From assembly GCA_903936705.1 (NCBI GenBank), contig CAIZWN010000035.1:62001-126000 (forward strand): a stretch of 64,000 nucleotides of DNA, read 5' to 3'. Numbering within the stretch: the first letter of the stretch is position 1; the number at the start of each line of letters is the position of its first letter. Origin of the DNA: an uncultured Myxococcales bacterium. Its GTDB lineage: Bacteria > Myxococcota_A > UBA9042 > DTJE01. A program made the translations under genes and the position numbers. Of this stretch, positions 1 to 64,000 are shown piece by piece. A model generated the notes under the pieces. That model was not told the DNA's origin. It was given only the letters and a program-made list of their open reading frames with translations, and searched no databases.

Positions 1-420
1 GCACGCCTCGGGTCGCTGCCCGAAACTGCCGCCCTCGACCGAGACCCTTGTTCCAACTTCGTCCTCGGTCCGTCTCGTCACCAGCGAAAAGCGCGACACC
101 GACGCAATGGACGGCAACGCCTCACCCCGGAATCCCATGGTCCTGATAACGTCCAGGTCCGATGATTGGGCGATCTTGCTGGTTGCATGACGTCGCAGCG
201 CCAGAACGGCCTCGTCCGCAGACATGCCGCCACCGTCGTCCACAACCCTGACGCGCGCCAGGCCGCCACGATCAGCCTCAACTACAATGCGTGTCGCGCC
301 GGCGTCGATGGCGTTTTCCAACAACTCCTTGACTACCGAAGCGGAATTTTCGACAACCTCGCCGGCTGCGATCTGGTTGATGAGGTCATCTGGCAGAACC
401 CGAATGCGGGACGTATTCAT
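1..420 (-). CDS. mutL: DNA mismatch repair protein MutL, N-terminal part (cut by window edge)
   Basis: MutL is the GHKL-family ATPase that links MutS mismatch recognition to strand incision. The minus-strand reading frame begins with ATG at 418-420 and runs open to the window edge, giving the first 140 residues. It starts [20 protein letters not shown] and carries the family's ATP-binding motifs in order: motif I with the catalytic Glu in [14 protein letters not shown] (about residues 29-42), DDGGGM (61-66), and TMGFRGEAL (94-102). No Shine-Dalgarno sequence precedes the ATG; a promoter-like pair ends 6 bases upstream, so the mRNA may be leaderless. The gene is divergent from dnaB. The C-terminal part lies outside the window, so the endonuclease motif cannot be judged. 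Confidence 0.95.
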
Positions 421-426
421 GCGGCG

Positions 427-455
427 AAGGTACGGCCTGCAGCGCCGGGCGTCAA
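427..455 (-). promoter_or_regulatory. Predicted sigma-70 promoter of mutL
   Basis: On the minus strand TTGACG (450-455) is followed after 17 bases by TACCTT (427-432), and the mutL ATG begins 6 bases further. The -35 matches 5 of 6 and the -10 only 3 of 6 consensus bases. The expected transcription start falls on the start codon. Confidence 0.35.
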
Positions 456-483
456 CGGTCTCTCCAACTTGCAGCCGAGGTCC

Positions 484-513
484 TTGACCGGCGGGCAACG
501 GGGCCGGTATTCT
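484..513 (+). promoter_or_regulatory. Predicted sigma-70 promoter of dnaB
   Basis: TTGACC (484-489), 18 bases, TATTCT (508-513), then 7 bases to the dnaB ATG at 521. The match is 5 of 6 and 4 of 6. No Shine-Dalgarno-like sequence lies between the promoter and the ATG, so the transcript is probably leaderless. Confidence 0.45.
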
Positions 514-520
514 CGCCGCC

Positions 521-1924
521 ATGAACAGGAAACGCACCGCTGGCGGAACTGATGCATTGACGCTGAACATCCGTCCTGGAGAAGTGCCGCCGCCCAGCAG
601 TCCCGAGGCTGAAACCGCCTTGCTGGGCACGATTCTTGTGGACCAGACAGCATTTCCATCGGCGGCGGAACATATTCGGTCGGAGGATTTTTTCGCACCG
701 GCCCACCAGGCTATTTTCGATGCCATGACCCGTCTGTTCGAAATCGGGTCAGGCATTGATCCAGTAACGGTCGCCAACGCGCTGAGGACCCACGGGCAGC
801 TAGAGGCAGCGGGTGGAATGGCCCGACTGTCCGCGCTGATCAACGATGCCGCACCATCGACCTCGGCCGAACACTTCGCGAAGATCGTCAAGGACAAGGC
901 GCTGGTCCGGAACATGATCGCCACCGCCAGCGCCATCGTTTCCGAAGGTTACGGGGCCGAACTGGAACCCAAGGAGTTTCTGGACCGCGCCGAATCGAAG
1001 CTGTTCGCGGCAGGCGAGGCGCGACCGACCGGGACCATCAAGCGCCTGGATGAGGCGCTGGATGCGGCCATGTCCCGCATCGAACACCAGTACCTGCATC
1101 GCACCCATACGACAGGCATACCTACCGGATATCGCCATCTTGACGGCAAGTTGCTGGGACTTCAGAAATCCGATCTGATCATCATTGCGGCCCGCCCGTC
1201 GATGGGAAAGACATCCTTCGCCCTGAACCTGGCCCTCAACGCATCGCGTGCCGAACCACACCATCGGACGCTGTTCTGTTCACTTGAGATGTCCGAGCCG
1301 CAAATCACCGACCGCCTGCTGTGCATCCAGTCAATGGTCGAATCGGGGCGCATCCGCAAGGGCTGGCTGGTCCCGGCCGAACTGGAACACCTGCGATCGA
1401 CCAGGGAATTCATGCGGGACATCCCGATGTACATCGACGATTCGCCCAAGCTGACGGTTTTGGAACTGCGGGCAAAGGCCCGTCGAATGGCCAGACGCGA
1501 CGGCCTGGACCTGGTAATGGTTGACTACCTCCAGTTGATGGACCCGACCGACAAGAAAGTCAGCCGAGAACAGCAGATCAGCGAGATTTCACGGTCGCTG
1601 AAGGCACTTGCAAAGGAATTGCAGATTCCGGTCGTGGCGCTGTCCCAGTTGTCACGCGCCCCGGAACAGCGCCCAGGCAAGGATAAACGGCCGATCCTTT
1701 CGGACCTTCGTGAATCTGGAGCTATCGAACAGGACGCGGACGTCGTCATGTTTCTTTACCGTCCGGAATACTACGAACGCGAGGCGACGAAGGAAGAGGA
1801 CCGGAACGTCCTGGAAATCATTGTTGCCAAGCAACGAAACGGCCCCACGGGCAAGGTCAGGCTGACCTTCCGACCAGACACGATGACTGTTGCCGATCGC
1901 GAAGAAGAGGCCACTGAAGACTGA
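521..1924 (+). CDS. dnaB: Replicative DNA helicase DnaB
   Basis: Hexameric 5'-3' helicase that unwinds DNA at the replication fork and loads primase. The 467-residue product has the usual length. An N-terminal DnaB domain (about 24-125, starting near [12 protein letters not shown]) is followed by a linker and a RecA-like C-terminal ATPase. Walker A reads ARPSMGKT (224-231), Walker B is in LVMVDYLQL, and the conserved ALSQLSR and [14 protein letters not shown] segments follow. The final P-loop Gly of the common ARPGMGKT form is Ser, which is tolerated. ATG at 521 is the only start giving the full N-domain; it lacks a ribosome binding site. It is convergent with the HAD-like gene downstream. 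Confidence 0.96.
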
Positions 1925-1958
1925 CGGTCGCCTCCAGTCAGAGTTTGCAAACCGTCAG
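1921..1958. terminator. Inverted repeat spanning two convergent stop codons
   Basis: CTGACGGT (1921-1928) and its exact complement ACCGTCAG (1951-1958) form an 8-bp stem around a 22-base loop that itself holds the palindrome GTTTGCAAAC (1943-1952). The stem contains the stop codons of both dnaB and the convergent HAD-like gene. There is no U-run, so this is a candidate bidirectional terminator or mRNA 3'-end structure, not a classic intrinsic terminator. Confidence 0.35.
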
Positions 1959-3064
1959 TACATGTTGTTGTCGGAACTGCGCATCCGCGGCCGCTCGGAA
2001 AGAACACGCAGCAACTGTGCGGGTTCGCCGATCACGAAGTCGGCGCCCTTCTCCTTCTGGGTAACCAGAATCTTCTTGTCCAGACCGAAGGCCACGCCGA
2101 TTACCGTCATCCGGTAGCGCTCCTTCAGCATCTGGAATGTTCGTCCGTCACGCGCCGAATTGCCGACATAGCCGATGCGCACCAACTGCTCGATGCCCTC
2201 CATGGCGCGCACGCGCTCGATGGCCTCGGTGATTCGCGTCGTATAGTCCGCGCTGCTGGCGCCGCCTACGCCCAGGTTGCGAATCCAGGTCACTTCCTCT
2301 TGGTCGGCCATCCCCATGCCCATCGCATCCTGGCTGACGATCGAATCAACCATGCCGCCAATACCGATGTTGTGCAGGACGAACTGGGCCTCGGCCTGGG
2401 TCCGCGAAGTCAGCACTGCGAAGGGACAGCGCTTGCGCATCTGCAGCAGGTCGTCAGGGTCAAGCCACGATGATTCCAGGCGAATCGCTCCGTCGCCGTT
2501 GACGAATTGGCGGGCACGCCCGTACTCCTTCGTGAACAACTCCTCGCCCAGGTAGACCTCGGCCAGGACGCGCTTGACCAGGTTGTCCATCATGATGTGG
2601 CCCTCGGAAAGGACCATCCACCGGTAAGGGAATTTCAGCCTGGGGAAGCCCCTCTTGCCGCCGCCCTTGCTGCGCAGCACCTTGCCGAACTCGACCATGT
2701 TCTTGCGATCGGCCAGATCTCCCAGGGAATCGACAACGCGACCACTTTCGCGCACCCTGTCCAGGAGATCCCTTCCGTCGTACCCCCCGAATTCGTCCTC
2801 ATCGATCTCGCCTGACAGGTACTGGATCGCGTTCGCCAGCAGCGCATGCATGACGTCAACATCGGAATCGAAGTCGTTGGCCTCAGCGAAGCCCTTGACA
2901 TCGTCAATGGTGTAAACCGGCCCGCCCTCGGGCCTCACGCCAATAAGCGACGTCAGGTACGTGTCCACACCCCGACTGATGGCCGTGCCCAGACTGATCG
3001 ACTGGTCAATCAGGGCATCCTCCATGTCAAAAATCAGCATGTCGTAGTTCGAGGGAAGCGCCAT
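1955..3064 (-). CDS. HAD-superfamily protein with altered catalytic motifs
   Basis: 369 residues, starting at an ATG (3062-3064) that has GGAGGA eight bases upstream; a longer reading would add nine residues without a ribosome site. The N-terminus reads MLIFDMEDALIDQS, the position of HAD motif I (DxD), followed by a long helical cap insertion, a motif II-like VLTSRTQAEAQ and a motif IV-like YVGNSARDGRTF. Active HAD phosphatases have Asp two residues after the nucleophile and an acidic pair in motif IV. Here these are Glu and Asn...Asp, so catalysis may be weak, changed or lost. The overall pattern resembles the HAD half of the HisC fusion in this window (60883-62628). It lies 100 bp downstream of frr on the same strand. 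Substrate unknown. Confidence 0.75.
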   Translation of the reverse strand: MALPSNYDMLIFDMEDALIDQSISLGTAISRGVDTYLTSLIGVRPEGGPVYTIDDVKGFAEANDFDSDVDVMHALLANAIQYLSGEIDEDEFGGYDGRDLLDRVRESGRVVDSLGDLADRKNMVEFGKVLRSKGGGKRGFPRLKFPYRWMVLSEGHIMMDNLVKRVLAEVYLGEELFTKEYGRARQFVNGDGAIRLESSWLDPDDLLQMRKRCPFAVLTSRTQAEAQFVLHNIGIGGMVDSIVSQDAMGMGMADQEEVTWIRNLGVGGASSADYTTRITEAIERVRAMEGIEQLVRIGYVGNSARDGRTFQMLKERYRMTVIGVAFGLDKKILVTQKEKGADFVIGEPAQLLRVLSERPRMRSSDNNMY

Positions 3065-3164
3065 GACGTTCGTCCTCCAGGCAAGAATCACTGCGGTCAG
3101 CGGATACTGAACATCGGCAGCGCGTAGGCCAAAAAAAGGAGGGGGAGTGCCGGCCGATGACGAC

Positions 3165-3713
3165 CTAGAACTCCATGATCTCCTTTTCCTTCTTCGCGGC
3201 GGTGTCGTCAGCCAACTTCACGAAACGCTCGGTTTCCTTGTCTATCTTCTCAAGCCCTTTCTTCTTGGCATCCTCGGCGAGCCCTTCGGCTTTTTCCAGC
3301 CTGGACCTGGCATCGCGACGCAGGTTACGAATCGCGATCTTGGCATCCTCGGTCAGGCGCTTGATCTGCTTGACCAGATCCTTTCGACGGTCCGTGGTCA
3401 ACGGCGGAATCGGCAGTCGTACGATGTCTCCATCGTTCGACGGCGTGAGTCCCAAGTCGGCGTTTGCCAAGGCCTTCTCGATGTGCACGATAAGTTTCTT
3501 GTCCCACGGGCGAATCATGATCATTCGCGCATCAGGCACGGTCAGCGCCGCGACCTGGGACAGCGGGGTCGGCACGCCATAGTGTTCGACCTTGATCCCT
3601 TCCAGGATGGCCAGGTTCGCCCGACCCGTCCTCACGCGCGTCAGTTCCTTGTCGAAACTCTCGATTGCCTTCTTGAAACTGCCATCCAGTTCCTTGACCG
3701 TAGCATCGATCAT
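3165..3713 (-). CDS. frr: Ribosome recycling factor
   Basis: RRF splits the post-termination ribosome together with EF-G. The 182-residue length is typical. It shows the family's two-domain pattern: a long helical hairpin and a small beta domain, with the conserved TGRANLAIL and the C-terminal DARSRLEKAEG stretch. Its ATG overlaps the pyrH stop codon as ATGA (3710-3713), so it is translationally coupled and is the last classical member of the rpsB-tsf-pyrH-frr operon. Confidence 0.96.
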   Translation of the reverse strand: MIDATVKELDGSFKKAIESFDKELTRVRTGRANLAILEGIKVEHYGVPTPLSQVAALTVPDARMIMIRPWDKKLIVHIEKALANADLGLTPSNDGDIVRLPIPPLTTDRRKDLVKQIKRLTEDAKIAIRNLRRDARSRLEKAEGLAEDAKKKGLEKIDKETERFVKLADDTAAKKEKEIMEF

Positions 3714-4456
3714 CGTCCTTCCTCCTGTTCCACCCGCGTCCCAACCGGCTCGCCCCTAAGTACGCGCGCCAGGTTTCCCGGGGTCCGGATGTTGAAGACC
3801 ATCAGCGGCAGCCTGTGTTCACGGCACAGGGCTATGGCCGTCGCATCCATCACACCCAACCCGCGCTCAAGGACCTCGGAATACGTGACGGTATCATACA
3901 AACTGGCCGAGGGATTCGTCACGGGGTCGGCGGTGTAGACACCATCGACCTTCGTGCCCTTCAGGATTGCGTCGGCCTTGATCTCCAGCGCACGCAAGAC
4001 AGCGGCAGTGTCGGTCGAGAAAAACGGGTGGCCCGTGCCGGCGGCAAGTATTACCACGCGCCCCTTTTCCATGTGGCGGATTGCTCGCCGCCGAATGAAA
4101 GGTTCCGCAACCTGCGGCATCTGCAGCGCGGTCATTACCCTCGTGGGCTGGCCCATTCTCTCCAGCACGTCGCTGAACACCAGCGCATTCATCACTGTGG
4201 CCAGCATGCCTACGGTGTCAGCCGTCGCACGATCAAACTGGCGCCCTACATCCGAAACACCGCGAAAGTAGTTGCCGCCTCCGATCACGATGGCCACGTT
4301 GGCGCCAATGTCCAGCGCGTTCTTCACCTCGCTGGCAAAGCGGGTCACGACTTCGGCATCTACCCCGGCCGACCTGGCCCCCATCAGGGCCTCACCGGAC
4401 AGCTTCAGAAGGACGCGTCGAAACGCCAGCGTACCCGTCCCGGATGTCGGATCCAT
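3710..4456 (-). CDS. pyrH: Uridylate kinase (UMP kinase)
   Basis: Phosphorylates UMP to UDP; member of the amino acid kinase fold family. The core begins FRRVLLKLSGEAL and carries IVIGGGNYFRG, the DTVGMLATVMNAL segment and AGTGHPFFSTDTAA, all hallmark PyrH motifs. Two ATGs are adjacent (4459 and 4456); the second has GAGG six bases upstream and gives 248 residues, the expected size. A longer open frame overlaps tsf and is not needed. It lies between tsf (73-base gap) and frr (ATGA overlap). Confidence 0.95.
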   Translation of the reverse strand: MDPTSGTGTLAFRRVLLKLSGEALMGARSAGVDAEVVTRFASEVKNALDIGANVAIVIGGGNYFRGVSDVGRQFDRATADTVGMLATVMNALVFSDVLERMGQPTRVMTALQMPQVAEPFIRRRAIRHMEKGRVVILAAGTGHPFFSTDTAAVLRALEIKADAILKGTKVDGVYTADPVTNPSASLYDTVTYSEVLERGLGVMDATAIALCREHRLPLMVFNIRTPGNLARVLRGEPVGTRVEQEEGR

Positions 4457-4529
4457 CATGCACCTCGCGGGCTGGAACGTGGCAGCGAACGGCGCGACGA
4501 ACATGCGGTAAGCCGCGCCAACGAAACGG

Positions 4530-5129
4530 TCACAGGCCTTCGCCCAGATTGTAGCGGACGAAACGCCTGACCCGAATGTTTTCGCCACAGCGACCGATGA
4601 CATCTGTCAGCAAGTCGCGTACGGTCTTGGAATCGTCGCGAATATAGGTCTGTTCCATCAGGCAGATCTCGCCGTACCATTTGGCCAACTTGCCCTCGAC
4701 AATGCGGGCCAAAACCTCGGCAGGCTTCTTGGTCTCGCCCAGCTGGGCCAGGGCGATCTCCTTCTGCTTCTCGACCAGCTCCGCGGGAACCTCCTCGCGA
4801 ACAACGTAGGTCGGCGACATCGCGGCAATCTGCAGGCAGATTTCTTTCACGAAACCATTGAAATCATCCGAGCGCGCAACAAAGTCGGTCTCGCTGTTGA
4901 TTTCCACCAGGACGCCAAGCCGCCCCTCGCCGTGAATGTAGGACGCTATCTTGCCGTCCTTGGCATCGCGACTGACCTTCTTCACGGCCACGGCGGCGTT
5001 GCGCTTCTTCAGCCACTCGATGGCTTTCTCCATGTTGCCATCGGACCCTTCCAGCGCGTTCTTGCAATCCAGGATGCCGGCGCCGGTCATGCTACGCAGT
5101 TCCTTCACCATTTCGCTGCTGACGGCCAT
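4530..5129 (-). CDS. tsf: Elongation factor Ts (short form)
   Basis: Guanine nucleotide exchange factor for EF-Tu. The 199-residue product is the short form of the family, with the N-terminal UBA-like domain (VKELRSMTGAGILDCKNAL) and one core subdomain containing NSETDFVARSDDF, the TDFV motif that contacts EF-Tu. It ends with the conserved CGENIRVRRFVRY stretch. The ATG has AGAGGAGG six bases upstream. It lies 111 bases downstream of rpsB in the same operon. Confidence 0.96.
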   Translation of the reverse strand: MAVSSEMVKELRSMTGAGILDCKNALEGSDGNMEKAIEWLKKRNAAVAVKKVSRDAKDGKIASYIHGEGRLGVLVEINSETDFVARSDDFNGFVKEICLQIAAMSPTYVVREEVPAELVEKQKEIALAQLGETKKPAEVLARIVEGKLAKWYGEICLMEQTYIRDDSKTVRDLLTDVIGRCGENIRVRRFVRYNLGEGL

Positions 5130-5240
5130 GGAAACCTCCTCTGGTGCTCGCTATCCAAATATTGTTGTGCCGGCCTGGTAAAACAGCCTTTTGCCGGCCG
5201 GGGCGGGGAACCGGCAGGTCGAATCCCCGCCCTCCGTTTC

Positions 5241-6035
5241 TCAGTTCTCGGTCGCCTCGCTCGCCGGGCGCGCACCGCGGAAAACGACCTCGGGGCCGGG
5301 TCCATCGGCAGGAGCCGAGGAGGCCGCCTCCCAACTGTCGTTTTCGCCCTTGCGGACCTGGCTGGCCTCGAGGCAGGCGTCGGCAAACGAGGTCATCATC
5401 AGTCGGATCGACCGGATGGCGTCGTCGTTACCCGGAATGACGTACGTGATGTTGTCGGGATCGCAGTTGGTATCCACCAGTGCGACTACCGGAATACCGA
5501 TGCGGTTGGCCTCGCGAACCGCAATCTTTTCGCGGTTCGGGTCGATTACCACCATGGCGCCCGGCAGCCCGTTCAGGTGCCGCAGGCCACGCAGGTTCTT
5601 CAGCATCTTGACCTGCTCCTTCTCCAGCCGAACGACCTCCTTCTTCTGGAGGCGCTCGACCGATCCCTCGGCCAGCAGGGCATCGATATCATTCAATCGC
5701 TCGAGCGACTTGCGCATCGTCACGAAGTTGGTCAGCGTACCTCCCAACCAGCGATTGGTGACGTAGGGCATGCGGGCGCGCTTGGCTTCTTCCTCTACGA
5801 CCAACTGTGCCTGGGGCTTGGTCCCGACAAACAGGACGGGATCGCCGTCAGCCACGCAGCGGGTCAGGAAGCCCAGAGCCTCGTTCAACAGCTTGACGGT
5901 CTTCTGAAGATCGACAATATGGATGCCGTTGCGGGCGCCGAAAATGAAATTCTTCATCTTCGGGTTCCAGCGCTTGGTCCGGTGTCCGAAGTGGACGCCG
6001 TTCTCCAGCAGGTCACGCAGGGTAATGTTCGGCAT
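5241..6035 (-). CDS. rpsB: 30S ribosomal protein S2
   Basis: S2 binds the 30S head-body junction. The 264 residues start MPNITLRDLLENGVHFGH and include the conserved GHRTKRWNPKMK, FVGTKPQAQ, NRWLGGTLTNF and DPNREKIAVREANR segments. The C-terminus carries a variable tail after about residue 230. The ATG (6033-6035) has GGAGG nine bases upstream. It is the first gene of the rpsB-tsf-pyrH-frr operon. Confidence 0.97.
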   Translation of the reverse strand: MPNITLRDLLENGVHFGHRTKRWNPKMKNFIFGARNGIHIVDLQKTVKLLNEALGFLTRCVADGDPVLFVGTKPQAQLVVEEEAKRARMPYVTNRWLGGTLTNFVTMRKSLERLNDIDALLAEGSVERLQKKEVVRLEKEQVKMLKNLRGLRHLNGLPGAMVVIDPNREKIAVREANRIGIPVVALVDTNCDPDNITYVIPGNDDAIRSIRLMMTSFADACLEASQVRKGENDSWEAASSAPADGPGPEVVFRGARPASEATEN

Positions 6036-6475
6036 GGGTCGGTTCCTCCGTTATCGCGGGACCCCGACATTGCGGGACCCGCCCTCCATCCCCTTCCGAC
6101 GCCGGTAGCGCCACGGATTAGCGGGGATGTGTGATCTCTTCCGACGCACTGTGCGACGAAAGGCGCGGTTAACTACCACAAATCGACGTTGGGCGCAAGG
6201 GGTCGTTTCCGCCAGGGACGATCTATTCGAGCGAGATGAACACGCCAGCTTGGACCGACTTCCGAGCTTCGCACCGCGCCCGCAGCCACGATAGCTGTCG
6301 ATGTCTCCATATGTGGTGTAGAGAATTCTACACTTGTGCGAGTCGTGGTCTCCCCCGCCGGGAAGTTGGATCCGTGCAAATATTGATAGTTACAGGCGTA
6401 TCAACAGATGTCAGTCCCTGGCACAGCCTCTGCAACATCCATCGGCGTCCCGAAAAATAGTGGGACACTGGAAAG
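6036..6475. other. 440-bp gap between rpsB and the kinase remnant
   Basis: No convincing gene is present on either strand. The region must hold the rpsB promoter (minus strand), but no good -35/-10 pair could be picked. It contains a short dyad at 6316-6333 (listed separately) and an imperfect 7-bp inverted repeat near 6139-6156, upstream of rpsB. The high-AT patch at about 6300-6440 stands out from the surrounding coding DNA. Confidence 0.5.
6316..6333. promoter_or_regulatory. 18-bp dyad, possible operator
   Basis: GTGTAGA, 4 bases (GAAT), TCTACAC: a perfect 7-bp inverted repeat in noncoding DNA between rpsB and the kinase remnant. It could be a transcription-factor site or a small hairpin. 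No partner is known. Confidence 0.3.
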
Positions 6476-6913
6476 GTGCTGGAGATGGTTCTTTACCTCG
6501 TCGTCGGCGTGGTCACCGGCACCCTTGTCGACCTTGAACGGCGGCAAAGGGCGCGATCGGACGCAATCGCGGCTGAACTTCAGGCCGCGATGAACCGGAT
6601 GCGCCTGATGGAACAGGAAGTGATCCGCGCCGGGCGCCTGTCGGCGTTGGGCGAACTGACTGCCGGTTTGGCCCACGAGATCCGCAACCCCCTAGGGTCT
6701 CTGAAGGGGACGGCCCAGATCCTTGGGGACGAGATCGCGGAAGGATCGCCACGTCGACGCATGCTGGAACTGCACCTGTCCGAAATCGACCGACTGGGCG
6801 CAATGCTTGATCGATTTCTTGCCTTTGCCCGGCCCGAGGCGCTTGCTCTGAAGGCTTGTATCGCTGGACGCAACTTTCACGTGCCGGGGGACCTGATTCA
6901 CGCGCTGCCTTGA
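6476..6913 (+). pseudogene. Histidine kinase remnant (HisKA dimerisation domain only)
   Basis: An open frame of 145 residues whose first 20 look like the last membrane helix of a sensor kinase (MVLYLVVGVVTGTLVD is nearly all hydrophobic). A HisKA domain follows with the phospho-acceptor His in AHEIRNPLGSLKGTAQIL (about residues 68-85) and the second helix ending FLAFARPEAL. Similarity then stops. No HATPase_c domain is present in any frame before the next gene, and no sensor part lies upstream. The frame ends within the -35 box of the downstream C25 gene. It looks like a gene truncated at both ends, though a short expressed HisKA protein is possible. Confidence 0.7.
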
Positions 6914-6938
6914 CTCGGGATTACTCGACCTGGATACT
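6910..6938 (+). promoter_or_regulatory. Predicted sigma-70 promoter of the C25 peptidase gene
   Basis: TTGACT (6910-6915), 17 bases, GATACT (6933-6938); 5 of 6 and 4 of 6 matches. The stop codon of the kinase remnant lies inside the -35 hexamer. A strong hairpin, GCCGGG-TTTGG-CCCGGC (6945-6961), starts at about the predicted +1 and would cap the 5' end of the mRNA. Confidence 0.4.
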
Positions 6939-6985
6939 CGTTCTGCCGGGTTTGGCCCGGCTTCCTTGCAAGTTACGGAGACCGC

Positions 6986-8782
6986 ATGAAACTGACACAG
7001 TCGTCGTGCCTGGTCCTGTTGGTAGCTGCCCTGGCAGCCGGATGCGATGCGGCCAGTGACAACGCGGATCTGCCTGGGGGCAACTCGGATGTAGTTGATG
7101 CCGACGGTTTTCAATCTGACGGTGCGCCGGGCGACACGTCAAGGGATTCAACAGGCGACGAATTTGTGCCAGATTCGACCGACAACGGTTCATTCGACGT
7201 GCTCGGTGAACTGGATCCGACCGATAACGGTTCCACCGATGTCACCGGCGAACTGGTTTTGACCGATGACGGTTCTGACGTGGTGACGCAAAAACCGGCA
7301 TACATGTTGATCGTGACGCAGGACGACCTGGCGACAGTTGCAGGCGAGTGGGCCACGTATCGCCGGACGCGTGGTTTCGAGGTGGACGTCGTGACGGTCA
7401 CGGACCTGGCCGGTGACGCTGCCGACGCCGCCACCTTCAGGGACGCCGCACTGGCACGCCTTGGGGCCGAACGTACCTCCCGCGGTACGGATGCCCGACT
7501 GTTCCTGATGCTGCTGGGAGACGCCCCGGCCGACGGCGGGGCCGAGCAGGGGCGCATCCCGGCCCACGACTGCGAGAACACAACACCCGGGCAATCGGGT
7601 TGCTGGACCGACAACCGGTATGTGGATCTGGATGGGGATCGCATTCCCGAGATCGCCGCCGGACGAGTGCCGGCCCGCACCGAGGCCGAAGCCAGGACGG
7701 TGCTGGCCAAGGTGATGGATTTCGAGAGCAACTATCAGGTGGGAGAATGGAACCGTCGCGTCAGCCTGTACGTGGGCGAGGCCGGTTTTTCCCCCGAGAT
7801 CGACGGCCTCTTGCAAACGGCCATGATGGAGGGACTCAAGAGGGTCAACCACGCTTTCGACATCCTAGGCGCCTGGGACAATTCGGCAAGCAGTTACTGG
7901 TACGTTCCATTCAACGACAAGGTCGTGGATTTGTTCAACCAGGGCGCCCTGATGACCGTCTATGTGGGTCATGGGTCCGAGTCGTGGACACAGGGCCTGA
8001 CAACCGACCAGGTTTCGAAAATCAACTGTGACAAGCGTCGTCCCTTCTCGCTGTTCTTCGCGTGCTATGCCGGCAACTACGCATCGTCCAAGGACAGCCT
8101 TGCCGAGACGCTTGCGTTCAAGGCTGACGGCCCCGTAGCGTCCTTCGGGGCATCGGACGTGTCGCACCCGTTCGGCAACGCGGTGCTTGCGTACGAGAGC
8201 CAACTGAAGGCGCTGGAGATGCGCTACGAGACCATCGGGGAAGTCCTTGTGGCGCTGAAGCGAGGGCTGGTCGAGAACAACGACGAATTCCGGCAGTTCA
8301 TCGCCAGTGCCGGGGCAATGGACACGTCCTGCGACACCCCCGAGAAGCAGGAGGAGATCCTGCGGCAGCACAACGACATGTACAACCTGCTGGGCGACCC
8401 GGCGACGTCGATGCAGTACCCGCGCGAGATTGCCACCTTTGACGCCCCATCGGGTACGCTGGCGTCCAAGAGCCTGAACGTGTCGGGGACGGCTCCAGGC
8501 ATCGGATCGGGGACGGCAATCGTCAGTCTGGAAACCGAGCGGGACGTGATCCTTGGCGCGCTGAAGCCAGTGAACCCCGACAATCCGGTGTCTGCGGACG
8601 TCAATGCCAACTGGGTAGTCTCGAATGACAAGACGATCGCGCACGCAGAAGTTGCCGTCACAAACGGTCGCTTCCAGGCGACGCTTGGCTGGACGGCCGA
8701 CGTGGCAGGCGGCGACTACTATCTGAAGATCTACGCCCAGGATGGCACCTCGGACGCAATCGGGGTCGCCGATTTCCACTAG
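6986..8782 (+). CDS. Peptidase C25 (gingipain-like) family lipoprotein
   Basis: 598 residues. A signal peptide with lipobox LAAGC predicts a lipid-anchored envelope protein. An Asp/Ser/Thr-rich linker (about 21-103) contains three copies of a 14-residue repeat (TDNGSxDVxGEL). A C25 caspase-fold domain follows (about 104-480), with the presumed catalytic His in YVGHGSE and Cys in FFACYAGNY, the order seen in gingipains. The C-terminal 110 residues look like a beta-sandwich with repeated Val/Thr strands. GGAG precedes the ATG by five bases. It appears monocistronic. Likely role: extracellular or surface proteolysis, or processing of exported proteins. Family assignment rests on the two catalytic motifs and overall pattern. 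Confidence 0.8.
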   Translation: MKLTQSSCLVLLVAALAAGCDAASDNADLPGGNSDVVDADGFQSDGAPGDTSRDSTGDEFVPDSTDNGSFDVLGELDPTDNGSTDVTGELVLTDDGSDVVTQKPAYMLIVTQDDLATVAGEWATYRRTRGFEVDVVTVTDLAGDAADAATFRDAALARLGAERTSRGTDARLFLMLLGDAPADGGAEQGRIPAHDCENTTPGQSGCWTDNRYVDLDGDRIPEIAAGRVPARTEAEARTVLAKVMDFESNYQVGEWNRRVSLYVGEAGFSPEIDGLLQTAMMEGLKRVNHAFDILGAWDNSASSYWYVPFNDKVVDLFNQGALMTVYVGHGSESWTQGLTTDQVSKINCDKRRPFSLFFACYAGNYASSKDSLAETLAFKADGPVASFGASDVSHPFGNAVLAYESQLKALEMRYETIGEVLVALKRGLVENNDEFRQFIASAGAMDTSCDTPEKQEEILRQHNDMYNLLGDPATSMQYPREIATFDAPSGTLASKSLNVSGTAPGIGSGTAIVSLETERDVILGALKPVNPDNPVSADVNANWVVSNDKTIAHAEVAVTNGRFQATLGWTADVAGGDYYLKIYAQDGTSDAIGVADFH

Positions 8783-9028
8783 GCCCATCTGCAAACCAGG
8801 GCTGTTAGGACCAACAAAGTCCACGTTAATAATAAGAATCGAAAGACTCAAAATGCCCTGTTTTTTACACTTGCGCCTGAATAGAATCCGCCTCAGCCTG
8901 GCGTGATTGAACGTTGACCGAGCGAACAAAAACTCGGAAGACGTCGGAAAACGCTCATCGCCGGTAGGCTCAAGGAGCGGAGTCACTGGCGGGTATCTAT
9001 CCGGGCGCTCGATAAGGAGGAACTTGGC
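8783..9028. other. Gap upstream of the hydrogenase operon
   Basis: 246 bp without a gene, AT-rich at 8818-8890. A -10-like TAGAATCCG lies at 8882-8890, the same 9-mer found in the promoter at 29262-29270, but no acceptable -35 lies 16-18 bases upstream. A weak 5-bp stem (8918-8937) is present. The promoter of the hydrogenase operon is expected here. Confidence 0.4.
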
Positions 9029-9406
9029 GTGGCAAAGATTCTGGTAGTCGATGACGATCCGGATCTCGTGGAGGACTGCCGTCTGATCCTCGAGAAGAAC
9101 GGACACACTGTGGCATCGGCGTTCAATATCGTCGATGGAATGAAGGCGATGGAGCGAGAGCGTCCGGACCTGCTGATCCTGGACGTCATGATGGAAAGCC
9201 CAGATGACGGGATCGTCATGGCTCAGGATCTGCGGCGCGCGGGCGTCAAGACTCCCATCCTGATGCTGTCCAGCATCAGCAAGGTGACAGGCATGGCGCA
9301 CGACAAGAGCGCCGACCTGGTTCCCGTTGACGTATTTCAGGAGAAGCCGGTGCCCCCGAAGCGCCTGCTGGCCCTGGTTGATGAACTCTTGAAGAAGGGG
9401 GGCTGA
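9029..9406 (+). CDS. Stand-alone response-regulator receiver protein
   Basis: 125 residues consisting of one CheY-like receiver domain and no output domain. It begins with GTG at 9029, preceded by AAGGAGG eight bases upstream. Acidic residues DDD (positions 9-11), the phospho-acceptor Asp in LILDVMM (about 53), Ser in MLSS and Lys in EKPVPP (about 107) are all present, so it should be phosphorylatable. Its stop is 3 bases from the next ATG, so it is cotranscribed with the hydrogenase genes. This suggests phosphorylation-dependent control of the hydrogenase, or signalling from it, but no cognate kinase is nearby; the truncated kinase remnant lacks an ATPase. Confidence 0.88.
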   Translation: MAKILVVDDDPDLVEDCRLILEKNGHTVASAFNIVDGMKAMERERPDLLILDVMMESPDDGIVMAQDLRRAGVKTPILMLSSISKVTGMAHDKSADLVPVDVFQEKPVPPKRLLALVDELLKKGG

Positions 9407-9409
9407 ACC

Positions 9410-9934
9410 ATGTTTGTCAGCTCACAGGAGCGGCTGAAAAGCGATATTTCCGCCTGGCTGGATCGGTTTGGCCGTGACCGCACGGCTCTGATGCCGGTTC
9501 TCCAGGAAATTCAAAAGAAATACACCCACGTTTCGCCCTACGCGATGCAGATCATCGCGGACGCGGTGGGCATCCACCCCGTCGAGGTCCAGAGCGTGGT
9601 TTCGTTCTACGCGTTCCTTGATCAGAGCCCGAAAGGCCGGTTCGTGATCCGCCTGTGCAACACGATTTCCTGCGACATGCAGGGCAAGGCCCAGGTGGCC
9701 CAGCAACTTCGAAACGACCTTGGCATCGACTTCGGACAGACGACAACCGACGGGAAATTCTCGCTGGATTGGGCGGCCTGTCTGGGCATGTGCGACCAGG
9801 GCCCGGCCCTGCTGGTCAACGATATCATCCATACGCGCGTGACCGCTGCCATGGTCCACGACATTCTCGAGACATGTCGGAAGACCTTCGGTGTGTACGC
9901 CCTCGAAACAAAGCACGAGGAGGGACACGCATGA
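9410..9934 (+). CDS. NuoE/HndA-like [2Fe-2S] subunit of NAD-linked hydrogenase
   Basis: 174 residues of the thioredoxin-like 24-kDa NADH dehydrogenase family. A helical N-domain (residues 1-75) is followed by the [2Fe-2S] domain with four Cys ligands in CNTISC (83, 88) and CLGMC (124, 128). In HydABC/Hnd-type hydrogenases this subunit relays electrons next to the NuoF-like flavin subunit. Its TGA overlaps the next ATG as ATGA (9931-9934), indicating tight coupling. The context makes a respiratory complex I role unlikely. Confidence 0.92.
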   Translation: MFVSSQERLKSDISAWLDRFGRDRTALMPVLQEIQKKYTHVSPYAMQIIADAVGIHPVEVQSVVSFYAFLDQSPKGRFVIRLCNTISCDMQGKAQVAQQLRNDLGIDFGQTTTDGKFSLDWAACLGMCDQGPALLVNDIIHTRVTAAMVHDILETCRKTFGVYALETKHEEGHA

Positions 9935-11124
9935 TTATCTCAAACTTCAAAGATAACCTGACGTTTTCGACGATCGAGCTGGACGTCGGCCTGAAGGCCG
10001 CCCTGGCTAAATCGCGATCGGACCTCATTGCAGAACTGACGGCATCGCAATTGAAGGGCCGTGGCGGCGCCGGCTTTCCTACCGGCGTCAAGTGGAACCT
10101 GGCAGCCGCGGCGCAAGCTGACGTGAAGTACGTCATCTGCAACGCGGACGAGGGCGAACCCGGCACGTTCAAGGACCGTGTGCTGCTGTCCGATTTCGCT
10201 GACCTGACTTTCGAAGGCATGACGATCGGCGGGTACGCAATCGGCTCGAAGATCGGCATTGTCTACCTGCGTGGCGAATACACCTACATCCGTCCGCATC
10301 TGGACGCGGTGCTTGCCGCCAGGCGTGCACGAGGACTGCTGGGCAAGAACATTCTTGGCAAGCAGGGCTTTGATTTCGACATCGACATCCGCATGGGTTC
10401 AGGCGCCTACGTCTGCGGCGAAGAAACGGCCTTGATCGAATCCCTGGAAGGCCACCGCGGCGAGCCGCGCAACCGGCCGCCCTTCCCAGTCGATACGGGC
10501 TTCAACAAGATGCCGTCGGTCGTCAACAACGTCGAGACATTCGCCTGTGTCGCATCGATTCTTGCCAAGGGTTCGGCGTGGTTCAAGGCCCTCGGAACCG
10601 CACGTTCCGCCGGCTTCAAGCTTCTGTCGGTTTCGGGCGACTGCAAGAAGCCCGGCATCTACGAGATCCAGCTGGGCCTGTCGGTTGCGAAGATGCTGGC
10701 CGTGGTCGGAGGCGAAGACGCCAAGGCCGTGCAGATCGGCGGCGCCTCCGGAACCTGCGTGCCCAGGTCCGAGTTTCAGCGCACGATCGCATTCGAGGAC
10801 GTGTCCACCGGCGGGTCGGTCATCGTTTTCGGACCCGACCGCGACATGCTGGAAGTCACCAAGAACTTCATGGAGTTCTTCGTCGAGGAGTCCTGCGGCC
10901 AGTGCACGCCATGCCGCGACGGGAACCCGAAGCTGCTGGGCGGCATCGAGCTGCTGGAGCAGGGTCGCTGCTCGATGCGTTACCTGAACGAGTTGCTGGC
11001 CCTGGGCGAAACCATGCAAATCGCGTCGAAGTGCGGCCTGGGCCAGAGCGCGCCTAATGCGTTCCTGTCCATCGTCAAGCACTTCAAGGGCGAATTGATG
11101 GGACGCACGCACGGCGTCCACTAG
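9931..11124 (+). CDS. NuoF/HydB-like flavoprotein subunit (NAD(H), FMN, [4Fe-4S])
   Basis: 397 residues. It is the NAD(H)-binding subunit: the FMN/NAD motifs GRGGAGFPTGVKW (43-55) and CNADEGEPGTF (70-80) are intact, followed by the SLBB domain and the C-terminal [4Fe-4S] site with Cys 322, 325, 328 (ESCGQCTPCR) and 368. Start ATG 9931 has a GAGGAGGG run upstream. Classical bifurcating HydB/HndC proteins are about 600 residues, with an extra N-terminal [2Fe-2S] thioredoxin-like domain and a C-terminal 2x[4Fe-4S] domain; both are missing here. The subunit therefore resembles a compact NuoF, which bears on whether the enzyme bifurcates electrons. Confidence 0.93.
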   Translation: MIISNFKDNLTFSTIELDVGLKAALAKSRSDLIAELTASQLKGRGGAGFPTGVKWNLAAAAQADVKYVICNADEGEPGTFKDRVLLSDFADLTFEGMTIGGYAIGSKIGIVYLRGEYTYIRPHLDAVLAARRARGLLGKNILGKQGFDFDIDIRMGSGAYVCGEETALIESLEGHRGEPRNRPPFPVDTGFNKMPSVVNNVETFACVASILAKGSAWFKALGTARSAGFKLLSVSGDCKKPGIYEIQLGLSVAKMLAVVGGEDAKAVQIGGASGTCVPRSEFQRTIAFEDVSTGGSVIVFGPDRDMLEVTKNFMEFFVEESCGQCTPCRDGNPKLLGGIELLEQGRCSMRYLNELLALGETMQIASKCGLGQSAPNAFLSIVKHFKGELMGRTHGVH

Positions 11125-11183
11125 GAGGCCTGGCCCCCAGGAGGAAAGCGCCAGGGGGGAACCCCGGCGAAGGAGCGATATCC

Positions 11184-13106
11184 ATGGCTGACAACGTGAG
11201 AGACACCAGTCGAGCGCCGGTGAGCCAGGCCGGCCACTTCATTGCCCCCGTCGAGGACGACACCCTGATCGGTGGGCGCGTCACTCTGACCATCGACGGC
11301 CAGGAAGTGAAGGTACCACTGGGCACCACCATCCTTGATGCCGCCAAGAAGGTCGGGATCAGGATCCCTACACTATGCGCCCACCCCGACCTGTGCTCGG
11401 CCGGCCTGTGCCGCGTGTGCGTGGTCGAGGTTGAGGGCATGCGGACCCTGCAGGCGTCCTGCGCCTACCCGGTTTCGCAGCCGATGAAGATCCACACGCA
11501 CACCCGCAAGGTGCGCCAGGCTCGCCGCCACATCGTGGATCTGATGCTGTCGCAGCACTACGGCGAATGCTATGCATGCGTCCGTAACAACAACTGCGAA
11601 TTGCAGTCCCTGGCCAAGGAGTACGGCGTCGATTTCTTCCGCTTCGGCCATCCCGACAAGCCGATGTGCGAGAAGGACGAGTCCAGCCACTCGGTCATCC
11701 GGGACATGAACAAGTGCGTAATGTGCCGCCGCTGCGTCCGGACCTGCATCGACCTGCAGGAAGTCGGCGCCCTCGAGGCCGTGGGCCGTGGCGACAAGAC
11801 AAAGATCTCCACGTTCATGGACAAGCCGCTGGCCGATGTCGTTTGCATCAACTGCGGACAGTGCATCAATCGCTGTCCGACGGGCGCCCTGCGCGCCAAC
11901 GACCCGACCGACGAAGTCTGGGCCGCCATTGATGACCCGACCAAGCATGTGGTAATCCAGACTGCTCCGGCGCCTCGCGCTGCAATCGGCGAGTGCTTCG
12001 GACAGGAACCAGGACACGCCCTGACGTTCGAAATGAACACCGCCCTGAAGCTTTGCGGATTTGACAAGGTGTTCGACACGAACTTCACGGCCGACCTGAC
12101 CATTTTCGAGGAAGGCGCGGAACTGCTGCTGCGGCTGCAGGACGCCCTGAAGACGAAGAAGGGCCCGGTCGCCTTGCCGCAGTTCACTTCGTGCAGCCCG
12201 GGTTGGGTGAAGTACCTCGAGCACTTCTACCCCGAGTACATCCCGAACCTGTCGTCGGCCAAGTCGCCGCAGCAGATGTTCGGCGCCATCATCAAGACCT
12301 ATTACGCGCAGCTGAATAAGATCGACCCGAAGGACATCGTCACCGTCGCGCTGATGCCATGTTCGGCAAAGAAGTTCGAGTGCAACCGGCCAGAAATGAC
12401 CGACTCGGGCTTCAAGGACGTGGACTACGGCCTGACGACCCGCGAGCTGGCCAAGATGATCCACGAAGCCGGGATCGACCTGCCCAAGATGGCCAAGTCC
12501 GACTTCGACGATCCGTTCGGCACGGCGACCGGCTCGGGCGTCATCTTCGGAACGACCGGCGGCGTCATGGAAGCGGCGCTGCGCACCGTCATCGAGCTTG
12601 TCGTGGGCATCAAGGTCGAGAACCTGTTCGAACACGCCGACATCATTCCGTTGCGCGGCATGGACGGCGTCAAGTACGTCGAACTGAAGATCCCCAGCGT
12701 CGGTGAAGTACCTGCCATCCTGAAGCCCCTGTTCGAGTCCTGGGACTTCCTGAACGGCGTTACCGTCAAGGTGGCTGTGGCCCACGGCACGGCGAACGCC
12801 AAGAAGGTCATGGAGGACATCAAGAACGGCGGCCCGTTGGCCGGATGCCACTTCATCGAGTTCATGGGCTGTCCTGGAGGATGCATCGGCGGCGGCGGCC
12901 AGCCGATCCCCACATCGCAGACCATCCGCGAAGCTCGCTCCAAGGCGATCTATGACGAAGATTCGGCGTACGCGGTCCGCAAGTCGCACGAGAATCCTGC
13001 CGTCCTGAAGATCTACACGGAGTGGCTGACTGAGGGTCCGTGCAGCCACAAGAGCCACGAACTCCTGCACACGCACTACACCCCTCGCGGCAAGTTCATA
13101 GCATAG
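11184..13106 (+). CDS. [FeFe]-hydrogenase catalytic subunit (HydA/HndD type, group A)
   Basis: 640 residues catalysing H2 oxidation/proton reduction. Domains: plant-type [2Fe-2S] ferredoxin (Cys 65, 76, 79, 93); His-Cys3 [4Fe-4S] site (His125, Cys129, 132, 138); two [4Fe-4S] clusters (Cys 178/181/184/188 and 221/224/227/231); the H-cluster domain; and the C-terminal small-subunit domain (about 575-635, ending HTHYTPRGKF). H-cluster loops: L1 TSCSPGW (335-341), L2 MPCSAKKFE (391-399), L3 EFMGCPGGCIGGGGQ (559-573). L1 has Ser where the usual TSCCPxW has its second Cys. Start ATG 11184 lies 59 bases after the NuoF-like gene. No HydE/F/G maturases are in the window. No signal peptide, so cytoplasmic. 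Confidence 0.95.
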   Translation: MADNVRDTSRAPVSQAGHFIAPVEDDTLIGGRVTLTIDGQEVKVPLGTTILDAAKKVGIRIPTLCAHPDLCSAGLCRVCVVEVEGMRTLQASCAYPVSQPMKIHTHTRKVRQARRHIVDLMLSQHYGECYACVRNNNCELQSLAKEYGVDFFRFGHPDKPMCEKDESSHSVIRDMNKCVMCRRCVRTCIDLQEVGALEAVGRGDKTKISTFMDKPLADVVCINCGQCINRCPTGALRANDPTDEVWAAIDDPTKHVVIQTAPAPRAAIGECFGQEPGHALTFEMNTALKLCGFDKVFDTNFTADLTIFEEGAELLLRLQDALKTKKGPVALPQFTSCSPGWVKYLEHFYPEYIPNLSSAKSPQQMFGAIIKTYYAQLNKIDPKDIVTVALMPCSAKKFECNRPEMTDSGFKDVDYGLTTRELAKMIHEAGIDLPKMAKSDFDDPFGTATGSGVIFGTTGGVMEAALRTVIELVVGIKVENLFEHADIIPLRGMDGVKYVELKIPSVGEVPAILKPLFESWDFLNGVTVKVAVAHGTANAKKVMEDIKNGGPLAGCHFIEFMGCPGGCIGGGGQPIPTSQTIREARSKAIYDEDSAYAVRKSHENPAVLKIYTEWLTEGPCSHKSHELLHTHYTPRGKFIA

Positions 13107-13446
13107 CCCAGCACTACAGACCCGAAGCAATTTGCCGATTCAGGCTACTATTCCGAAATTATTAGCCAAGCGCCACAATTACCGCGCAGGTAACCGGAAC
13201 CCAGAAACAGCGGAAGACCTGGTGTCCCTTGCCATAATTCCGTCTACGACCATGCTGATGATGCTGTCGTGGCTTCAGACCCTGAGGGAACTGACCATCG
13301 AAAACTGGCGCTGCGCCAATAACTTGCCGTCCTCAAGAGCATGCATCAAGACCCGAATTGACCACCGTTGAACGCTGGCGCTGGGTCCTCGACCGCCTCG
13401 ATTGGCATGATCACGATAGGGTTTTGAGGCTAGGGCCTACACCGAG
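13107..13446. other. Gap between convergent hydrogenase operon and eno
   Basis: 340 bp with no recognisable gene; short open frames here have no known motif or ribosome site. A small inverted repeat TGGCG-CTG-CGCCA lies at 13306-13318, without a U-run. No clear intrinsic terminator was found for either convergent gene. Confidence 0.45.
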
Positions 13447-14871
<1,425 letters not shown>

Positions 14872-14878
14872 TTAGGTT

Positions 14879-14926
14879 CACCGGTCATCCAACGCGACGA
14901 ACCAAACAGCGACAGGACACCGGTCA
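14879..14926. repeat. Two direct copies of CACCGGTCA upstream of eno
   Basis: CACCGGTCA occurs at 14879-14887 and 14918-14926, 39 bases apart (close to four helical turns), in the 247-bp gap between eno and the flavoprotein gene. Each contains the palindrome ACCGGT. It may be a paired regulator site. Nothing else was recognised in this gap. Confidence 0.25.
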
Positions 14927-14977
14927 GCCCCCGGGATTTGCGTTAAGAATCAAGCCAAAAGACTGAAGGTTTACCTG

Positions 14978-15556
14978 TCAGCCACCGTAGAGCCGCTTCA
15001 TTACCCAGGCGAGGTTTTGACCCAGTGTGACCATGGTGGCCATCCCTTCCACGTCCTGCTCGACGTCGCCGGCCTTGCGGCCCAATCCCACGTTCCAGTA
15101 GCTTGAACCGACCACGATCATCTGACCGATCGTGAAGAAATGGCTGATCGAATCGATCACGTGCAGGGCGCCGGCACGGCGGACCGCAGAAACAGCCGCT
15201 CCAACCTTGCGCCGGTACAGGTCGCCGTTGACCCGCCCGACATATCCGCATCGATCGATCAGAGCCTTCGTTTCAGAAGTCAGATCAGCAAAATAGGTCG
15301 GGGACCCAATCAGGATGGCGTCGGCGGCGATCATCTTCTGGATGTAGCCGTTCATCGGGTCGTCGTCGATAGAACACTTTGCATCCTTCGACTTCTGGCA
15401 CTGGCCGCAGGCCCGGCACCCGTGCAGCAACTGGTTCCCTATCTGGACCAGTTCCGTTTCGATGCCTTCCTTGGCAACCTCCCCCAGCACGGCCTCCAGC
15501 ATCAATGTCGTGTTGCCACGAGGACGCGGACTGCCGTTGAACGCAACCACTTTCAT
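14978..15556 (-). CDS. Iron-sulfur flavoprotein (NADPH-dependent FMN reductase fold)
   Basis: 192 residues of flavodoxin-like fold. The N-terminal VVAFNGSPRPRGNT is the FMN phosphate-binding loop. A compact Cys motif, CRACGQC...C (Cys 47, 50, 53, 61), matches the [4Fe-4S] motif of the archaeal/anaerobe iron-sulfur flavoprotein (Isf) family, and GSPTYFADL is the conserved flavin-contact loop. Such proteins reduce O2, H2O2 or quinones in anaerobes. ATG at 15554-15556 has GGAGGCAGAACG upstream. It is probably a single gene. Confidence 0.85.
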   Translation of the reverse strand: MKVVAFNGSPRPRGNTTLMLEAVLGEVAKEGIETELVQIGNQLLHGCRACGQCQKSKDAKCSIDDDPMNGYIQKMIAADAILIGSPTYFADLTSETKALIDRCGYVGRVNGDLYRRKVGAAVSAVRRAGALHVIDSISHFFTIGQMIVVGSSYWNVGLGRKAGDVEQDVEGMATMVTLGQNLAWVMKRLYGG

Positions 15557-15697
15557 CGTTCTGCCTCCTGGCCAATGCCCGTATCAACTTTGCCGAGAAT
15601 ACCATCGAGGCTGACGACATGGGAACGCAGTTCTCATCCATTCGGAAGGGCTTCGTCTCGCACTCGAAGCACCCGTAGCTCCCCTCGCGTACGAAAA

Positions 15698-18106
15698 TCA
15701 CATGCCGGCTGGAGGCGTATCTGACTTCTCGTTCCCGCTGCCTTCCTCGACAGCCGCGGAGGCCGGTTTGGAGGCCGCCTCCTCGGCAGAAAGGGGCGTT
15801 GCAACGACAAGGTTGAAGTACGCGGATTCCTCGTTCACCTTGTCGACTTTCCATTCCTTGATGTTCATCAGCTTGCCGACGCCCTTCTTCTTCAGGGTCT
15901 CGGTCTCGCGGTCCAGCGCCGACTTGAGGCCTGTTGTCCGACCCGCCTGCGTCAGGGCAAAAACCCTTCCGCCCGGGTACAGCGTCTCAAGGTAGGGACC
16001 AAGCTGATTGGCCTTCATCAACGGCTTGATCTCGCTGTGCGTGTAGTACGTCTCGCCACGCCAGGTAATCAGCCAGGCAATGACGTCCTCCTTGCACACG
16101 CGCTTGCTGGTAGACCCAAGTGCCTCGGGGATGAAGCCCAGGCCGATTTTCGACAGGATCGGAGTGTAGGCATCCTTGACCCAGTCATTGTTCTCGACCA
16201 GGGTGCATCGATCAAAGTAGTCCTCGAACAGGTACTTGACGCTCCAGGACGGGGACATCATCGGCATGTACCAGTTCAGGCACCAGACCAGCAGGACCAG
16301 GCCTGACGCCCACAACGCAGCGAACGACCAGACCCTCACCAGCGGTGGCAGCGCCAGCAACAGGAAGATCACCACCGCCACAACCAGCCAGCCCGTCAGG
16401 AACGTTTCGTACTGCAGCGCATCTGCCTGCAGCAATTCGTGCGTCAGGGGACTGGTGTGCTTGTAGAAGGTCGAATTTTCCCAGGTCGTCTTCGAACCGG
16501 CAGCCACAGGCGCATCGGGATCGGTCGGCGGATACTCGGGCAGAGGTCGGTCGTACTTGTAGGTGAACATGTTCCTGAATGCCTGCTGATCGGAAATCAC
16601 CCACAGACCAACCGCAGCAACAATCCCCGCGCCTGCTATGGCCGCCAGCCGGGTCGAAAGCGACCGGTCCTTCAGGAAATCGTTCACAGCCAAGGACGCC
16701 AGCAGCACGAACGGCGGCACCGCCGGGAATATGTAGTGATGGAATTTCGTGGCGGACAGGGTGAACAGAAGGTAGGCAAAGAACGACCAGACCAGCAGGA
16801 ACAGCCGCAGGCGGGACTGCGGAGATGCATCGCGAAGTCGCAGGCGCGAGATATCCCGCAGGATCAGCGGCAGGAAACCCACCCAGGGGAACACGCCCAG
16901 GGCGCCCCACTTCAGGAAGTGCTCGAACGTACCGGTGTCGATCTGATGGACGCCGGCGCCCAGACGGTTGAAGTGGTCGTGGACCAGGAAGCGCGTGTAA
17001 AAGGCGTTGCCGTGCTTGGCGAACATCCCCAGATACCACGGCAGCATCACCAGGCACAGCATCAGCACACCGCGCAGGATCTCCATGCGCTTCAACGACT
17101 TCCACTCGGAGGTCAGCAGCAGGTACACGAACAGGATGGCACCGGGCAGCATGAAGCCCAGCAGGCCCTTGCCCAAAGTGGCAAGCCCCAGGAAGCAGTA
17201 GGCGGTCCACAAGGCCGCCCGCCGCATCCACTTGTCCTTGTTCTCGGGCGAAAACAGTGTCCCAGCGCGGTGTTCCTTCCACATTGGCACGGCAATCAGG
17301 GCCAGAAGAACGGCCGTGGCCGCGAAGTACAGTGCGGCGTGGAACCACCCCGTCTTCTGCAGCGAGATCCAGGCCCCAAGCACGGCCCCAAAACGCTCGT
17401 ATGATCCTTCTGGTTCCAGATCCAGCCCAATCACCACGAATTGCGGCACCGCCAGCAGCAGGAACAATCCTACCGCTGCCGTCACCCAGGCCAGGAACGA
17501 CCGGTTTGACGGCTCGAACCTGGGCCCGAAGTACGCATTCATGAAGAACAGCAGACCGATGGTCAGGGTCCCCACGAACGGCATGTCCGTGATCGCCTGC
17601 CGTGACAGGAAGAACCAGTACGGCGAGGTCAGCAGCATCCCTGCCGCCAGCAGGCCGGTCCGGCGACCGAAGATGCGGCCGATGGTGCAATACGCGAAAA
17701 AGACTCCCAAGGTGCCAAGGATCGCCCACGGCAGGCGGATCGCCCAGTCCCCGAAGCCAACCAGCTTCATGAAAATGATGTCGCCGTACATGATCAGGAT
17801 AGGCTTGCTGAAGAACCACTCGCCCGTCTTGGCCTCGGTGCCGATCTGGTCCTTGTACCCCCACCACGGCGACAGCAGATCGCCGGTCTCGTGCATGTAC
17901 CTGGCAACCTCGCCGTAGTGCGTCTCCCAGCAATCCCACAGGCCGAACGATCCTGCCGTGGGAATCAGCACGGCGGCGGCGAACAACAGCACCGCGGCGC
18001 GCACCTTCCATTCGTGGCGATCCTGTTGCCGAGGAAGGATCTGCGCGAAATCCTCGGCCAGCAGAGGGGGGACACCGCCGGTCCGGGTCTCGTCGTTCGT
18101 CGTCAT
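15698..18106 (-). CDS. GT39/ArnT-like membrane glycosyltransferase (GT-C fold)
   Basis: 802 residues with about a dozen hydrophobic helices. After a cytoplasmic N-tail, helix 1 ends in SFGLWDCWETHYGEVARYM; the acidic D..E..YGE pattern in the first outer loop is the catalytic-site signature of GT39/PMT/ArnT enzymes that use polyprenyl-phosphate sugars. A SKPILIMY stretch and helix pairs follow. The last about 170 residues are hydrophilic and predicted to be outside the inner membrane, ending in an Ala/Glu/Ser-rich tail. It likely modifies lipid A or an exported glycan; the acceptor is unknown. A GGAGG lies ten bases before the ATG. Confidence 0.8.
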   Translation of the reverse strand: MTTNDETRTGGVPPLLAEDFAQILPRQQDRHEWKVRAAVLLFAAAVLIPTAGSFGLWDCWETHYGEVARYMHETGDLLSPWWGYKDQIGTEAKTGEWFFSKPILIMYGDIIFMKLVGFGDWAIRLPWAILGTLGVFFAYCTIGRIFGRRTGLLAAGMLLTSPYWFFLSRQAITDMPFVGTLTIGLLFFMNAYFGPRFEPSNRSFLAWVTAAVGLFLLLAVPQFVVIGLDLEPEGSYERFGAVLGAWISLQKTGWFHAALYFAATAVLLALIAVPMWKEHRAGTLFSPENKDKWMRRAALWTAYCFLGLATLGKGLLGFMLPGAILFVYLLLTSEWKSLKRMEILRGVLMLCLVMLPWYLGMFAKHGNAFYTRFLVHDHFNRLGAGVHQIDTGTFEHFLKWGALGVFPWVGFLPLILRDISRLRLRDASPQSRLRLFLLVWSFFAYLLFTLSATKFHHYIFPAVPPFVLLASLAVNDFLKDRSLSTRLAAIAGAGIVAAVGLWVISDQQAFRNMFTYKYDRPLPEYPPTDPDAPVAAGSKTTWENSTFYKHTSPLTHELLQADALQYETFLTGWLVVAVVIFLLLALPPLVRVWSFAALWASGLVLLVWCLNWYMPMMSPSWSVKYLFEDYFDRCTLVENNDWVKDAYTPILSKIGLGFIPEALGSTSKRVCKEDVIAWLITWRGETYYTHSEIKPLMKANQLGPYLETLYPGGRVFALTQAGRTTGLKSALDRETETLKKKGVGKLMNIKEWKVDKVNEESAYFNLVVATPLSAEEAASKPASAAVEEGSGNEKSDTPPAGM

Positions 18107-18140
18107 CTAGGTACTGCCTCCAGGCGCCTAAAACGCGGGA

Positions 18141-18169
18141 AATCTACGAGGTTTCCGCCGCTGCGTCAA
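18141..18169 (-). promoter_or_regulatory. Predicted sigma-70 promoter of the GT39 gene
   Basis: Minus strand TTGACG (18164-18169), 17 bases, TAGATT (18141-18146); 5 of 6 and 4 of 6 matches, with about 28 bases of leader before the ATG at 18106. Confidence 0.45.
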
Positions 18170-18211
18170 GGTAGTGCGACAGGTCGAACGACACGACGCA
18201 TCCAGGTTGCC

Positions 18212-18265
18212 GTGAAGCCAGCCTGTGAAGCCAGCCTTGACGGAAGGGCCTGCCGGCCCCACGAT
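18212..18265 (+). promoter_or_regulatory. Bat operon promoter with tandem 13-bp repeat
   Basis: GTGAAGCCAGCCT is repeated exactly head-to-tail at 18212-18224 and 18225-18237. It runs into a -35 (TTGACG, 18237-18242), followed after 17 bases by CACGAT (18260-18265; 3 of 6). A GC hairpin GGGCC-TGCC-GGCCC (18246-18259) lies between the boxes. The tandem repeat is well placed for an activator. Confidence 0.35.
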
Positions 18266-18271
18266 CCGCCG

Positions 18272-18316
18272 CACGATCACAATGGCCGGGAATAACCTTC
18301 CGGTGATCGTGTTTTT
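18272..18316 (+). terminator. Terminator-like hairpin in the moxR leader (possible attenuator)
   Basis: CACGATCAC (18272-18280) pairs exactly with GTGATCGTG (18303-18311), which is followed directly by TTTTT. The 22-base loop contains a further CCGG/CCGG pairing. It begins at the predicted transcription start and ends 28 bases before the moxR ATG. Confidence 0.45.
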
Positions 18317-18343
18317 CGCCGGGTTGCCGATCGGGAGGCATTC

Positions 18344-19333
18344 ATGGAACAGGACGTTCGGGTACTTACCGAGATGGTGCGCAAGGAAAGCGCCTTCGTT
18401 GATCGTGTCGTCGCAGAGATCGGCAAGGTCATCGTGGGCCAGCGCGACCTGCTGGACCGCATCTTCATTGCGCTGCTTTGCCGGGGGCACGTGCTGCTTG
18501 AAGGCGTGCCAGGTCTGGCGAAAACGCTGACGGTCAAGACTGTGGCGCAGGTACTGGACGCCTCGTTTGCCAGGGTGCAGTTCACGCCTGACCTGCTGCC
18601 GGCCGACATCACAGGCACGCAGATCTATAACCAGCAGACAGGATCGTTCACTGTCAAGAAGGGGCCGATCTTCGCCGGCATCGTACTTGCCGACGAGATC
18701 AACCGCGCACCGGCCAAGGTGCAGGCCGCGTTGCTGGAAGCGATGCAGGAACGCCAGGTCACCATCGGCGACATGGCCCACAAGCTGCCCGAACCGTTCC
18801 TGGTCCTGGCCACGCAGAACCCCATCGAGCAGGAAGGGACCTACCCGCTGCCCGAGGCGCAAATCGACCGCTTCATGCTGATGGTGCGCGTCACCTATCC
18901 CACCAGGGACGAGGAGCTTCTGGTGATGGAGCGGATGACACTGGCGGCGGTGCCGAAGGTCGAAAAGGTCCTGTCGGTCGCGGAACTGGACAGGGCACGA
19001 TCAGTTCTGGCCGAGGTCTACATGGACCCTAAGATCAAGGAGTACATCGTTGATCTTGTGCTGGCCACCAGGCGCCCCGAGGACTACGGCATCAAGGGAT
19101 TGAAGGAGTACCTGCGATACGGCGCGTCACCCCGCGCCAGCATCTATCTGAACGAGGCCGCCCGGGCCCATGCGTTTTTGCGGCACCGGGGCTACGTCAT
19201 CCCGGAGGACGTAAAGGCGGTCGGAATGGACGTCCTGCGCCACCGCATCCTGCTGTCGTACGAGGCCGAAGCCGAGAACCTGACGGCCGAGGACCTGCTG
19301 AAACGACTGTTCGACTCGGTCGCGGTGCCTTGA
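18344..19333 (+). CDS. MoxR-family AAA+ ATPase
   Basis: 329 residues of the MoxR/RavA class of AAA+ chaperones that work with von Willebrand factor A (VWA) proteins. Walker A is GVPGLAKT (54-61), Walker B is IVLADEINRAP, sensor 1 is in LATQNPIEQEGTYPLPEAQ with the Arg finger in IDRF. The C-terminal helical lid includes GASPRASI. GGGAGG precedes the ATG. It is the first gene of a seven-gene unit with DUF58 and Bat-type VWA/TPR genes, the usual MoxR neighbourhood. It probably remodels or inserts metal into the VWA partners encoded downstream. Confidence 0.93.
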   Translation: MEQDVRVLTEMVRKESAFVDRVVAEIGKVIVGQRDLLDRIFIALLCRGHVLLEGVPGLAKTLTVKTVAQVLDASFARVQFTPDLLPADITGTQIYNQQTGSFTVKKGPIFAGIVLADEINRAPAKVQAALLEAMQERQVTIGDMAHKLPEPFLVLATQNPIEQEGTYPLPEAQIDRFMLMVRVTYPTRDEELLVMERMTLAAVPKVEKVLSVAELDRARSVLAEVYMDPKIKEYIVDLVLATRRPEDYGIKGLKEYLRYGASPRASIYLNEAARAHAFLRHRGYVIPEDVKAVGMDVLRHRILLSYEAEAENLTAEDLLKRLFDSVAVP

Positions 19334-19367
19334 CCTGGAACAGGCAGCCAGTGGACGGGAGCGCGCC

Positions 19368-20354
19368 ATGAAGGCGTCCGAAAAAGGAAAAGACGTGACC
19401 AGGGTCGATGGCATCGACGACACGATGCACGAGGACCCCGAGGCATTGCGAAGCCTGCTGGCCAGGGTGCGTCGCATCGAAATAGCGGCACAGAGGCTGG
19501 TCAACGAGCAACTTTCCGGCAAGTACCACAGCGTGTTCAAGGGCCGCGGCATGTCGTTTGACGAGGTGCGGCCTTACAACGCCGGTGACGAGGTTCGCCT
19601 GATCGACTGGAATGTGTCGGCGCGCACCGGCCAGATCCACGTGAAGAGATTCGTCGAGGAACGGGAACTGACGGTGGTAATCCTGGCCGATGCTTCGCTG
19701 TCGATGGATTTCGGACTGTCCTCGGCCACCTATGCCTCGCACGGACGCACCGAAGAAATCCAGGACGTGAAGCGGGAAATGGCAGCCCAGGTTGCGGCGT
19801 GCATCGCCCTGTCGGCCCAGATCAACGGCGACCGCGTTGGGCTGGTGACTTTCGGCAATGGAGTCAAGCGTTTCATCCCTCCCCGCAAAGGTCGGCGGCA
19901 CGCACTGCGCGTCATTCGCGAGGTGCTGGCCATGCGGGCAAACGGAGCTCCCACGGACCTGTCCGAAGCCTTGTCATTCGTTGGACGAGTGTTAAAGCGC
20001 AGGGCGGCGTTGTTCGTGGTTTCGGATTTCCACGTGCCGGACTTCGAGCGCGCCTTGCGGGTCGCGGCGCGCAGGCACGATGTTCATGCGCTGATCGTGC
20101 GTGACCCGGTCGAGGAGACGCTGTTCGAGGGTGGAATGCTGGCGTTGCGGGACGCTGAAACAGGTGAACTGACAGTTGTCCCGGCCACCAGGAGCTTCCT
20201 TGACAGATTCCGCGCGGCGACGGCTGCCGAAAAGGCCGGCCTGGACCTGGTACTGGCCCGCAATCGCGTACCGGGGACGACGTTCTCGACGGCGGCCCCT
20301 TATGACCGGACGCTGGCAGGACACTTTGCTCGCCTGAAGGGGAAGACGCTGTGA
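19368..20354 (+). CDS. DUF58 domain protein
   Basis: 328 residues. DUF58 proteins accompany MoxR and carry a VWA-like fold. Conserved features: the N-terminal helix with GKYHSVFKGRGMSFDEVRPY, then GDEVRLIDWNVSARTG, FVEERELTV and the MIDAS-like LADASLSMDFG. The C-terminal half contains the FVVSDFHVPDFE strand. There is no signal peptide or membrane helix. It starts 34 bases after moxR and its TGA overlaps the next GTG (GTGA, 20351-20354). Confidence 0.9.
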   Translation: MKASEKGKDVTRVDGIDDTMHEDPEALRSLLARVRRIEIAAQRLVNEQLSGKYHSVFKGRGMSFDEVRPYNAGDEVRLIDWNVSARTGQIHVKRFVEERELTVVILADASLSMDFGLSSATYASHGRTEEIQDVKREMAAQVAACIALSAQINGDRVGLVTFGNGVKRFIPPRKGRRHALRVIREVLAMRANGAPTDLSEALSFVGRVLKRRAALFVVSDFHVPDFERALRVAARRHDVHALIVRDPVEETLFEGGMLALRDAETGELTVVPATRSFLDRFRAATAAEKAGLDLVLARNRVPGTTFSTAAPYDRTLAGHFARLKGKTL

Positions 20355-21412
20355 AAGTGGGGGGGATGCCTCGCTCCGGTGTGTCCGCATCCGCGATCCG
20401 GGTGCTGTTACTGGTGATGCTGGGCCTGATGCCGGCGTCCCGCGCGATTTCAGCGCCTTCGCCGGCGACTCCGGCAGCGCCTGCCGCAGATCCCACGGCC
20501 GCCGCCGAACCCCAGGATGCCCTGCCTGCCCAGGGGGATCTGCGATTTCGCGTTGATATCGAGGCGGCCGATGTTTCTGTTGGTCGACCCTTCACCGTGA
20601 AATTCGAGGTCACATACCCGGCAGGGACGCGCGTCTACTTCCCCGAAAGCCCGGCGGTGGCTCCCATGGTGCTGGTCCAGACCACTGGCGAGTCGTCAGC
20701 CGTTCTGGGATCCGGAACCTTTGAAAAGCACGCGCTGACCTTGCTTCCAGTGCGGGTCGGCGCTGCGGTGCTGCCCTCGATCGAGGTCCCGTACGTGGCA
20801 GCCTCTGGCGAGGCCAAGGTGGCTGCGACTCCCGAGGTTCGGGTTCAGGTCGTTTCCACCCTTGGCGACGAAACCGCGCCGGAACTTGCCTCCTCGGGCA
20901 CCCCGGTGCCGGTGCGGGTGCGCAACCAACTGCTGCTGTGGATACTGGCTGGTCTGGGCGTGTCCCTGGTGACCGCGGTGGCGTCGATACTGGGCTACCG
21001 TCGCCTGAAGGCATGGCTGGACTCCCGCAGGCCCCCGCCTCCGCCGCGCCCCGCGCACGAGGTTGCCTTCGAGCGACTGGCCGAGATCGAGGCGATGGGG
21101 CTGGTGGAATCCGGTGATTTCCAGCAACTGGCCCTCCTGGTCAGCGAAGTGCTGCGCGAGTTCATGGGTGCAACGTTCGGCTTTGCCGGTATCGACCTGA
21201 CTACCTGGGAGGTCTTGCGCGTTCTGGAAGGCAGGGACTTGCGACGGTTGTCGCGGCCCGAACTGGAGGACTTCCTGTCGCTGTGCGACCTGATCAAGTT
21301 CGCGAAGTATGCCCCGTCTATCGAGGAGGCGAGTAGCCTGGTACGGCGAGCCCGAGACGCGGTCGAACGCGTCATGGCGGCGCCGGCCATCCCGTCTGCA
21401 GGAGAGGGCTGA
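20351..21412 (+). CDS. Bat-operon periplasmic/membrane protein (BatD/DUF4381-like)
   Basis: 353 residues. A signal peptide (about 1-35), an Ala/Pro-rich linker and a beta-rich domain (about 60-180; YPAGTRVYFPESP) resemble the N-terminal part of BatD. One membrane helix (about 195-220) is followed by a Pro/Arg-rich stretch and a cytoplasmic helical domain (about 235-345), the arrangement of the small proteins that sit between DUF58 and the first VWA gene in such operons. The GTG start overlaps the DUF58 stop; an ATG at 20366 is an alternative but has no spaced ribosome site. It lies 3 bases before the next gene. It likely anchors the complex in the membrane; the exact role is unknown. Confidence 0.7.
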   Translation: MKVGGMPRSGVSASAIRVLLLVMLGLMPASRAISAPSPATPAAPAADPTAAAEPQDALPAQGDLRFRVDIEAADVSVGRPFTVKFEVTYPAGTRVYFPESPAVAPMVLVQTTGESSAVLGSGTFEKHALTLLPVRVGAAVLPSIEVPYVAASGEAKVAATPEVRVQVVSTLGDETAPELASSGTPVPVRVRNQLLLWILAGLGVSLVTAVASILGYRRLKAWLDSRRPPPPPRPAHEVAFERLAEIEAMGLVESGDFQQLALLVSEVLREFMGATFGFAGIDLTTWEVLRVLEGRDLRRLSRPELEDFLSLCDLIKFAKYAPSIEEASSLVRRARDAVERVMAAPAIPSAGEG

Positions 21413-21415
21413 GGC

Positions 21416-22528
21416 ATGCGCTTCGAATCGCCATGGCTGTTGCTGCTGTTGATCCCGGTGCTGGCCGTCACGGCGTGGGGTTTGCTGCGTGCAATCCGCA
21501 GGCCCGCAGCTTTGCGACTGCCTACGCTGGCCAGCGTGCTGCTGGCCCGTCCCTCATGGACCTCGCGACTTGCAGGACTTCCCCTGGGTCTTCAAGCAGT
21601 TGCCGCGATTCTGGCAGTTGTCGCGATTGCCAGACCCCAGCTTGAGGAGGCCGACGCCCTTACCGGCGAAGGCGCTGACTTCGTCATCGCCCTGGACATG
21701 TCCGGTTCAATGAATGCCGTCGATATGCCGGCCGAAAGGATTCTCGAATACCACCGCAAGGGCACCGAGCCTCCAAATCGCTTCGTCAGCGCCCGTGAGG
21801 TCCTGAAGGATTTCATCCGGTCGCGTCCCGAGGATCGCATTGGCTTGGTCATATTCTCCGGCAAGGCGTTCGTGAAGTTTCCGCTGACGCTGGATCGGGA
21901 CGCGATGCTGCGAATCCTTGACGGCCTGGTCCTTGATGACAGGACCCGCATGTCCGGCGGCGAGGAATCGTGTACGAACGGCTGTTCGATCACCGGCGAG
22001 GCCACCGCAATCGGTGATGCGCTTGGCCGGGCCTACAAGCGCCTGGAGGACTCGCAGTCGAAGAGCCGCAACATCCTGCTGATTACCGACGGCGACAACA
22101 ACGCGGGCAAGGCAGCCCCCGAGGAACTGGCCAGGTTCATCGGGCAACAGTCTGTTGACCGGCCTGTCCACGCCTGGACCTTCCTGGTTGGCACCGGCCG
22201 CGAGACATTCCTGCCCGCGAACCACCAGTTCACCGGACGCCCACTTTACACACCCGAAGGCCACCGCGTGTACGAGCGACCGGAACAACCGTTTCCGGTG
22301 AATCCCGACCTGCTGCGCCTGATCGCGTCAGCGACCGGAGGACGTGCTTTCGAGGCAGCCACCGAGGATGATTTCAGGAAGGAATTCGAGAACCTACAGA
22401 CGACCGAGTTCGCGGCGCCCGCGCTGCACCGATGGCGAGAGGCATTCCTGCCGCCGCTGGTTGCGTCGCTGGCCTTGTTCCTGCTGGGGCAAATACTGGG
22501 GCTGACGGTTCTTCGTCGCTGGCCGTGA
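21416..22528 (+). CDS. BatA-like VWA-domain membrane protein
   Basis: 370 residues. Two N-terminal membrane helices (about 6-25 and 58-74) and one at the C-terminus (about 345-365) bracket a von Willebrand A domain. The MIDAS metal site is complete: DMSGS (94-98), a Thr in LVLDDRTRMSGGE or nearby, and DGDNN. An insertion at the TRMSGGEESCTNGCSI position contains two Cys that could form a disulfide. This is the Bat aerotolerance-locus BatA pattern. MoxR proteins act on such VWA domains. Confidence 0.88.
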   Translation: MRFESPWLLLLLIPVLAVTAWGLLRAIRRPAALRLPTLASVLLARPSWTSRLAGLPLGLQAVAAILAVVAIARPQLEEADALTGEGADFVIALDMSGSMNAVDMPAERILEYHRKGTEPPNRFVSAREVLKDFIRSRPEDRIGLVIFSGKAFVKFPLTLDRDAMLRILDGLVLDDRTRMSGGEESCTNGCSITGEATAIGDALGRAYKRLEDSQSKSRNILLITDGDNNAGKAAPEELARFIGQQSVDRPVHAWTFLVGTGRETFLPANHQFTGRPLYTPEGHRVYERPEQPFPVNPDLLRLIASATGGRAFEAATEDDFRKEFENLQTTEFAAPALHRWREAFLPPLVASLALFLLGQILGLTVLRRWP

Positions 22529-22538
22529 GGGACGGAAA

Positions 22539-25067
22539 GTGCTTCGAATCGACGACATACGTTGGGCCAATGGCGACTGGTGGCCGATTCTTCTGCTGCC
22601 GCTGGTCCTGATTCCGCTGTTCATATCCTACGAACTTTTCCGGGCGCGCCTGACCCGATCGTTTTCTGGCCGCAGGCTGCTTCCACGGATGCTTGTTGGG
22701 GTTTCTCCGGGTCGCAGGTTCGCTGCTGCGGCATGCGTTCTGATTGCCGTCGAACTGCTGGCGCTGGCCGTGCTGCGCCCCCGGGCTGGCTTGAAAGAGG
22801 TTTCGGTCCGAGGTGTGGGCGTTGACATTGCAGTGGTGCTGGACGCCAGCCGATCGATGAAGGCCTCCGATGTGGTTCCGGACCGGCTGACCGCTTCGAC
22901 CGTCGAGATAACGCGCCTGTTGCGGGCGTCGCGGGGAAACCGCTGGGCCCTGGTGCCATTCGCGGGGATTGCGTTCATCCAGAGCCCCCTGACTGTGGAT
23001 ACAGGGGTTCTTGAGGAGTATCTGAAGGAACTGCGCATCACTGACCTGCCTGTCCCGGGCACTGCGCTGGGAAGGGCGCTTGCGGTCGCAGCGTCGTCGC
23101 TGGGGGTAGATAGCGAAGGTGGAAACGGCGGTTCGATGTCGAAGGCAATCGTGATATTCACCGACGGCGAGAACCACGAAGGTGACCCCGAGAAGGCCGC
23201 TGCCGCCCTTGCTGAACGAGGCATCAGGATCTTCACGGTGGGCGTTGGAACGCCGGCCGGTCAGCCAATCCCGCTGGTGGACGACAACGGGAACGTGACA
23301 GGCACAGCGCGCGAGGCCGATGGAGTGACCCCGGTAATGTCGAAGCTGAACGAAACTTTACTGAAGGACCTGTCTGCCCGTACGGGTGGAAAGTACCTGG
23401 CGCTGGACGGTGGGACCGACGTCGCCGCAGCCTTGGCTACCGAGGTTGACGGCCTTCAGAAGAACGAGTACCAGGCCCAGGTTGACAGGCTTCTTGAGGA
23501 CCGCTTCCAATGGCCGCTGGGTGCCGCGCTGCTGTTCTTGATGGCGCCGTTCCTGCTGGCCGGGGCTTCGTGGCGATGGCCGCGAAAGAACGGTCGAGCG
23601 TTGATGTTGGTTCTTGGTGGAATGCTGGTTGCGTGGACCCCGGGAAGCTCGGCAGCCCAAGGCTTGTCCCGACTTTTCGACCGGGACCATCCCGACGTCA
23701 GCGACGCGCTGGCACTGCTGGCAAAGGGACAGGCCGGCGATGCAGCAAAGGCACTGACGGACCTGCTTCAGCAGTTGCCGGGACGACCAGACCTGCTGTA
23801 CGACCTGGCACTTTCGCGCGAGAAGGCCGGCGACCTGGACGGCGCCGTGGAGGCCGCGACGCAAGCGATAGCCGCCCGTACCCAGGCCCGCGAGGTTCGT
23901 CCGGAATGGCCTTCGGAATCTAAGCTTCATTACCAGAAGGGAACGCTGCTGGCACGCAAGGCGATGAAACAGGGCGACGAGAAGAAGCCGGCCCGCGAGA
24001 TTCGCACGACGTGGAGACAGGCAGTCGAGGCGCTTACTCGAGCCGTGATTCTGGACCCCGCTTCGTCGGATGCGCGCAGGAACCTGGAACTGGCGGCATC
24101 AGCCGCCTATCCGCCATGCATCAAGCTGGATGACCACTACGAGCCCAATAATACGCCGGACAAGGCTCAGTTCCTGACGCTTGATCCGAACACGCTGGAG
24201 GCGAAGGAGGACCTGCTGCTGTGCCCCGGTGACTCGGACTGGTTCCGCGTGCCACTCAGGGACGGTGAGACGCTTTTTGCCTCGGTGCTGGAACCTGCCG
24301 AGGAGAAAGCAAACGCAACTGGGGCACCACAGCAGCAGGGCGAGGCAAAAAGGACGCCGTCAAAGGTCGATATTGCGCTGGCCGACGCGGATGGCCGTGT
24401 CCCGGAAAAGAAGAAAAAGGACATACGATTGCAGGCGAAAGAGGCCACCTCGGCCCTCCTGGAGATCACCGGCCCCAAGGAGGAGGACGGAATCCCCTAC
24501 ACGCTGGAGGCTCGCGTGGTACCCCCGTGCCCGCAGGGCGACGACGGCATGGAACCGAACGACTCCAGAGACGCTCCGAAGCCTCTTCCCGACGGCGATC
24601 ACGGACTGCGAGTTTGCCCTGGCAACGACGACTGGTTCACCTACACCGAGAAGCAGGGCACGCGAAAGGAGATCTCCCTGACCGTGCCCGACCAGGAGGG
24701 GCCGCTGACACTGGAGGTCTTTTCGGCTGACGGCACGCCACTGGACGTGCGCCAGCAGACGGGCGATGGTGGCATGACGATGTCGTCCCTGATGCCCAAG
24801 GCGGAACAGGACGCTCCGTTCACGATCAGGGTCTTTGGTGGTGGACGCCAGGGGTTTTATCAGCTGTCGGTTCGCGACCCGAAGGGCAAGCAGGACAACC
24901 AGAACAAGCAACAACAGCAGCAGCAACAACAGGACCAGCAGCAGGCAGGCTCGCGAACGTTGCGAGAACTCCTTGATGCAATCGATCGCAACGACGACAA
25001 TCTGGAAGCTCGCGAGGCCGCCCGAAAATCGCCGTGGAAGGATCGGGTTCCCGACAAGGACTGGTAG
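22539..25067 (+). CDS. BatB-BatC-like fusion: VWA, TPR and two PPC-type domains
   Basis: 842 residues. Two helices (about 15-32 and 58-80) precede a VWA domain with MIDAS LDASRSM (101-107) and IFTDGENHEG. A third helix (about 325-345) is followed by another hydrophobic stretch (about 355-370), then TPR-like helices (about 385-525). Two beta-rich repeats (about 525-650 and 665-790), each with an EPNN/EPND start and CPG(D/N)DSDWF-type core, resemble pre-peptidase C-terminal (PPC) domains. A Gln-rich run (about 790-806) and a charged tail end the protein. BatB and BatC are usually separate; here they appear fused and extended. The GTG start lies 10 bases after batA. Confidence 0.8.
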   Translation: MLRIDDIRWANGDWWPILLLPLVLIPLFISYELFRARLTRSFSGRRLLPRMLVGVSPGRRFAAAACVLIAVELLALAVLRPRAGLKEVSVRGVGVDIAVVLDASRSMKASDVVPDRLTASTVEITRLLRASRGNRWALVPFAGIAFIQSPLTVDTGVLEEYLKELRITDLPVPGTALGRALAVAASSLGVDSEGGNGGSMSKAIVIFTDGENHEGDPEKAAAALAERGIRIFTVGVGTPAGQPIPLVDDNGNVTGTAREADGVTPVMSKLNETLLKDLSARTGGKYLALDGGTDVAAALATEVDGLQKNEYQAQVDRLLEDRFQWPLGAALLFLMAPFLLAGASWRWPRKNGRALMLVLGGMLVAWTPGSSAAQGLSRLFDRDHPDVSDALALLAKGQAGDAAKALTDLLQQLPGRPDLLYDLALSREKAGDLDGAVEAATQAIAARTQAREVRPEWPSESKLHYQKGTLLARKAMKQGDEKKPAREIRTTWRQAVEALTRAVILDPASSDARRNLELAASAAYPPCIKLDDHYEPNNTPDKAQFLTLDPNTLEAKEDLLLCPGDSDWFRVPLRDGETLFASVLEPAEEKANATGAPQQQGEAKRTPSKVDIALADADGRVPEKKKKDIRLQAKEATSALLEITGPKEEDGIPYTLEARVVPPCPQGDDGMEPNDSRDAPKPLPDGDHGLRVCPGNDDWFTYTEKQGTRKEISLTVPDQEGPLTLEVFSADGTPLDVRQQTGDGGMTMSSLMPKAEQDAPFTIRVFGGGRQGFYQLSVRDPKGKQDNQNKQQQQQQQQDQQQAGSRTLRELLDAIDRNDDNLEAREAARKSPWKDRVPDKDW
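24890..24952 (+). repeat. CAG/CAA trinucleotide tract encoding poly-Gln
   Basis: A low-complexity run of CAA/CAG codons at the C-terminus of the BatB-BatC fusion gene encodes QQQQQQQQ with scattered Asn, Lys and Asp. Such tracts change length by slippage. Confidence 0.7.
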
Positions 25068-25084
25068 GAGGTGCCAGGGGTTTG

Positions 25085-27031
25085 GTGGTGATTTCTTTGC
25101 AACCAACGACACGCTGGCCAGATCGATCTTGGACCGGCCTGGGTCTTCTGCTGGGGATTGTCTCCCTGGTCTCGTCCTGCCTTGTCCTGTATTCCGCCAA
25201 CGCCGTGGCCCAGTCGGTCCGAATGACTCCAGACCGGACTGCTATCTCCATGGGTGACACTGTGACAGTGGAGGTGGTCCTGGAGGGGGCCTTCGAACAA
25301 ACGCGTGGACCTGAGATGCCGGACTTTCAAGTGGTAGGTCGCTCCAGCAGCTCATCGGTGTCAATCGTGAATGGCGCCATGCGCCAGGAACAACGCATCA
25401 TGCTGCAACTGGCGCCGCAGCGACCTGGCAACCTGACCATAGGCGCGGTTTCACTGGTGGCCGGTGGCAAGACCGTGGCGCAGTCTCGACCAGTCATGGT
25501 GAAGGTTGTGGGCAAGGGTTCCCCTCTGCCGAATGAACCTCCGGCCGCCCAGCAGGGCCAACAGACCCAGCAAGGCCAGCAAAACCAGCCAGGCCAGCAG
25601 AAGGCCTCGCCGGACCCCGACGAATCGCCCCAGCCAGCGCGGCCTCCCACCTCTGCCGGCGTCACGGTCGAGGCTTCGGTACCCGAGACCTACGCCGGCA
25701 AACAGGCATTCCTGCTGGCCCATGCCCCTACCCGTCCGCTCTTTGCCGGCGAGCCTCTTTTCGTCGAATACCTGCTGTACACGAGATCCGACGTCCCATT
25801 GACGGGCATCAGGCTCGAGACGGCGCCTCGACTTTCCGGTTTCGTTGCCGAACAGGCACCGGCGAACAGCGACGAGGCTTCGCGGGTACGAGTCAAGGGC
25901 CAGGCCTATGACGTTCGGGTTCTGTGGCGCGGCGCAGTCACTGCCCTGGGTCCAGGAAAGGCCACGCTGGACTCGATGACAGTGGCCCTATCGATCGGGG
26001 ACATGTTCGGGCGACGGCGCTACTCATTGTCATCCGAGCCCGTTGCGCTGGCCGTTAGATCGGTACCTGCCGAGGGGCGGCCGGCAGACTGGATCGAAGG
26101 CATTGTCGGTTCCTTTGCGCTGAAGGCGTCCCTGGACAGAACGGCGGTCCGCGTCGGGGAATCGGTGGTCCTGACCGTCGAGGTCACCGGCAGCGGCAAT
26201 CTGAGGGGCGTTCGACCTCCGGATGTTTCCACGCCTTCCGATCTCCGAGTATCTCGCGTACCTGCCCAGGACCTTGACGAACTGGTTGTAGACGTTGGCG
26301 GCGTGTCGGGTCGCAGGACTTTCCAGTATCTGCTGACCCCGGAAAAAGAAGGGGATTTCGAGATTGGCCGCGTGGATCTGCCGTTTTTCAACGGCGTCTC
26401 AGGACACTTCGAGCGGGCGCGCTCGGAAATCCTGAGCATCGCGGCCTCGACCGCGCGTGGTACCGGACGGATACACCAGGCGACTGGTCCGGCAGGGCAC
26501 GATCCTGTGACGGCAGTGGTTTCGCCCGCCGAACCATTTCTGGCCGCGCCGGTCGAAAACAACCTTCCCACCGCACTTATTTTCTCGGGCATGACCCTGC
26601 CAATGGCATTCTGGATCGGGGCCGAGGCTGTGACGCGCAGGCGGCGTTCGATCGCGCTGCATGGCGATCAGTCGCTGGCAAGGAAGGCTCTGTCAAGGGC
26701 GCGAGGGGCGCTGGACGCACTGGGTCGGGCACCACAGACCGAGGCGTACTGGGGCATCCTGGACGGAATCATTCGCAACTACCTGCTGTCGCGTTTCGGT
26801 CTGCCGGCGGGACTCGCCCCAGACGAGGTTCGCAAGGCCCTCGCGAGCCTTGGAGTCCCGGTGGATGTTGCGGACGCCCTCGGCCACGAATTGGATGCCT
26901 GCGCTTTCGGTCGGTTTGCCCCCAGTGCCGCCTTGGACCGGGACCGCGCCGCCGCCATCGAAAGGGTCCGGGACCGCCTGCGGGTTCTGGACCGAACACG
27001 ACGCCCCGCCGGCGGAACGGTGGCGACATGA
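25085..27031 (+). CDS. BatD-like oxygen-tolerance family protein
   Basis: About 648 residues. A signal peptide (LLLGIVSLVSSCLVL...ANAVAQS) is followed by BatD beta-sandwich repeats (for example MTPDRTAISMGDTVTVEV and, near 380, LDRTAVRVGESVVLTVEV), the typical BatD signature. A Gln/Pro-rich linker (about 155-180; QQGQQTQQGQQ) separates the repeats. One membrane helix (about 510-530) leads to a cytoplasmic helical domain. The start is uncertain: GTG at 25085 or 25088 fits the upstream AGGGG, while a further 17 codons overlap the previous gene. ATGA overlap couples it to the next gene. Likely scaffold of the Bat complex. Confidence 0.82.
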   Translation: MVISLQPTTRWPDRSWTGLGLLLGIVSLVSSCLVLYSANAVAQSVRMTPDRTAISMGDTVTVEVVLEGAFEQTRGPEMPDFQVVGRSSSSSVSIVNGAMRQEQRIMLQLAPQRPGNLTIGAVSLVAGGKTVAQSRPVMVKVVGKGSPLPNEPPAAQQGQQTQQGQQNQPGQQKASPDPDESPQPARPPTSAGVTVEASVPETYAGKQAFLLAHAPTRPLFAGEPLFVEYLLYTRSDVPLTGIRLETAPRLSGFVAEQAPANSDEASRVRVKGQAYDVRVLWRGAVTALGPGKATLDSMTVALSIGDMFGRRRYSLSSEPVALAVRSVPAEGRPADWIEGIVGSFALKASLDRTAVRVGESVVLTVEVTGSGNLRGVRPPDVSTPSDLRVSRVPAQDLDELVVDVGGVSGRRTFQYLLTPEKEGDFEIGRVDLPFFNGVSGHFERARSEILSIAASTARGTGRIHQATGPAGHDPVTAVVSPAEPFLAAPVENNLPTALIFSGMTLPMAFWIGAEAVTRRRRSIALHGDQSLARKALSRARGALDALGRAPQTEAYWGILDGIIRNYLLSRFGLPAGLAPDEVRKALASLGVPVDVADALGHELDACAFGRFAPSAALDRDRAAAIERVRDRLRVLDRTRRPAGGTVAT

Positions 27032-27837
27032 ACCGAAGGGCCGCCGGCACGCCGTGGTTATCGGCGCTGGTCGTTTGGATTGCCATGCTGTGCCAGGCCA
27101 CGCAGGCCGGCGCCGAGACCGTCCCAGACCGGTTCCAGGCAGGGATTTCGGCGTTTGCTGCGGGGCGTTTCGAGGAAGCTGCGCAGGCATTCAGGGACCT
27201 GGCCGGGAAGTACCAGATGGTATCGCCCGACGTACAGGTCAACCTGGGCGCCGCCGAATTCGAGTCTGGCCGACCGGGACCTGCCATCGCGGCGTTCCAC
27301 AGGGCAATCCATCTTGGCCCCGGGACACAGGCAGCCGAGACAGCCGCCGTGAACCTGGCCCGTGTTCGAACAGTTCTTTCGCAGCAGGCTGGTCGCTCGA
27401 CAGTTGGCCCTGCATTTGTCTTCGGTTCCTACGCTGATGCCTGGACCACACTGGCAGGCTGGGCTGGACCTCGACCTGCACTGGCCGTTTTCCTGGTAGC
27501 CTGGACGTTGTTTTTCGCGGCGCTGGGAACATGGCGCCTGACCACTCCCAGCCGCATCCACGCCGTGCTAGCGACGGTTGCGGCGGTCCTGGGAATTGTC
27601 ACCGTACTGGCCGGCACCGTGGCCTGGGGCAGCGCCAGAGTGCAGTCCTACCAGGTCGGGGTCGTTATTCACAATGACGTTGGCCTGCTGGATGACGTGG
27701 CCGCCACGGAACCCACCCTGTCGCTACCTGAGGGCCTTGAGGTGCGCGTCCTTTCGTCGCGTGGCGGATGGCACGAAGTGCGACTTTCTTCCGGCCGCCT
27801 GGGCTGGCTGCCGGATCGGGCCCTTGAAGTCCCGTGA
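27028..27837 (+). CDS. BatE-like TPR/SH3 membrane protein
   Basis: 269 residues and last gene of the Bat operon. A signal peptide (about 1-30) is followed by two or three TPR motifs (FQAGISAFAAGRFEEAAQAFRDL; VNLGAAEFESGRPGPAIAAFHRAI), two membrane helices (about 145-170 and 180-200) and a bacterial SH3 domain (about 210-268, ending SSGRLGWLPDRALEV). This domain order matches BatE proteins. The SH3 domain is expected in the periplasm and may contact peptidoglycan. The ATG overlaps the batD stop. Confidence 0.88.
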   Translation: MNRRAAGTPWLSALVVWIAMLCQATQAGAETVPDRFQAGISAFAAGRFEEAAQAFRDLAGKYQMVSPDVQVNLGAAEFESGRPGPAIAAFHRAIHLGPGTQAAETAAVNLARVRTVLSQQAGRSTVGPAFVFGSYADAWTTLAGWAGPRPALAVFLVAWTLFFAALGTWRLTTPSRIHAVLATVAAVLGIVTVLAGTVAWGSARVQSYQVGVVIHNDVGLLDDVAATEPTLSLPEGLEVRVLSSRGGWHEVRLSSGRLGWLPDRALEVP

Positions 27838-27875
27838 CGCTTGCCTTTTAACTGCCAGGTCCTTTCGAACCCCGA

Positions 27876-29132
27876 TCACAAAGTGCAATCCCTGGGTTTC
27901 TGCCCGCTGGGGTCTTCCTTCAGAAGCAACCCTGCCTCGGCACAATAGTAGTTTGCAGGGCTGGAATCATCCCCCGCGTACCACCCGCATGCCTCGCCTG
28001 AACCGGTCTGGCATGCCAGCGCCATAAGGGTCTGGCCGGAACAATACTGCAGGCTGGTGCCCACGCAACATCGCATCTTCTCATCGGCGATACACGGATT
28101 CAAAAGTGCGCCGCAACAGGACTGCCAGTCCGGACAGCAGCCGGTGTGATCAATGGCGCAGGCATTCCCGCACCCGCAATAACCGAATTCGCTGTACTGC
28201 TGCCCGCAATGGTCAGTGCATGAATTGAAATAGTCCGAACCGCACGTCGAACCGGCGCACTGGCCGGTGTCGTCGCAGTAGGTCCCCTCGGCGCACTTGC
28301 CACACGAACCCCCGCAACCGTCGTCGCCGCAAATCTTGTCCGTGCAATCCAGAATGCACGGGCCGCAGCACGACTTGAAGTCCGGGCAGCAATTGGCCGG
28401 GTCAAGTGCGCATTGGGAATCCAGGCAATAGCAGTCTCCCATTCCCCACTGCTGGCCACAGAATCCACCATCGCAAGTGCTGCCTGCCAAGGCCCCGCAA
28501 TTCGTCTCGCAAATGCCTTCGGAGGTACAGGATTCGGTCGCAATGCACTTGCCGCACAACCCTTTGCACCCGTCGTTCCCGCACTTGCGATCCTTGCAAT
28601 CGGGCTTGCAGCAATCTTCCATGTCCTTGGCGTCAGCCTCGCCATCGCAATCATTGTCGATTTCGTCGGCGCATAGACCCTTCTCGTTGCTCGCGTATGC
28701 GGTGTTGTTGGTGGCGTAAGCTGCATCGTCACACACCCAACCCGTGCCGACACGACAGACCGCCGTTGCCCCCTCGCACGCACCCGCCTGTTTTTCGCAC
28801 TTGACGCCGTCGCCCAGCACATCGCCGGCACCGCATGGAGACGGCTCACAGCGTCGTGTGTCGGGGCCACAAACTTCGCCGGTACTGCACTTCCCGCATG
28901 ATCCATCGCAGCCGTCATCACCGCACAGTCGATCCAGACAATCAGGGACGCAACACGACTGGGTTCGTTCGACGCACCTTGTTCCGCTGGTGCAGGGACA
29001 GAAGCCACCACATCCGTCGGCGCCGCAATACATCTCGGTGCATACAGGGGCGCATTCCTCCTGAGCTGAACAACCGGCCACCGACAGCAAAAGTATGCCG
29101 GACCACCGGATTACCAGGAGACCATGCCCCAT
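27876..29132 (-). CDS. Cys-rich lipoprotein with CGxDGC repeats
   Basis: 418 residues from the ATG at 29132, chosen because GGAG lies seven bases upstream and it places the lipobox LSVAGC next to a normal signal peptide. The mature part has over 60 Cys. At least four copies of a motif of the form C-x3-C-x4-CG(D/N)DGC-x2-(S/L)CGKC occur, with extra CCPD(F/W)(K/Q)SCCG segments. The spacing suggests disulfide-bonded modules, as in surface proteins of Myxococcota relatives. One segment, ADEIDNDCDGEADAKD, looks like a calcium-binding loop from Myxococcota-type surface proteins. It is convergent with batE and divergent from the TPR gene. Function unknown; adhesion or ligand binding at the surface is plausible. 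Confidence 0.8.
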   Translation of the reverse strand: MGHGLLVIRWSGILLLSVAGCSAQEECAPVCTEMYCGADGCGGFCPCTSGTRCVERTQSCCVPDCLDRLCGDDGCDGSCGKCSTGEVCGPDTRRCEPSPCGAGDVLGDGVKCEKQAGACEGATAVCRVGTGWVCDDAAYATNNTAYASNEKGLCADEIDNDCDGEADAKDMEDCCKPDCKDRKCGNDGCKGLCGKCIATESCTSEGICETNCGALAGSTCDGGFCGQQWGMGDCYCLDSQCALDPANCCPDFKSCCGPCILDCTDKICGDDGCGGSCGKCAEGTYCDDTGQCAGSTCGSDYFNSCTDHCGQQYSEFGYCGCGNACAIDHTGCCPDWQSCCGALLNPCIADEKMRCCVGTSLQYCSGQTLMALACQTGSGEACGWYAGDDSSPANYYCAEAGLLLKEDPSGQKPRDCTL

Positions 29133-29238
29133 TTCACCGCTCCGCTCGAACAGCAAGGCAAGTCTATCGCAACAGTCTGACACCTACAAACCTTTGATTC
29201 TATTGGATTGCACTTGGCGCAACGGAAGATTGCCACGG

Positions 29239-29267
29239 TTGCTCTTTTACCGGCAGACTCCTAGAAT
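29239..29267 (+). promoter_or_regulatory. Predicted promoter of the giant TPR gene
   Basis: TTGCTC (29239-29244), 17 bases, TAGAAT (29262-29267; 5 of 6). It leaves a leader of about 33 bases before the ATG at 29307. A -10-like TAGAAT also lies on the minus strand at 29197-29202, facing the Cys-rich gene, but without a good -35. Confidence 0.4.
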
Positions 29268-29306
29268 CCGTACGTCGATTTGCCGACGATTCCACGGAGG
29301 TCGCTC

Positions 29307-32300
29307 ATGTCGTATCTGGATCTCCAAAGGTCGGTCGCTTCCCACGTGGCCCAGCCTGCGCGGCAGGCCGCGATGGCGCGGGAGGGATGGGAGTCTGGCG
29401 CATGCCTGCTGTATGCAACCCATCGTCTGTTGCGTCTGGTGGCGACGGTGGCCAATGGGGGCAGGGCGAATGGCCTTACTTCGCGACTTTCAGACCTTGG
29501 ACGCATCGCCGTCGAAGGTGGTTCGGGGGGAGAAATTTCGACCATATTGATGGACAGGATGGCACAGCCTGCCGCCGCTGCGGCCCTGAAAGGCATCACG
29601 GACGCAGCGCAGCACTTCCTGGATATCGAGGCCCTGGTTTCGCGCCAGGACCGTGAATCCAGGGCGATTGCGGAAACCATCCGTGGATGCCTGATCGACC
29701 TGATTCCTGTCCTGCGTGATCTGGAAGTCAGATCGTCCGGACCTGCTGCGGCGGGCATGATCTTCGCGTGGTGGGGACCCGATGGGGCCTTGGCATCTCC
29801 GACCGAAGGCACGGGGTCCGGGACAACCGTCGTCATGCTTGGAACGACGCACGATCCGATCCTGCTGGGACCTTCGACCGCAAACGATCGGCGACCGCGC
29901 CCACTGCTGCCGTTTCCCCCTCGCGGATCCGAGCCTACTTTCGAGGCCGATGACGGAAGGGTTTTCGACGCCGAAGGACACCCATCGTCGGTTCTGGGAG
30001 CCTTGACATGCGGGCGAGCACTTGGCCGTCTTCTGGCCTGGGACCTTCAGCCTGGCGCTGATGCTGCCACCCTGGCAGCTCATCTTGCCGACGTGGGGCT
30101 GGCCGACTGCGCGGCCGAAGTGCTGCTTGCGGCGCGTGTGCACGGAGCCGGGGATTGCTCCGGCGCCACGATCGAGGCCGCACGCGAGTTCGCGACTGCC
30201 CACGGCGTAATGCAGTCTGTTTCGGACCTGGATGCGTCCCTGCTGCGCGACCTTGCGACCGAAGAGACCCGTCTGCGCACGGCGGACGACATGAAGGGAG
30301 TGACGGACGTCCTGTTGGCCCGTCAGCAGGCCGAAAAGGGTCGCGACCGGGTTCTGACCCTAAGCCGTCTGGCAAACATCTTCCGAGAGCGGCTTTCCGA
30401 CAGGTCCAGCGAGGCATACTGCCTGTTGACAGCACTCCAGGAGGACCCATCGGACACCGAGGTCCTTGATGGTCTGACCGAGGCGGCCGAGGCGGCCGGA
30501 GTGGCAGGCGAAAAGGCGGCCGAACTGCAGGAACTGGCCGCCAAGGTGAAGGGGCCTGCTCACAGCCGGATGCTTGAGGCAGCGGCACGTCTGTACCGGA
30601 CGGCGGGCGATTTGGCCGCCACCCGAGATGCCTTCCTGCTGGCCACGGCTGACATGCCGGAAAACACCACATTGCTCGAGGAAGCGATCGATGCCGCCGA
30701 TGCCATCGGTGACGCGAAGAACGGCCTTGATCTACGTGCAAAACGGCGTGATCTCGCGAAGGACATTGCCGACCGCGTCGCACGTGGGATGGATCTGGCG
30801 AATCGCCACAAGAACGCACAGCAATGGGACCTGGCCGAAGCCGAGCTGAGGCAAGTGTTGGACCTGGACCCGCAAAACGCCGATGCATTCGATACCCTGG
30901 TGGTGCGTGCGCTGGAAAAAGGCGACAAGAAGGTTGTTCTGGCGCTTTGTGAAGCGCTATCCCCGAGGGTGCTGGACCCTGGGGCAAGGGCGTCCATCCT
31001 TCGTCGCAAGGGCCGGTTGCTGATGGACGATGGCGAGGATGCGCTTGCCGCAGCTGCCATTGGTGATGCCCTTGCGCTGGACCCAACGCGAATCGAGGAA
31101 CTGGACTCCCTGGTTCACCTCTGCGAGCGGCTGGGATGGTGGACGCGCTTGCTGGCTGTGCTGCGCAGGAAGATTGCGGCCGAGCCGACTGCAGCGAAAG
31201 AACTACTGATGAAGATGGCCAACGTGGCCATGGACCGCCTGGACGACCCCGAGGCGTCGCTGGCCTTCCTGGCCGAAGCTTCAACACACGACCCGAATGA
31301 CCCTGAACCAATGAGGCGCCAGCGCGGACTGCATGAAAGGCTTGGTTTGTGGTCCGAGGTTGCAAGAGACCTCACACTCCTGGCGGCGCAGGAAGGGGCC
31401 GGACGCGTCGATGCCCTGGTGCAACTCGCCGATGTGCAGATGACGCGCCTGGCATTGCGCGAGAAGGGCAAGGCGACCCTGCTCCAGGCGATGGAGGCCG
31501 CGCACGGAAGCCGCCTTGTCAGCATCGCCACCCGTCTGGCCGAGTTGTGCCGCGAGGATCAGGATCGGGCGTGCGAGCGCAAGGCCCTGGAAGCAGCGGC
31601 CATGGCCACCGAGGACGAAGAGCACCGCGCGGATCTTTGGACTACGCTTGGACGCAGGGCGCTGGAGTCACCGGCCGACCCCGTAATCGCTCGCGAGTAT
31701 CTGGAAAAGGCCGTCGAGGCCAATCCGGTTCACCCTGAGGCGGTGGAACTGCTGGCACGAGCGCTGCTGGACACGGGGCATCCCGAAAAGGTGGTACCGG
31801 CCGTAGAACCTTTGGCCCGGCGGGCAGCAAGTGCAGGTGACAAGGGGGCCGAGCGACGATTGAGACGTCTGGCGGCCGAGGCCGCTGCGGGTTTCGGCGA
31901 CAGGGACGCGGCGATCCTTCAGTACCGCAGGGTTCTCGAACTGGACCCGGAGGATAACCGTGTCCGAATGGCCCTGGCAAAACTGCTGGCTTCGACCGGT
32001 TGCGATGCCGAGGCTCTGCCACTTCTGGATGCATTGCTGACGACCTCCGAATCATGGCACGGCACCGAGCGGGAAGACCTGGGCCTGCTGGCAGCAAGGT
32101 GCGCGACGCGACTGGGCGAGCACGCCCGGGCAGTCGAATTGTTCGAAGAAAGCTGGCGATCACGAGGCGCAGACACGACCCTGCTGCGCGAGATGGTCGA
32201 TGCCGCAACGCAGGCTGGCGATGCCAAACGCCAGGTGCAATGGATGGAGCCTTTGGTGGCGCTGGAGTCACCTGGCCTGCCCCGCTTCACGGTGCTGATC

Positions 32301-33890
32301 AGACTGGGCGATCTGAACCGCAATGACCTGTTCGATCCTGTTGCGGCACTTAAATGGTACCGGGCCGCAGCAGCCGAGGGCGTGTCAACCAAAACCGCCC
32401 TGCACAAGGCCCTTGACGCAGCGGTGGCCGGAGGGAACCACGAGCAGGCCAAGACGCTGCTGGTGGAACTACTGGAACAGGAGCAGGACGGCATCAAGCA
32501 GGCACAATTCCATTACGCAGCGGCCTTGCTGGCACGGGATAACCTTGGGGACCCGGCCCTGACCCGCGACCATTTGTGGAAGTCGGTTGAACTGAATCCG
32601 GAACAAGACTCGGCCGTCGAGGCGCTGGAGAACGTGCTGGTTGGCGGTGACGACCAGGAAGGGCTGGCGCGCCTTTACAACCTGCTGGCCCGACATTTCC
32701 GGTTCAACGGCCGGGAGGACCGCCTGCTGGCAACGTTGCGAAGATTGGCCGTCTGCTATGACGAACGCCTGCACAACCTTCCGCAGGCTGTGGAAACCCT
32801 GCGACAAGTCATGCAGGGGGCACCGCGAGACGCCGATACGGCCGTTCGCCTGGCCGACGCACTGACCAGGACCCCCGGCCGCGAGGTCGAAGCCCTTGAG
32901 GCCCACCGGCGCGTTCTGGCTTTGGACCCAACGCACATTGCCGCCTACCGGGCGATTCGCGATCTCTCGATCCTGGGTGGCGACGAGGATGGGGCCTGGT
33001 GTGCCTCCTCGGCACTGCTGGTCCTGGGTCAGGAGACCGAGGCGGACCGAACCGCTTTCGAGGCAAGACGACAGCCGGCCCTCAAGCTGCGGCGCGACAC
33101 GATGCCTCCCGACGGATTCGTGAAGTGGATCCTGGACGACGCGGCCGACCTTGGAATTGCGCGAGTTCTGTCCATCCTGCATGGACCGATGTCGGCAATG
33201 CTGCCCTTCAAGACTCCCCAGGACCTTGGGTTGTCCGATGAAGACCGCGTGAATCTTTCGGAGAAGGGCTTGTTCCAGGGCATGGCTCAGGCGGCGTCAA
33301 AGGTCCTGGGAATTACGCTGCCCAAAATCTACCGCGCTCGTGGCCGAACCGGCCTGGCCAAGGCTGCCTTTGATCCACCGGCCCTGCTGGTGGGTGACGA
33401 CGCCATGAACGCTTGGCGCGGCAAGGAGTTGCGTTTTGCCTTGGGCCGGGCTGTGACCGCGTTCGTACCAGGATTCGAACTGGCAGGGGTACTTGATGCC
33501 CCGACCTTGCGACTGTTCCTGCTTGCTGCCTTGAAAATAGCCTTCCCGGACACCCCCCTGTCGGATGATTCCGAGGCTGCCGAGGCGATGGCCCAGGATC
33601 TTGACTCTCGCCTGTCACCAGCCTTGCGCGATGAACTCCGTGAGATTCTTACCGTATTTCGCCGCCAAAAGCGTGGGCTCGACCCCGAGTCCTTCCTGGA
33701 AGGCGTCGATCGAACCTCGGCACGCGCAGGCCTGTTCATGTCGAACGACCTCGAAGTGGCCGCCAGAGGACTGCGAGACGACACGATCTTCCTGTCGGAC
33801 CTGGAGTTCGGGGACCGACTGGTGGACCTGGCCTCCTGGGCCGTATCGACCCGCTATGCCGAACTGCGAAAGACGATGCTTCAGGCTTAG
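29307..33890 (+). CDS. Giant TPR-repeat protein (1527 residues)
   Basis: The ATG at 29307 follows GGAGG by seven bases; a longer reading would add nine residues. There is no signal peptide or membrane helix, so it is predicted cytoplasmic. The first about 230 residues form a distinct Ala/Gly-rich N-domain. From about 235 to 1240 the protein is a near-continuous array of TPR-like helical hairpins (for example AEAELRQVLDLDPQNADAF and ILQYRRVLELDPEDNRVRMAL). The last about 250 residues (after SILHGPMSAM) form a separate conserved-looking helical domain with LRFALGRAVTAFVPGFEL, reminiscent of C-terminal domains of large myxobacterial TPR proteins. Probably a scaffold; partners unknown. Confidence 0.8.
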   Translation: MSYLDLQRSVASHVAQPARQAAMAREGWESGACLLYATHRLLRLVATVANGGRANGLTSRLSDLGRIAVEGGSGGEISTILMDRMAQPAAAAALKGITDAAQHFLDIEALVSRQDRESRAIAETIRGCLIDLIPVLRDLEVRSSGPAAAGMIFAWWGPDGALASPTEGTGSGTTVVMLGTTHDPILLGPSTANDRRPRPLLPFPPRGSEPTFEADDGRVFDAEGHPSSVLGALTCGRALGRLLAWDLQPGADAATLAAHLADVGLADCAAEVLLAARVHGAGDCSGATIEAAREFATAHGVMQSVSDLDASLLRDLATEETRLRTADDMKGVTDVLLARQQAEKGRDRVLTLSRLANIFRERLSDRSSEAYCLLTALQEDPSDTEVLDGLTEAAEAAGVAGEKAAELQELAAKVKGPAHSRMLEAAARLYRTAGDLAATRDAFLLATADMPENTTLLEEAIDAADAIGDAKNGLDLRAKRRDLAKDIADRVARGMDLANRHKNAQQWDLAEAELRQVLDLDPQNADAFDTLVVRALEKGDKKVVLALCEALSPRVLDPGARASILRRKGRLLMDDGEDALAAAAIGDALALDPTRIEELDSLVHLCERLGWWTRLLAVLRRKIAAEPTAAKELLMKMANVAMDRLDDPEASLAFLAEASTHDPNDPEPMRRQRGLHERLGLWSEVARDLTLLAAQEGAGRVDALVQLADVQMTRLALREKGKATLLQAMEAAHGSRLVSIATRLAELCREDQDRACERKALEAAAMATEDEEHRADLWTTLGRRALESPADPVIAREYLEKAVEANPVHPEAVELLARALLDTGHPEKVVPAVEPLARRAASAGDKGAERRLRRLAAEAAAGFGDRDAAILQYRRVLELDPEDNRVRMALAKLLASTGCDAEALPLLDALLTTSESWHGTEREDLGLLAARCATRLGEHARAVELFEESWRSRGADTTLLREMVDAATQAGDAKRQVQWMEPLVALESPGLPRFTVLIRLGDLNRNDLFDPVAALKWYRAAAAEGVSTKTALHKALDAAVAGGNHEQAKTLLVELLEQEQDGIKQAQFHYAAALLARDNLGDPALTRDHLWKSVELNPEQDSAVEALENVLVGGDDQEGLARLYNLLARHFRFNGREDRLLATLRRLAVCYDERLHNLPQAVETLRQVMQGAPRDADTAVRLADALTRTPGREVEALEAHRRVLALDPTHIAAYRAIRDLSILGGDEDGAWCASSALLVLGQETEADRTAFEARRQPALKLRRDTMPPDGFVKWILDDAADLGIARVLSILHGPMSAMLPFKTPQDLGLSDEDRVNLSEKGLFQGMAQAASKVLGITLPKIYRARGRTGLAKAAFDPPALLVGDDAMNAWRGKELRFALGRAVTAFVPGFELAGVLDAPTLRLFLLAALKIAFPDTPLSDDSEAAEAMAQDLDSRLSPALRDELREILTVFRRQKRGLDPESFLEGVDRTSARAGLFMSNDLEVAARGLRDDTIFLSDLEFGDRLVDLASWAVSTRYAELRKTMLQA

Positions 33891-34329
33891 GGGCCCGCGC
33901 CGTGCAAGAACGTCGGCCCAGGCATCAAGTACCTGGTCCCGTGAGATGAACTCCGGTCGCAATTGCTGCCACCCGCTGGAGTGTCAAGCTCGCAGCGAAC
34001 CGAGCCGGTCGGGGGAGTGCATCTGTCGCGACGGAGGATCCTCGTGAGGCCCGGCCATGCCGGTTCTCCATTCGAGGCCTGAAGTAGTGCAGCACTGTGA
34101 CCACGTGTTGTTGTGCCTTGAGACCGATGACGTGGAGATGCAATTGTCTTTGACGGCCAATAACAGCGACACGACGAGATTTCGATGTTCATGTCACCTG
34201 AACCCAGCGGCCAAAGTATCGGTTACGGGAACCACGCGACACCTTTCATACGGACGATGCCCGGCGGCTCCGCAAATTGACTTAACCCAGGTCGGTCGCT
34301 AGTATTCGGCGCCGTCGCGGGAGAGTTTC
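33891..34329. other. Gap before the tandem radical SAM gene
   Basis: 439 bp. Short open frames occur on both strands, but none has a recognisable motif, codon bias or ribosome site. The last 55 bases carry the promoter listed separately. Nothing else recognised. Confidence 0.45.
34277..34305 (+). promoter_or_regulatory. Predicted sigma-70 promoter of the tandem radical SAM gene
   Basis: TTGACT (34277-34282), 17 bases, TAGTAT (34300-34305); 5 of 6 and 4 of 6 matches. A GGGAGAG ribosome site (34319-34325) and a TTG start at 34330 follow. Confidence 0.5.
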
Positions 34330-36390
34330 TTGTCGGATTCCGTAGGCTTTCCGATCGCCAGCGACGAGGCTGTCCTGCGGCTGGCATCAGGATGCTCGCA
34401 GGCCTGCACGTTCTGCAATTACGACGGGGGCCGGACCGGCCTGCCGGTAGCCAGTGTCCTGGCCCACGACTTCCCCATACCCAAAGCCCGCCGAATACTG
34501 ATCATGGCCGGCGACGTGTTGAAGGCCGAATTGGCTCCGCTGATACGTCGCTTGCGCGAAGAGTCATCCGGTGAAGTCCTCGTCTACGCACATCCCGGAT
34601 TCACGAACATGGACGCCTTCCAAAACCTGGTGGAAGCTGGCATTACTGGAATCCGGCTTTGCGTCCCTGCCGCCGATCGGGTGACCATGGCAAGACTGAC
34701 CAATGGCACCGGCTCATTGACCCGCCTGGCCCGCCTGATCGACGCCGTGGTGCAGAAGGGGCTGGACCTGGAGATCGACATCCCCGTGCTGCCCCTGACG
34801 CTGCCAGGGCTTGTAGACACGGCCCGCAGGGTACTAACCCGCGCCGGTCGCCTGTCCGGGATCCACCTGGGTTTCAGTTCCGAGGCTGACCGTTTTGCGC
34901 CACGCCCTTGGGATTTCCGCCGAGCTTCCCAGGCGATCAGCGACATTCAAGACTGGGCCATCGAGGCCGGAGTACCCCTGCGTCTGACACCGCCTTCGCC
35001 ACCCCCCTGCCTGCTTCGGCCCGGTACGATCGCCCCCGATCTGTACCCGGCGATCCTGGCGCCCCTGCGCAGGTCCGAAGCCCCGGGGCCGTTCCCGGTC
35101 TGCCGCGAATGCATCCTGGCAGGCGCGTGCCCTCCATCCCTTCCCTATTTCCAGGCCGATGCCGACCTAGGCCCAGTCCAGCCGATCATTGCAAACCCAC
35201 CGCCGCTCGCCGTTGGATCTGCAGGCGAAATTTCTCGTCCCACGGCGGTGGAACTGCATCTTCGACGGCTGACACTGGACAGCATGATTGACCGCTTGAA
35301 CCGGGCACCCGCATTGTCCTGCACAAGCCCATGGAGTGTGCTCGGCGCCCAGGACCCTTTGGGCGCGGTGTCTCCCTGCAAAAGCACCCTGTTGCGAAAG
35401 GAGGTCCAGCTAGCCACCGGGAACTGGATCCGTCAGCCGCTCCTCGAGGTGTGGAACTCCGACGGAATGCGCCGGATCCGACGATCCATCGCAGCCGGGA
35501 ACGGTTCCGAAGTATGCCGGGAGATCTGTCCGGTGTTCCACGGGGGAAGGCATTCCTCCCCAGTGCCGAACGCCCTGCCGATGGGTCGTGCCTACCATGA
35601 CAACCTGGTTCTCCAGATGCAGGAAATCCTGGATCGGGCGGAAATCCTGCAGTCCCGTCCCACCTGCCTGGTGATCGCCCCATCCCTGCGTTGCAACCAC
35701 AATTGCCTAATGTGCGAGGTCCACAGCAACCGCCGGGTCTTGAACGAGATACCAGACGTCGTGTTCGACTCGATCATGGACCTTCTGCCGACGCTGCGCG
35801 ATCTCTCAATGGCCGGCGCGGAACCCCTGATGTCCCCGCGTTTCGCCGAACTGATGCGCGCCAGCGATTCCGAACGGTACCCCGACCTCCAGTTGTCCAT
35901 GACGACAAACGGCATCCTGCTGGACGAGGCTCTGCTGTCCGACATGTCCCGTGCCCGGTTCCACACCATTGTCATCTCCATCAACTCGACGACCGCCGAG
36001 ACCTTCCAGCACATTACCGGGAACCACGATGGCTTCCAGCGAGTGCTGTCGAACGTCCGACGACTGATGGATCGGTCGCGCGGCTGGCGCCATCGTCCTC
36101 GCGTCGTACTGTCCTTTGTCGTAATGAGATCAAATTTCCACGAGGCGGCGGATTTCGTCGATCTGGCCCGCGGCTTTGGGGCCGCTTTCAGGTTCATGGC
36201 AGTGGAACGCGACTACGGCGGCGAAAGCGTCTTCACGGACGAGAAGACGCTACGCGAATCATTGCTGCATTTCGAGCAGGATGTCCGCCCGAGAGCCGCT
36301 GGTCTACCTGCCGAACTGCGCCACGATGTCGCCGCGATGGAGTCAATACTAAGGCGGCACCTGGAACGGCGGGACTTCCGGCCTTTGTAA
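34330..36390 (+). CDS. Protein with two radical SAM domains
   Basis: 686 residues. Radical SAM domain 1 has its CxxxCxxC at Cys 22, 26 and 29 (GCSQACTFC) and ends with an auxiliary C258-x2-C261-x5-C267 set. A middle region (about 305-420) with SPC (350), the WNSDGMRRIRRS segment and CREICP (396, 400) looks like a SPASM-type auxiliary cluster domain. Radical SAM domain 2 has CxxxCxxC at 455, 459 and 462 (RCNHNCLMC) and AGAEPL in place of the GGE motif. Both SAM-cluster motifs are intact. It starts with TTG after GGGAGAG. The reaction is unknown; RiPP-type peptide modification, or modification of a lipid or cofactor, is possible. Two other radical SAM genes lie within 10 kb. Confidence 0.85.
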   Translation: MSDSVGFPIASDEAVLRLASGCSQACTFCNYDGGRTGLPVASVLAHDFPIPKARRILIMAGDVLKAELAPLIRRLREESSGEVLVYAHPGFTNMDAFQNLVEAGITGIRLCVPAADRVTMARLTNGTGSLTRLARLIDAVVQKGLDLEIDIPVLPLTLPGLVDTARRVLTRAGRLSGIHLGFSSEADRFAPRPWDFRRASQAISDIQDWAIEAGVPLRLTPPSPPPCLLRPGTIAPDLYPAILAPLRRSEAPGPFPVCRECILAGACPPSLPYFQADADLGPVQPIIANPPPLAVGSAGEISRPTAVELHLRRLTLDSMIDRLNRAPALSCTSPWSVLGAQDPLGAVSPCKSTLLRKEVQLATGNWIRQPLLEVWNSDGMRRIRRSIAAGNGSEVCREICPVFHGGRHSSPVPNALPMGRAYHDNLVLQMQEILDRAEILQSRPTCLVIAPSLRCNHNCLMCEVHSNRRVLNEIPDVVFDSIMDLLPTLRDLSMAGAEPLMSPRFAELMRASDSERYPDLQLSMTTNGILLDEALLSDMSRARFHTIVISINSTTAETFQHITGNHDGFQRVLSNVRRLMDRSRGWRHRPRVVLSFVVMRSNFHEAADFVDLARGFGAAFRFMAVERDYGGESVFTDEKTLRESLLHFEQDVRPRAAGLPAELRHDVAAMESILRRHLERRDFRPL

Positions 36391-36429
36391 GGCCCGACCT
36401 TGCGTTGGATCCTTCCGGTCCGCAATCGG

Positions 36430-37347
36430 CTACTTGACTGGGACGAACTCGTCGAAACCGAACCGATCAGCATACCGACGCCAGACTCCAATGCAGCGGT
36501 CATCATAGACACAATCCGAACAACCCGGGCCCTTGGTGCGGTCCGGATGCCGAGTGTGCAGAGAGATGCACAACGAGTCAGGCAGATCCGGGCGACCTTC
36601 AGAATCCCTAAATCGGTCCCAAAGATCGACCTTGGACGGGGCCAGGGCATTCGTCATCACCTGCTCTTTCAGACCCAATTCGTGAGCAAGGGTGACCCAA
36701 CGAGGGAGCGAAGGGACCAGCATCGGTTCCCCCCCTGTGAATGCGATCCACGCCAAGCCCAGCCGGCTGGCTTCACGGACCGAATGCTCGATGGCTTCGT
36801 CCGTCGTGGCTAGATTGGGCGTGAACTCGTCGATCTGGCAGAACGGACAGTTCTCGTTGCATCGCAACGTCACCCGCACCAGGAGGGTATCCCCGCTGGG
36901 AATCAACCCATCCGAGATGCCGACGTTCCAGCCGCTCAATTGCACTGCAGTCAGAGCGCTCTCCCTCTGCAACACAAGCTGGAACAATCGATCAACAACC
37001 CGGAATCCGTCTTTATCGGACGGCTCCCCGAAGTACCCAATCCTGAAATGCACGGATTCTCGGTAGAAGCCGGTGTCGAGATCCCTGGGGGCAATCCAGA
37101 CCACGAAGGCGCCGAACCCATTTTGGAAGGTCAACTCAACATGCGGACGACCGAATCTCGTCCCAGGAGCCACGTCGATGATCTGGTACCCGTAAAGACC
37201 GGCCGGCAACAGAGCATCGCCGACCAACGCCAACAACGATTGCCCGATCACCGGCAGTCGCTGCAGGACGTGTTCTCGACAGAAGGCTGGCGCTTCAGGA
37301 TTAATGGCAAATCGTACCAGAGGGCCAGCCCAGGCACAAAGGCTCAC
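36430..37347 (-). CDS. Radical SAM protein, probably internally deleted
   Basis: 305 residues. An N-terminal domain of about 150 residues without recognised motifs precedes a radical SAM domain with CxxxCxxC at 163, 167 and 170 (RCNENCPFC) and FTGGEP (203-208). After SLHTRHPD (262-269) the sequence jumps directly to KGPGCSDC...C (276, 279, 285), which in related proteins is the C-terminal auxiliary Cys set; the end (YADRFGFDEFVPV) is normal. About half of the barrel strands appear missing, without frameshift. It may be a nonfunctional gene with an in-frame deletion. Start: GTG at 37345-37347 with a weak ribosome site. It is convergent with the tandem radical SAM gene, 39 bases apart. Confidence 0.7.
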   Translation of the reverse strand: MSLCAWAGPLVRFAINPEAPAFCREHVLQRLPVIGQSLLALVGDALLPAGLYGYQIIDVAPGTRFGRPHVELTFQNGFGAFVVWIAPRDLDTGFYRESVHFRIGYFGEPSDKDGFRVVDRLFQLVLQRESALTAVQLSGWNVGISDGLIPSGDTLLVRVTLRCNENCPFCQIDEFTPNLATTDEAIEHSVREASRLGLAWIAFTGGEPMLVPSLPRWVTLAHELGLKEQVMTNALAPSKVDLWDRFRDSEGRPDLPDSLCISLHTRHPDRTKGPGCSDCVYDDRCIGVWRRYADRFGFDEFVPVK

Positions 37348-37418
37348 GAGATAGCCTGTAGGTATGCCGGCGCTACGGCCGTGGAAAGAAGTTTTCTTAC
37401 GGACACGCGGCCCCTAGC

Positions 37419-39914
37419 CTACGGCTGGCACCAGCACAGGCCACCGGCGTCAATCAGGGGCTCGAAGCCAGTGTCGCAGGTGCCGCCGGTCGCGCACCTT
37501 GCGGCGCAGAATGACGACCCGCATGTACCGGCGACACAGTCGGCTGTGCCACGGAAGCCGGCCTCGGCTGTGCAGTCGGCGCTGGTGGTGCACGTGATGG
37601 ACAACCATGGCAGCGCCGCCTGGCCGATGCACGCCAAACCAGCTGCGCAGGCATTTGCCGCGACGTTGACGTTGCCCAGGACGCAGGCCTGACCCGCGGT
37701 GGAGGTGCCGACCGCCAGGTTCTGGCAATGGCAATCGCCTCCGACGAACACGAACGGTGTGCCGCCGGCCGGACAGGCGCCGGTGTCGTCACACGTCTTC
37801 TGGCACCACGAGTATCCGCAGTGCCCCAGCTTGCAATCCCACGGGACGGCAGGAACTGTCGGGCAGTCCGCAACGGTCGTACAGGTCGCCGATCCTGCAA
37901 ATGACCAAATGCCTCCGCAGTCCAGGCCATCCACGCAGGCCGGTGCCGCCAGGTTCACGTTCAGGTCCGGACATGCCTCGCCAAAGACCGCTGTGCCTGT
38001 CGTTTCGGCCGGCGCACACAGGCAGGTGCCAGTGCCAAGCTGGAACGGAGTTCCGACCGCACAGGCCCCCGCATCGTCGCAGTAGGGCGAACAGTAGGAG
38101 TACCCACATAAGCCGTCGACACAGTCGCCATTTGTAAGGGCACAGTCGGCGTCCACGGCGCACAGGCCCGATCGGTTATCGTCGGAAATGCCCAGGCACG
38201 TCAGGTTCGCCGCACAGGGACTGGCGGTGGAGTTCGACTTGCCCACCGGACATCCCTCGAACGCCTGGGAAGTCCCAATTGCCACGGAGATGCACAAGCA
38301 CGTCGCACCGACGAGGGCGGGCTGGAAGCCCGCACCGCACCGCGCCATGTCATCACAGTATGGCGAGCAGGTCGACCCGCCGCAGTGCCCGTTGGCGGCG
38401 CACTCACCGTAGCCGAAGAAGTCGTTGGCCGGGCAGTCAATGCTGGTGGTACAGGCCGTCGTCGTGTCCGACGGCGGGATCCCCAGGCAAATAAGGCCAG
38501 CGGCGCAGGCACTGGCCGCGACGTGGATCCCGCTGAAAGGACAGGGCTGGCCCGCCGTCGTGGTACCTACCTCGACGGGCGCGCAGAAGCAGTCCCCGCC
38601 GACATCGATGGGCTGGGTTTCGCCGCTGCACCTGCCACGGTCATCGCACTGCGAAGAACAGAACGACGTGCCGCAGAAGCCATCCACGCACTGCGGATTG
38701 CCCATGAACTCGGCCTTCGGGCAGCCCGAGTCCTGCGTACATGCTGTGCCGTCGCTTTTTGCCTCAACACCCAGGCAGGCCAAGCCAGACTGGCAATAGT
38801 CGGCAGTTCCATGGACATTGAAGATCGGGCACGGGGCACCGGCCGGCCCGTTCCCAACTGCCAGCGGAATGCAGTAGCAGGTGCCGCCGACGTCCATCGG
38901 CGCGAAGTCCTTTTCGCACGTGCCGTCCGTCTTGCACCCAGGCGAGCAGAACGATGTGCCGCAGCGGCCGCCCACGCACTCCGGATTCCCGTAGTAGTTG
39001 TTCCTCGAACAGTCGGCATCGACCGTGCAGGCATCGGTGGTGTCCTTCGCCTCGATGCCCAGGCACGTCAAGAATTCGGCGCAGGAATCGGCATCAACGT
39101 TCACGTTGAACACCGGGCAAGCCACGCCAGCGCCAGCCTTGCCCGCCGGCACGCACCAGCAGGCGGCGAAATTCGGCTGGAACTTCATGAAGCCTTCGGG
39201 GCACGCCGTGGACAGGCAGGACGCCGCGCAGATCGACGACCCGCACTTACCGTCAACGCAATCAGGGTGCCTGTCCCGGGCGATCCCCTGGGCCAGGCAA
39301 TCCCGATCGATCTGGCAGGTAGTCGTGGCGATCGGCGCAGAACCGATGCATGTCAGATCCTGGCCACAGGCGCCGCACACCGCATTGACCCCGTCCTTCA
39401 GACAGGCGTCACCGATTGCGCCGGTACCGCAATTCGCAGGGCACGCGGCGCGCGGCTGGCACATCTTCGGATCCCCGCCGCAGGTAAAGCCGGCGGGACA
39501 GTCGCCATCCGCAGCGCACACCTTCGAACAAAGGCTGCCCTTGACGCCGTTATCGAAGGCGAAATCCAGGCAGGTCATGCCCCCTTCGCAGTCGGCGTCT
39601 CTCAGACACGGGGTGCAGGACTGGTCCTTGCACTCCTTCGCGGCCTCGTCGCAGTACTTCCCGTCCATGTAAACGCAGGCCGGACTGCAGGCCGACGGCG
39701 ACACGTCGGAGGTGTCGGTGCCAGGATCGACCGTCGTCGCGTGGTCGGCGGGCCCGGGGTCCCTGGTTTCCGAGGTAGGAACATCAAACAACACATCGAT
39801 CACGCTCGACGGCACGTCCTGGCCGGAACTGTCGCCTCCGCAGCTCGACGCGGCAACCATCAGAGCAGGAACCACCAACGTCAACTGACCCACCAGCCTT
39901 AGCGCCCGATTCAT
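37419..39914 (-). CDS. Cys-rich lipoprotein with seven ~96-residue repeats
   Basis: 831 residues. A signal peptide with lipobox-like ASSC (Cys25) is followed by an Asp/Thr-rich linker (25-75) and a Cys-rich head (76-186). Seven tandem modules follow, starting at residues 187, 282, 378, 474, 571, 664 and 760 (spacing 93-97). Each has the pattern L-x-C-(L/I/G)G, C-T-x2-x-DC, a CG(T/S/Y)S(F/Y)C segment, then C-x-C and a V(G)-x-(T)-A-G-x3-CP link. About 12 Cys per module suggest disulfide-bonded domains. The last module ends at the C-terminus. Likely surface or outer-membrane structural or binding protein; function unknown. ATG at 39912-39914 follows AGGAGG. Confidence 0.85.
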   Translation of the reverse strand: MNRALRLVGQLTLVVPALMVAASSCGGDSSGQDVPSSVIDVLFDVPTSETRDPGPADHATTVDPGTDTSDVSPSACSPACVYMDGKYCDEAAKECKDQSCTPCLRDADCEGGMTCLDFAFDNGVKGSLCSKVCAADGDCPAGFTCGGDPKMCQPRAACPANCGTGAIGDACLKDGVNAVCGACGQDLTCIGSAPIATTTCQIDRDCLAQGIARDRHPDCVDGKCGSSICAASCLSTACPEGFMKFQPNFAACWCVPAGKAGAGVACPVFNVNVDADSCAEFLTCLGIEAKDTTDACTVDADCSRNNYYGNPECVGGRCGTSFCSPGCKTDGTCEKDFAPMDVGGTCYCIPLAVGNGPAGAPCPIFNVHGTADYCQSGLACLGVEAKSDGTACTQDSGCPKAEFMGNPQCVDGFCGTSFCSSQCDDRGRCSGETQPIDVGGDCFCAPVEVGTTTAGQPCPFSGIHVAASACAAGLICLGIPPSDTTTACTTSIDCPANDFFGYGECAANGHCGGSTCSPYCDDMARCGAGFQPALVGATCLCISVAIGTSQAFEGCPVGKSNSTASPCAANLTCLGISDDNRSGLCAVDADCALTNGDCVDGLCGYSYCSPYCDDAGACAVGTPFQLGTGTCLCAPAETTGTAVFGEACPDLNVNLAAPACVDGLDCGGIWSFAGSATCTTVADCPTVPAVPWDCKLGHCGYSWCQKTCDDTGACPAGGTPFVFVGGDCHCQNLAVGTSTAGQACVLGNVNVAANACAAGLACIGQAALPWLSITCTTSADCTAEAGFRGTADCVAGTCGSSFCAARCATGGTCDTGFEPLIDAGGLCWCQP

Positions 39915-39979
39915 GCCTTCCTCCTGGGTTTTGGATCACGGAGGCGAAGATACCACGGAGAGGTCCGCACCAGAAGCGG

Positions 39980-42208
39980 CTAGTAGTCCATCGCAGTGCC
40001 TACGTCATAGTCAACCGTGTCAGGAAACAGCTTGGCGTATAGGACTGCGCGCTCTTCCGGAGGCAAGTGCAGATATGCATATCTGGAAAGATGCTCGGCC
40101 ACCTTGCGGGCGTAATTGCGCCCCTCGTTGTACGCGATGGATTCAACCATCTCGTCGAATGGTAGCTCCCGGCTGCGGGCCAGGAAGCGCTTGATCGCCG
40201 GCGCCCCCGAATTGTATGCCGCCGACGCAAACAGGATTTGTTGCTTGAACTCCGTGAACAGCGCCGCCAGGAACCAGGTGCAGAAACGGAGATTGCGCTC
40301 GGGAGCAAAAAAGGACTCGACGTCGAATGGCACATCCAGGGCCTTGGATACCTTGCGGGCAGTCGACGGAATCATCTGCATCATGCCCAGAGCAGCTGTG
40401 TTCGAGACCTGCCTGGCGTCATAGCGTGATTCCTGGCGCATGATTGCATAGGCCCATAACTCTGACATACCAAAGCGTTCGGCAAGCACTCGCACCAGCG
40501 AGCGTTGTGCCCGCGGGTACAGCGCCATCCAGTAGATCGCAGATCCAGGGGTCGGAACCGCAGACATCAACCCCCGGAACTCAACTGCAGCCCGTTGGAA
40601 CAGGACGTGGTAGTCCTCGAGGGCGTCATGAATCGTCAACAGGAAGCGCGCACGTTCTTCCTTCTTTACGGCGCGCTCGACAGACCGCGCAATCGGGGCG
40701 TATGAGCGCCGTGCACGGTCGATCTCGCCGGCTTCGGAAAGATCCTTGACTCGCTGCAGCGCAGCTTTCGGACCGGAAGCCAACCGATCAAAGGGCCACA
40801 AAGGAGCGGGCTCGGGGAGGCCGGGAGAAGGCCCGGTCATCCACTCGGGAAGCGCGACGCCCTCCCACTCCTTCAAGCGCTTCGCCGCCAGGACCGAGTA
40901 ATATGTCAATGGATACCGGTCGATGGCGCGACGCATCCAGCGCCCAGCCTCCTCATTGTTCGAAAGTGCCCGGTAGGCCATGCCACCCCAGTACATCGCC
41001 TTGCCTGCCACAAGACTGTTGCCCATGGGCAGCATCGCCTCGAAGGCCGCGATGGCTTCGGGCCATCGCTTCAACCGGTACAGCGACCATGCGCGGAACC
41101 ATGCAACGTATGAACGCTGGTCCGAGTGCCTGATTTCCCGCAGGTAGCGTTCAAGCGCTGGCAGCGCGACCTGGTAATCACCATGGTCGTAAGGAAGCCA
41201 GGCCAGGTAATACAGCGCCTTGGCCCGGTCACGACGCCCGCCCTGGTTCAGGTAGGCTCGATAGTGCTGCATGGCACCGTCATAGTCCTCCAGCTTTGCC
41301 TTTGCCCTGGCAAACAACAGGTGACTGTCGGGCTTCTTCAATGCTCCGCCAGCCTCGGCCTCGCCCAGCATGGTCAAGGCACGAGCCGCGTCGTCGCGAA
41401 CGTACGACAGGTGCGACATCGCAAGTTGCAGTGCCAGGCGAGGGCTACGATGGCCGGATGTCCACAACGCCTCGCGAATCCGCTGGGCTTCCTCGTAGTC
41501 GATTGCTCCAAAGAATGCGTTGGAGCGGCGCTCCAGTTCGCCCGTAGACAGTGCCTGTTCGGTCAAGCCGGTCGCAGCCGCAGCCGACGTTTCGGGCAAA
41601 TCAATGAAAATCCGGCGCAAAACTGCCGCGCGCGATGCGCCGGAACGCGCCTTCGCCTGCAGAAGCAAAGCCTCGGCCCTGATGGAACGCGAGGGACCTT
41701 TTCTTTGCGACAGGACCAGGCCGGCAACAGCATCGGCCTCGCGGGAATCGCCTTCAGCCAGCGCCAGGCGGGCCAGGGCCATACGAACCTCGGTTGACCT
41801 GGGGGACGACGGGTTTTTGGACAAAAAGGTGCGCAGAACCGCACGGGCACCCGGGCCGCCAGCTACGCCCGTCGCAATGGCAATCTCCTCGTCAATGACG
41901 CCTCGCAAGTGCCCAGGAACATCGTTGCTGCCGGCTGCCTCAAGGGCCACTAAAGCCTCCTTGGGCCTGTTCGTAGCAACCAGCGCACGCGCCTTCAGCA
42001 GTGCGAACAGTGCTTTTTCCCTGGCATCAAGCGGTGACAAGGCCCGGCCCAGCACTTCCAGCGCCCCATCAGGATCTCCCGTTCGCAGCCGCGCCAGCGC
42101 CTCGGGGCGCGCAGTTTCGAATGTCGCGGGAGATGGCTGGGAGCTGCCCAAGGCCGGTGTCACCACGGCAGACACAATGACCAGGAGAAACAGAAGCATC
42201 CTGAGCAT
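39980..42208 (-). CDS. Soluble lytic transglycosylase (Slt70-like)
   Basis: 742 residues from the ATG at 42208 (GGAAG six bases upstream), which starts a good signal peptide (MLRMLLFLLVIVSAVV). About 550 residues of alpha-helical superhelix (TPR-like U domain) precede a C-terminal SLT lysozyme-like domain: catalytic Glu593 in RQESRYD, then ALGMMQMIPSTA, ASAAYNSGA and the YARKV stretch. It cleaves the MurNAc-GlcNAc bond to form 1,6-anhydro ends in peptidoglycan. It lies downstream of a radical SAM gene on the same strand, with an 83-base gap. Confidence 0.9.
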   Translation of the reverse strand: MLRMLLFLLVIVSAVVTPALGSSQPSPATFETARPEALARLRTGDPDGALEVLGRALSPLDAREKALFALLKARALVATNRPKEALVALEAAGSNDVPGHLRGVIDEEIAIATGVAGGPGARAVLRTFLSKNPSSPRSTEVRMALARLALAEGDSREADAVAGLVLSQRKGPSRSIRAEALLLQAKARSGASRAAVLRRIFIDLPETSAAAATGLTEQALSTGELERRSNAFFGAIDYEEAQRIREALWTSGHRSPRLALQLAMSHLSYVRDDAARALTMLGEAEAGGALKKPDSHLLFARAKAKLEDYDGAMQHYRAYLNQGGRRDRAKALYYLAWLPYDHGDYQVALPALERYLREIRHSDQRSYVAWFRAWSLYRLKRWPEAIAAFEAMLPMGNSLVAGKAMYWGGMAYRALSNNEEAGRWMRRAIDRYPLTYYSVLAAKRLKEWEGVALPEWMTGPSPGLPEPAPLWPFDRLASGPKAALQRVKDLSEAGEIDRARRSYAPIARSVERAVKKEERARFLLTIHDALEDYHVLFQRAAVEFRGLMSAVPTPGSAIYWMALYPRAQRSLVRVLAERFGMSELWAYAIMRQESRYDARQVSNTAALGMMQMIPSTARKVSKALDVPFDVESFFAPERNLRFCTWFLAALFTEFKQQILFASAAYNSGAPAIKRFLARSRELPFDEMVESIAYNEGRNYARKVAEHLSRYAYLHLPPEERAVLYAKLFPDTVDYDVGTAMDY

Positions 42209-42291
42209 CTTGACTTCCGGCAAATGGACCCTGGAGGTATCTACCACGTCGATCACTTCACGACGCAGTCGGCAGTATAAGCCCCTGTCCT

Positions 42292-43998
42292 TTAGGGCCG
42301 ATCTCTGACCCATATTGGATAGGACCACATCAGCCAGCCGAAATCCGAACTCGCATACCTGTGTTGAAGGAATTCTTCATCCCAGCGCACCACCGGCAAT
42401 ATCGTCGCAATCCATTCCTCCAGACGCGAGTCCGTCGGATGTGCCGACTCTTTAGCGCACCGCAGAAGAACTGGGTTGATACCTGCCGCTCGAATCCGCT
42501 GTACCAGGGAAGGCAGTGCCGATTTCACCTGTTCGAGGAAATCGTCGTCCGTTTCAGGATAGTCCGGACCCAGCTTGGCCGGCGATGACAGGAACAGGGA
42601 ACGCCCTCCTGCATCAAAGACGCTGCCAAGCAGTCCCAGAAAGGACCCCTCGTCGATCTTCCAGCAGGGGTCGAACAGCATGTTCACAACCAGGAACAGG
42701 GAAACCGACGGCCCGCGCCCGGCATCGACGAATACAGGCAACTGCCGGGCCAGCAGGTCGAGGTTCCCTGGCAGGATTACGCGCCGATCGGGCAACCGGA
42801 TGGCAGGTGGAATGGCCACCAGACACACCTCGTCAACCCCGTATGCAATGCAGGACTCCATCAGATCGTTGATCGTGGCCCGAGCAAAGCCGCCCCACAG
42901 CAGCCTCAGGCGACGGACACCCGACGAACGCAGACCTTTCAGCAGCAGGTCGAGACCTGACCGACCCAGCAGGTCGGTCGACGAAATCGTGATGTCTTGT
43001 CCTTCCAGACCGCCATCGCGACCCGAGACGTCCTCGAGGATCATCCGAGCCAGATCGTCCTGTGGCAGATGCTCCATTCGCAGTCCGGGACACCGCCACT
43101 CGCAGCCTTTGCACGACGGAATACGGAAAAACTGCCGGGAGACGTGATTCTTCCCGAGACAACCAGTGTCCTCGAACTCACGTATCGTCTTCAGCCGATA
43201 ATCCTGCATTTCGAGGCGGGCCGACAGTTCCTGGAACAGACATGGCGCCAGGTTGTAAGGCTTTATTCGACCGCCATGGGGCAATGGCAACGTCATCAGT
43301 GTCCTGATCGCCGCCGCCAATTCATCGTGGGTCATCAGGAAGCGATCGGCCAGATGCAGGTTTTCGCGAGACACAATGAAGGGCTGGACGATATGAAGAC
43401 CGGCCCCAAGCGAACCTGCAAGAACCAGGGTGTCCCTGAGGAAGGCAACGTTCTCGGGAACGATGATCGTCACGGTCTGGATCTCGAACCGCTCCAGGGT
43501 ATCTCCGGCGGCAAGCCGCATGTTGTCAAGACCGGAGACCGTCTGCCGAAAGGATCCTGGAACCCCGGTCAACGCGTCGTGAACCGCCGCATTGGGCCCG
43601 TGCAAAGACACGCTGACCCCGGTCAGTCCGGCATCCAGCAATTTCCGGGCATAGCCCGGGTATGACAGCATTCGACCGTTGGTAGTGATGCTGACTCGGC
43701 CAAAACCGATCGAGCGGGCATGGGCAATCAACGACTGAAGATCCTTCCTGATGGTAGGCTCGCCGCCCGAAAAGGCGGCTTCGGTAATGCCTTCGCGCCT
43801 GGCGGATTCCAGCTTGCGCACCAGTTCCTCGGTCGAAGGCTCGGAACCTGCCGGACCTGTCCCCCGGACAAACGGCTGCGGGCAGTATGAGCAACAGTTG
43901 TTGCACGCAAGCCCGGTCTCGATGGTGACGAGTTGACCAGCCACTATTCCCGCCGCATCCCTTACCCGGATGATATGGTCCCAATGCAGGCACGGCAA
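42292..43998 (-). CDS. Radical SAM enzyme with extra C-terminal domain
   Basis: 568 residues. The SAM-cluster motif lies in LACNNCCSYCPQ (Cys 32, 36, 39, with an extra Cys 35). SGGEP follows, then the full barrel (SLHGPNAAVHDAL, EIQTVTIIVPENV) and an auxiliary CLGKN...CKGCEWRCPG Cys set. A C-terminal segment of about 220 residues has no recognised domain. It is the intact counterpart of the deleted radical SAM gene at 36430-37347. The start is uncertain: TTG at 43998 overlaps the GT87-like gene by 37 bases; a GTG at 43944 would avoid the overlap and keep all motifs. Substrate unknown. Confidence 0.82.
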   Translation of the reverse strand: MPCLHWDHIIRVRDAAGIVAGQLVTIETGLACNNCCSYCPQPFVRGTGPAGSEPSTEELVRKLESARREGITEAAFSGGEPTIRKDLQSLIAHARSIGFGRVSITTNGRMLSYPGYARKLLDAGLTGVSVSLHGPNAAVHDALTGVPGSFRQTVSGLDNMRLAAGDTLERFEIQTVTIIVPENVAFLRDTLVLAGSLGAGLHIVQPFIVSRENLHLADRFLMTHDELAAAIRTLMTLPLPHGGRIKPYNLAPCLFQELSARLEMQDYRLKTIREFEDTGCLGKNHVSRQFFRIPSCKGCEWRCPGLRMEHLPQDDLARMILEDVSGRDGGLEGQDITISSTDLLGRSGLDLLLKGLRSSGVRRLRLLWGGFARATINDLMESCIAYGVDEVCLVAIPPAIRLPDRRVILPGNLDLLARQLPVFVDAGRGPSVSLFLVVNMLFDPCWKIDEGSFLGLLGSVFDAGGRSLFLSSPAKLGPDYPETDDDFLEQVKSALPSLVQRIRAAGINPVLLRCAKESAHPTDSRLEEWIATILPVVRWDEEFLQHRYASSDFGWLMWSYPIWVRDRP

Positions 43999-45266
43999 AT
44001 CCGGCTGCCACCGGTTGCCCGATTCTTGAAAAGCACCAGCAGCAGGGCGACAAGGGTCAGGGCGTTGGCCCAGAACAGGAATCCCAGGTGTGCAAATAAG
44101 ACCGCGTTACCCCACGCCTGCCAGAACACCACGTTCGACAATACGGCTGCCACGACCACCAACAGGACCACTCCGCCCCGCCACAAACCACCCGTGGGAA
44201 GATTGAGCAGCAGGTACAGAAACGCGGTCGGCAGATACACGAAATAGTGTGGCCACGAGGATTGGATGACGAAGGGAAGCGCACAGAACATGATTAGGGT
44301 AGCGGGTATCTCGCCGCCCTCGGCGCGTCGCAGCGAGAACCATGATGCCGCAATGGAGACTGCAAGAACGGTCCACCGTATCGGCTCGATGAAGGCGAGT
44401 GTCGTCGGCCATGGGCCATCGACGTCCGAGCGAAGCCTGGTAAACAACCCCACAAGCGACTGTGAATTGGCATCGTTCTTCATCCACTCGGAACCGATGC
44501 GCAACTGCACGATGACATCCAGATAGAACTGGAGCGTGGCGTCGGCACCAAGAACCGCTGTGGGCAACACGACAAGGAACAGCGCACTGAAGGCCGCGTA
44601 GTACGACAGCGCCCGCCAGTCCCTCCGCATCAGCAGCAGCAGGGCGAACCAGGCCGGGTAGAACTTGATGCTGGTCGCGAATGCCAGCAGAAAGCCTGCC
44701 GCCAATGCATGCCCACGCTGCCACAACGCAAGCGCCCCCAGCACGCACAAAGTCACCAGGACACTGACCTGCCCCCACTTGAAGTTGTGTAGTACCGGGA
44801 ACGATGAGAGGAAAAGAAACACGTACACAGCGAACAGCCCTAGTCCAGGTCGACGCACGATAGATGGCGAGGTGGCCAACAGCAGGAAGGTCAGAGCCAC
44901 CTGCACCACGCCCCACGCGACCAAGGCCCCCGCGTCGGACAGGGGAGCTGCAAGCCACATGAGCTGGGCAAAGAAAGGCGAGTACAGGAACCCTGGAACC
45001 GGTCCGGTCCCGTCAAGCACATGACGCCCCATCGGAAGGTAGTGACGGGCGAAATCACAGAACGTCAGCGGACAGTGGTCGATGACCTCCATGAACCTGT
45101 CGAGCGAGTGGAAAGTCAGCCAATAGTAGACAAGCCAGCCAGCTGCGATCAGCAGCGTAATCGCGACTGAACGGCCGACCGGGAAGGCGACCTTACTGCC
45201 CTTGGAGTCATGACACGTCGATAGATCCACTGATTGCACGGTGGCCCCGCAAATATCAAACCGCAT
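43962..45266 (-). CDS. GT87/DUF2029-like membrane mannosyltransferase
   Basis: 434 residues with about nine to ten membrane helices. The start at 45266 (ATG) leaves a short cytoplasmic head; longer readings run into the neighbouring gene. The first outer loop carries HCPLTFCDFARHYLPMG, with the Asp expected for a GT-C catalytic site. FNFKWGQVSVLVTLCVLGAL-like and AGFLLAFATSIKFYPAWFAL segments match the Q-V and K-P motifs of DUF2029/GT87 polyprenyl-phosphomannose-dependent transferases. It probably adds a sugar to an envelope glycan. It is followed closely by the radical SAM gene. Confidence 0.78.
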   Translation of the reverse strand: MRFDICGATVQSVDLSTCHDSKGSKVAFPVGRSVAITLLIAAGWLVYYWLTFHSLDRFMEVIDHCPLTFCDFARHYLPMGRHVLDGTGPVPGFLYSPFFAQLMWLAAPLSDAGALVAWGVVQVALTFLLLATSPSIVRRPGLGLFAVYVFLFLSSFPVLHNFKWGQVSVLVTLCVLGALALWQRGHALAAGFLLAFATSIKFYPAWFALLLLMRRDWRALSYYAAFSALFLVVLPTAVLGADATLQFYLDVIVQLRIGSEWMKNDANSQSLVGLFTRLRSDVDGPWPTTLAFIEPIRWTVLAVSIAASWFSLRRAEGGEIPATLIMFCALPFVIQSSWPHYFVYLPTAFLYLLLNLPTGGLWRGGVVLLVVVAAVLSNVVFWQAWGNAVLFAHLGFLFWANALTLVALLLVLFKNRATGGSRICRACIGTISSG

Positions 45267-45283
45267 GTCCGGGCTGGCTGGGC

Positions 45284-46246
45284 CTACAAATCGAAGTCGG
45301 TGCCGAAGCCTCCGGCGACGAATGGCTCGTACTTGCGGTTGCGGTCCTCCAGTATGACACCAGCCATCACGTAGATACGCAGGCGATCCAGCGGACCCCA
45401 TGGGTCTTTGGGCTGCCACAAAAACAGGCCGCCCACCCGCTGGCGCCGCAGATCGGTCACCGCCGTGTAGGTGACGTCGTACAGGGCGCCAATCATCAGC
45501 GTGGCGTCCCGCTTGGCCTTCCAGACCTGGGCCAGCACCCACAGTTGGTTGTAGATAAGAAGCTCCGTCGGAGCCATGACGGTGTCGTTTTCGTACTCGT
45601 AGAAGTACGCGCCCCGGCCAACGAACCGGTACATCGCGATGTTGCACTGGTTACGGAAGATGAACCAGCCCTGCTGCAGTGCCAGCGTGGGTTGCAGCAT
45701 CACGCGGTAGGCAAAGCCGGTTCGGTCATGACCTGGCAAACTGCTGGCATTACGGTCCACATCGGACTTCTCGGGAAACGAGTCAAACTGGCGCAGGGCA
45801 CCAAGCACGCCAAAATAACCAAACAACGCGGTATCAAAGCGCAACGTAAGGAAGGCCGCTGGCGCCCACTCCATGTGCACCGAGACCTGGGCGTAGGCCG
45901 GGTTCAGCAATATCCCAAGGCCGGCCTGCAGGTAGGCCCACTCGATGTTTCGCTTCTGATCCACCTCGTAGACGTTGCGCAGCACCAGGCTGCCCAGCAC
46001 CTGTATTCCCAGGGGGTTGTACGCGCCCTGCACGTCCACCGCGGCAAGCCGGCGCAGCCCGAGGTGCGGTCCTGGCCAACGCGGGCTGCCGGTCGTGGCT
46101 GCGGCCGGGGCGGCTGCCTGATCGGGAACCTGGGTGGATGCCGCGGGCGATGCCGGAGGCGGTGCAGGTTCAGCGGCCCTTAAGACCCACGGAACAGCCA
46201 GCATTGTCAGGAGGACCAGGGTAGAAAACCACGTCTGCCGGTTCAT
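45284..46246 (-). CDS. Exported envelope protein, probably beta-barrel
   Basis: 320 residues from ATG 46246 (GGAGG six bases upstream). A signal peptide (1-27) and a Pro/Ala-rich linker are followed by alternating aromatic-hydrophobic strands (for example VSVHMEWAPAAFLTLRFDTALFGYFG and YNQLWVLAQVWKAKRDATLMIGALYDV) that suggest an outer-membrane beta-barrel, ending FGTDFDL with no classical final Phe. No domain recognised. It lies 31 bases after the FadL-like gene and is likely cotranscribed with it; perhaps an outer-membrane partner. Confidence 0.6.
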   Translation of the reverse strand: MNRQTWFSTLVLLTMLAVPWVLRAAEPAPPPASPAASTQVPDQAAAPAAATTGSPRWPGPHLGLRRLAAVDVQGAYNPLGIQVLGSLVLRNVYEVDQKRNIEWAYLQAGLGILLNPAYAQVSVHMEWAPAAFLTLRFDTALFGYFGVLGALRQFDSFPEKSDVDRNASSLPGHDRTGFAYRVMLQPTLALQQGWFIFRNQCNIAMYRFVGRGAYFYEYENDTVMAPTELLIYNQLWVLAQVWKAKRDATLMIGALYDVTYTAVTDLRRQRVGGLFLWQPKDPWGPLDRLRIYVMAGVILEDRNRKYEPFVAGGFGTDFDL

Positions 46247-46277
46247 TGAAACCTCCAAGCTGCCCCTCGAGACATCG

Positions 46278-47537
46278 TCACAATGCAGTCGCCGCAGCGG
46301 CCGGCACCACCTTGTCGCCGAATCGGAAAGTCAACGTCAGGGCAAGAAAATGCCCGATCGTCGAATAGGTACCCTCCGGCCCCAGCCGACCGGTCTTGGC
46401 TTCGTGCGGCAGGAACGCGATGAACTGGTATCCGAGATCGGCCTTCAACCACTTCCACGAATAACCCAGGCCCAGGCACACGTCGATCTGATCGGCATCC
46501 GGCGTCGATGGTTCCAGGTAGGAATCAGGTACGGGAGTCTTGTCATATATCAGGCCTGCGCGAACAGCCAGGCCCTTGACAGGCGTCTCCCAGTCGACGC
46601 CAACGCGCAGCACCAGGGAATCCGCAAACCCATGCTCCATCACGATGTCGGAACCGCCGTCGCGCTTCAGCGTCGTCTTGTAGTAGGTGCTCCAGACGAC
46701 CACATTCGCGTCTAGTCCAACTTCCACCGAGGGCACCGGACGAAAGTTCACGCCCAGCGCGAAGATGTCAGGCAGGACGAATTCCGTGTTGACCTTGCCG
46801 TCGATCAGATCGCGCCTGAAGTCGGGGCGCGGGTCGAAGTCGATCCGCCCCGACATCGGAAGGTGCAGGCGGCTGCGATACGTAAGACCAACAGACAGCC
46901 GGTCAGGAATCGGATGCCACTGAACGCCCACATTCGCGCCATAGCCCCAGCCGGCCGCACCGAATCGCACCTCGCCTCCGACAGGTTCGGGAAGGCCTTG
47001 CAAGGCGTCGATGGAACCGCGGACGGCGTCGAACCCGATGCCGATCGCCACGCTCTTGTGCGGCTTGAACGTGATTGTCGGGTTCAGCGACACCGTGCTC
47101 ATCGAGGAACTGATGGTATAGGCGCGCCCGATCCAGTCGTTGGGCCACGAATTGCCCAGCCCGAACACCGAGTACGCTCCGAAGCCGGCGTACAGCCAAT
47201 CCGTGATGCGAGCCGAGGCAAACAGGTGGGGAAGGAAGTAGTCGCCCGGCACGTTCTTGGCCTGGCCTCCGCCCTTGAGATCGAGCGTGGTGCCTGCCCT
47301 GGTGTACACCGTACCCAGCGCCACCTGGTATGGCGCCCCGAAGGCCAGACCAGCGGGGTTGTACCAGATCGCGTCAGGTCCATTCGTGCTGCCGACGACT
47401 GCCGAGCCCTTGCCCACAGCCTCGCCGGACACGTCGTAGACAAGGAACCCGCCGGCCAGCGCCGCGAAAGGCGTCGCCAGAACCACCGCCGCCACGAGGG
47501 CGGCCGGAAGCGATCGAAGAGTACTCGTCGCGCCCAT
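46278..47537 (-). CDS. FadL/OmpP1/TodX-type outer-membrane transport protein
   Basis: 419 residues from ATG 47537 (GGAGG seven bases upstream). A signal peptide ending AALAGGF is followed by the FadL plug motif with WYNPAGLAFG, then beta strands (GLTYRSRLHLPMSG, YKTTLKRDGG) and a C-terminal strand LALTLTFRFGD. FadL channels move long-chain fatty acids or other hydrophobic compounds across the outer membrane. Here it sits directly downstream of the VolA-like lipoprotein and ceramidase genes, which makes lipid uptake likely. Confidence 0.9.
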   Translation of the reverse strand: MGATSTLRSLPAALVAAVVLATPFAALAGGFLVYDVSGEAVGKGSAVVGSTNGPDAIWYNPAGLAFGAPYQVALGTVYTRAGTTLDLKGGGQAKNVPGDYFLPHLFASARITDWLYAGFGAYSVFGLGNSWPNDWIGRAYTISSSMSTVSLNPTITFKPHKSVAIGIGFDAVRGSIDALQGLPEPVGGEVRFGAAGWGYGANVGVQWHPIPDRLSVGLTYRSRLHLPMSGRIDFDPRPDFRRDLIDGKVNTEFVLPDIFALGVNFRPVPSVEVGLDANVVVWSTYYKTTLKRDGGSDIVMEHGFADSLVLRVGVDWETPVKGLAVRAGLIYDKTPVPDSYLEPSTPDADQIDVCLGLGYSWKWLKADLGYQFIAFLPHEAKTGRLGPEGTYSTIGHFLALTLTFRFGDKVVPAAAATAL

Positions 47538-47547
47538 GCTGCACCTC

Positions 47548-48906
47548 CTATGGATTCGGGAAGTCGAAGGCATACACGTACACCAGGTCCGCCCGGTTCA
47601 GGCCGGTCAGGCCGGCAAACAACTCGTCATCCAGCAGTTTCGCAAAGTCGGCGCGCCCTGCCTCCAGTTCCGTCGCATCTGCATCGGGCACGTCTGCAAC
47701 CTGGGACTTGCCCGCGTCATCGACCAGCGGGCCGCGCGCCTTCAGCAGAACGGTAACTGGCGACGGCACCAGGGCAACGCCCTTGGAGTTGGTCACTCCA
47801 GTGGTCACCAGCGTGGCGATCGTGTGGCCGACCGGAAGGTCCACGTCGGCACGCAGCACGATTGCGCCATCCTCGTATGCAGCCGTGAAGGCCGGAAGCC
47901 CGCCCGAAAGGTCGTTCGCTTCCAGGGCGGTCAGGTCCAGAAGGAACACGCTGCCCGGGGCGTCCAGCGACCACGCGGTGACCGTTGCCGGGTTGACCGA
48001 ACCCTTCACCTTCAGACGGATTTCGTTCTTGCCCGAAACCGATGGCAGCAAACCCTTGGTCGGATCCAGCTCGACCACCGATGCGGAGTGGACCGGGAAG
48101 GCCCAAAGGACCGCCTGTTCCTCTCTCGGGATGCCTCCCGTTTCGGCCATCGCCGCGACCGCTCCCTGCGTCGCAATGCTTTGCCGCGCAGCCTCAAGGG
48201 CAATCAGTGAGTCGCGCGCCTCCACGTCCGACATCTGCTGGGCCAACAGCACGTAATAGGGGCAGGAAGCTGGAATCGTCGAGGCTGTCAACCCGCCGCA
48301 CGTCAGGATTTCCTTTTCCTTCAGCAGGTACATTACCGACGAGCCTACGACCTCGGTTCCGCCAATTGCCTTGACGCCGTTCGCATACCCGCGGACCGCC
48401 CCGACGTAAATCGTACCCACGTCCCAGCCCGACTTCGGGTCGATCGTGACGTTGTTGCCTACCGTGGTGAATCCAATAGCCAGATCCGTGAACGTCTTCC
48501 CGCTTCCGATGTCCACAATGACAACATTCGTCGCCGTCAGTGAGGCTGGGTCCAGCGCGGCGGTCACCGGCGCTGTCGCACCCGCCGTCGATGGGAATCC
48601 GTCCAGCGACTGGAGGTACTGGTAGAATTCGCACTGCGCAACAGCCATCAGGGTCTGCGCGATGCAGTCGGCAGGCACCACGACTCCAGCAAGCGACATG
48701 TCGATCTTCCCGGTGGTCGGGTTCATCACAAGTGTCGTCGGCTGGGGCACCTGGCCCGTAGTCGGATCGAACACCATTGCCTCGGGAACCGGGTCCGTCC
48801 CGATGTCAGGCATGCATGCTGCCAAAGTCAGGCCGGCAATCAGCAGGGCCAGCACCTTCAGGCGGTGACCGCGTCCCTGGTGCCACGATGCGCAGTGTCC
48901 GTCCAT
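47548..48906 (-). CDS. VolA/Pla-1-cef N-domain-like lipoprotein without lipase domain
   Basis: 452 residues from ATG 48906 (GAGG seven bases upstream), with lipobox LAAC at the end of a 31-residue signal peptide. The N-terminal part resembles the bacterial Ig-like N-domain of VolA/Pla-1-type lipoproteins: FDPTTGQVPQPTTLVMNPTTG, then LQSLDGFPSTA and LTATNVVIVDI. Further Ig-like/SbsA-type domains follow (SGKNEIRLKVKGSVNP, YEDGAIVLRADVDLP). No GxSxG lipase motif is seen, so the enzyme half known from VolA is absent. VolA of Vibrio is encoded beside a FadL gene, a context matched here. It may bind lipid or organise the FadL complex at the surface. Assignment is from pattern only. Confidence 0.65.
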   Translation of the reverse strand: MDGHCASWHQGRGHRLKVLALLIAGLTLAACMPDIGTDPVPEAMVFDPTTGQVPQPTTLVMNPTTGKIDMSLAGVVVPADCIAQTLMAVAQCEFYQYLQSLDGFPSTAGATAPVTAALDPASLTATNVVIVDIGSGKTFTDLAIGFTTVGNNVTIDPKSGWDVGTIYVGAVRGYANGVKAIGGTEVVGSSVMYLLKEKEILTCGGLTASTIPASCPYYVLLAQQMSDVEARDSLIALEAARQSIATQGAVAAMAETGGIPREEQAVLWAFPVHSASVVELDPTKGLLPSVSGKNEIRLKVKGSVNPATVTAWSLDAPGSVFLLDLTALEANDLSGGLPAFTAAYEDGAIVLRADVDLPVGHTIATLVTTGVTNSKGVALVPSPVTVLLKARGPLVDDAGKSQVADVPDADATELEAGRADFAKLLDDELFAGLTGLNRADLVYVYAFDFPNP

Positions 48907-48959
48907 GAGACAACCTCGCCGCAGGAGTGTTTCGACCTTCCCCATGAACCACGGGCACC

Positions 48960-51107
48960 CTAGAGTACCTCGAATTCGCCCGACACACCCTGATAAGGAG
49001 TGAGCGTTCCACCGACCGATTTCGAGGAACCAAAATGCTTCAGCCGGTAGGTTCCAGGCGTCGCATCGGCCGGCACATCCCACAGTATCGAGGCCTGCGA
49101 GCAATGGCCGTCGGGACACTCGATAACCGCCCACTTCATCTTTGTTTCGAATGCGCCGTCGTCGGCTACCCGGGTCCACGAGTCTCCGGTCTTGATCTCG
49201 ACGGCCAGGTACGTGTCCTGGATGCGGAAGTCGTTTGCCGGATGGGCCGCCCAGAATACAGCCGTTGCCACCGTGCCACGAGCAACCGTGACGGGCACTT
49301 CCTGGGCCACGTCCCCGAAGGCAATACCTGATGGGACCGAGTCGAACGCACTGATGGGGCCCATCGGGACCACCTTGTCGGCCATCTCGCGGGGCGCGAT
49401 GCCCGGATCGGCAACCTGCCCATCACGGACAGCCACGGCCAACCCGTCCAGGATCTGGGTGGTGGCGGCGAGTTGCCATGGGCCGAACACGGTGGATGCT
49501 CCCTCGTAGTCCTGGACCGCGTACTCCTCGCGCGTGGCCAGGTACCCGCAGTAGTAGTTGGAGTAGCCAGCGACCAGCACGCGGTCCACGCCTGCCGGTT
49601 GCAAGGTAGCCCCGATAGTCCTGCGCAGACGCAGGCCCGACACGGTAGTCACCTCGAACGGAGCCGTTGCCATGGCCAGGTTGCCGATTCTGATGATCTG
49701 GAATGGCAGGATGTCGGGACCCAAAGGAGGATTGGAGTCACCGATCGGCACCATGATTGGCTTCTCGGCCTGGCAGTCGGTACACAGGTCGCCGCCCGTA
49801 GTCTCGCACGTCTGGTTCGGCTCGCCCGAGCCCGGCCAGTCCAGCCGGCCGCCGGCCAGCATCGAAAGGCCTGTGGCGGCCGGACAGGTGGTGTGCTGAA
49901 GGCCGTCTGCGTACTCGGGCCTCACCGTGAAGGCACTCATGTTCACGAATCGCTTGACCGCAGCCACGCCACCGGTCAGCGGCGCGGTGGTACCGTCGAA
50001 CAGGCTGCGAGCGCTTGCATACTCCTTGTTGGCCGAAACCTTCATGTCCTGGAAGTCCCGCTCGCCGTCCTTTTCTTCGAACGAGAAGCCGTTGACGTTC
50101 GGGCTGGAGTCGCCGGCAGTGGTATTGAAGAAGCCGGCCACGAAGGTAGTCGTCGCGCCGTAGTCGGCGCCCTGCGCCTTCTCGAACAGATAGGCGGCGT
50201 AGCCCTTGTTGTCGGGGGTGATCAGTTTGTTGATCGCTCCAACCGTGGTCACGTGAACGCCGAAAAAGTCTATGGCCGCGACAGGGGTCCCGTCGGTCTC
50301 CTCCAGGCGCAGTAGGGTATCAGTGGTGTCGATCAGGTTCGGGAAGGGCGTGCGATCAACTGCCGGATTCTGGGCGAAAGAATCGGGAGAACGGTTCCTG
50401 CCGGTGTCCATCAGGTCGGCGGAGGCAATCCGGACGTGGCCGGGGCGCAGGCTCTCGTGGGCCCGCCCGATTGCCTGGACTATGCCATCCACCACGGTCT
50501 CCCAGTTCTCCTGGTTGAAGCCGCCGACTGGAGCGAACTGGTAGAGGTTGTAGTAGGACAGGCCGCCCGGGCCGCTGTGCGTGTGCGTGGCTGACAGCAT
50601 CACGTTGTCGGCGTTGTAGACGCCCGGGTACTTCGCCTCCAGCCGGCGGATTACCTCGTCATGAACCGCGCCGAACATGCCCTGGATGTCTGCCACGACC
50701 AACGCCACGCGATTGCCGTTGCATGGACTGGCGACGACAAATGCACGGGCGCGCAACCGCATATGGATACCCGCCGAATACTGGTCCATGACCACGTAGC
50801 CCATCATGCCCATGCCCGCCACCGGACCGGTTACGTCGTAGACGCCGGCGCCAACCTCGAAGTCGGTGTTGCCAAGGCACTTGTCCTTGGGGGTGTCAAC
50901 TTCCGGCTCGACGTCCAAGCCGATCACTGTCTCAGTATCTTCTTGAAGGTCCGCTGGAATTTCCGACTGGACGTCGGATGGCGCGTCCACTGGCACATCG
51001 GCAGTTACTTCGTCAAAAGCTTGATCGATCGCTTCCGAACCCGAACTGCACCCTGCCATCAAGACAGCAAACCAGATGGCAATCATCGTCGCTTCCAGCC
51101 GCCGCAT
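48960..51107 (-). CDS. Neutral ceramidase family lipoprotein
   Basis: 715 residues from ATG 51107 (GGAGG five bases upstream). Lipobox LMAGC; an Asp/Glu-rich linker (21-75) as in other lipoproteins here. The neutral/alkaline ceramidase domain follows: VGAGVYDVTGP, GMMGYVVMDQYSAGIHMRLRARAFV, the zinc ligands HTH (175, 177) in ATHTHSGPGG, a further His in FFGVHVTTVG (285), and the nucleophilic Ser (335) in AGDSSPN. The C-terminal Ig-like domain has AHPANDF and RLKHFG. It hydrolyses ceramide to a sphingoid base and a fatty acid; its lipoprotein form places it at the cell surface or in the periplasm. It is followed by the VolA-like and FadL genes. Confidence 0.92.
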   Translation of the reverse strand: MRRLEATMIAIWFAVLMAGCSSGSEAIDQAFDEVTADVPVDAPSDVQSEIPADLQEDTETVIGLDVEPEVDTPKDKCLGNTDFEVGAGVYDVTGPVAGMGMMGYVVMDQYSAGIHMRLRARAFVVASPCNGNRVALVVADIQGMFGAVHDEVIRRLEAKYPGVYNADNVMLSATHTHSGPGGLSYYNLYQFAPVGGFNQENWETVVDGIVQAIGRAHESLRPGHVRIASADLMDTGRNRSPDSFAQNPAVDRTPFPNLIDTTDTLLRLEETDGTPVAAIDFFGVHVTTVGAINKLITPDNKGYAAYLFEKAQGADYGATTTFVAGFFNTTAGDSSPNVNGFSFEEKDGERDFQDMKVSANKEYASARSLFDGTTAPLTGGVAAVKRFVNMSAFTVRPEYADGLQHTTCPAATGLSMLAGGRLDWPGSGEPNQTCETTGGDLCTDCQAEKPIMVPIGDSNPPLGPDILPFQIIRIGNLAMATAPFEVTTVSGLRLRRTIGATLQPAGVDRVLVAGYSNYYCGYLATREEYAVQDYEGASTVFGPWQLAATTQILDGLAVAVRDGQVADPGIAPREMADKVVPMGPISAFDSVPSGIAFGDVAQEVPVTVARGTVATAVFWAAHPANDFRIQDTYLAVEIKTGDSWTRVADDGAFETKMKWAVIECPDGHCSQASILWDVPADATPGTYRLKHFGSSKSVGGTLTPYQGVSGEFEVL

Positions 51108-51187
51108 CCCGACCTCCGTAGGCCGCCAAGGCCCGATCACATGATGGAATCACATCCCCGCGCAGTATTGCAGGACGCGATCACGAC

Positions 51188-51832
51188 CTACCCGGCCTTG
51201 ACCGCCTTCCCGGCCGGCCGCTGGGCCACGAGCCCGTAGGCCAGCAACGCATACAGGTCCTCGCCGATCTGTTCCTTGTCCACCGGTATCAGCATCCTGC
51301 GGTGGCGACGCAGCAGACCGTCCAGCAGACCAAGAATGCCCGACGCCACAACCTCCGGATCACACGGAAGCAGGTATCCCTGATCCTGCCCCTGGCGAAT
51401 CATGCCGGAAACGAAATCGACATAGAGATCTCGCGCAGCCTCCACCCGCTCGACAACATCCTCGTCAAACCCATAGCCGCCGGGATTTCGCGCAACAACG
51501 AACAGATCGGACCAGGATAACAACAGGTCGACCTGGACCATTACCAGTCTGCGAAAATGTTCGGGGAAGGGAAGATCTGACACCATGTCGCGATTCAGCG
51601 CCTCGATGAAACGATTCATCCCCTCGCAAACCAGGGCCACAAACAGGTCCGACTTGGATGGAAAATTATAGTACAGCGTACCCTTGGCAACACCGGCCAG
51701 GCTTGCGATGTCGTCCATTCTGGTCTCGTGAAAACCGCGTTTCGAGAAGGCTCCCAGCGCGGCATCCAGAATTTTCTGACGACTGCGGGACCGGGGTGGC
51801 GCCCCGGTGGGTGTGACACGGAATGCCGACAT
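51188..51832 (-). CDS. TetR-family transcriptional regulator
   Basis: 214 residues. The N-terminal HTH (about 18-65) has the family pattern ILDAALGAFSKRGFHETRMDDIA, GVAKGTLYYNFPSKSDLF. The C-terminal ligand/dimer domain is variable. Its ATG follows the FGGY kinase stop directly (TGAATG), with GGAGG nearby, so it is the fifth gene of the aldolase-to-regulator operon. It probably represses this operon; the 18-bp palindrome at 56213-56230 is a candidate operator. Confidence 0.92.
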   Translation of the reverse strand: MSAFRVTPTGAPPRSRSRQKILDAALGAFSKRGFHETRMDDIASLAGVAKGTLYYNFPSKSDLFVALVCEGMNRFIEALNRDMVSDLPFPEHFRRLVMVQVDLLLSWSDLFVVARNPGGYGFDEDVVERVEAARDLYVDFVSGMIRQGQDQGYLLPCDPEVVASGILGLLDGLLRRHRRMLIPVDKEQIGEDLYALLAYGLVAQRPAGKAVKAG

Positions 51833-53413
51833 TCAGACATCCTCCTGCATCAACCGCCTGTTGATGCGACGGGTAGCCTTGTGCAGCGTCGCAAATGCCT
51901 CGAACTGTCTGTCGTACATCTCGCCGAACTCGGGCCGCGGCTGGACCGACTGGCCCTCCGGAATCAGGCCGTCGGCATCCTCGAACCTGGCCAGGGCGCC
52001 CAGGCCAACACCGCAAACGATAGCGGCGCCCAGCGCACCCGCATCAACCGGCCTGGCCAGGGGGCGCACCGCACGTCCCGTAATATCCGCCAGAATCTGG
52101 GCCCATACCTTCGATCGAGCTCCGCCGCCCACGAAACGGATCGTGTTCTGTCGAGGTACCCTGTGTTCCACCGCCTCGAGCATCCATCTGGTGTGGAAGG
52201 CCACGCCCTCCATGACAGCTCGAACCAATTGCGGCGCATCCGTCTCAAGTCCAACGCCCACGAACATGCCTCGGGCGGCAGGGTCCTCGCTGGGCGCCCT
52301 GATGCCATGCAGCCACGGGGCATACAACACCCCACCGGCGCCTGGAGCAGTCTTTTCGGCCGCCTCGTCCATGACGGCATAGGTCACCGCGTCAGCAGCC
52401 GCCTGCGTACCCGGAACCGACCGCAGAACCTTGTCCCGCATCCACTGAAGGCAGTATCCGGCAGTCTCCATCTCGGCGATGTAGTTGTACCGGCCAGGTA
52501 TTGCGCCAAGGATCGACGCCACAAAGCGGCCGGGATCCACCATGCGCTTCTCGACGCTGGCAATGACCCACCCCGAGGTGCCGTAGTACACGTGAATGTC
52601 GTTCTTCTTTACACAACCTGCGCCAACCGGGATCAACGAGGCGTCCCCGCCACCGCCGAAGACCTTTACGCCCTGCGGCAGCCCGGTCGCGGCAGCGGCC
52701 TCGGCGGTCAGTTCGCCAACAATATCGGTGGACCTGACCACCGGCGGAAGATGCGCCATGTCCACCCTGTAGGTCTTGCACAGGCCCTCGTGCCACACCA
52801 GTCGCCCCGGACGCGTGTCGAACAGGAACGTCGCATGCGCCGAATCCAGCGTCATCGCGACCTTCCCGGTCGCTCGCAGAACCAGATAATCCTTTACGTC
52901 CAACCATTTGTAGGTGCGCGCGAACAGGTCGGGCTGGTGGTCCCGAACCCAGTGGTACTTCCAGACGGGGTCTTTTGGCGATGTGGACAAGCCGCCTGTC
53001 ACCATCAGCGTACGCAGCGCCTTGATCGCGTTGAATCCCTGGAACTTCACAAGCCCGTCGCACAGCCCCTTCCGGAGCTGTTCGGTCGAACGTCCGTCCA
53101 TGTAGATCATCGCGTTGCGCAACGGACGTCCGTCGCGATCGATGTGAATCGAACCCTGCATCTGGCAGCAGAACGCCAGCCCCCTGACCTGAGGCGCCAG
53201 CCCCGGATCCTCGTCCATGATGCTGCGGATCGAGGTCGTCACTGCAGACCACCAGTCATCCGGGACCTGTTCGACCCCCCCGTCATGCGTGGTGAGCAGT
53301 GGATAGGTGGCATAACGGGAAGCGACGATCTCCAGGGTAGGTCCGATGCGCACCAGGCAGGTCTTGGTGCCCGTGGTGCCAACGTCGCAGGTGATTACGA
53401 GAACTGGTTGCAC
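51833..53413 (-). CDS. FGGY-family carbohydrate kinase (xylulokinase-like)
   Basis: About 526 residues. The N-lobe starts VLVITCDVGTTGTKTCLV (ATP phosphate loop of the actin/hexokinase fold), with GLAFCCQMQGSIHID and DGRSTEQL as the sugar side, and the C-lobe has GGGGDASLIPVG, YYGTSGWV and VGGGARSKVWAQILADITGR. It phosphorylates a ketose or polyol; the exact sugar cannot be read from sequence. GTG at 53413 is favoured because a GGGGGG run lies seven bases upstream; GTG at 53419 is two codons longer. It would supply the phosphorylated substrate for a class II aldolase in the same operon. Confidence 0.88.
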   Translation of the reverse strand: MQPVLVITCDVGTTGTKTCLVRIGPTLEIVASRYATYPLLTTHDGGVEQVPDDWWSAVTTSIRSIMDEDPGLAPQVRGLAFCCQMQGSIHIDRDGRPLRNAMIYMDGRSTEQLRKGLCDGLVKFQGFNAIKALRTLMVTGGLSTSPKDPVWKYHWVRDHQPDLFARTYKWLDVKDYLVLRATGKVAMTLDSAHATFLFDTRPGRLVWHEGLCKTYRVDMAHLPPVVRSTDIVGELTAEAAAATGLPQGVKVFGGGGDASLIPVGAGCVKKNDIHVYYGTSGWVIASVEKRMVDPGRFVASILGAIPGRYNYIAEMETAGYCLQWMRDKVLRSVPGTQAAADAVTYAVMDEAAEKTAPGAGGVLYAPWLHGIRAPSEDPAARGMFVGVGLETDAPQLVRAVMEGVAFHTRWMLEAVEHRVPRQNTIRFVGGGARSKVWAQILADITGRAVRPLARPVDAGALGAAIVCGVGLGALARFEDADGLIPEGQSVQPRPEFGEMYDRQFEAFATLHKATRRINRRLMQEDV

Positions 53414-53526
53414 CAGCACGCCCCCCCTTGGTCAACCCGCAACCGGAAGCGCCTTGCCCGGATCCAGGAGCGTGGGAGGTAGCGAAGTCCCCCACCGTTT
53501 GGAGGGCGTCCTTCAGGCTCCCAACC

Positions 53527-53934
53527 CTAGCCCTCGATCTCCTCGCGGACCAGGCCGATCAACGAGCGCACCTTCACGGCGTCCGTCAGCTTGCCGTCAA
53601 GCTTCAACTGGCCCGTCGTGTAGGCCATCGTGGCGTCCTTGTCGCCGCACAGGATTGCAGCGATAGTGGTCCCCTTGGCACGCAGCGTCAACTGGGCCCC
53701 CTCCTGGGTGCCTTTGCCGCAGCTGAAGGTCTGGTCGACGACGCTGATCCAGTAGGAGTCACCCTCGGCCAGCGCCAGCACCACCGTGCGATTCCAGCCC
53801 TCGACCTCGTCCTTCAGGTCGTCACTCTCGTTGCCCACCTCGGCAAACAGCTTCAGGTAGGAATCGATGTCCCCCACCCCGAATTCGCCCTCGTCGATCT
53901 TCTCAGCCAGTGCCTTGCGCAGGTTCTGGTCCAT
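53527..53934 (-). CDS. SCP2 sterol-carrier-like lipid-binding protein
   Basis: 135 residues from ATG 53934 (AAGGAGG six bases upstream). After a short helical N-segment, the SCP2 fold is visible: VVLALAEGDSYWISVVD, LTLRAKGTTIAAILCG, and the typical DKDATMAYTTGQLKLDGKL ending with a helix. Such domains bind lipids or other hydrophobic ligands in a tunnel. Its place between an aminotransferase and a sugar kinase is unusual and suggests a hydrophobic intermediate in the pathway. Gaps are 25 bases to the aminotransferase and 113 to the kinase. Confidence 0.8.
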   Translation of the reverse strand: MDQNLRKALAEKIDEGEFGVGDIDSYLKLFAEVGNESDDLKDEVEGWNRTVVLALAEGDSYWISVVDQTFSCGKGTQEGAQLTLRAKGTTIAAILCGDKDATMAYTTGQLKLDGKLTDAVKVRSLIGLVREEIEG

Positions 53935-53959
53935 GGATTCCTCCTTCTGCTGTGAACGT

Positions 53960-55402
53960 TCAGACGCCCTCGATGCCGTCAAAAACGCGATTGAAGCCGG
54001 CCAGTGCCGCATCGACCACATCGTCAGTGTCCGCCAGGCTCGTGTAAAGCCGGCTGCCGGCAATGGTGATGATCCCCTCGGCCGTGTAAGCCGCGCCCAT
54101 GTGTTCCATCATGACCTTGCGCGCCTTTGCTTCCTCGAAGGCGTTGGGGTTCATGATATCGACCAGCATGGCGCCGGCCGTCTCGATGTGCACGATCGAA
54201 GAATGGTTCCACGCCACGAACGGCAGACCCTTCCGATCAAACATGTCCTGGATGCCAGCGGCCAGAAGATCGCCAGCCCGGCCCGCCTTCTGGCAGGCCT
54301 GTGTGCGTTCGGTCTCGACCAGCGACCAGTACCCTGCAACGCATGACAGCGGGTTCGCCGACAGGGTCCCGCCCACGTACGCCCTTGCCTTTCCGGCCTC
54401 GACCCCAGCCGCCAGCACCGACATGACGTCGCGCCGACCACCCAAGCCGCCTGCCGCGGGATACCCGCCAGCGATGCACTTGCCGAAGGTCGTCAGGTCT
54501 GGCTTGATGCCGAAGTAACCCTGCGCGCCGCCAAGCCCGACCCGGAAGCCGGTCACCACCTCGTCGAAAATCATCAGGGTGCCATGGGCGTCGCACAGCT
54601 CGCGAACCTTCTGGTTGAAATCCCAGCGGTTCGGTCGGGTGCCGCTCTCGGGACCGAACGGTTCCACGATGACGCAGGCAGTACCTCCCTTGTCCTCGTT
54701 CTTGTCCAGCAAGCTGGCCAGCGCTTCGAGGTCGTTCGGGAAGAACTCCAGGGTGTCCTTGTTGCACCCGCGCGGGATGCCGACCGCCTCCAGGGCACCG
54801 GTTCCCGGAATATGCAGGGCGAACACCACCTGATCAGACCAGCCGTGATAGGCGCCGCCCACCTTGATGATCTTTACCTTGTCCGTGAATGTCCTCGCAG
54901 CGCGAATGGCCGCAAGGACAGCCTCGGTACCGCTGCCTAACATTCGGAACATCTCGATCGACGGCATGTGCCGATTTATCTCTTGCGCCAGCTTCAATTC
55001 GTACTCGTGGAACAGGCCGGTGCAAGGGCCGCACGAATTCAGCAGTTCCAGCACCTTCTCTCGCACCGGACCGTAGTTCGAACCAAGCACGGTCGGCCCG
55101 CCCGCCTGGAGGAAATCGATATAGCGGTTGCCATCGACGTCCCAAAGGTACGCGCCGTCAGCCCGGTTGATCGCCAGCGGGAACGGATGGTTGAACGCCA
55201 GGTTGTGCTGGACGCCGCCGGGAATCAGCTTGCAGGCCTCCTCGTTCAGCGTCTTCGACTTGGCGCAATTCTTGTTGAACCAGGCGTGATATTCACGCAT
55301 CCGATCCGCCCGGATTGGGCGCATCGGCTGCTGCACCAGCCGGTCCAGTCTGGCCTGGATTTCGTCTGCGTCCGGCCAGTGGGTCATTCCGTACTCGCTC
55401 AT
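53960..55402 (-). CDS. Class III aminotransferase or aminomutase (PLP-dependent)
   Basis: 480 residues, fold type I. GSGTEAVLAAIRAAR and YHGWSD bind PLP; FDEVVTGFR (279-287) and the Schiff-base Lys308 in FGKCIAGGYP are intact. Overall it is closest in pattern to glutamate-1-semialdehyde aminomutase-like class III enzymes (LIPGGVQHNLA, HPFPLAINRADGAYLWDVDGN), but the gene context is catabolic, not haem synthesis. It could make or remove the amino group of an amino-polyol or amino-aldehyde. The ATG has GGAGG upstream; 63 bases separate it from the aldolase gene. Confidence 0.9.
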   Translation of the reverse strand: MSEYGMTHWPDADEIQARLDRLVQQPMRPIRADRMREYHAWFNKNCAKSKTLNEEACKLIPGGVQHNLAFNHPFPLAINRADGAYLWDVDGNRYIDFLQAGGPTVLGSNYGPVREKVLELLNSCGPCTGLFHEYELKLAQEINRHMPSIEMFRMLGSGTEAVLAAIRAARTFTDKVKIIKVGGAYHGWSDQVVFALHIPGTGALEAVGIPRGCNKDTLEFFPNDLEALASLLDKNEDKGGTACVIVEPFGPESGTRPNRWDFNQKVRELCDAHGTLMIFDEVVTGFRVGLGGAQGYFGIKPDLTTFGKCIAGGYPAAGGLGGRRDVMSVLAAGVEAGKARAYVGGTLSANPLSCVAGYWSLVETERTQACQKAGRAGDLLAAGIQDMFDRKGLPFVAWNHSSIVHIETAGAMLVDIMNPNAFEEAKARKVMMEHMGAAYTAEGIITIAGSRLYTSLADTDDVVDAALAGFNRVFDGIEGV

Positions 55403-55465
55403 GAAAAACCTCCAAGAATCGGGGTTCGGACCTGAACGCCCACTCCAAAGGCACGCGCAAGGCCA

Positions 55466-56158
55466 CTAGCCCTGCGCCTCCCTTGCCTTGCGCTTCCGAC
55501 GCACCTCGGTTCGCTGTTCGCTCTTCAGCATGTCGAAAACCGCCACTTCCACGTCCTCGGGAAGCGTTGCGGCGGCCTTGCCCGTTGCCAGCACCATTTG
55601 GTAGGCATGGGCCGTCTTCTCTAGCAGTTCGGCGTTGCGCAGCGCCCGTTCCATATCGATCCCCAGCAGCAGCGCGCCGTGGTTTTGCAGGACAAAGGCG
55701 TTGCACTTGTTGCTGACCGCTGCCGCGATGTTCGCCATCAGATCGTGGCTGCCGGAAAGGCCATAAGGAACAACAGCTACCGTGTTGCCGATGTTTGCAA
55801 CCTGTTCGTCAGTCAGGGCCGGGATCGGCAGGCCAAGGATCGCAAACACACTGGCATGCACCTGGTGCGTATGAACGATTGCGTTGACGTCGGGTCGAGC
55901 CTGGTAGATCGACGTATGCATACGGGTTTCAACCGATGGACTTGATGTACCCTCGATCTGCGTTCCGTCAAAGGCAACAACGCATATGTCGTCGGCAGTA
56001 AGCTCAAGATAGTCGCGCTGCGAAGGGGTTATCGCAAGAAAGTCGTCGTCCCCAATCCTGACGGACACATTGCCGCCGGTACCGACCAGAAGACCACGCC
56101 TGAACAAGGCCAAAGCTGCTTCCAGTACCTTGTTCCTGGCGCTACCGCTATCAACCAT
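55466..56158 (-). CDS. Class II aldolase/adducin-family protein
   Basis: 230 residues. The fuculose-1-phosphate aldolase fold is complete: GNVSVRIGDDDFLAITPS, then the zinc ligands His96 and His98 in IVHTHQVHASVF and His160 in QNHGALL, with the catalytic Glu77 in SVETRMH. GLLVGTGGN is the phosphate-binding loop, and the C-terminal tail is Lys/Arg-rich. ATG 56158 has GGAG eleven bases upstream; longer readings cover the promoter region. It is the first gene of the operon with aminotransferase, SCP2, FGGY kinase and TetR genes. The substrate is likely a phosphorylated ketose. Confidence 0.9.
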   Translation of the reverse strand: MVDSGSARNKVLEAALALFRRGLLVGTGGNVSVRIGDDDFLAITPSQRDYLELTADDICVVAFDGTQIEGTSSPSVETRMHTSIYQARPDVNAIVHTHQVHASVFAILGLPIPALTDEQVANIGNTVAVVPYGLSGSHDLMANIAAAVSNKCNAFVLQNHGALLLGIDMERALRNAELLEKTAHAYQMVLATGKAAATLPEDVEVAVFDMLKSEQRTEVRRKRKAREAQG

Positions 56159-56212
56159 GCTTTTGACTGCTCCGAAAGCTGGACCATCGGTAGTGTCCTG
56201 CGATCCCAACTG

Positions 56213-56230
56213 GGTTGTCAATTGAAAACC
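56213..56230. promoter_or_regulatory. 18-bp palindrome, candidate TetR operator
   Basis: GGTTgTCAATTGAaAACC: all but one base pair are symmetrical around 56221/56222. It lies 55 bp upstream of the aldolase ATG and overlaps a minus-strand TTGACA hexamer (56217-56222). It is the best operator candidate for the TetR regulator at the end of the same operon. Confidence 0.5.
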
Positions 56231-56386
56231 GACCGGCGAGTCTAAAAAGAACAACATTGATTACGTGCGTATATGGGCCCGGGCCGGCGACGGCATGTTT
56301 TCATGCGAACGACTTGCCTTGGGGGTCGATCACCTCGGGCCTTTGCCGCATCGACGGGCCTTTCACGCCAGTCATGAAGCCGGCAG

Positions 56387-56415
56387 TTGACTGGGCTGGA
56401 CCACGATGGTTCAAT
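56387..56415 (+). promoter_or_regulatory. Predicted sigma-70 promoter of murB
   Basis: TTGACT (56387-56392), 17 bases, TTCAAT (56410-56415); 5 of 6 and 4 of 6 matches. The murB ATG starts 7 bases later, at the expected transcription start, and no ribosome site precedes it. Confidence 0.4.
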
Positions 56416-56422
56416 CCCGGTA

Positions 56423-57442
56423 ATGAAAATCCTGCGCGACCATTCCCTGCGCCATCTGAACACCTTCGGCATCGACGCCGCAGCACCCTGGTTCGCCGGC
56501 GTCACGACCGTAGACGAACTGCTGGAGGCGCTGGCGTTCGCACGGGAAAACGGATTGCCGGTCCTTCCTTTGGGCAGAGGCAGCAACATCCTGATGGCCG
56601 GGGACCCGCTGGGCCTGGTCGTTCATCTGCTGATTCCGGGCTTCGCTGTTGTCGAAGACGGCCCGCAGAACATCCGGCTGCGGGTAGGTGCCGGGGAAGA
56701 CTGGCCGACCCTTGTCGATCGGTGCCTGGAACTTGGCCTGTTCGGCCTTGAGAACCTTGTGCTGATTCCAGGTACGGCAGGCGCAGCCCCCATCCAGAAT
56801 ATCGGGGCGTACGGGGTCGAGGTCTGCGATGTGCTGGACGAGGTTGAGGCCGTCGAGATCGCGACGGGTCGCGTGCGAACCTTCCGGAACGCAGAGTGTG
56901 GCTTCGGTTACCGCCACAGCATTTTCAAAGGCGACCTGCGACACCGCTTTGTCGTGTCTGCAATCGTATTGCGCCTTTCGCGGGAGCCACTAGTGTCCGC
57001 ATCCTACGGCTCGCTGGCGGCGGAACTTGGGTTGCGCGGCATCATTCGGCCGACTCCGTACGACGTGGCAGGGGTGATCCGCGAACTGAGGCTGATGCGT
57101 CTGCCAGATCCCAAGGTACTGGGAAACGCGGGGTCCTTCTTCGAGAATCCGGTCGTAGATGCCGTCGTCGCGGAACGCCTGAAGGCGAGCAATCCAGACC
57201 TGCCGGTATTTCCTTCCGGGAACGGGAAGGTCAAGCTGGCCGCCGCCTGGCTGATCGAGCGGTGCGGGTTCAAGGGCATTCGCAGGGGTGCGGCTGGCGT
57301 CCACCCATTGCACGCGCTGGTCCTGGTGAATCACGGTGGAGCAACGGGTCGAGACATCCTGGCCCTGGCTGACGAGATCCGCGCCGCGGTCAGGCTGCGC
57401 TTTGACGTGGAACTTGCGATCGAGCCGCGAGTGGTCGGATAG
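56423..57442 (+). CDS. murB: UDP-N-acetylenolpyruvoylglucosamine reductase (MurB)
   Basis: FAD-dependent enzyme making UDP-MurNAc, second step of peptidoglycan precursor synthesis. From ATG 56423 the product is 339 residues, typical of type I (E. coli-like) MurB. Motifs: LNTFGIDA, PLGRGSNIL (FAD), PGTAGAAPIQNIGAYGVE, GYRHSIFK with the catalytic region, and GNAGSFFENP with the catalytic Ser, ending with AAWLIERCGFKG. A longer reading would add 12 residues through the promoter. It stands alone, divergent from the aldolase operon. Confidence 0.95.
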   Translation: MKILRDHSLRHLNTFGIDAAAPWFAGVTTVDELLEALAFARENGLPVLPLGRGSNILMAGDPLGLVVHLLIPGFAVVEDGPQNIRLRVGAGEDWPTLVDRCLELGLFGLENLVLIPGTAGAAPIQNIGAYGVEVCDVLDEVEAVEIATGRVRTFRNAECGFGYRHSIFKGDLRHRFVVSAIVLRLSREPLVSASYGSLAAELGLRGIIRPTPYDVAGVIRELRLMRLPDPKVLGNAGSFFENPVVDAVVAERLKASNPDLPVFPSGNGKVKLAAAWLIERCGFKGIRRGAAGVHPLHALVLVNHGGATGRDILALADEIRAAVRLRFDVELAIEPRVVG

Positions 57443-57500
57443 GGATACGACGCACCGCGCCCGTCTGATAGACTCGCGACGATTGATTGGGGAGGTTGCC

Positions 57501-59912
57501 GTGGGACGGCTGACACACTCGTTCGTTCTGTTGATGATATTGGCCGGTCTTGCATCATGCGGGGGCGGCAGCGAAACGGATGAAGGAACCGACGCAATTC
57601 CTAAGGACACTGTTGCCGATCTGGCACCCGACATCGCTGGCGACTTGCCGGAAGACCAGGGTCGGCTGGAAATCCCATTCTTCCCGGCAAAGCCATCCAG
57701 CCCGGTGCGGGATCAGGTCTACGCCCAGGAAGTCAACCACACCAGCAACGAGGTCGACCCGGCACTAGTTCCGCTGGTCGCCGTGATGATGCGTCCGACG
57801 GCATTCGGCAGCGTTGACGAGCCACTGCAGGTGACACCCCGCGGTTTGGCCTGGACCAAGGGCGTCGATGCATGGACGTTCAAGGGGCCGGCAGACGGCG
57901 AAGCGGATGTTCTTGCTGGTACCGCGGCGCCAGGATTCGTGGCCTTGGCCGGTACGGCGACACTTTACCGGGTAACGCCAGACGGATCGGTCCTGAAGGC
58001 CCTGGCTCCCGATGGTCTGGCGATCCTTGGTTTAGACACTGCCGAGGGAATTGCCTTCGTGCGCACCGATCAGGGAGTTGCCGTACTGCCGCCCGACGGG
58101 CCGATAGCCTGGCCAGCGAATGAAGAACCGGTGTCGGCTGTCGCCATCATTGACGAGTTGCTTTATCTGGGTCATCCGGACGGTACGGTAACGCTGCATG
58201 AACTGCCGGTAGATGGCCAGCCCGGGGCGGCCATCGCATCACTGGGCCCGTCCGACGGACTGCTGGCCGGACCTGTTGTCGCACTTCTGAAGGACGTGGG
58301 ATTGCCGCAGGCGATCGATCTGGTCGTGGTCTCCGACGGCGGATTGGCTGGATTGAAACTGCTGGGTGGCGGCGGCAAGATCGCCGAAGCCGTTGCCGAG
58401 CCACTGTTTGCACAAAACCGCGTTCCGCTGGGCAACCCGCGCGCTGCAGCCAAGGTCCAGGACGGTGGGTTCGCGGTAGTGACTGCCGGTGGAGCCTACC
58501 GCATCGTGGATCGCGGCTACGGTCCCGAATGGCGCGTGTACGGAGCCGAGCGGTGGTTGCCAAACGATGACGCCAGGAGCCTGGCAACCGACGCCTCGGT
58601 CCAGTTCGCGCCCATATTCTTCGCGACGGCTGGCGGTCTGGCGACGGTGACGATAGCCCCCATGACCCTCGAGCAGAAGATGGCGCCATTCGTCTCGCGA
58701 ATCGTCGCCCGCCATGACCGCGACGGTGCCGTGGCCGACAGCCATCTTACGCGCAAGGGCGACCTGACCTCGAACATCCCATGGGATTCCGACAACGACG
58801 GTTCCTGGACCGCCTACTGGCTGATGGGCGAATGCGCCCGCTGGAAGGTTACCGACGATCCCGAGGCCAAGGCGCACTTTGACAAGTCGCTGGACGCAAT
58901 GCTGTTCCTGCGTGACGTCACCGACACCGACTGGTTCATCGCAAGGTCAGTCATCCGTAAGGAGGGCTGCATCCTGAGCGATTGCGACAACCCTGACGAC
59001 GGGCTGTGGTACACGTCGAAGGACGGGAAGTACTGGATAAAACGCGATACATCGAACGACGAACTGATCGCCCACTTCAGCATGATGGCGATGTCATACG
59101 AGTTCTGCGCGGACGACGCCCAGCGGCAGCGCATCCGGACACACATGGCTGGCATCGTCGGCGGGTTGATCGATCATGGATACAAGCTGATCGACCCGAT
59201 AACGAACGACGTGACCACTTACGGGCAACTGGACCCGGAATACGTCAACGAGTGGATTGGAGGCGCCTACGGCGACGGTGGGTTGCGGGCGGCAATCCTG
59301 CTGTCGGGACTTACCGCGACGTACTGGATGACAGGTGATGCTCGTTTCGCCGAAGCGAAACGATCGCTGATAGAGGACCACGGATACGCAGCTGCAGCCG
59401 AGACCGAGATTCAACACGAGGTCCGTCCCCTGTCGATGGACAACGACGAGATGTCGTCGTGGGCCTGGTGGACTCTGCTGCGATACGAGTCAGACCCCGT
59501 GCTGCGGGAACGCTGGAAGACGGGATTCAGCGGCGTCTATGACGTCAAGCTGCGGCAGCAGCAAGCGGCATTGTGGGGAATGGTGCGGGCCACTACCGGT
59601 TTTGCCGACATGGACATTGCGCAGGACGTGCGACGATGGCTGCAACTGGTGCCTGTGGACATGATCCGATGGAACGTGCGCAACAGCCACCGAAAGGATG
59701 TGGTCTTGAAGGATCTGCCATTCGGCGAGGGAGGAGGAGAGCGTACTGACGGCCGCCCGCTGCCATACGACGAGCGTCGGAACGATCGCTTCAACACGGA
59801 CCAGTACCGGCTGGACGGCGGCATGGACGGCACAATCGAAATGGACGCCGGCGAGGTGCTGCTGACCTACTGGATGTCCAGGCTGTTCGGCTTCCTTGAA
59901 CCCGTGGAATAG
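57501..59912 (+). CDS. Large lipoprotein: beta-propeller-like plus alpha-helical domain
   Basis: 803 residues from GTG 57501, which follows GGGGAGG by five bases and starts a signal peptide with lipobox LASC. A short Asp/Ala linker is followed by about 330 residues of repeated beta-strands with GxTLYRVTPDGSVLKAL-like and GGLAGLKLLGGG blades (propeller-like). The second half (about 400-803) is helical, with repeated Trp/Tyr-rich stretches such as DNDGSWTAYWLMGECARW, DNDEMSSWAWWTLLRYESDP and YGDGGLRAAILLSG, resembling an (alpha/alpha) barrel of carbohydrate-active enzymes. No catalytic pair can be named. Function unknown. It lies between murB and hisG, all on the plus strand. Confidence 0.7.
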   Translation: MGRLTHSFVLLMILAGLASCGGGSETDEGTDAIPKDTVADLAPDIAGDLPEDQGRLEIPFFPAKPSSPVRDQVYAQEVNHTSNEVDPALVPLVAVMMRPTAFGSVDEPLQVTPRGLAWTKGVDAWTFKGPADGEADVLAGTAAPGFVALAGTATLYRVTPDGSVLKALAPDGLAILGLDTAEGIAFVRTDQGVAVLPPDGPIAWPANEEPVSAVAIIDELLYLGHPDGTVTLHELPVDGQPGAAIASLGPSDGLLAGPVVALLKDVGLPQAIDLVVVSDGGLAGLKLLGGGGKIAEAVAEPLFAQNRVPLGNPRAAAKVQDGGFAVVTAGGAYRIVDRGYGPEWRVYGAERWLPNDDARSLATDASVQFAPIFFATAGGLATVTIAPMTLEQKMAPFVSRIVARHDRDGAVADSHLTRKGDLTSNIPWDSDNDGSWTAYWLMGECARWKVTDDPEAKAHFDKSLDAMLFLRDVTDTDWFIARSVIRKEGCILSDCDNPDDGLWYTSKDGKYWIKRDTSNDELIAHFSMMAMSYEFCADDAQRQRIRTHMAGIVGGLIDHGYKLIDPITNDVTTYGQLDPEYVNEWIGGAYGDGGLRAAILLSGLTATYWMTGDARFAEAKRSLIEDHGYAAAAETEIQHEVRPLSMDNDEMSSWAWWTLLRYESDPVLRERWKTGFSGVYDVKLRQQQAALWGMVRATTGFADMDIAQDVRRWLQLVPVDMIRWNVRNSHRKDVVLKDLPFGEGGGERTDGRPLPYDERRNDRFNTDQYRLDGGMDGTIEMDAGEVLLTYWMSRLFGFLEPVE

Positions 59913-59954
59913 CCGCGCTTCAACCCGTCGAACTGTAGCTGCAACTCCTCCGTG

Positions 59955-59963
59955 TGCTATCCT
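59955..59963 (+). promoter_or_regulatory. Extended -10 element upstream of hisG
   Basis: TG-C-TATCCT (TG at 59955-59956, hexamer 59958-59963; 4 of 6) lies in the 83-base gap before hisG. No good -35 is present. It may start the histidine operon transcript. Confidence 0.3.
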
Positions 59964-59995
59964 ATTTCGGCCAATGCCCGGGAGGATCCCGACCA

Positions 59996-60874
59996 ATGAA
60001 CCGGAATGAAGAACCCGCCGTGCTTAGAATCGGTCTGCCGAAGGGCAGGATGCAGGATGGTGTGCTGGCCCTGCTGGCCGAGGCTGGCATTCACGTTTCC
60101 TTCGACAGCCGGGGGTACCGCCCGCGCCTGTCGCTTTCGGGTTTCGACGCGAAGATGCTGAAGCCGCAGAACATCGTGGAAATGCTTTCGGCCGGATCGC
60201 GAGACCTGGGATTCGCCGGGGCCGACTGGGTGGCCGAGTTGCGGGCAGATGTCGTGGAGGTGCTGGACACCGGCCTGGATCCTGTGAGGCTTGTGGCCGC
60301 CGCGCCACTGCGTCTGCTGGAGAACGGGAAGTTGCCAGCAGGACGGCATCTGGTCGTGGCGTCGGAATACGAGAACATCGCGCGCAAATGGATCGCCGAT
60401 ACCGGACTGGACGCGCGGTTTGTCCGGTCGTACGGGGCAACCGAGGTGTTTCCTCCCGAGGATGCCGACTGCATAGTCGATAACACATCGACCGGTTCGA
60501 CTCTGCGTGCCAACGGGCTGGAGATCGTCGCCGACCTGATGCGTTCGACCACAAGGCTGTACGCCCACCCTGGCGCGCTGGAAGACCCAGCAAGGCGGGC
60601 CTTGATCGAGGACCTGGTGCTGCTGGCAAGATCGGTTCTGGAGGCGCGCACAAGGGTCGTTGTGGAATTGAACGTTCCGCGCGACCGGTTGGATGCAGTG
60701 GTGGCCATCCTGCCGTCGATGAGGGAACCAACCGTATCGCCACTGCACGGAGATGCCGGCTACGCGGTGAAGGTCGCAGTCTCGCGGGCGGACCTGCCAC
60801 GCCTGATTCCGAGGATTAAGGCGGCGGGCGGTTGCGACATAGTCGTTACCACTCCCTCGCAGATCGTGGCCTAG
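59996..60874 (+). CDS. hisG: ATP phosphoribosyltransferase (HisG, long form)
   Basis: First enzyme of histidine synthesis, joining ATP and PRPP. 292 residues: the catalytic periplasmic-binding-like fold (RIGLPKGRMQDGVLALLAEAGI, DLGFAGADWVAEL, the PRPP loop EDADCIVDNTSTGSTLRANGLEIV) is followed by the C-terminal regulatory domain (VVVELNVPRDRLDAVVAILPSM... to CDIVVTTPSQ), so it is the long form that is feedback-inhibited by histidine and needs no HisZ. ATG 59996 follows GGGAGG by eleven bases. It is the first gene of the his operon, 8 bases before hisC. Confidence 0.95.
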   Translation: MNRNEEPAVLRIGLPKGRMQDGVLALLAEAGIHVSFDSRGYRPRLSLSGFDAKMLKPQNIVEMLSAGSRDLGFAGADWVAELRADVVEVLDTGLDPVRLVAAAPLRLLENGKLPAGRHLVVASEYENIARKWIADTGLDARFVRSYGATEVFPPEDADCIVDNTSTGSTLRANGLEIVADLMRSTTRLYAHPGALEDPARRALIEDLVLLARSVLEARTRVVVELNVPRDRLDAVVAILPSMREPTVSPLHGDAGYAVKVAVSRADLPRLIPRIKAAGGCDIVVTTPSQIVA

Positions 60875-60882
60875 GAGGTCCC

Positions 60883-62628
60883 TTGAATTCTTTGGACGAC
60901 GTGGAAGTGGTGCAGCCTGTTCCCGCATTGACCGGCATGACCGCGTACTCCACCCCAAAGCACCCGGCCCCGATTGATTTGCACCTGGACGGCAACGAAG
61001 GTGTCCTGCCTCCCGAGGCGCTATTGCAGACGCTGGAGGGGCTTGGTGCCGATGAACTCAGGCGTTATCCGGACGCATTACCCCTCGAGGAGGCCCTTGC
61101 GAGGCGGTTCGGCGTGGACCCTGTGCGCGTGGTAGTGACGGCTGGCGGGGACGACGCGCTGGAACGGGCCGTGCGTGCGGTAGTCGGGCCTGGCCGAAAC
61201 CTGGTGCTGCCGGTGCCGTCGTTCGAGATGCTTGGGCGGTTTGCCAGACTGTCCGGTGGCGACGTGGTGGAACTCCCTTGGCCCGAGGGGACGCCGTTTC
61301 CGATCCTTGGGGTCCTTGCTGCCATTACACCGGACACCGCTGCCGTTGCAGTAGTTTCCCCGAACAACCCCACTGGGGGCGTGGCAACTGCCGAAGACAT
61401 TTTGCGCATTGCGCGAGCCGCGCCTGGGGTGCTGGTCCTTGCAGACCTGGCATACGTCGAATTCGCCGACGAGGACCCCACGCCACACCTGCTGGACCTG
61501 CCCAATGTGGCCGTGTTCAGGACGATGTCAAAGGCCTGGAGTCTCGCCGGCCTGCGGGTCGGGTACGCCATTGCCACACCGGAAGTTGCCGGCTGGATGC
61601 GGGCCACAGGCCTGCCGTACCCGTGTTCAAGACCGTCGCTGGCTCTTGCCGGAGCCCGCGTGGCATCGGGCGAAGCGGCCATGCGGCGTTTCACCAACGA
61701 CGTTCGTAACGAGCGCAATCAACTGTCTGCTAACTTGGCCGGACTGGGGGCAACTGTGTTCCCGTCTCAGGCAAATTTCATACTGGCAAGGTTCGATGAT
61801 GCCCTGTTCGTACGGGACGGTTTGGCTGGGCAGGGAATCGCGGTTCGGGCATTTCCAGGCAACCCTCGTCTGGAGGGCCGCCTGCGCATCACCTGTCCCG
61901 GGGACGCTGTTGCGTTCGCGCGGTTGCAGAACGCTTTGCAGATCACGATGAACCCCCAGGCGCTGCTGTTCGACATGGACGGTGTGCTTGCGGACGTAAG
62001 CGATTCATATCGCCAGGCCATCATCGATGCTGCGGCGGCGTTCGGGGTGCATTTGAGTGCGCAGGAAGTGGCAAAGGCCAAGCGCGAACCCGGTTCGAAC
62101 AACGACTGGGTTGTGACACGCAGGCTTCTGGCAGCCCGGGGAGTTGATGCCACTCTCGAAGAGGTGACGGTACAGTTCGAGACTGCTTACCAGGGCAGCG
62201 ATGCCGCGCCCGGGTTGTGGACGCGGGAGTCGCTGGCAGTGCCGCATGCAACATTGGAACGTCTCGCGGCAAGGCTTCCGCTGGGCATCGTGACGGGGCG
62301 CCCCCGTGGGGACGCGGAACGTTTTTTGCGCCACGCGGGGATTGACGGTCTGTTCAGCGCGGTCGTCTGCATGGGTGACGCGCCCGCCAAGCCGGATCCT
62401 GCGCCGGTCCAACTGGCCATGCAGCGACTCAACGTGAATCGTGCCTGGATGATAGGGGATGCGCCCGATGACGTCCGGGCTGCCCGATCAGCCGGGGTGC
62501 TTCCTCTGGGAATCGTCACTCCAGGCGAGGATTCGGGTGAGTCTACCGGCGCACTGATGATTGCCGGCGCATCGCGGGTTGTTGACTCGGTTGCCCAGCT
62601 TGAAGGACTGCTGCCACAATTGGCTTGA
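60883..62628 (+). CDS. hisC: Fused histidinol-phosphate aminotransferase and HAD phosphatase
   Basis: 581 residues from TTG 60883, with AGGAGG five bases upstream. Residues 1-350: HisC, fold type I aminotransferase, with LDGNEG, SPNNPTGG, DLAYVEF and the PLP Lys217 in TMSKAWSLAGLRVGYA. Residues 355-581: HAD hydrolase with nucleophile motif FDMDGVLADVSDSY (Asp364, Asp366), motif II GIVTGRPRG, motif III Lys in AKPDP and motif IV IGDAPDDV. The junction has a Met (ITMNPQALLFDMDG), as if two adjacent genes lost a stop codon. The HAD half is a good candidate for the missing histidinol-phosphate phosphatase step, giving two consecutive-pathway activities in one chain. It resembles HAD proteins that sit in his operons elsewhere. 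Confidence 0.9.
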   Translation: MNSLDDVEVVQPVPALTGMTAYSTPKHPAPIDLHLDGNEGVLPPEALLQTLEGLGADELRRYPDALPLEEALARRFGVDPVRVVVTAGGDDALERAVRAVVGPGRNLVLPVPSFEMLGRFARLSGGDVVELPWPEGTPFPILGVLAAITPDTAAVAVVSPNNPTGGVATAEDILRIARAAPGVLVLADLAYVEFADEDPTPHLLDLPNVAVFRTMSKAWSLAGLRVGYAIATPEVAGWMRATGLPYPCSRPSLALAGARVASGEAAMRRFTNDVRNERNQLSANLAGLGATVFPSQANFILARFDDALFVRDGLAGQGIAVRAFPGNPRLEGRLRITCPGDAVAFARLQNALQITMNPQALLFDMDGVLADVSDSYRQAIIDAAAAFGVHLSAQEVAKAKREPGSNNDWVVTRRLLAARGVDATLEEVTVQFETAYQGSDAAPGLWTRESLAVPHATLERLAARLPLGIVTGRPRGDAERFLRHAGIDGLFSAVVCMGDAPAKPDPAPVQLAMQRLNVNRAWMIGDAPDDVRAARSAGVLPLGIVTPGEDSGESTGALMIAGASRVVDSVAQLEGLLPQLA

Positions 62629-62646
62629 TTCCGTGTGGAGGTCAGC

Positions 62647-63231
62647 GTGAACCGACGTTTCAGTACGACGCGGGAGACCCGGGAAACGATGATCCGTGTG
62701 GACCTTGACCTGGACGGAACGGGACAGGCACAGGTCCGGACGGGTCTAGGATTCCTGGATCATCTGCTGACGGCCCTGGTCAGGCACGCGCGATTCGACC
62801 TGGAGCTCGCATGCGATGGGGACCTGCACGTGGATGACCACCACACGGCTGAGGACTGCGCGCTGGTGATTGGGTCCGCCCTCGACAGCGCACTTGGGGA
62901 TCGACGTGGCATCGCACGGTTCGGAGAGGCACACGCCCCGCTGGACGAGGCGCTGGCCCGTGCCGTGGTTGATCTGTCCGGACGGCCCATGCCGATCATC
63001 GACCTGGGACTGGCGAGACCGTCGATCGGTGGCCTTTCATCCGAGATGGTGACCCACGTCCTGAAGTCCCTTGCGGTGGCCGGACGGATGGCCCTGCACG
63101 TGGACGTTCTGCGCGGTGACAACGACCATCACAAGGCCGAGGCGGCGTTCAAGGCCACTGCGCTGGCACTGCGTCGGGCAGTTGCACTGGACGGTTCCGA
63201 CGAGATTCCATCGACCAAGGGCATGCTGTAG
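62647..63231 (+). CDS. hisB: Imidazoleglycerol-phosphate dehydratase (HisB)
   Basis: 194 residues from GTG 62647 (GGAGG six bases upstream). Single-domain dehydratase without the phosphatase domain found in E. coli HisB. Metal-binding motifs: GLGFLDHLL, DLHVDDHHTAEDCALVIG and the second half GDNDHHKAEAAFKATALALR. It ends IPSTKGML, a typical C-terminus. It makes imidazole-acetol phosphate for the HisC domain encoded just upstream. The stop is 4 bases before hisH. Confidence 0.95.
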   Translation: MNRRFSTTRETRETMIRVDLDLDGTGQAQVRTGLGFLDHLLTALVRHARFDLELACDGDLHVDDHHTAEDCALVIGSALDSALGDRRGIARFGEAHAPLDEALARAVVDLSGRPMPIIDLGLARPSIGGLSSEMVTHVLKSLAVAGRMALHVDVLRGDNDHHKAEAAFKATALALRRAVALDGSDEIPSTKGML

Positions 63232-63235
63232 GAAC

Positions 63236-63862
63236 ATGACAAAAGCCTCCCCGGAAATCACAGTTGTCGTGACCGGCGTCGCCAATCTTGCGTCGGTGCT
63301 GGCCGGTTGGAAGCGCCTGGGCCTGGCAACGCGTGTCACCGAGGATCCCGAGGATGTAGAGCGCGCCGACTTCGTCGAACTGCCTGGGGTTGGCGCCTTC
63401 GGGGCAGCCATGGATCGCCTGCGCGCCACCGGCCTGGACCAGGCGCTGGTCAGGAGGGTGCAGTCCGACCGGCCTACGCTGGCCATTTGTGTGGGACTCC
63501 AGGTTCTGTGCGATGCCAGCGAGGAAAGCCCGGGTGTCGCCGGCCTTGGATTGGTGCCCGGGACCGTGCAACGATTCCCCGATCACGTTCGGATACCGCA
63601 GTTCGGCTGGAACCAGGTGCAGAATCCGGCTGGCGGGCCGATAGTCGATGGTTACGCCTACTTCGCAAATTCCTACCGTCTGCCCCTGGCGCCTGCTGGA
63701 TTCGCGGCGGCCACATCGGATCACGGCGGGGCCTTCGTTGCAGCCATTTGGCGCGGCAACATGCTGGCATGCCAGTTTCATCCCGAACTTTCTGGGGCGT
63801 GGGGACTGGGTCTGCTGGACCGCTGGGTTCGCGGACGCACCGGGAAAGGAGGATCGCCGTGA
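63236..63862 (+). CDS. hisH: Imidazole glycerol phosphate synthase glutaminase subunit (HisH)
   Basis: 208 residues. Class I glutamine amidotransferase that supplies ammonia to HisF. The nucleophile Cys is in [12 protein letters not shown], the His-Glu of the triad in ACQFHPELS, and the start is [13 protein letters not shown]-like, with [12 protein letters not shown]. Where the usual GxGN(L) motif reads YGAGN, this protein has TGVAN. ATG 63236 follows hisB closely; the stop overlaps the hisF GTG as GTGA (63859-63862). Confidence 0.93.
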
Positions 63863-64000
63863 TCACAGCGCGCATCCTGCCATGCCTGGACGTCAAGGAC
63901 GGGCGAGTGGTCAAGGGCATCAAGTTCCAGGGGCTGAGGGACGCCGGCGACCCGGCCGAGAGGGCCGCTGCGTACGAGGCGCAAGGCGCGGACGAACTGG
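63859..64000 (+). CDS. hisF: Imidazole glycerol phosphate synthase cyclase subunit HisF, N-terminal part (cut by window edge)
   Basis: GTG 63859 begins a frame that runs open to the window edge: [19 protein letters not shown], the canonical HisF beta-strand 1 with catalytic Asp11, then [16 protein letters not shown] and [15 protein letters not shown] lies 5-9 bases upstream. HisF closes the imidazole ring with ammonia from HisH. hisA is not present between hisH and hisF. Confidence 0.95.

Follow-up and report, generated by a model that had tools for sequence, protein, structure and literature searches.

A nine-gene block with a ceramidase, a VolA-like lipoprotein and a FadL channel as a candidate locus for sphingolipid scavenging and catabolism

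Results

Gene content and organization of the locus

The window analyzed here is a stretch of 64,000 nucleotides (G000:C35:62001-126000) from a 4.85-Mb genome assembled into 84 contigs. It contains a block of nine co-directional genes, ALD-AMT-SCP2-FGGY-TetR-CER-LIPO-FadL-OMP4 (Table 1). The original prediction had described a unit of three genes, CER, LIPO and FadL, lying on one strand with gaps of 10 to 53 bases. These three genes are indeed all on the minus strand, with 53 bp between CER and LIPO and 10 bp between LIPO and FadL, but the extent of the unit had been underestimated: the interval 45284–51107 holds four genes, OMP4 following FadL after 31 bp, and five conserved genes upstream (ALD, AMT, SCP2, FGGY and TetR) had also been missed. 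Third-position GC was 0.77–0.78 in CER, LIPO, FadL and OMP4, which matches the expectation for real genes of the source genome. The close spacing suggests that the genes of the block may be co-transcribed; a scan of the locus for promoters and terminators returned nothing above chance. The start codon of ALD is uncertain, as its open reading frame reaches 56257, and CER has a possible alternative GTG start upstream at 51140.

Table 1. Genes of the conserved block, with positions in the window.
Gene	Coordinates	Strand	Assignment and basis
ALD	55466..56164	-	Class II aldolase resembling FucA; the conserved block starts here
AMT	53960..55402	-	Class III PLP aminotransferase, GSAM-like; 480 aa
SCP2	53527..53934	-	SCP2-type lipid-binding protein; 135 aa; PF02036
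FGGY	51833..53419	-	FGGY-family carbohydrate kinase, xylulokinase-like; PF00370/PF02782
TetR	51188..51832	-	TetR regulator; PF00440; nearest NCBIfam models FadR/FasR, all below cut-off
CER	48960..51107	-	Neutral ceramidase lipoprotein; PF04734 + PF17048
LIPO	47548..48906	-	Predicted hydrolase-less VolA N-domain lipoprotein; 452 aa; alignment, Pfam of relatives, AlphaFold
FadL	46278..47537	-	FadL/TodX outer-membrane channel; PF03349; YNPAGL motif
OMP4	45284..46246	-	Predicted 12-stranded outer-membrane barrel; 320 aa; AlphaFold; last gene of the conserved block

The ceramidase

CER contains two Pfam domains, both at full length (PF04734, E 6.7e-141, 470.8 bits; PF17048, E 1.2e-39, 136.3 bits), and a phmmer comparison with the Pseudomonas aeruginosa ceramidase 2zws aligned 630 residues at 4.4e-122, in support of its earlier identification as a ceramidase. 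Identical in that alignment were ATHTHSGPGG (H97), VH (H204), APxE (E411), GY (Y448) and the serine of SPN. In the PaCD structure the four numbered residues are zinc ligands and the serine is the nucleophile. A lipobox (LMAGC) followed by an acidic linker can be read from the CER sequence. The score against the NCBIfam neutral-ceramidase equivalog NF041649 was 459.9 bits, under the 1200-bit cut-off, and CER was therefore assigned to the family and not called an equivalog. Elsewhere in the source genome PF04734 is matched eight more times, with varying strength.

LIPO, a VolA N-domain apparently without its hydrolase

VolA of Vibrio cholerae is a surface lysophospholipase lipoprotein in which PF12262 is combined with a hydrolase. 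LIPO has a lipobox (LAAC) by inspection of its sequence, and neither PF12262 nor any other Pfam family was matched by LIPO itself. Its relatives were found in 29 of 269 genomes of the phylum, mostly within open frames of roughly 840–1200 aa, and LIPO matches the N-terminal ~450 aa of these long proteins with E values down to 2.5e-22. Several of the long relatives carry PF12262 together with an alpha/beta-hydrolase domain, PF12262 being present in nine of the 13 aligned homologues. In the alignment, the 452 residues of LIPO correspond to the N-terminal part of the long proteins and end just before the hydrolase, and a C-terminal alpha/beta-hydrolase with GxSLG was absent from all three LIPO orthologues. 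The AlphaFold model of LIPO (pLDDT 84) has strand-rich elements and helical hairpins and no alpha/beta-hydrolase. Judged by alignment and model, LIPO is a VolA N-domain minus the hydrolase and not a VolA lipase. The description of this gene in the original prediction, a VolA-like N-domain lacking a lipase, thus stood by homology to proteins with PF12262 and a hydrolase and by the absence of the hydrolase, with PF12262 itself not reached.

Other assignments were considered for LIPO. A lipase was ruled out, there being no hydrolase domain and no GxSxG region, as was a truncated pseudogene, since the three orthologues are of nearly the same length (452–460 aa) and share their end point. A Pfam match to ExbD/TolR (E 0.0028, below cut-off) was judged to be due to chance, the orthologues having no such match. 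The fold search was uninformative and gave weak Ig-like matches alone (LdtMt, S-layer).

FadL and its pairing with VolA-like genes

The earlier identification of FadL was borne out by a full-length match to PF03349 (E 1.3e-39, 136.3 bits, cut-off 29.7). The NCBIfam FadL equivalog gave 59.5 bits, under its cut-off of 585 bits, so that the substrate is not fixed by the family assignment. In a phylogenetic tree, the FadL of this operon formed a clade of its own, sister to a family-wide FadL clade (support 95/96).

Of 20 loci sampled around the relatives of LIPO, 18 were informative, two contigs ending too soon. In 17 of the 18, a FadL gene follows the VolA-like gene at a distance of no more than about 250 bp; the other, an 18-kb locus, had no FadL beside its VolA-like gene. 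Within the family of the window genome, a VolA-N-like gene lies upstream of every FadL tested, and the 607-aa partner (L155) in the family-wide FadL pair is also without a Pfam hydrolase domain. Based on this adjacency, we regard LIPO most readily as a partner of FadL that has no hydrolase, and infer that the VolA N-domain may be the FadL partner proper, with the hydrolase an optional part.

OMP4 was modeled as a 12-stranded barrel (pLDDT 79) with Z scores of 16–17 to 12-strand barrels. Twelve is also the strand number of the COG4313 channels, SphA for sphingosine among them (PMC4493636). The COG4313 structure 4rl8 scored Z 16.0, tied with an autotransporter and other barrels, and OMP4 gave no sequence match. 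The modeled fold is compatible with an SphA-type channel, and the match is not specific to one.

The five upstream genes

ALD matched PF00596 (E 6.6e-49) and L-fuculose-1-P aldolase (8.7e-32), and the Glu and three His that bind the metal in FucA are aligned and conserved. Its score against the fucA equivalog TIGR01086 was 120.8 bits, under the 400-bit cut-off; by that test its substrate is not fuculose-1-P. AMT matched PF00202 (E 4e-51), GSAM structures (1e-68) and the aminopentol aminotransferase 6hbs (8e-26). AMT was also considered as a FumI orthologue, an assignment that was dropped as the similarity is at the superfamily level only. The SCP2-type gene, which lies between AMT and FGGY, encodes a protein matching PF02036 (E 4.9e-8). 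The FGGY kinase scored 309 bits against the XylB model, below the cut-off of 380, and also fell below the fuculokinase equivalog cut-off. The regulator matched PF00440 (E 1.1e-17) and NF053878 (E 2.1e-17, below cut-off).

Conservation of the block and a GH5 gene in the sister genomes

The nine-gene block is kept in all three genomes of the genus (G000, G001 and G002). Identities to G001/G002 were 79–80% for ALD, 86% for AMT, 73–74% for SCP2, 87–88% for FGGY, 65–68% for TetR, 61% for CER, 70–72% for LIPO, 71–74% for FadL and 62–63% for OMP4. Conservation of the CER-LIPO-FadL order, proposed earlier as a check on which the prediction could fail, was thus found in both other genomes of the genus at 61–74% identity, and the prediction was not refuted. 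This order was not found outside the genus in about 270–280 sampled genomes, and the unit is genus-specific in this sample, in which the genus is represented by three genomes, all fragmented assemblies. Ten other genomes of the family lacked a full ceramidase and had weak PF04734 matches only, and the top ceramidases from the rest of the phylum (42–45%) had no FadL gene within the flanks covered.

In the window, MurB lies above the block, and GT87, radical SAM and SLT genes lie below it. None of these four was found near the block in G001 or G002, and because the flanking genes differ in this way the ends of the block are sharp, at ALD and OMP4.

Both sister genomes have a gene for an 868-aa GH5 lipoprotein between FadL and OMP4 (87% identical between the two), whereas this junction in the window genome is only the short gap noted above. 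The nearest solved structures were endoglycoceramidase II (EGCase II, 4.5e-15) and a fungal steryl glucosidase (4.5e-12), and NEP and GEFG, the catalytic motifs, can be recognized by eye. The endoglycoceramidase equivalog NF051847 gave 65 bits over 70 residues, under its 700-bit cut-off. GH5 paralogues of the window genome are located elsewhere only, the long matches being 38–47% identical. A GMC oxidoreductase and a multihaem cytochrome upstream in one sister were considered as SphBC-like and set aside, as they are not conserved in the window or in the other sister.

Related genes in the source genome and on plasmids

The source genome encodes a sphingosine-1-phosphate (S1P) lyase outside the block (5e-111 to 3mad), whose gene shares a second cluster with those of a penicillin-acylase-family and an AAT-family protein. 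A PilZ fusion protein is also encoded there; the model closest to it, serine palmitoyltransferase, gave 255 bits, below cut-off and over a fragment.

A tblastn search of 72,556 plasmids with AMT (1e-60) returned two records, from Burkholderia ambifaria (61%) and Butyrivibrio fibrisolvens (about 56–57%), and a search of the same plasmids with the FGGY kinase returned these two and no other. On both plasmids the FGGY kinase, class II aldolase and AMT genes are adjacent or nearly so, and from this co-occurrence the three look like a travelling module. AMT was not found elsewhere in the 269 phylum genomes at 1e-90 or in phages at 1e-60, and viral contigs gave one remote 28% match. The Burkholderia cluster also includes TetR, SDR and aldehyde dehydrogenase genes, and near its AMT module is a PF06127 gene for an Mpo1-like 2-hydroxy-palmitate dioxygenase (E 2.8e-23). 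In yeast, Mpo1 serves phytosphingosine catabolism. No Mpo1-like gene was found in the window genome. There was no ceramidase gene near the AMT module of either plasmid, an observation that runs against our preferred explanation below, since the upstream half of the block could serve another amino-polyol.

Discussion

A proposed route for sphingolipid uptake and breakdown

We consider it likely that the block is a sphingolipid-scavenging and catabolic locus, and of this proposal the scavenging part is well supported. The lipids may come from hosts, from algae or from the cell itself, as in the original prediction. Besides the plasmid modules, points against the reading are the restriction of the unit to a single genus, the missed neutral-ceramidase cut-off, the lack of GH5 between FadL and OMP4 in the window genome and the promoter scan, which gave co-transcription no backing beyond the spacing. 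In the mechanism that we propose, lipid-anchored CER would cut ceramide outside the cell to yield a fatty acid and a sphingoid base; in the sister species, the GH5 glycoceramidase-like lipoprotein might first remove the sugar head. LIPO would dock on or feed FadL, replacing the VolA lipase, with the lipid supplied by a separate enzyme, and FadL, perhaps with OMP4, would bring the products through the outer membrane. Inside the cell, the SCP2-type protein may hold the lipid or carry intermediates while AMT, the FGGY kinase and ALD degrade the sphingoid base, probably under the control of the FadR-like TetR.

The following order of reactions can be envisaged. AMT would replace the amino group at C2 of phytosphingosine with a keto group; the resulting “lipid ketose”, 1,3,4-trihydroxy-octadecan-2-one, would be phosphorylated at C1 by the FGGY kinase and split by ALD between C3 and C4 into DHAP and a fatty aldehyde (pentadecanal). 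As the retro-aldol step needs the C4 hydroxyl, phytosphingosine, of plant, fungal or algal origin, is the predicted substrate; sphingosine or sphinganine could pass via the S1P lyase. Class III transaminases that act on sphingoid-like aminopentols are known, and the presence of one of them, 6hbs, among the AMT matches makes the first step plausible without proving it. That phytosphingosine is converted to DHAP and a fatty aldehyde by transaminase, kinase and aldolase, with SCP2 as the carrier and the hydrolase-less VolA N-domain as a general FadL adaptor for different surface hydrolases, is speculative, and we would sooner doubt this full scheme than rely on it.

Alternative explanations

It is quite possible, if short of probable, that ALD, AMT and the FGGY kinase belong to a standard pathway for a sugar or an amino-polyol and do no more than share the operon, so that only CER, LIPO, FadL and OMP4 have a lipid role and the S1P lyase handles the sphingoid base. 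FGGY kinases and class II aldolases are classic sugar enzymes, the plasmid modules have no ceramidase nearby, and the lyase is encoded elsewhere in the genome, all of which fit such a pathway. However, a gene for a lipid-binding SCP2 protein sits between AMT and FGGY, the regulator is FadR-like, and the order of the block is fixed in three of three genomes while its flanks differ. The Mpo1-like 2-hydroxy-fatty-acid gene and the aldehyde dehydrogenase near the Burkholderia module also speak for a lipid substrate.

Other readings concern the lipid itself and the use made of it. CER could act on other N-acyl lipids, such as bacterial amide-linked lipids, in a general scavenging of amide lipids. 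The further PF04734 matches in the genome would indicate a broadly used family, and the missed neutral-ceramidase cut-off is in keeping with this; we nevertheless find it distinctly improbable given the full-length similarity of CER to the P. aeruginosa enzyme with identical active-site positions, the endoglycoceramidase-family gene within the sisters' block and the S1P lyase. It is also unlikely, to a lesser degree, that the unit serves the cell itself or its defence, by remodelling its own sphingolipids or removing toxic sphingosine, instead of feeding. The serine palmitoyltransferase-like PilZ fusion hints at synthesis of sphingolipids by the organism, and in P. aeruginosa SphA/SphBC act against sphingosine (PMC3900636, PMC11893366), yet a FadL-type importer with a full backbone-degrading set fits uptake and catabolism better, and the GH5 lipoprotein of the sisters points to glycolipids from outside the cell.

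Significance

Scavenging and catabolism of sphingolipids, our preferred reading, would point to a bacterial breakdown of sphingoid bases other than by S1P lyase or SphBCD, with a small gene set that plasmids of Burkholderia and Butyrivibrio also carry. Because plants, fungi, algae and hosts are rich in sphingoid bases, which are antimicrobial, the breakdown of these compounds matters for microbial ecology. A further suggestion from the locus is that the VolA N-domain partners FadL as a separable unit and not as part of a lipase, which allows a direct test of the role of this domain. Searches of open-licence papers, which provide weak evidence of novelty, found none on neutral ceramidase with FadL, on endoglycoceramidase with ceramidase and operon, on phytosphingosine with aldolase, kinase and aminotransferase, or on FGGY with class II aldolase, aminotransferase and lipid. 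As far as can be checked in that literature, the sugar-like sphingoid-base route appears undescribed.

Comparison with known systems

As in the VolA-FadL pair of V. cholerae (see PMC9496633), the gene for a VolA N-domain lipoprotein adjoins FadL, and an external hydrolase would free lipid for uptake; unlike that pair, LIPO has no lipase domain, the hydrolase would be a separate ceramidase (with GH5 in the sisters), and catabolic genes are part of the block. The SphR regulon of P. aeruginosa (cerN, sphA and sphBCD; PMC3900636, PMC11893366) likewise combines a neutral ceramidase, an outer-membrane channel and genes of sphingosine metabolism. That regulon, however, is spread over two loci and has a COG4313 porin, an AraC regulator, a cytochrome c, a periplasmic oxidase and a threonine-aldolase-like enzyme (PMC3900636, PMC11893366), whereas the locus described here has FadL with a VolA N-domain, a TetR regulator, and a transaminase, FGGY kinase and class II aldolase. 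The clustering of an FGGY kinase with a class II aldolase, and the logic of a ketose-1-P split into DHAP and an aldehyde, are shared with L-fucose/L-rhamnose catabolism (FucK and FucA), in which a sugar isomerase takes the place of the aminotransferase and no SCP2 gene is in the operon. The S1P lyase route (sphingosine kinase and SPL) also leads from a sphingoid base to a fatty aldehyde, and SPL is present in this genome, but it is encoded outside the block and its product is phosphoethanolamine, in contrast to the DHAP proposed for the block. The locus would work in the manner of cerN/sphA/sphBCD and of VolA-FadL, with its parts combined differently, and if assays bear it out the catabolic half might prove to be a new pathway.

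Related genes in the window genome and its sisters

The ceramidase-like family is expanded in the lineage of the window genome, which holds nine matches to PF04734, many of them weak. A second ceramidase-family gene, which has no signal peptide, is kept across the genus (loci L039, L040 and L041), and in the sister genome G002 an endoglycoceramidase-like GH5 gene lies near it on the opposite strand. Several GH5 paralogues resembling endoglycoceramidases or steryl-glucosidases are carried by each genome of the genus, among them those at L151 and L152 in the window genome (contigs C5 and C15).

The window genome also has another hydrolase-less VolA-N-like protein, of 607 residues (L155), followed immediately by a FadL gene whose clade occurs in several genera of the family. 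Directly upstream of the conserved nine-gene block, a GMC oxidoreductase and a multihaem cytochrome c are inserted in only one sister genome (L038).

An apparent second sphingolipid or amide-lipid cluster of the window genome (L209) includes a 412-residue protein that is predicted to be secreted and has no Pfam match. Elsewhere, the best model for a PilZ-fused enzyme was serine palmitoyltransferase, making it possible that this bacterium synthesizes its own sphingolipids. Within the window, the [FeFe]-hydrogenase suggests that the bacterium lives anaerobically.

Features in the window and at related loci
Feature	Locus (contig)	Position	Strand
Lipoprotein with peptidase C25 (gingipain-type) domain	Window	6986-8782	+
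[FeFe]-hydrogenase with NuoG-type iron-sulfur domains	Window	11184-13106	+
Second ceramidase-family gene	L039 (C28)	9853-11649	
VolA-N-like protein	L155 (C44)	10408-12228	
GMC oxidoreductase and multihaem cytochrome c	L038	2167-4514	
S1P lyase, lipoprotein, penicillin-acylase-family protein, 412-residue protein, AAT-family protein	L209 (C68)	9962-18011	one shared strand
PilZ domain fused to alpha-oxoamine-synthase-type enzyme	L197 (C51, contig end)	4764-7856
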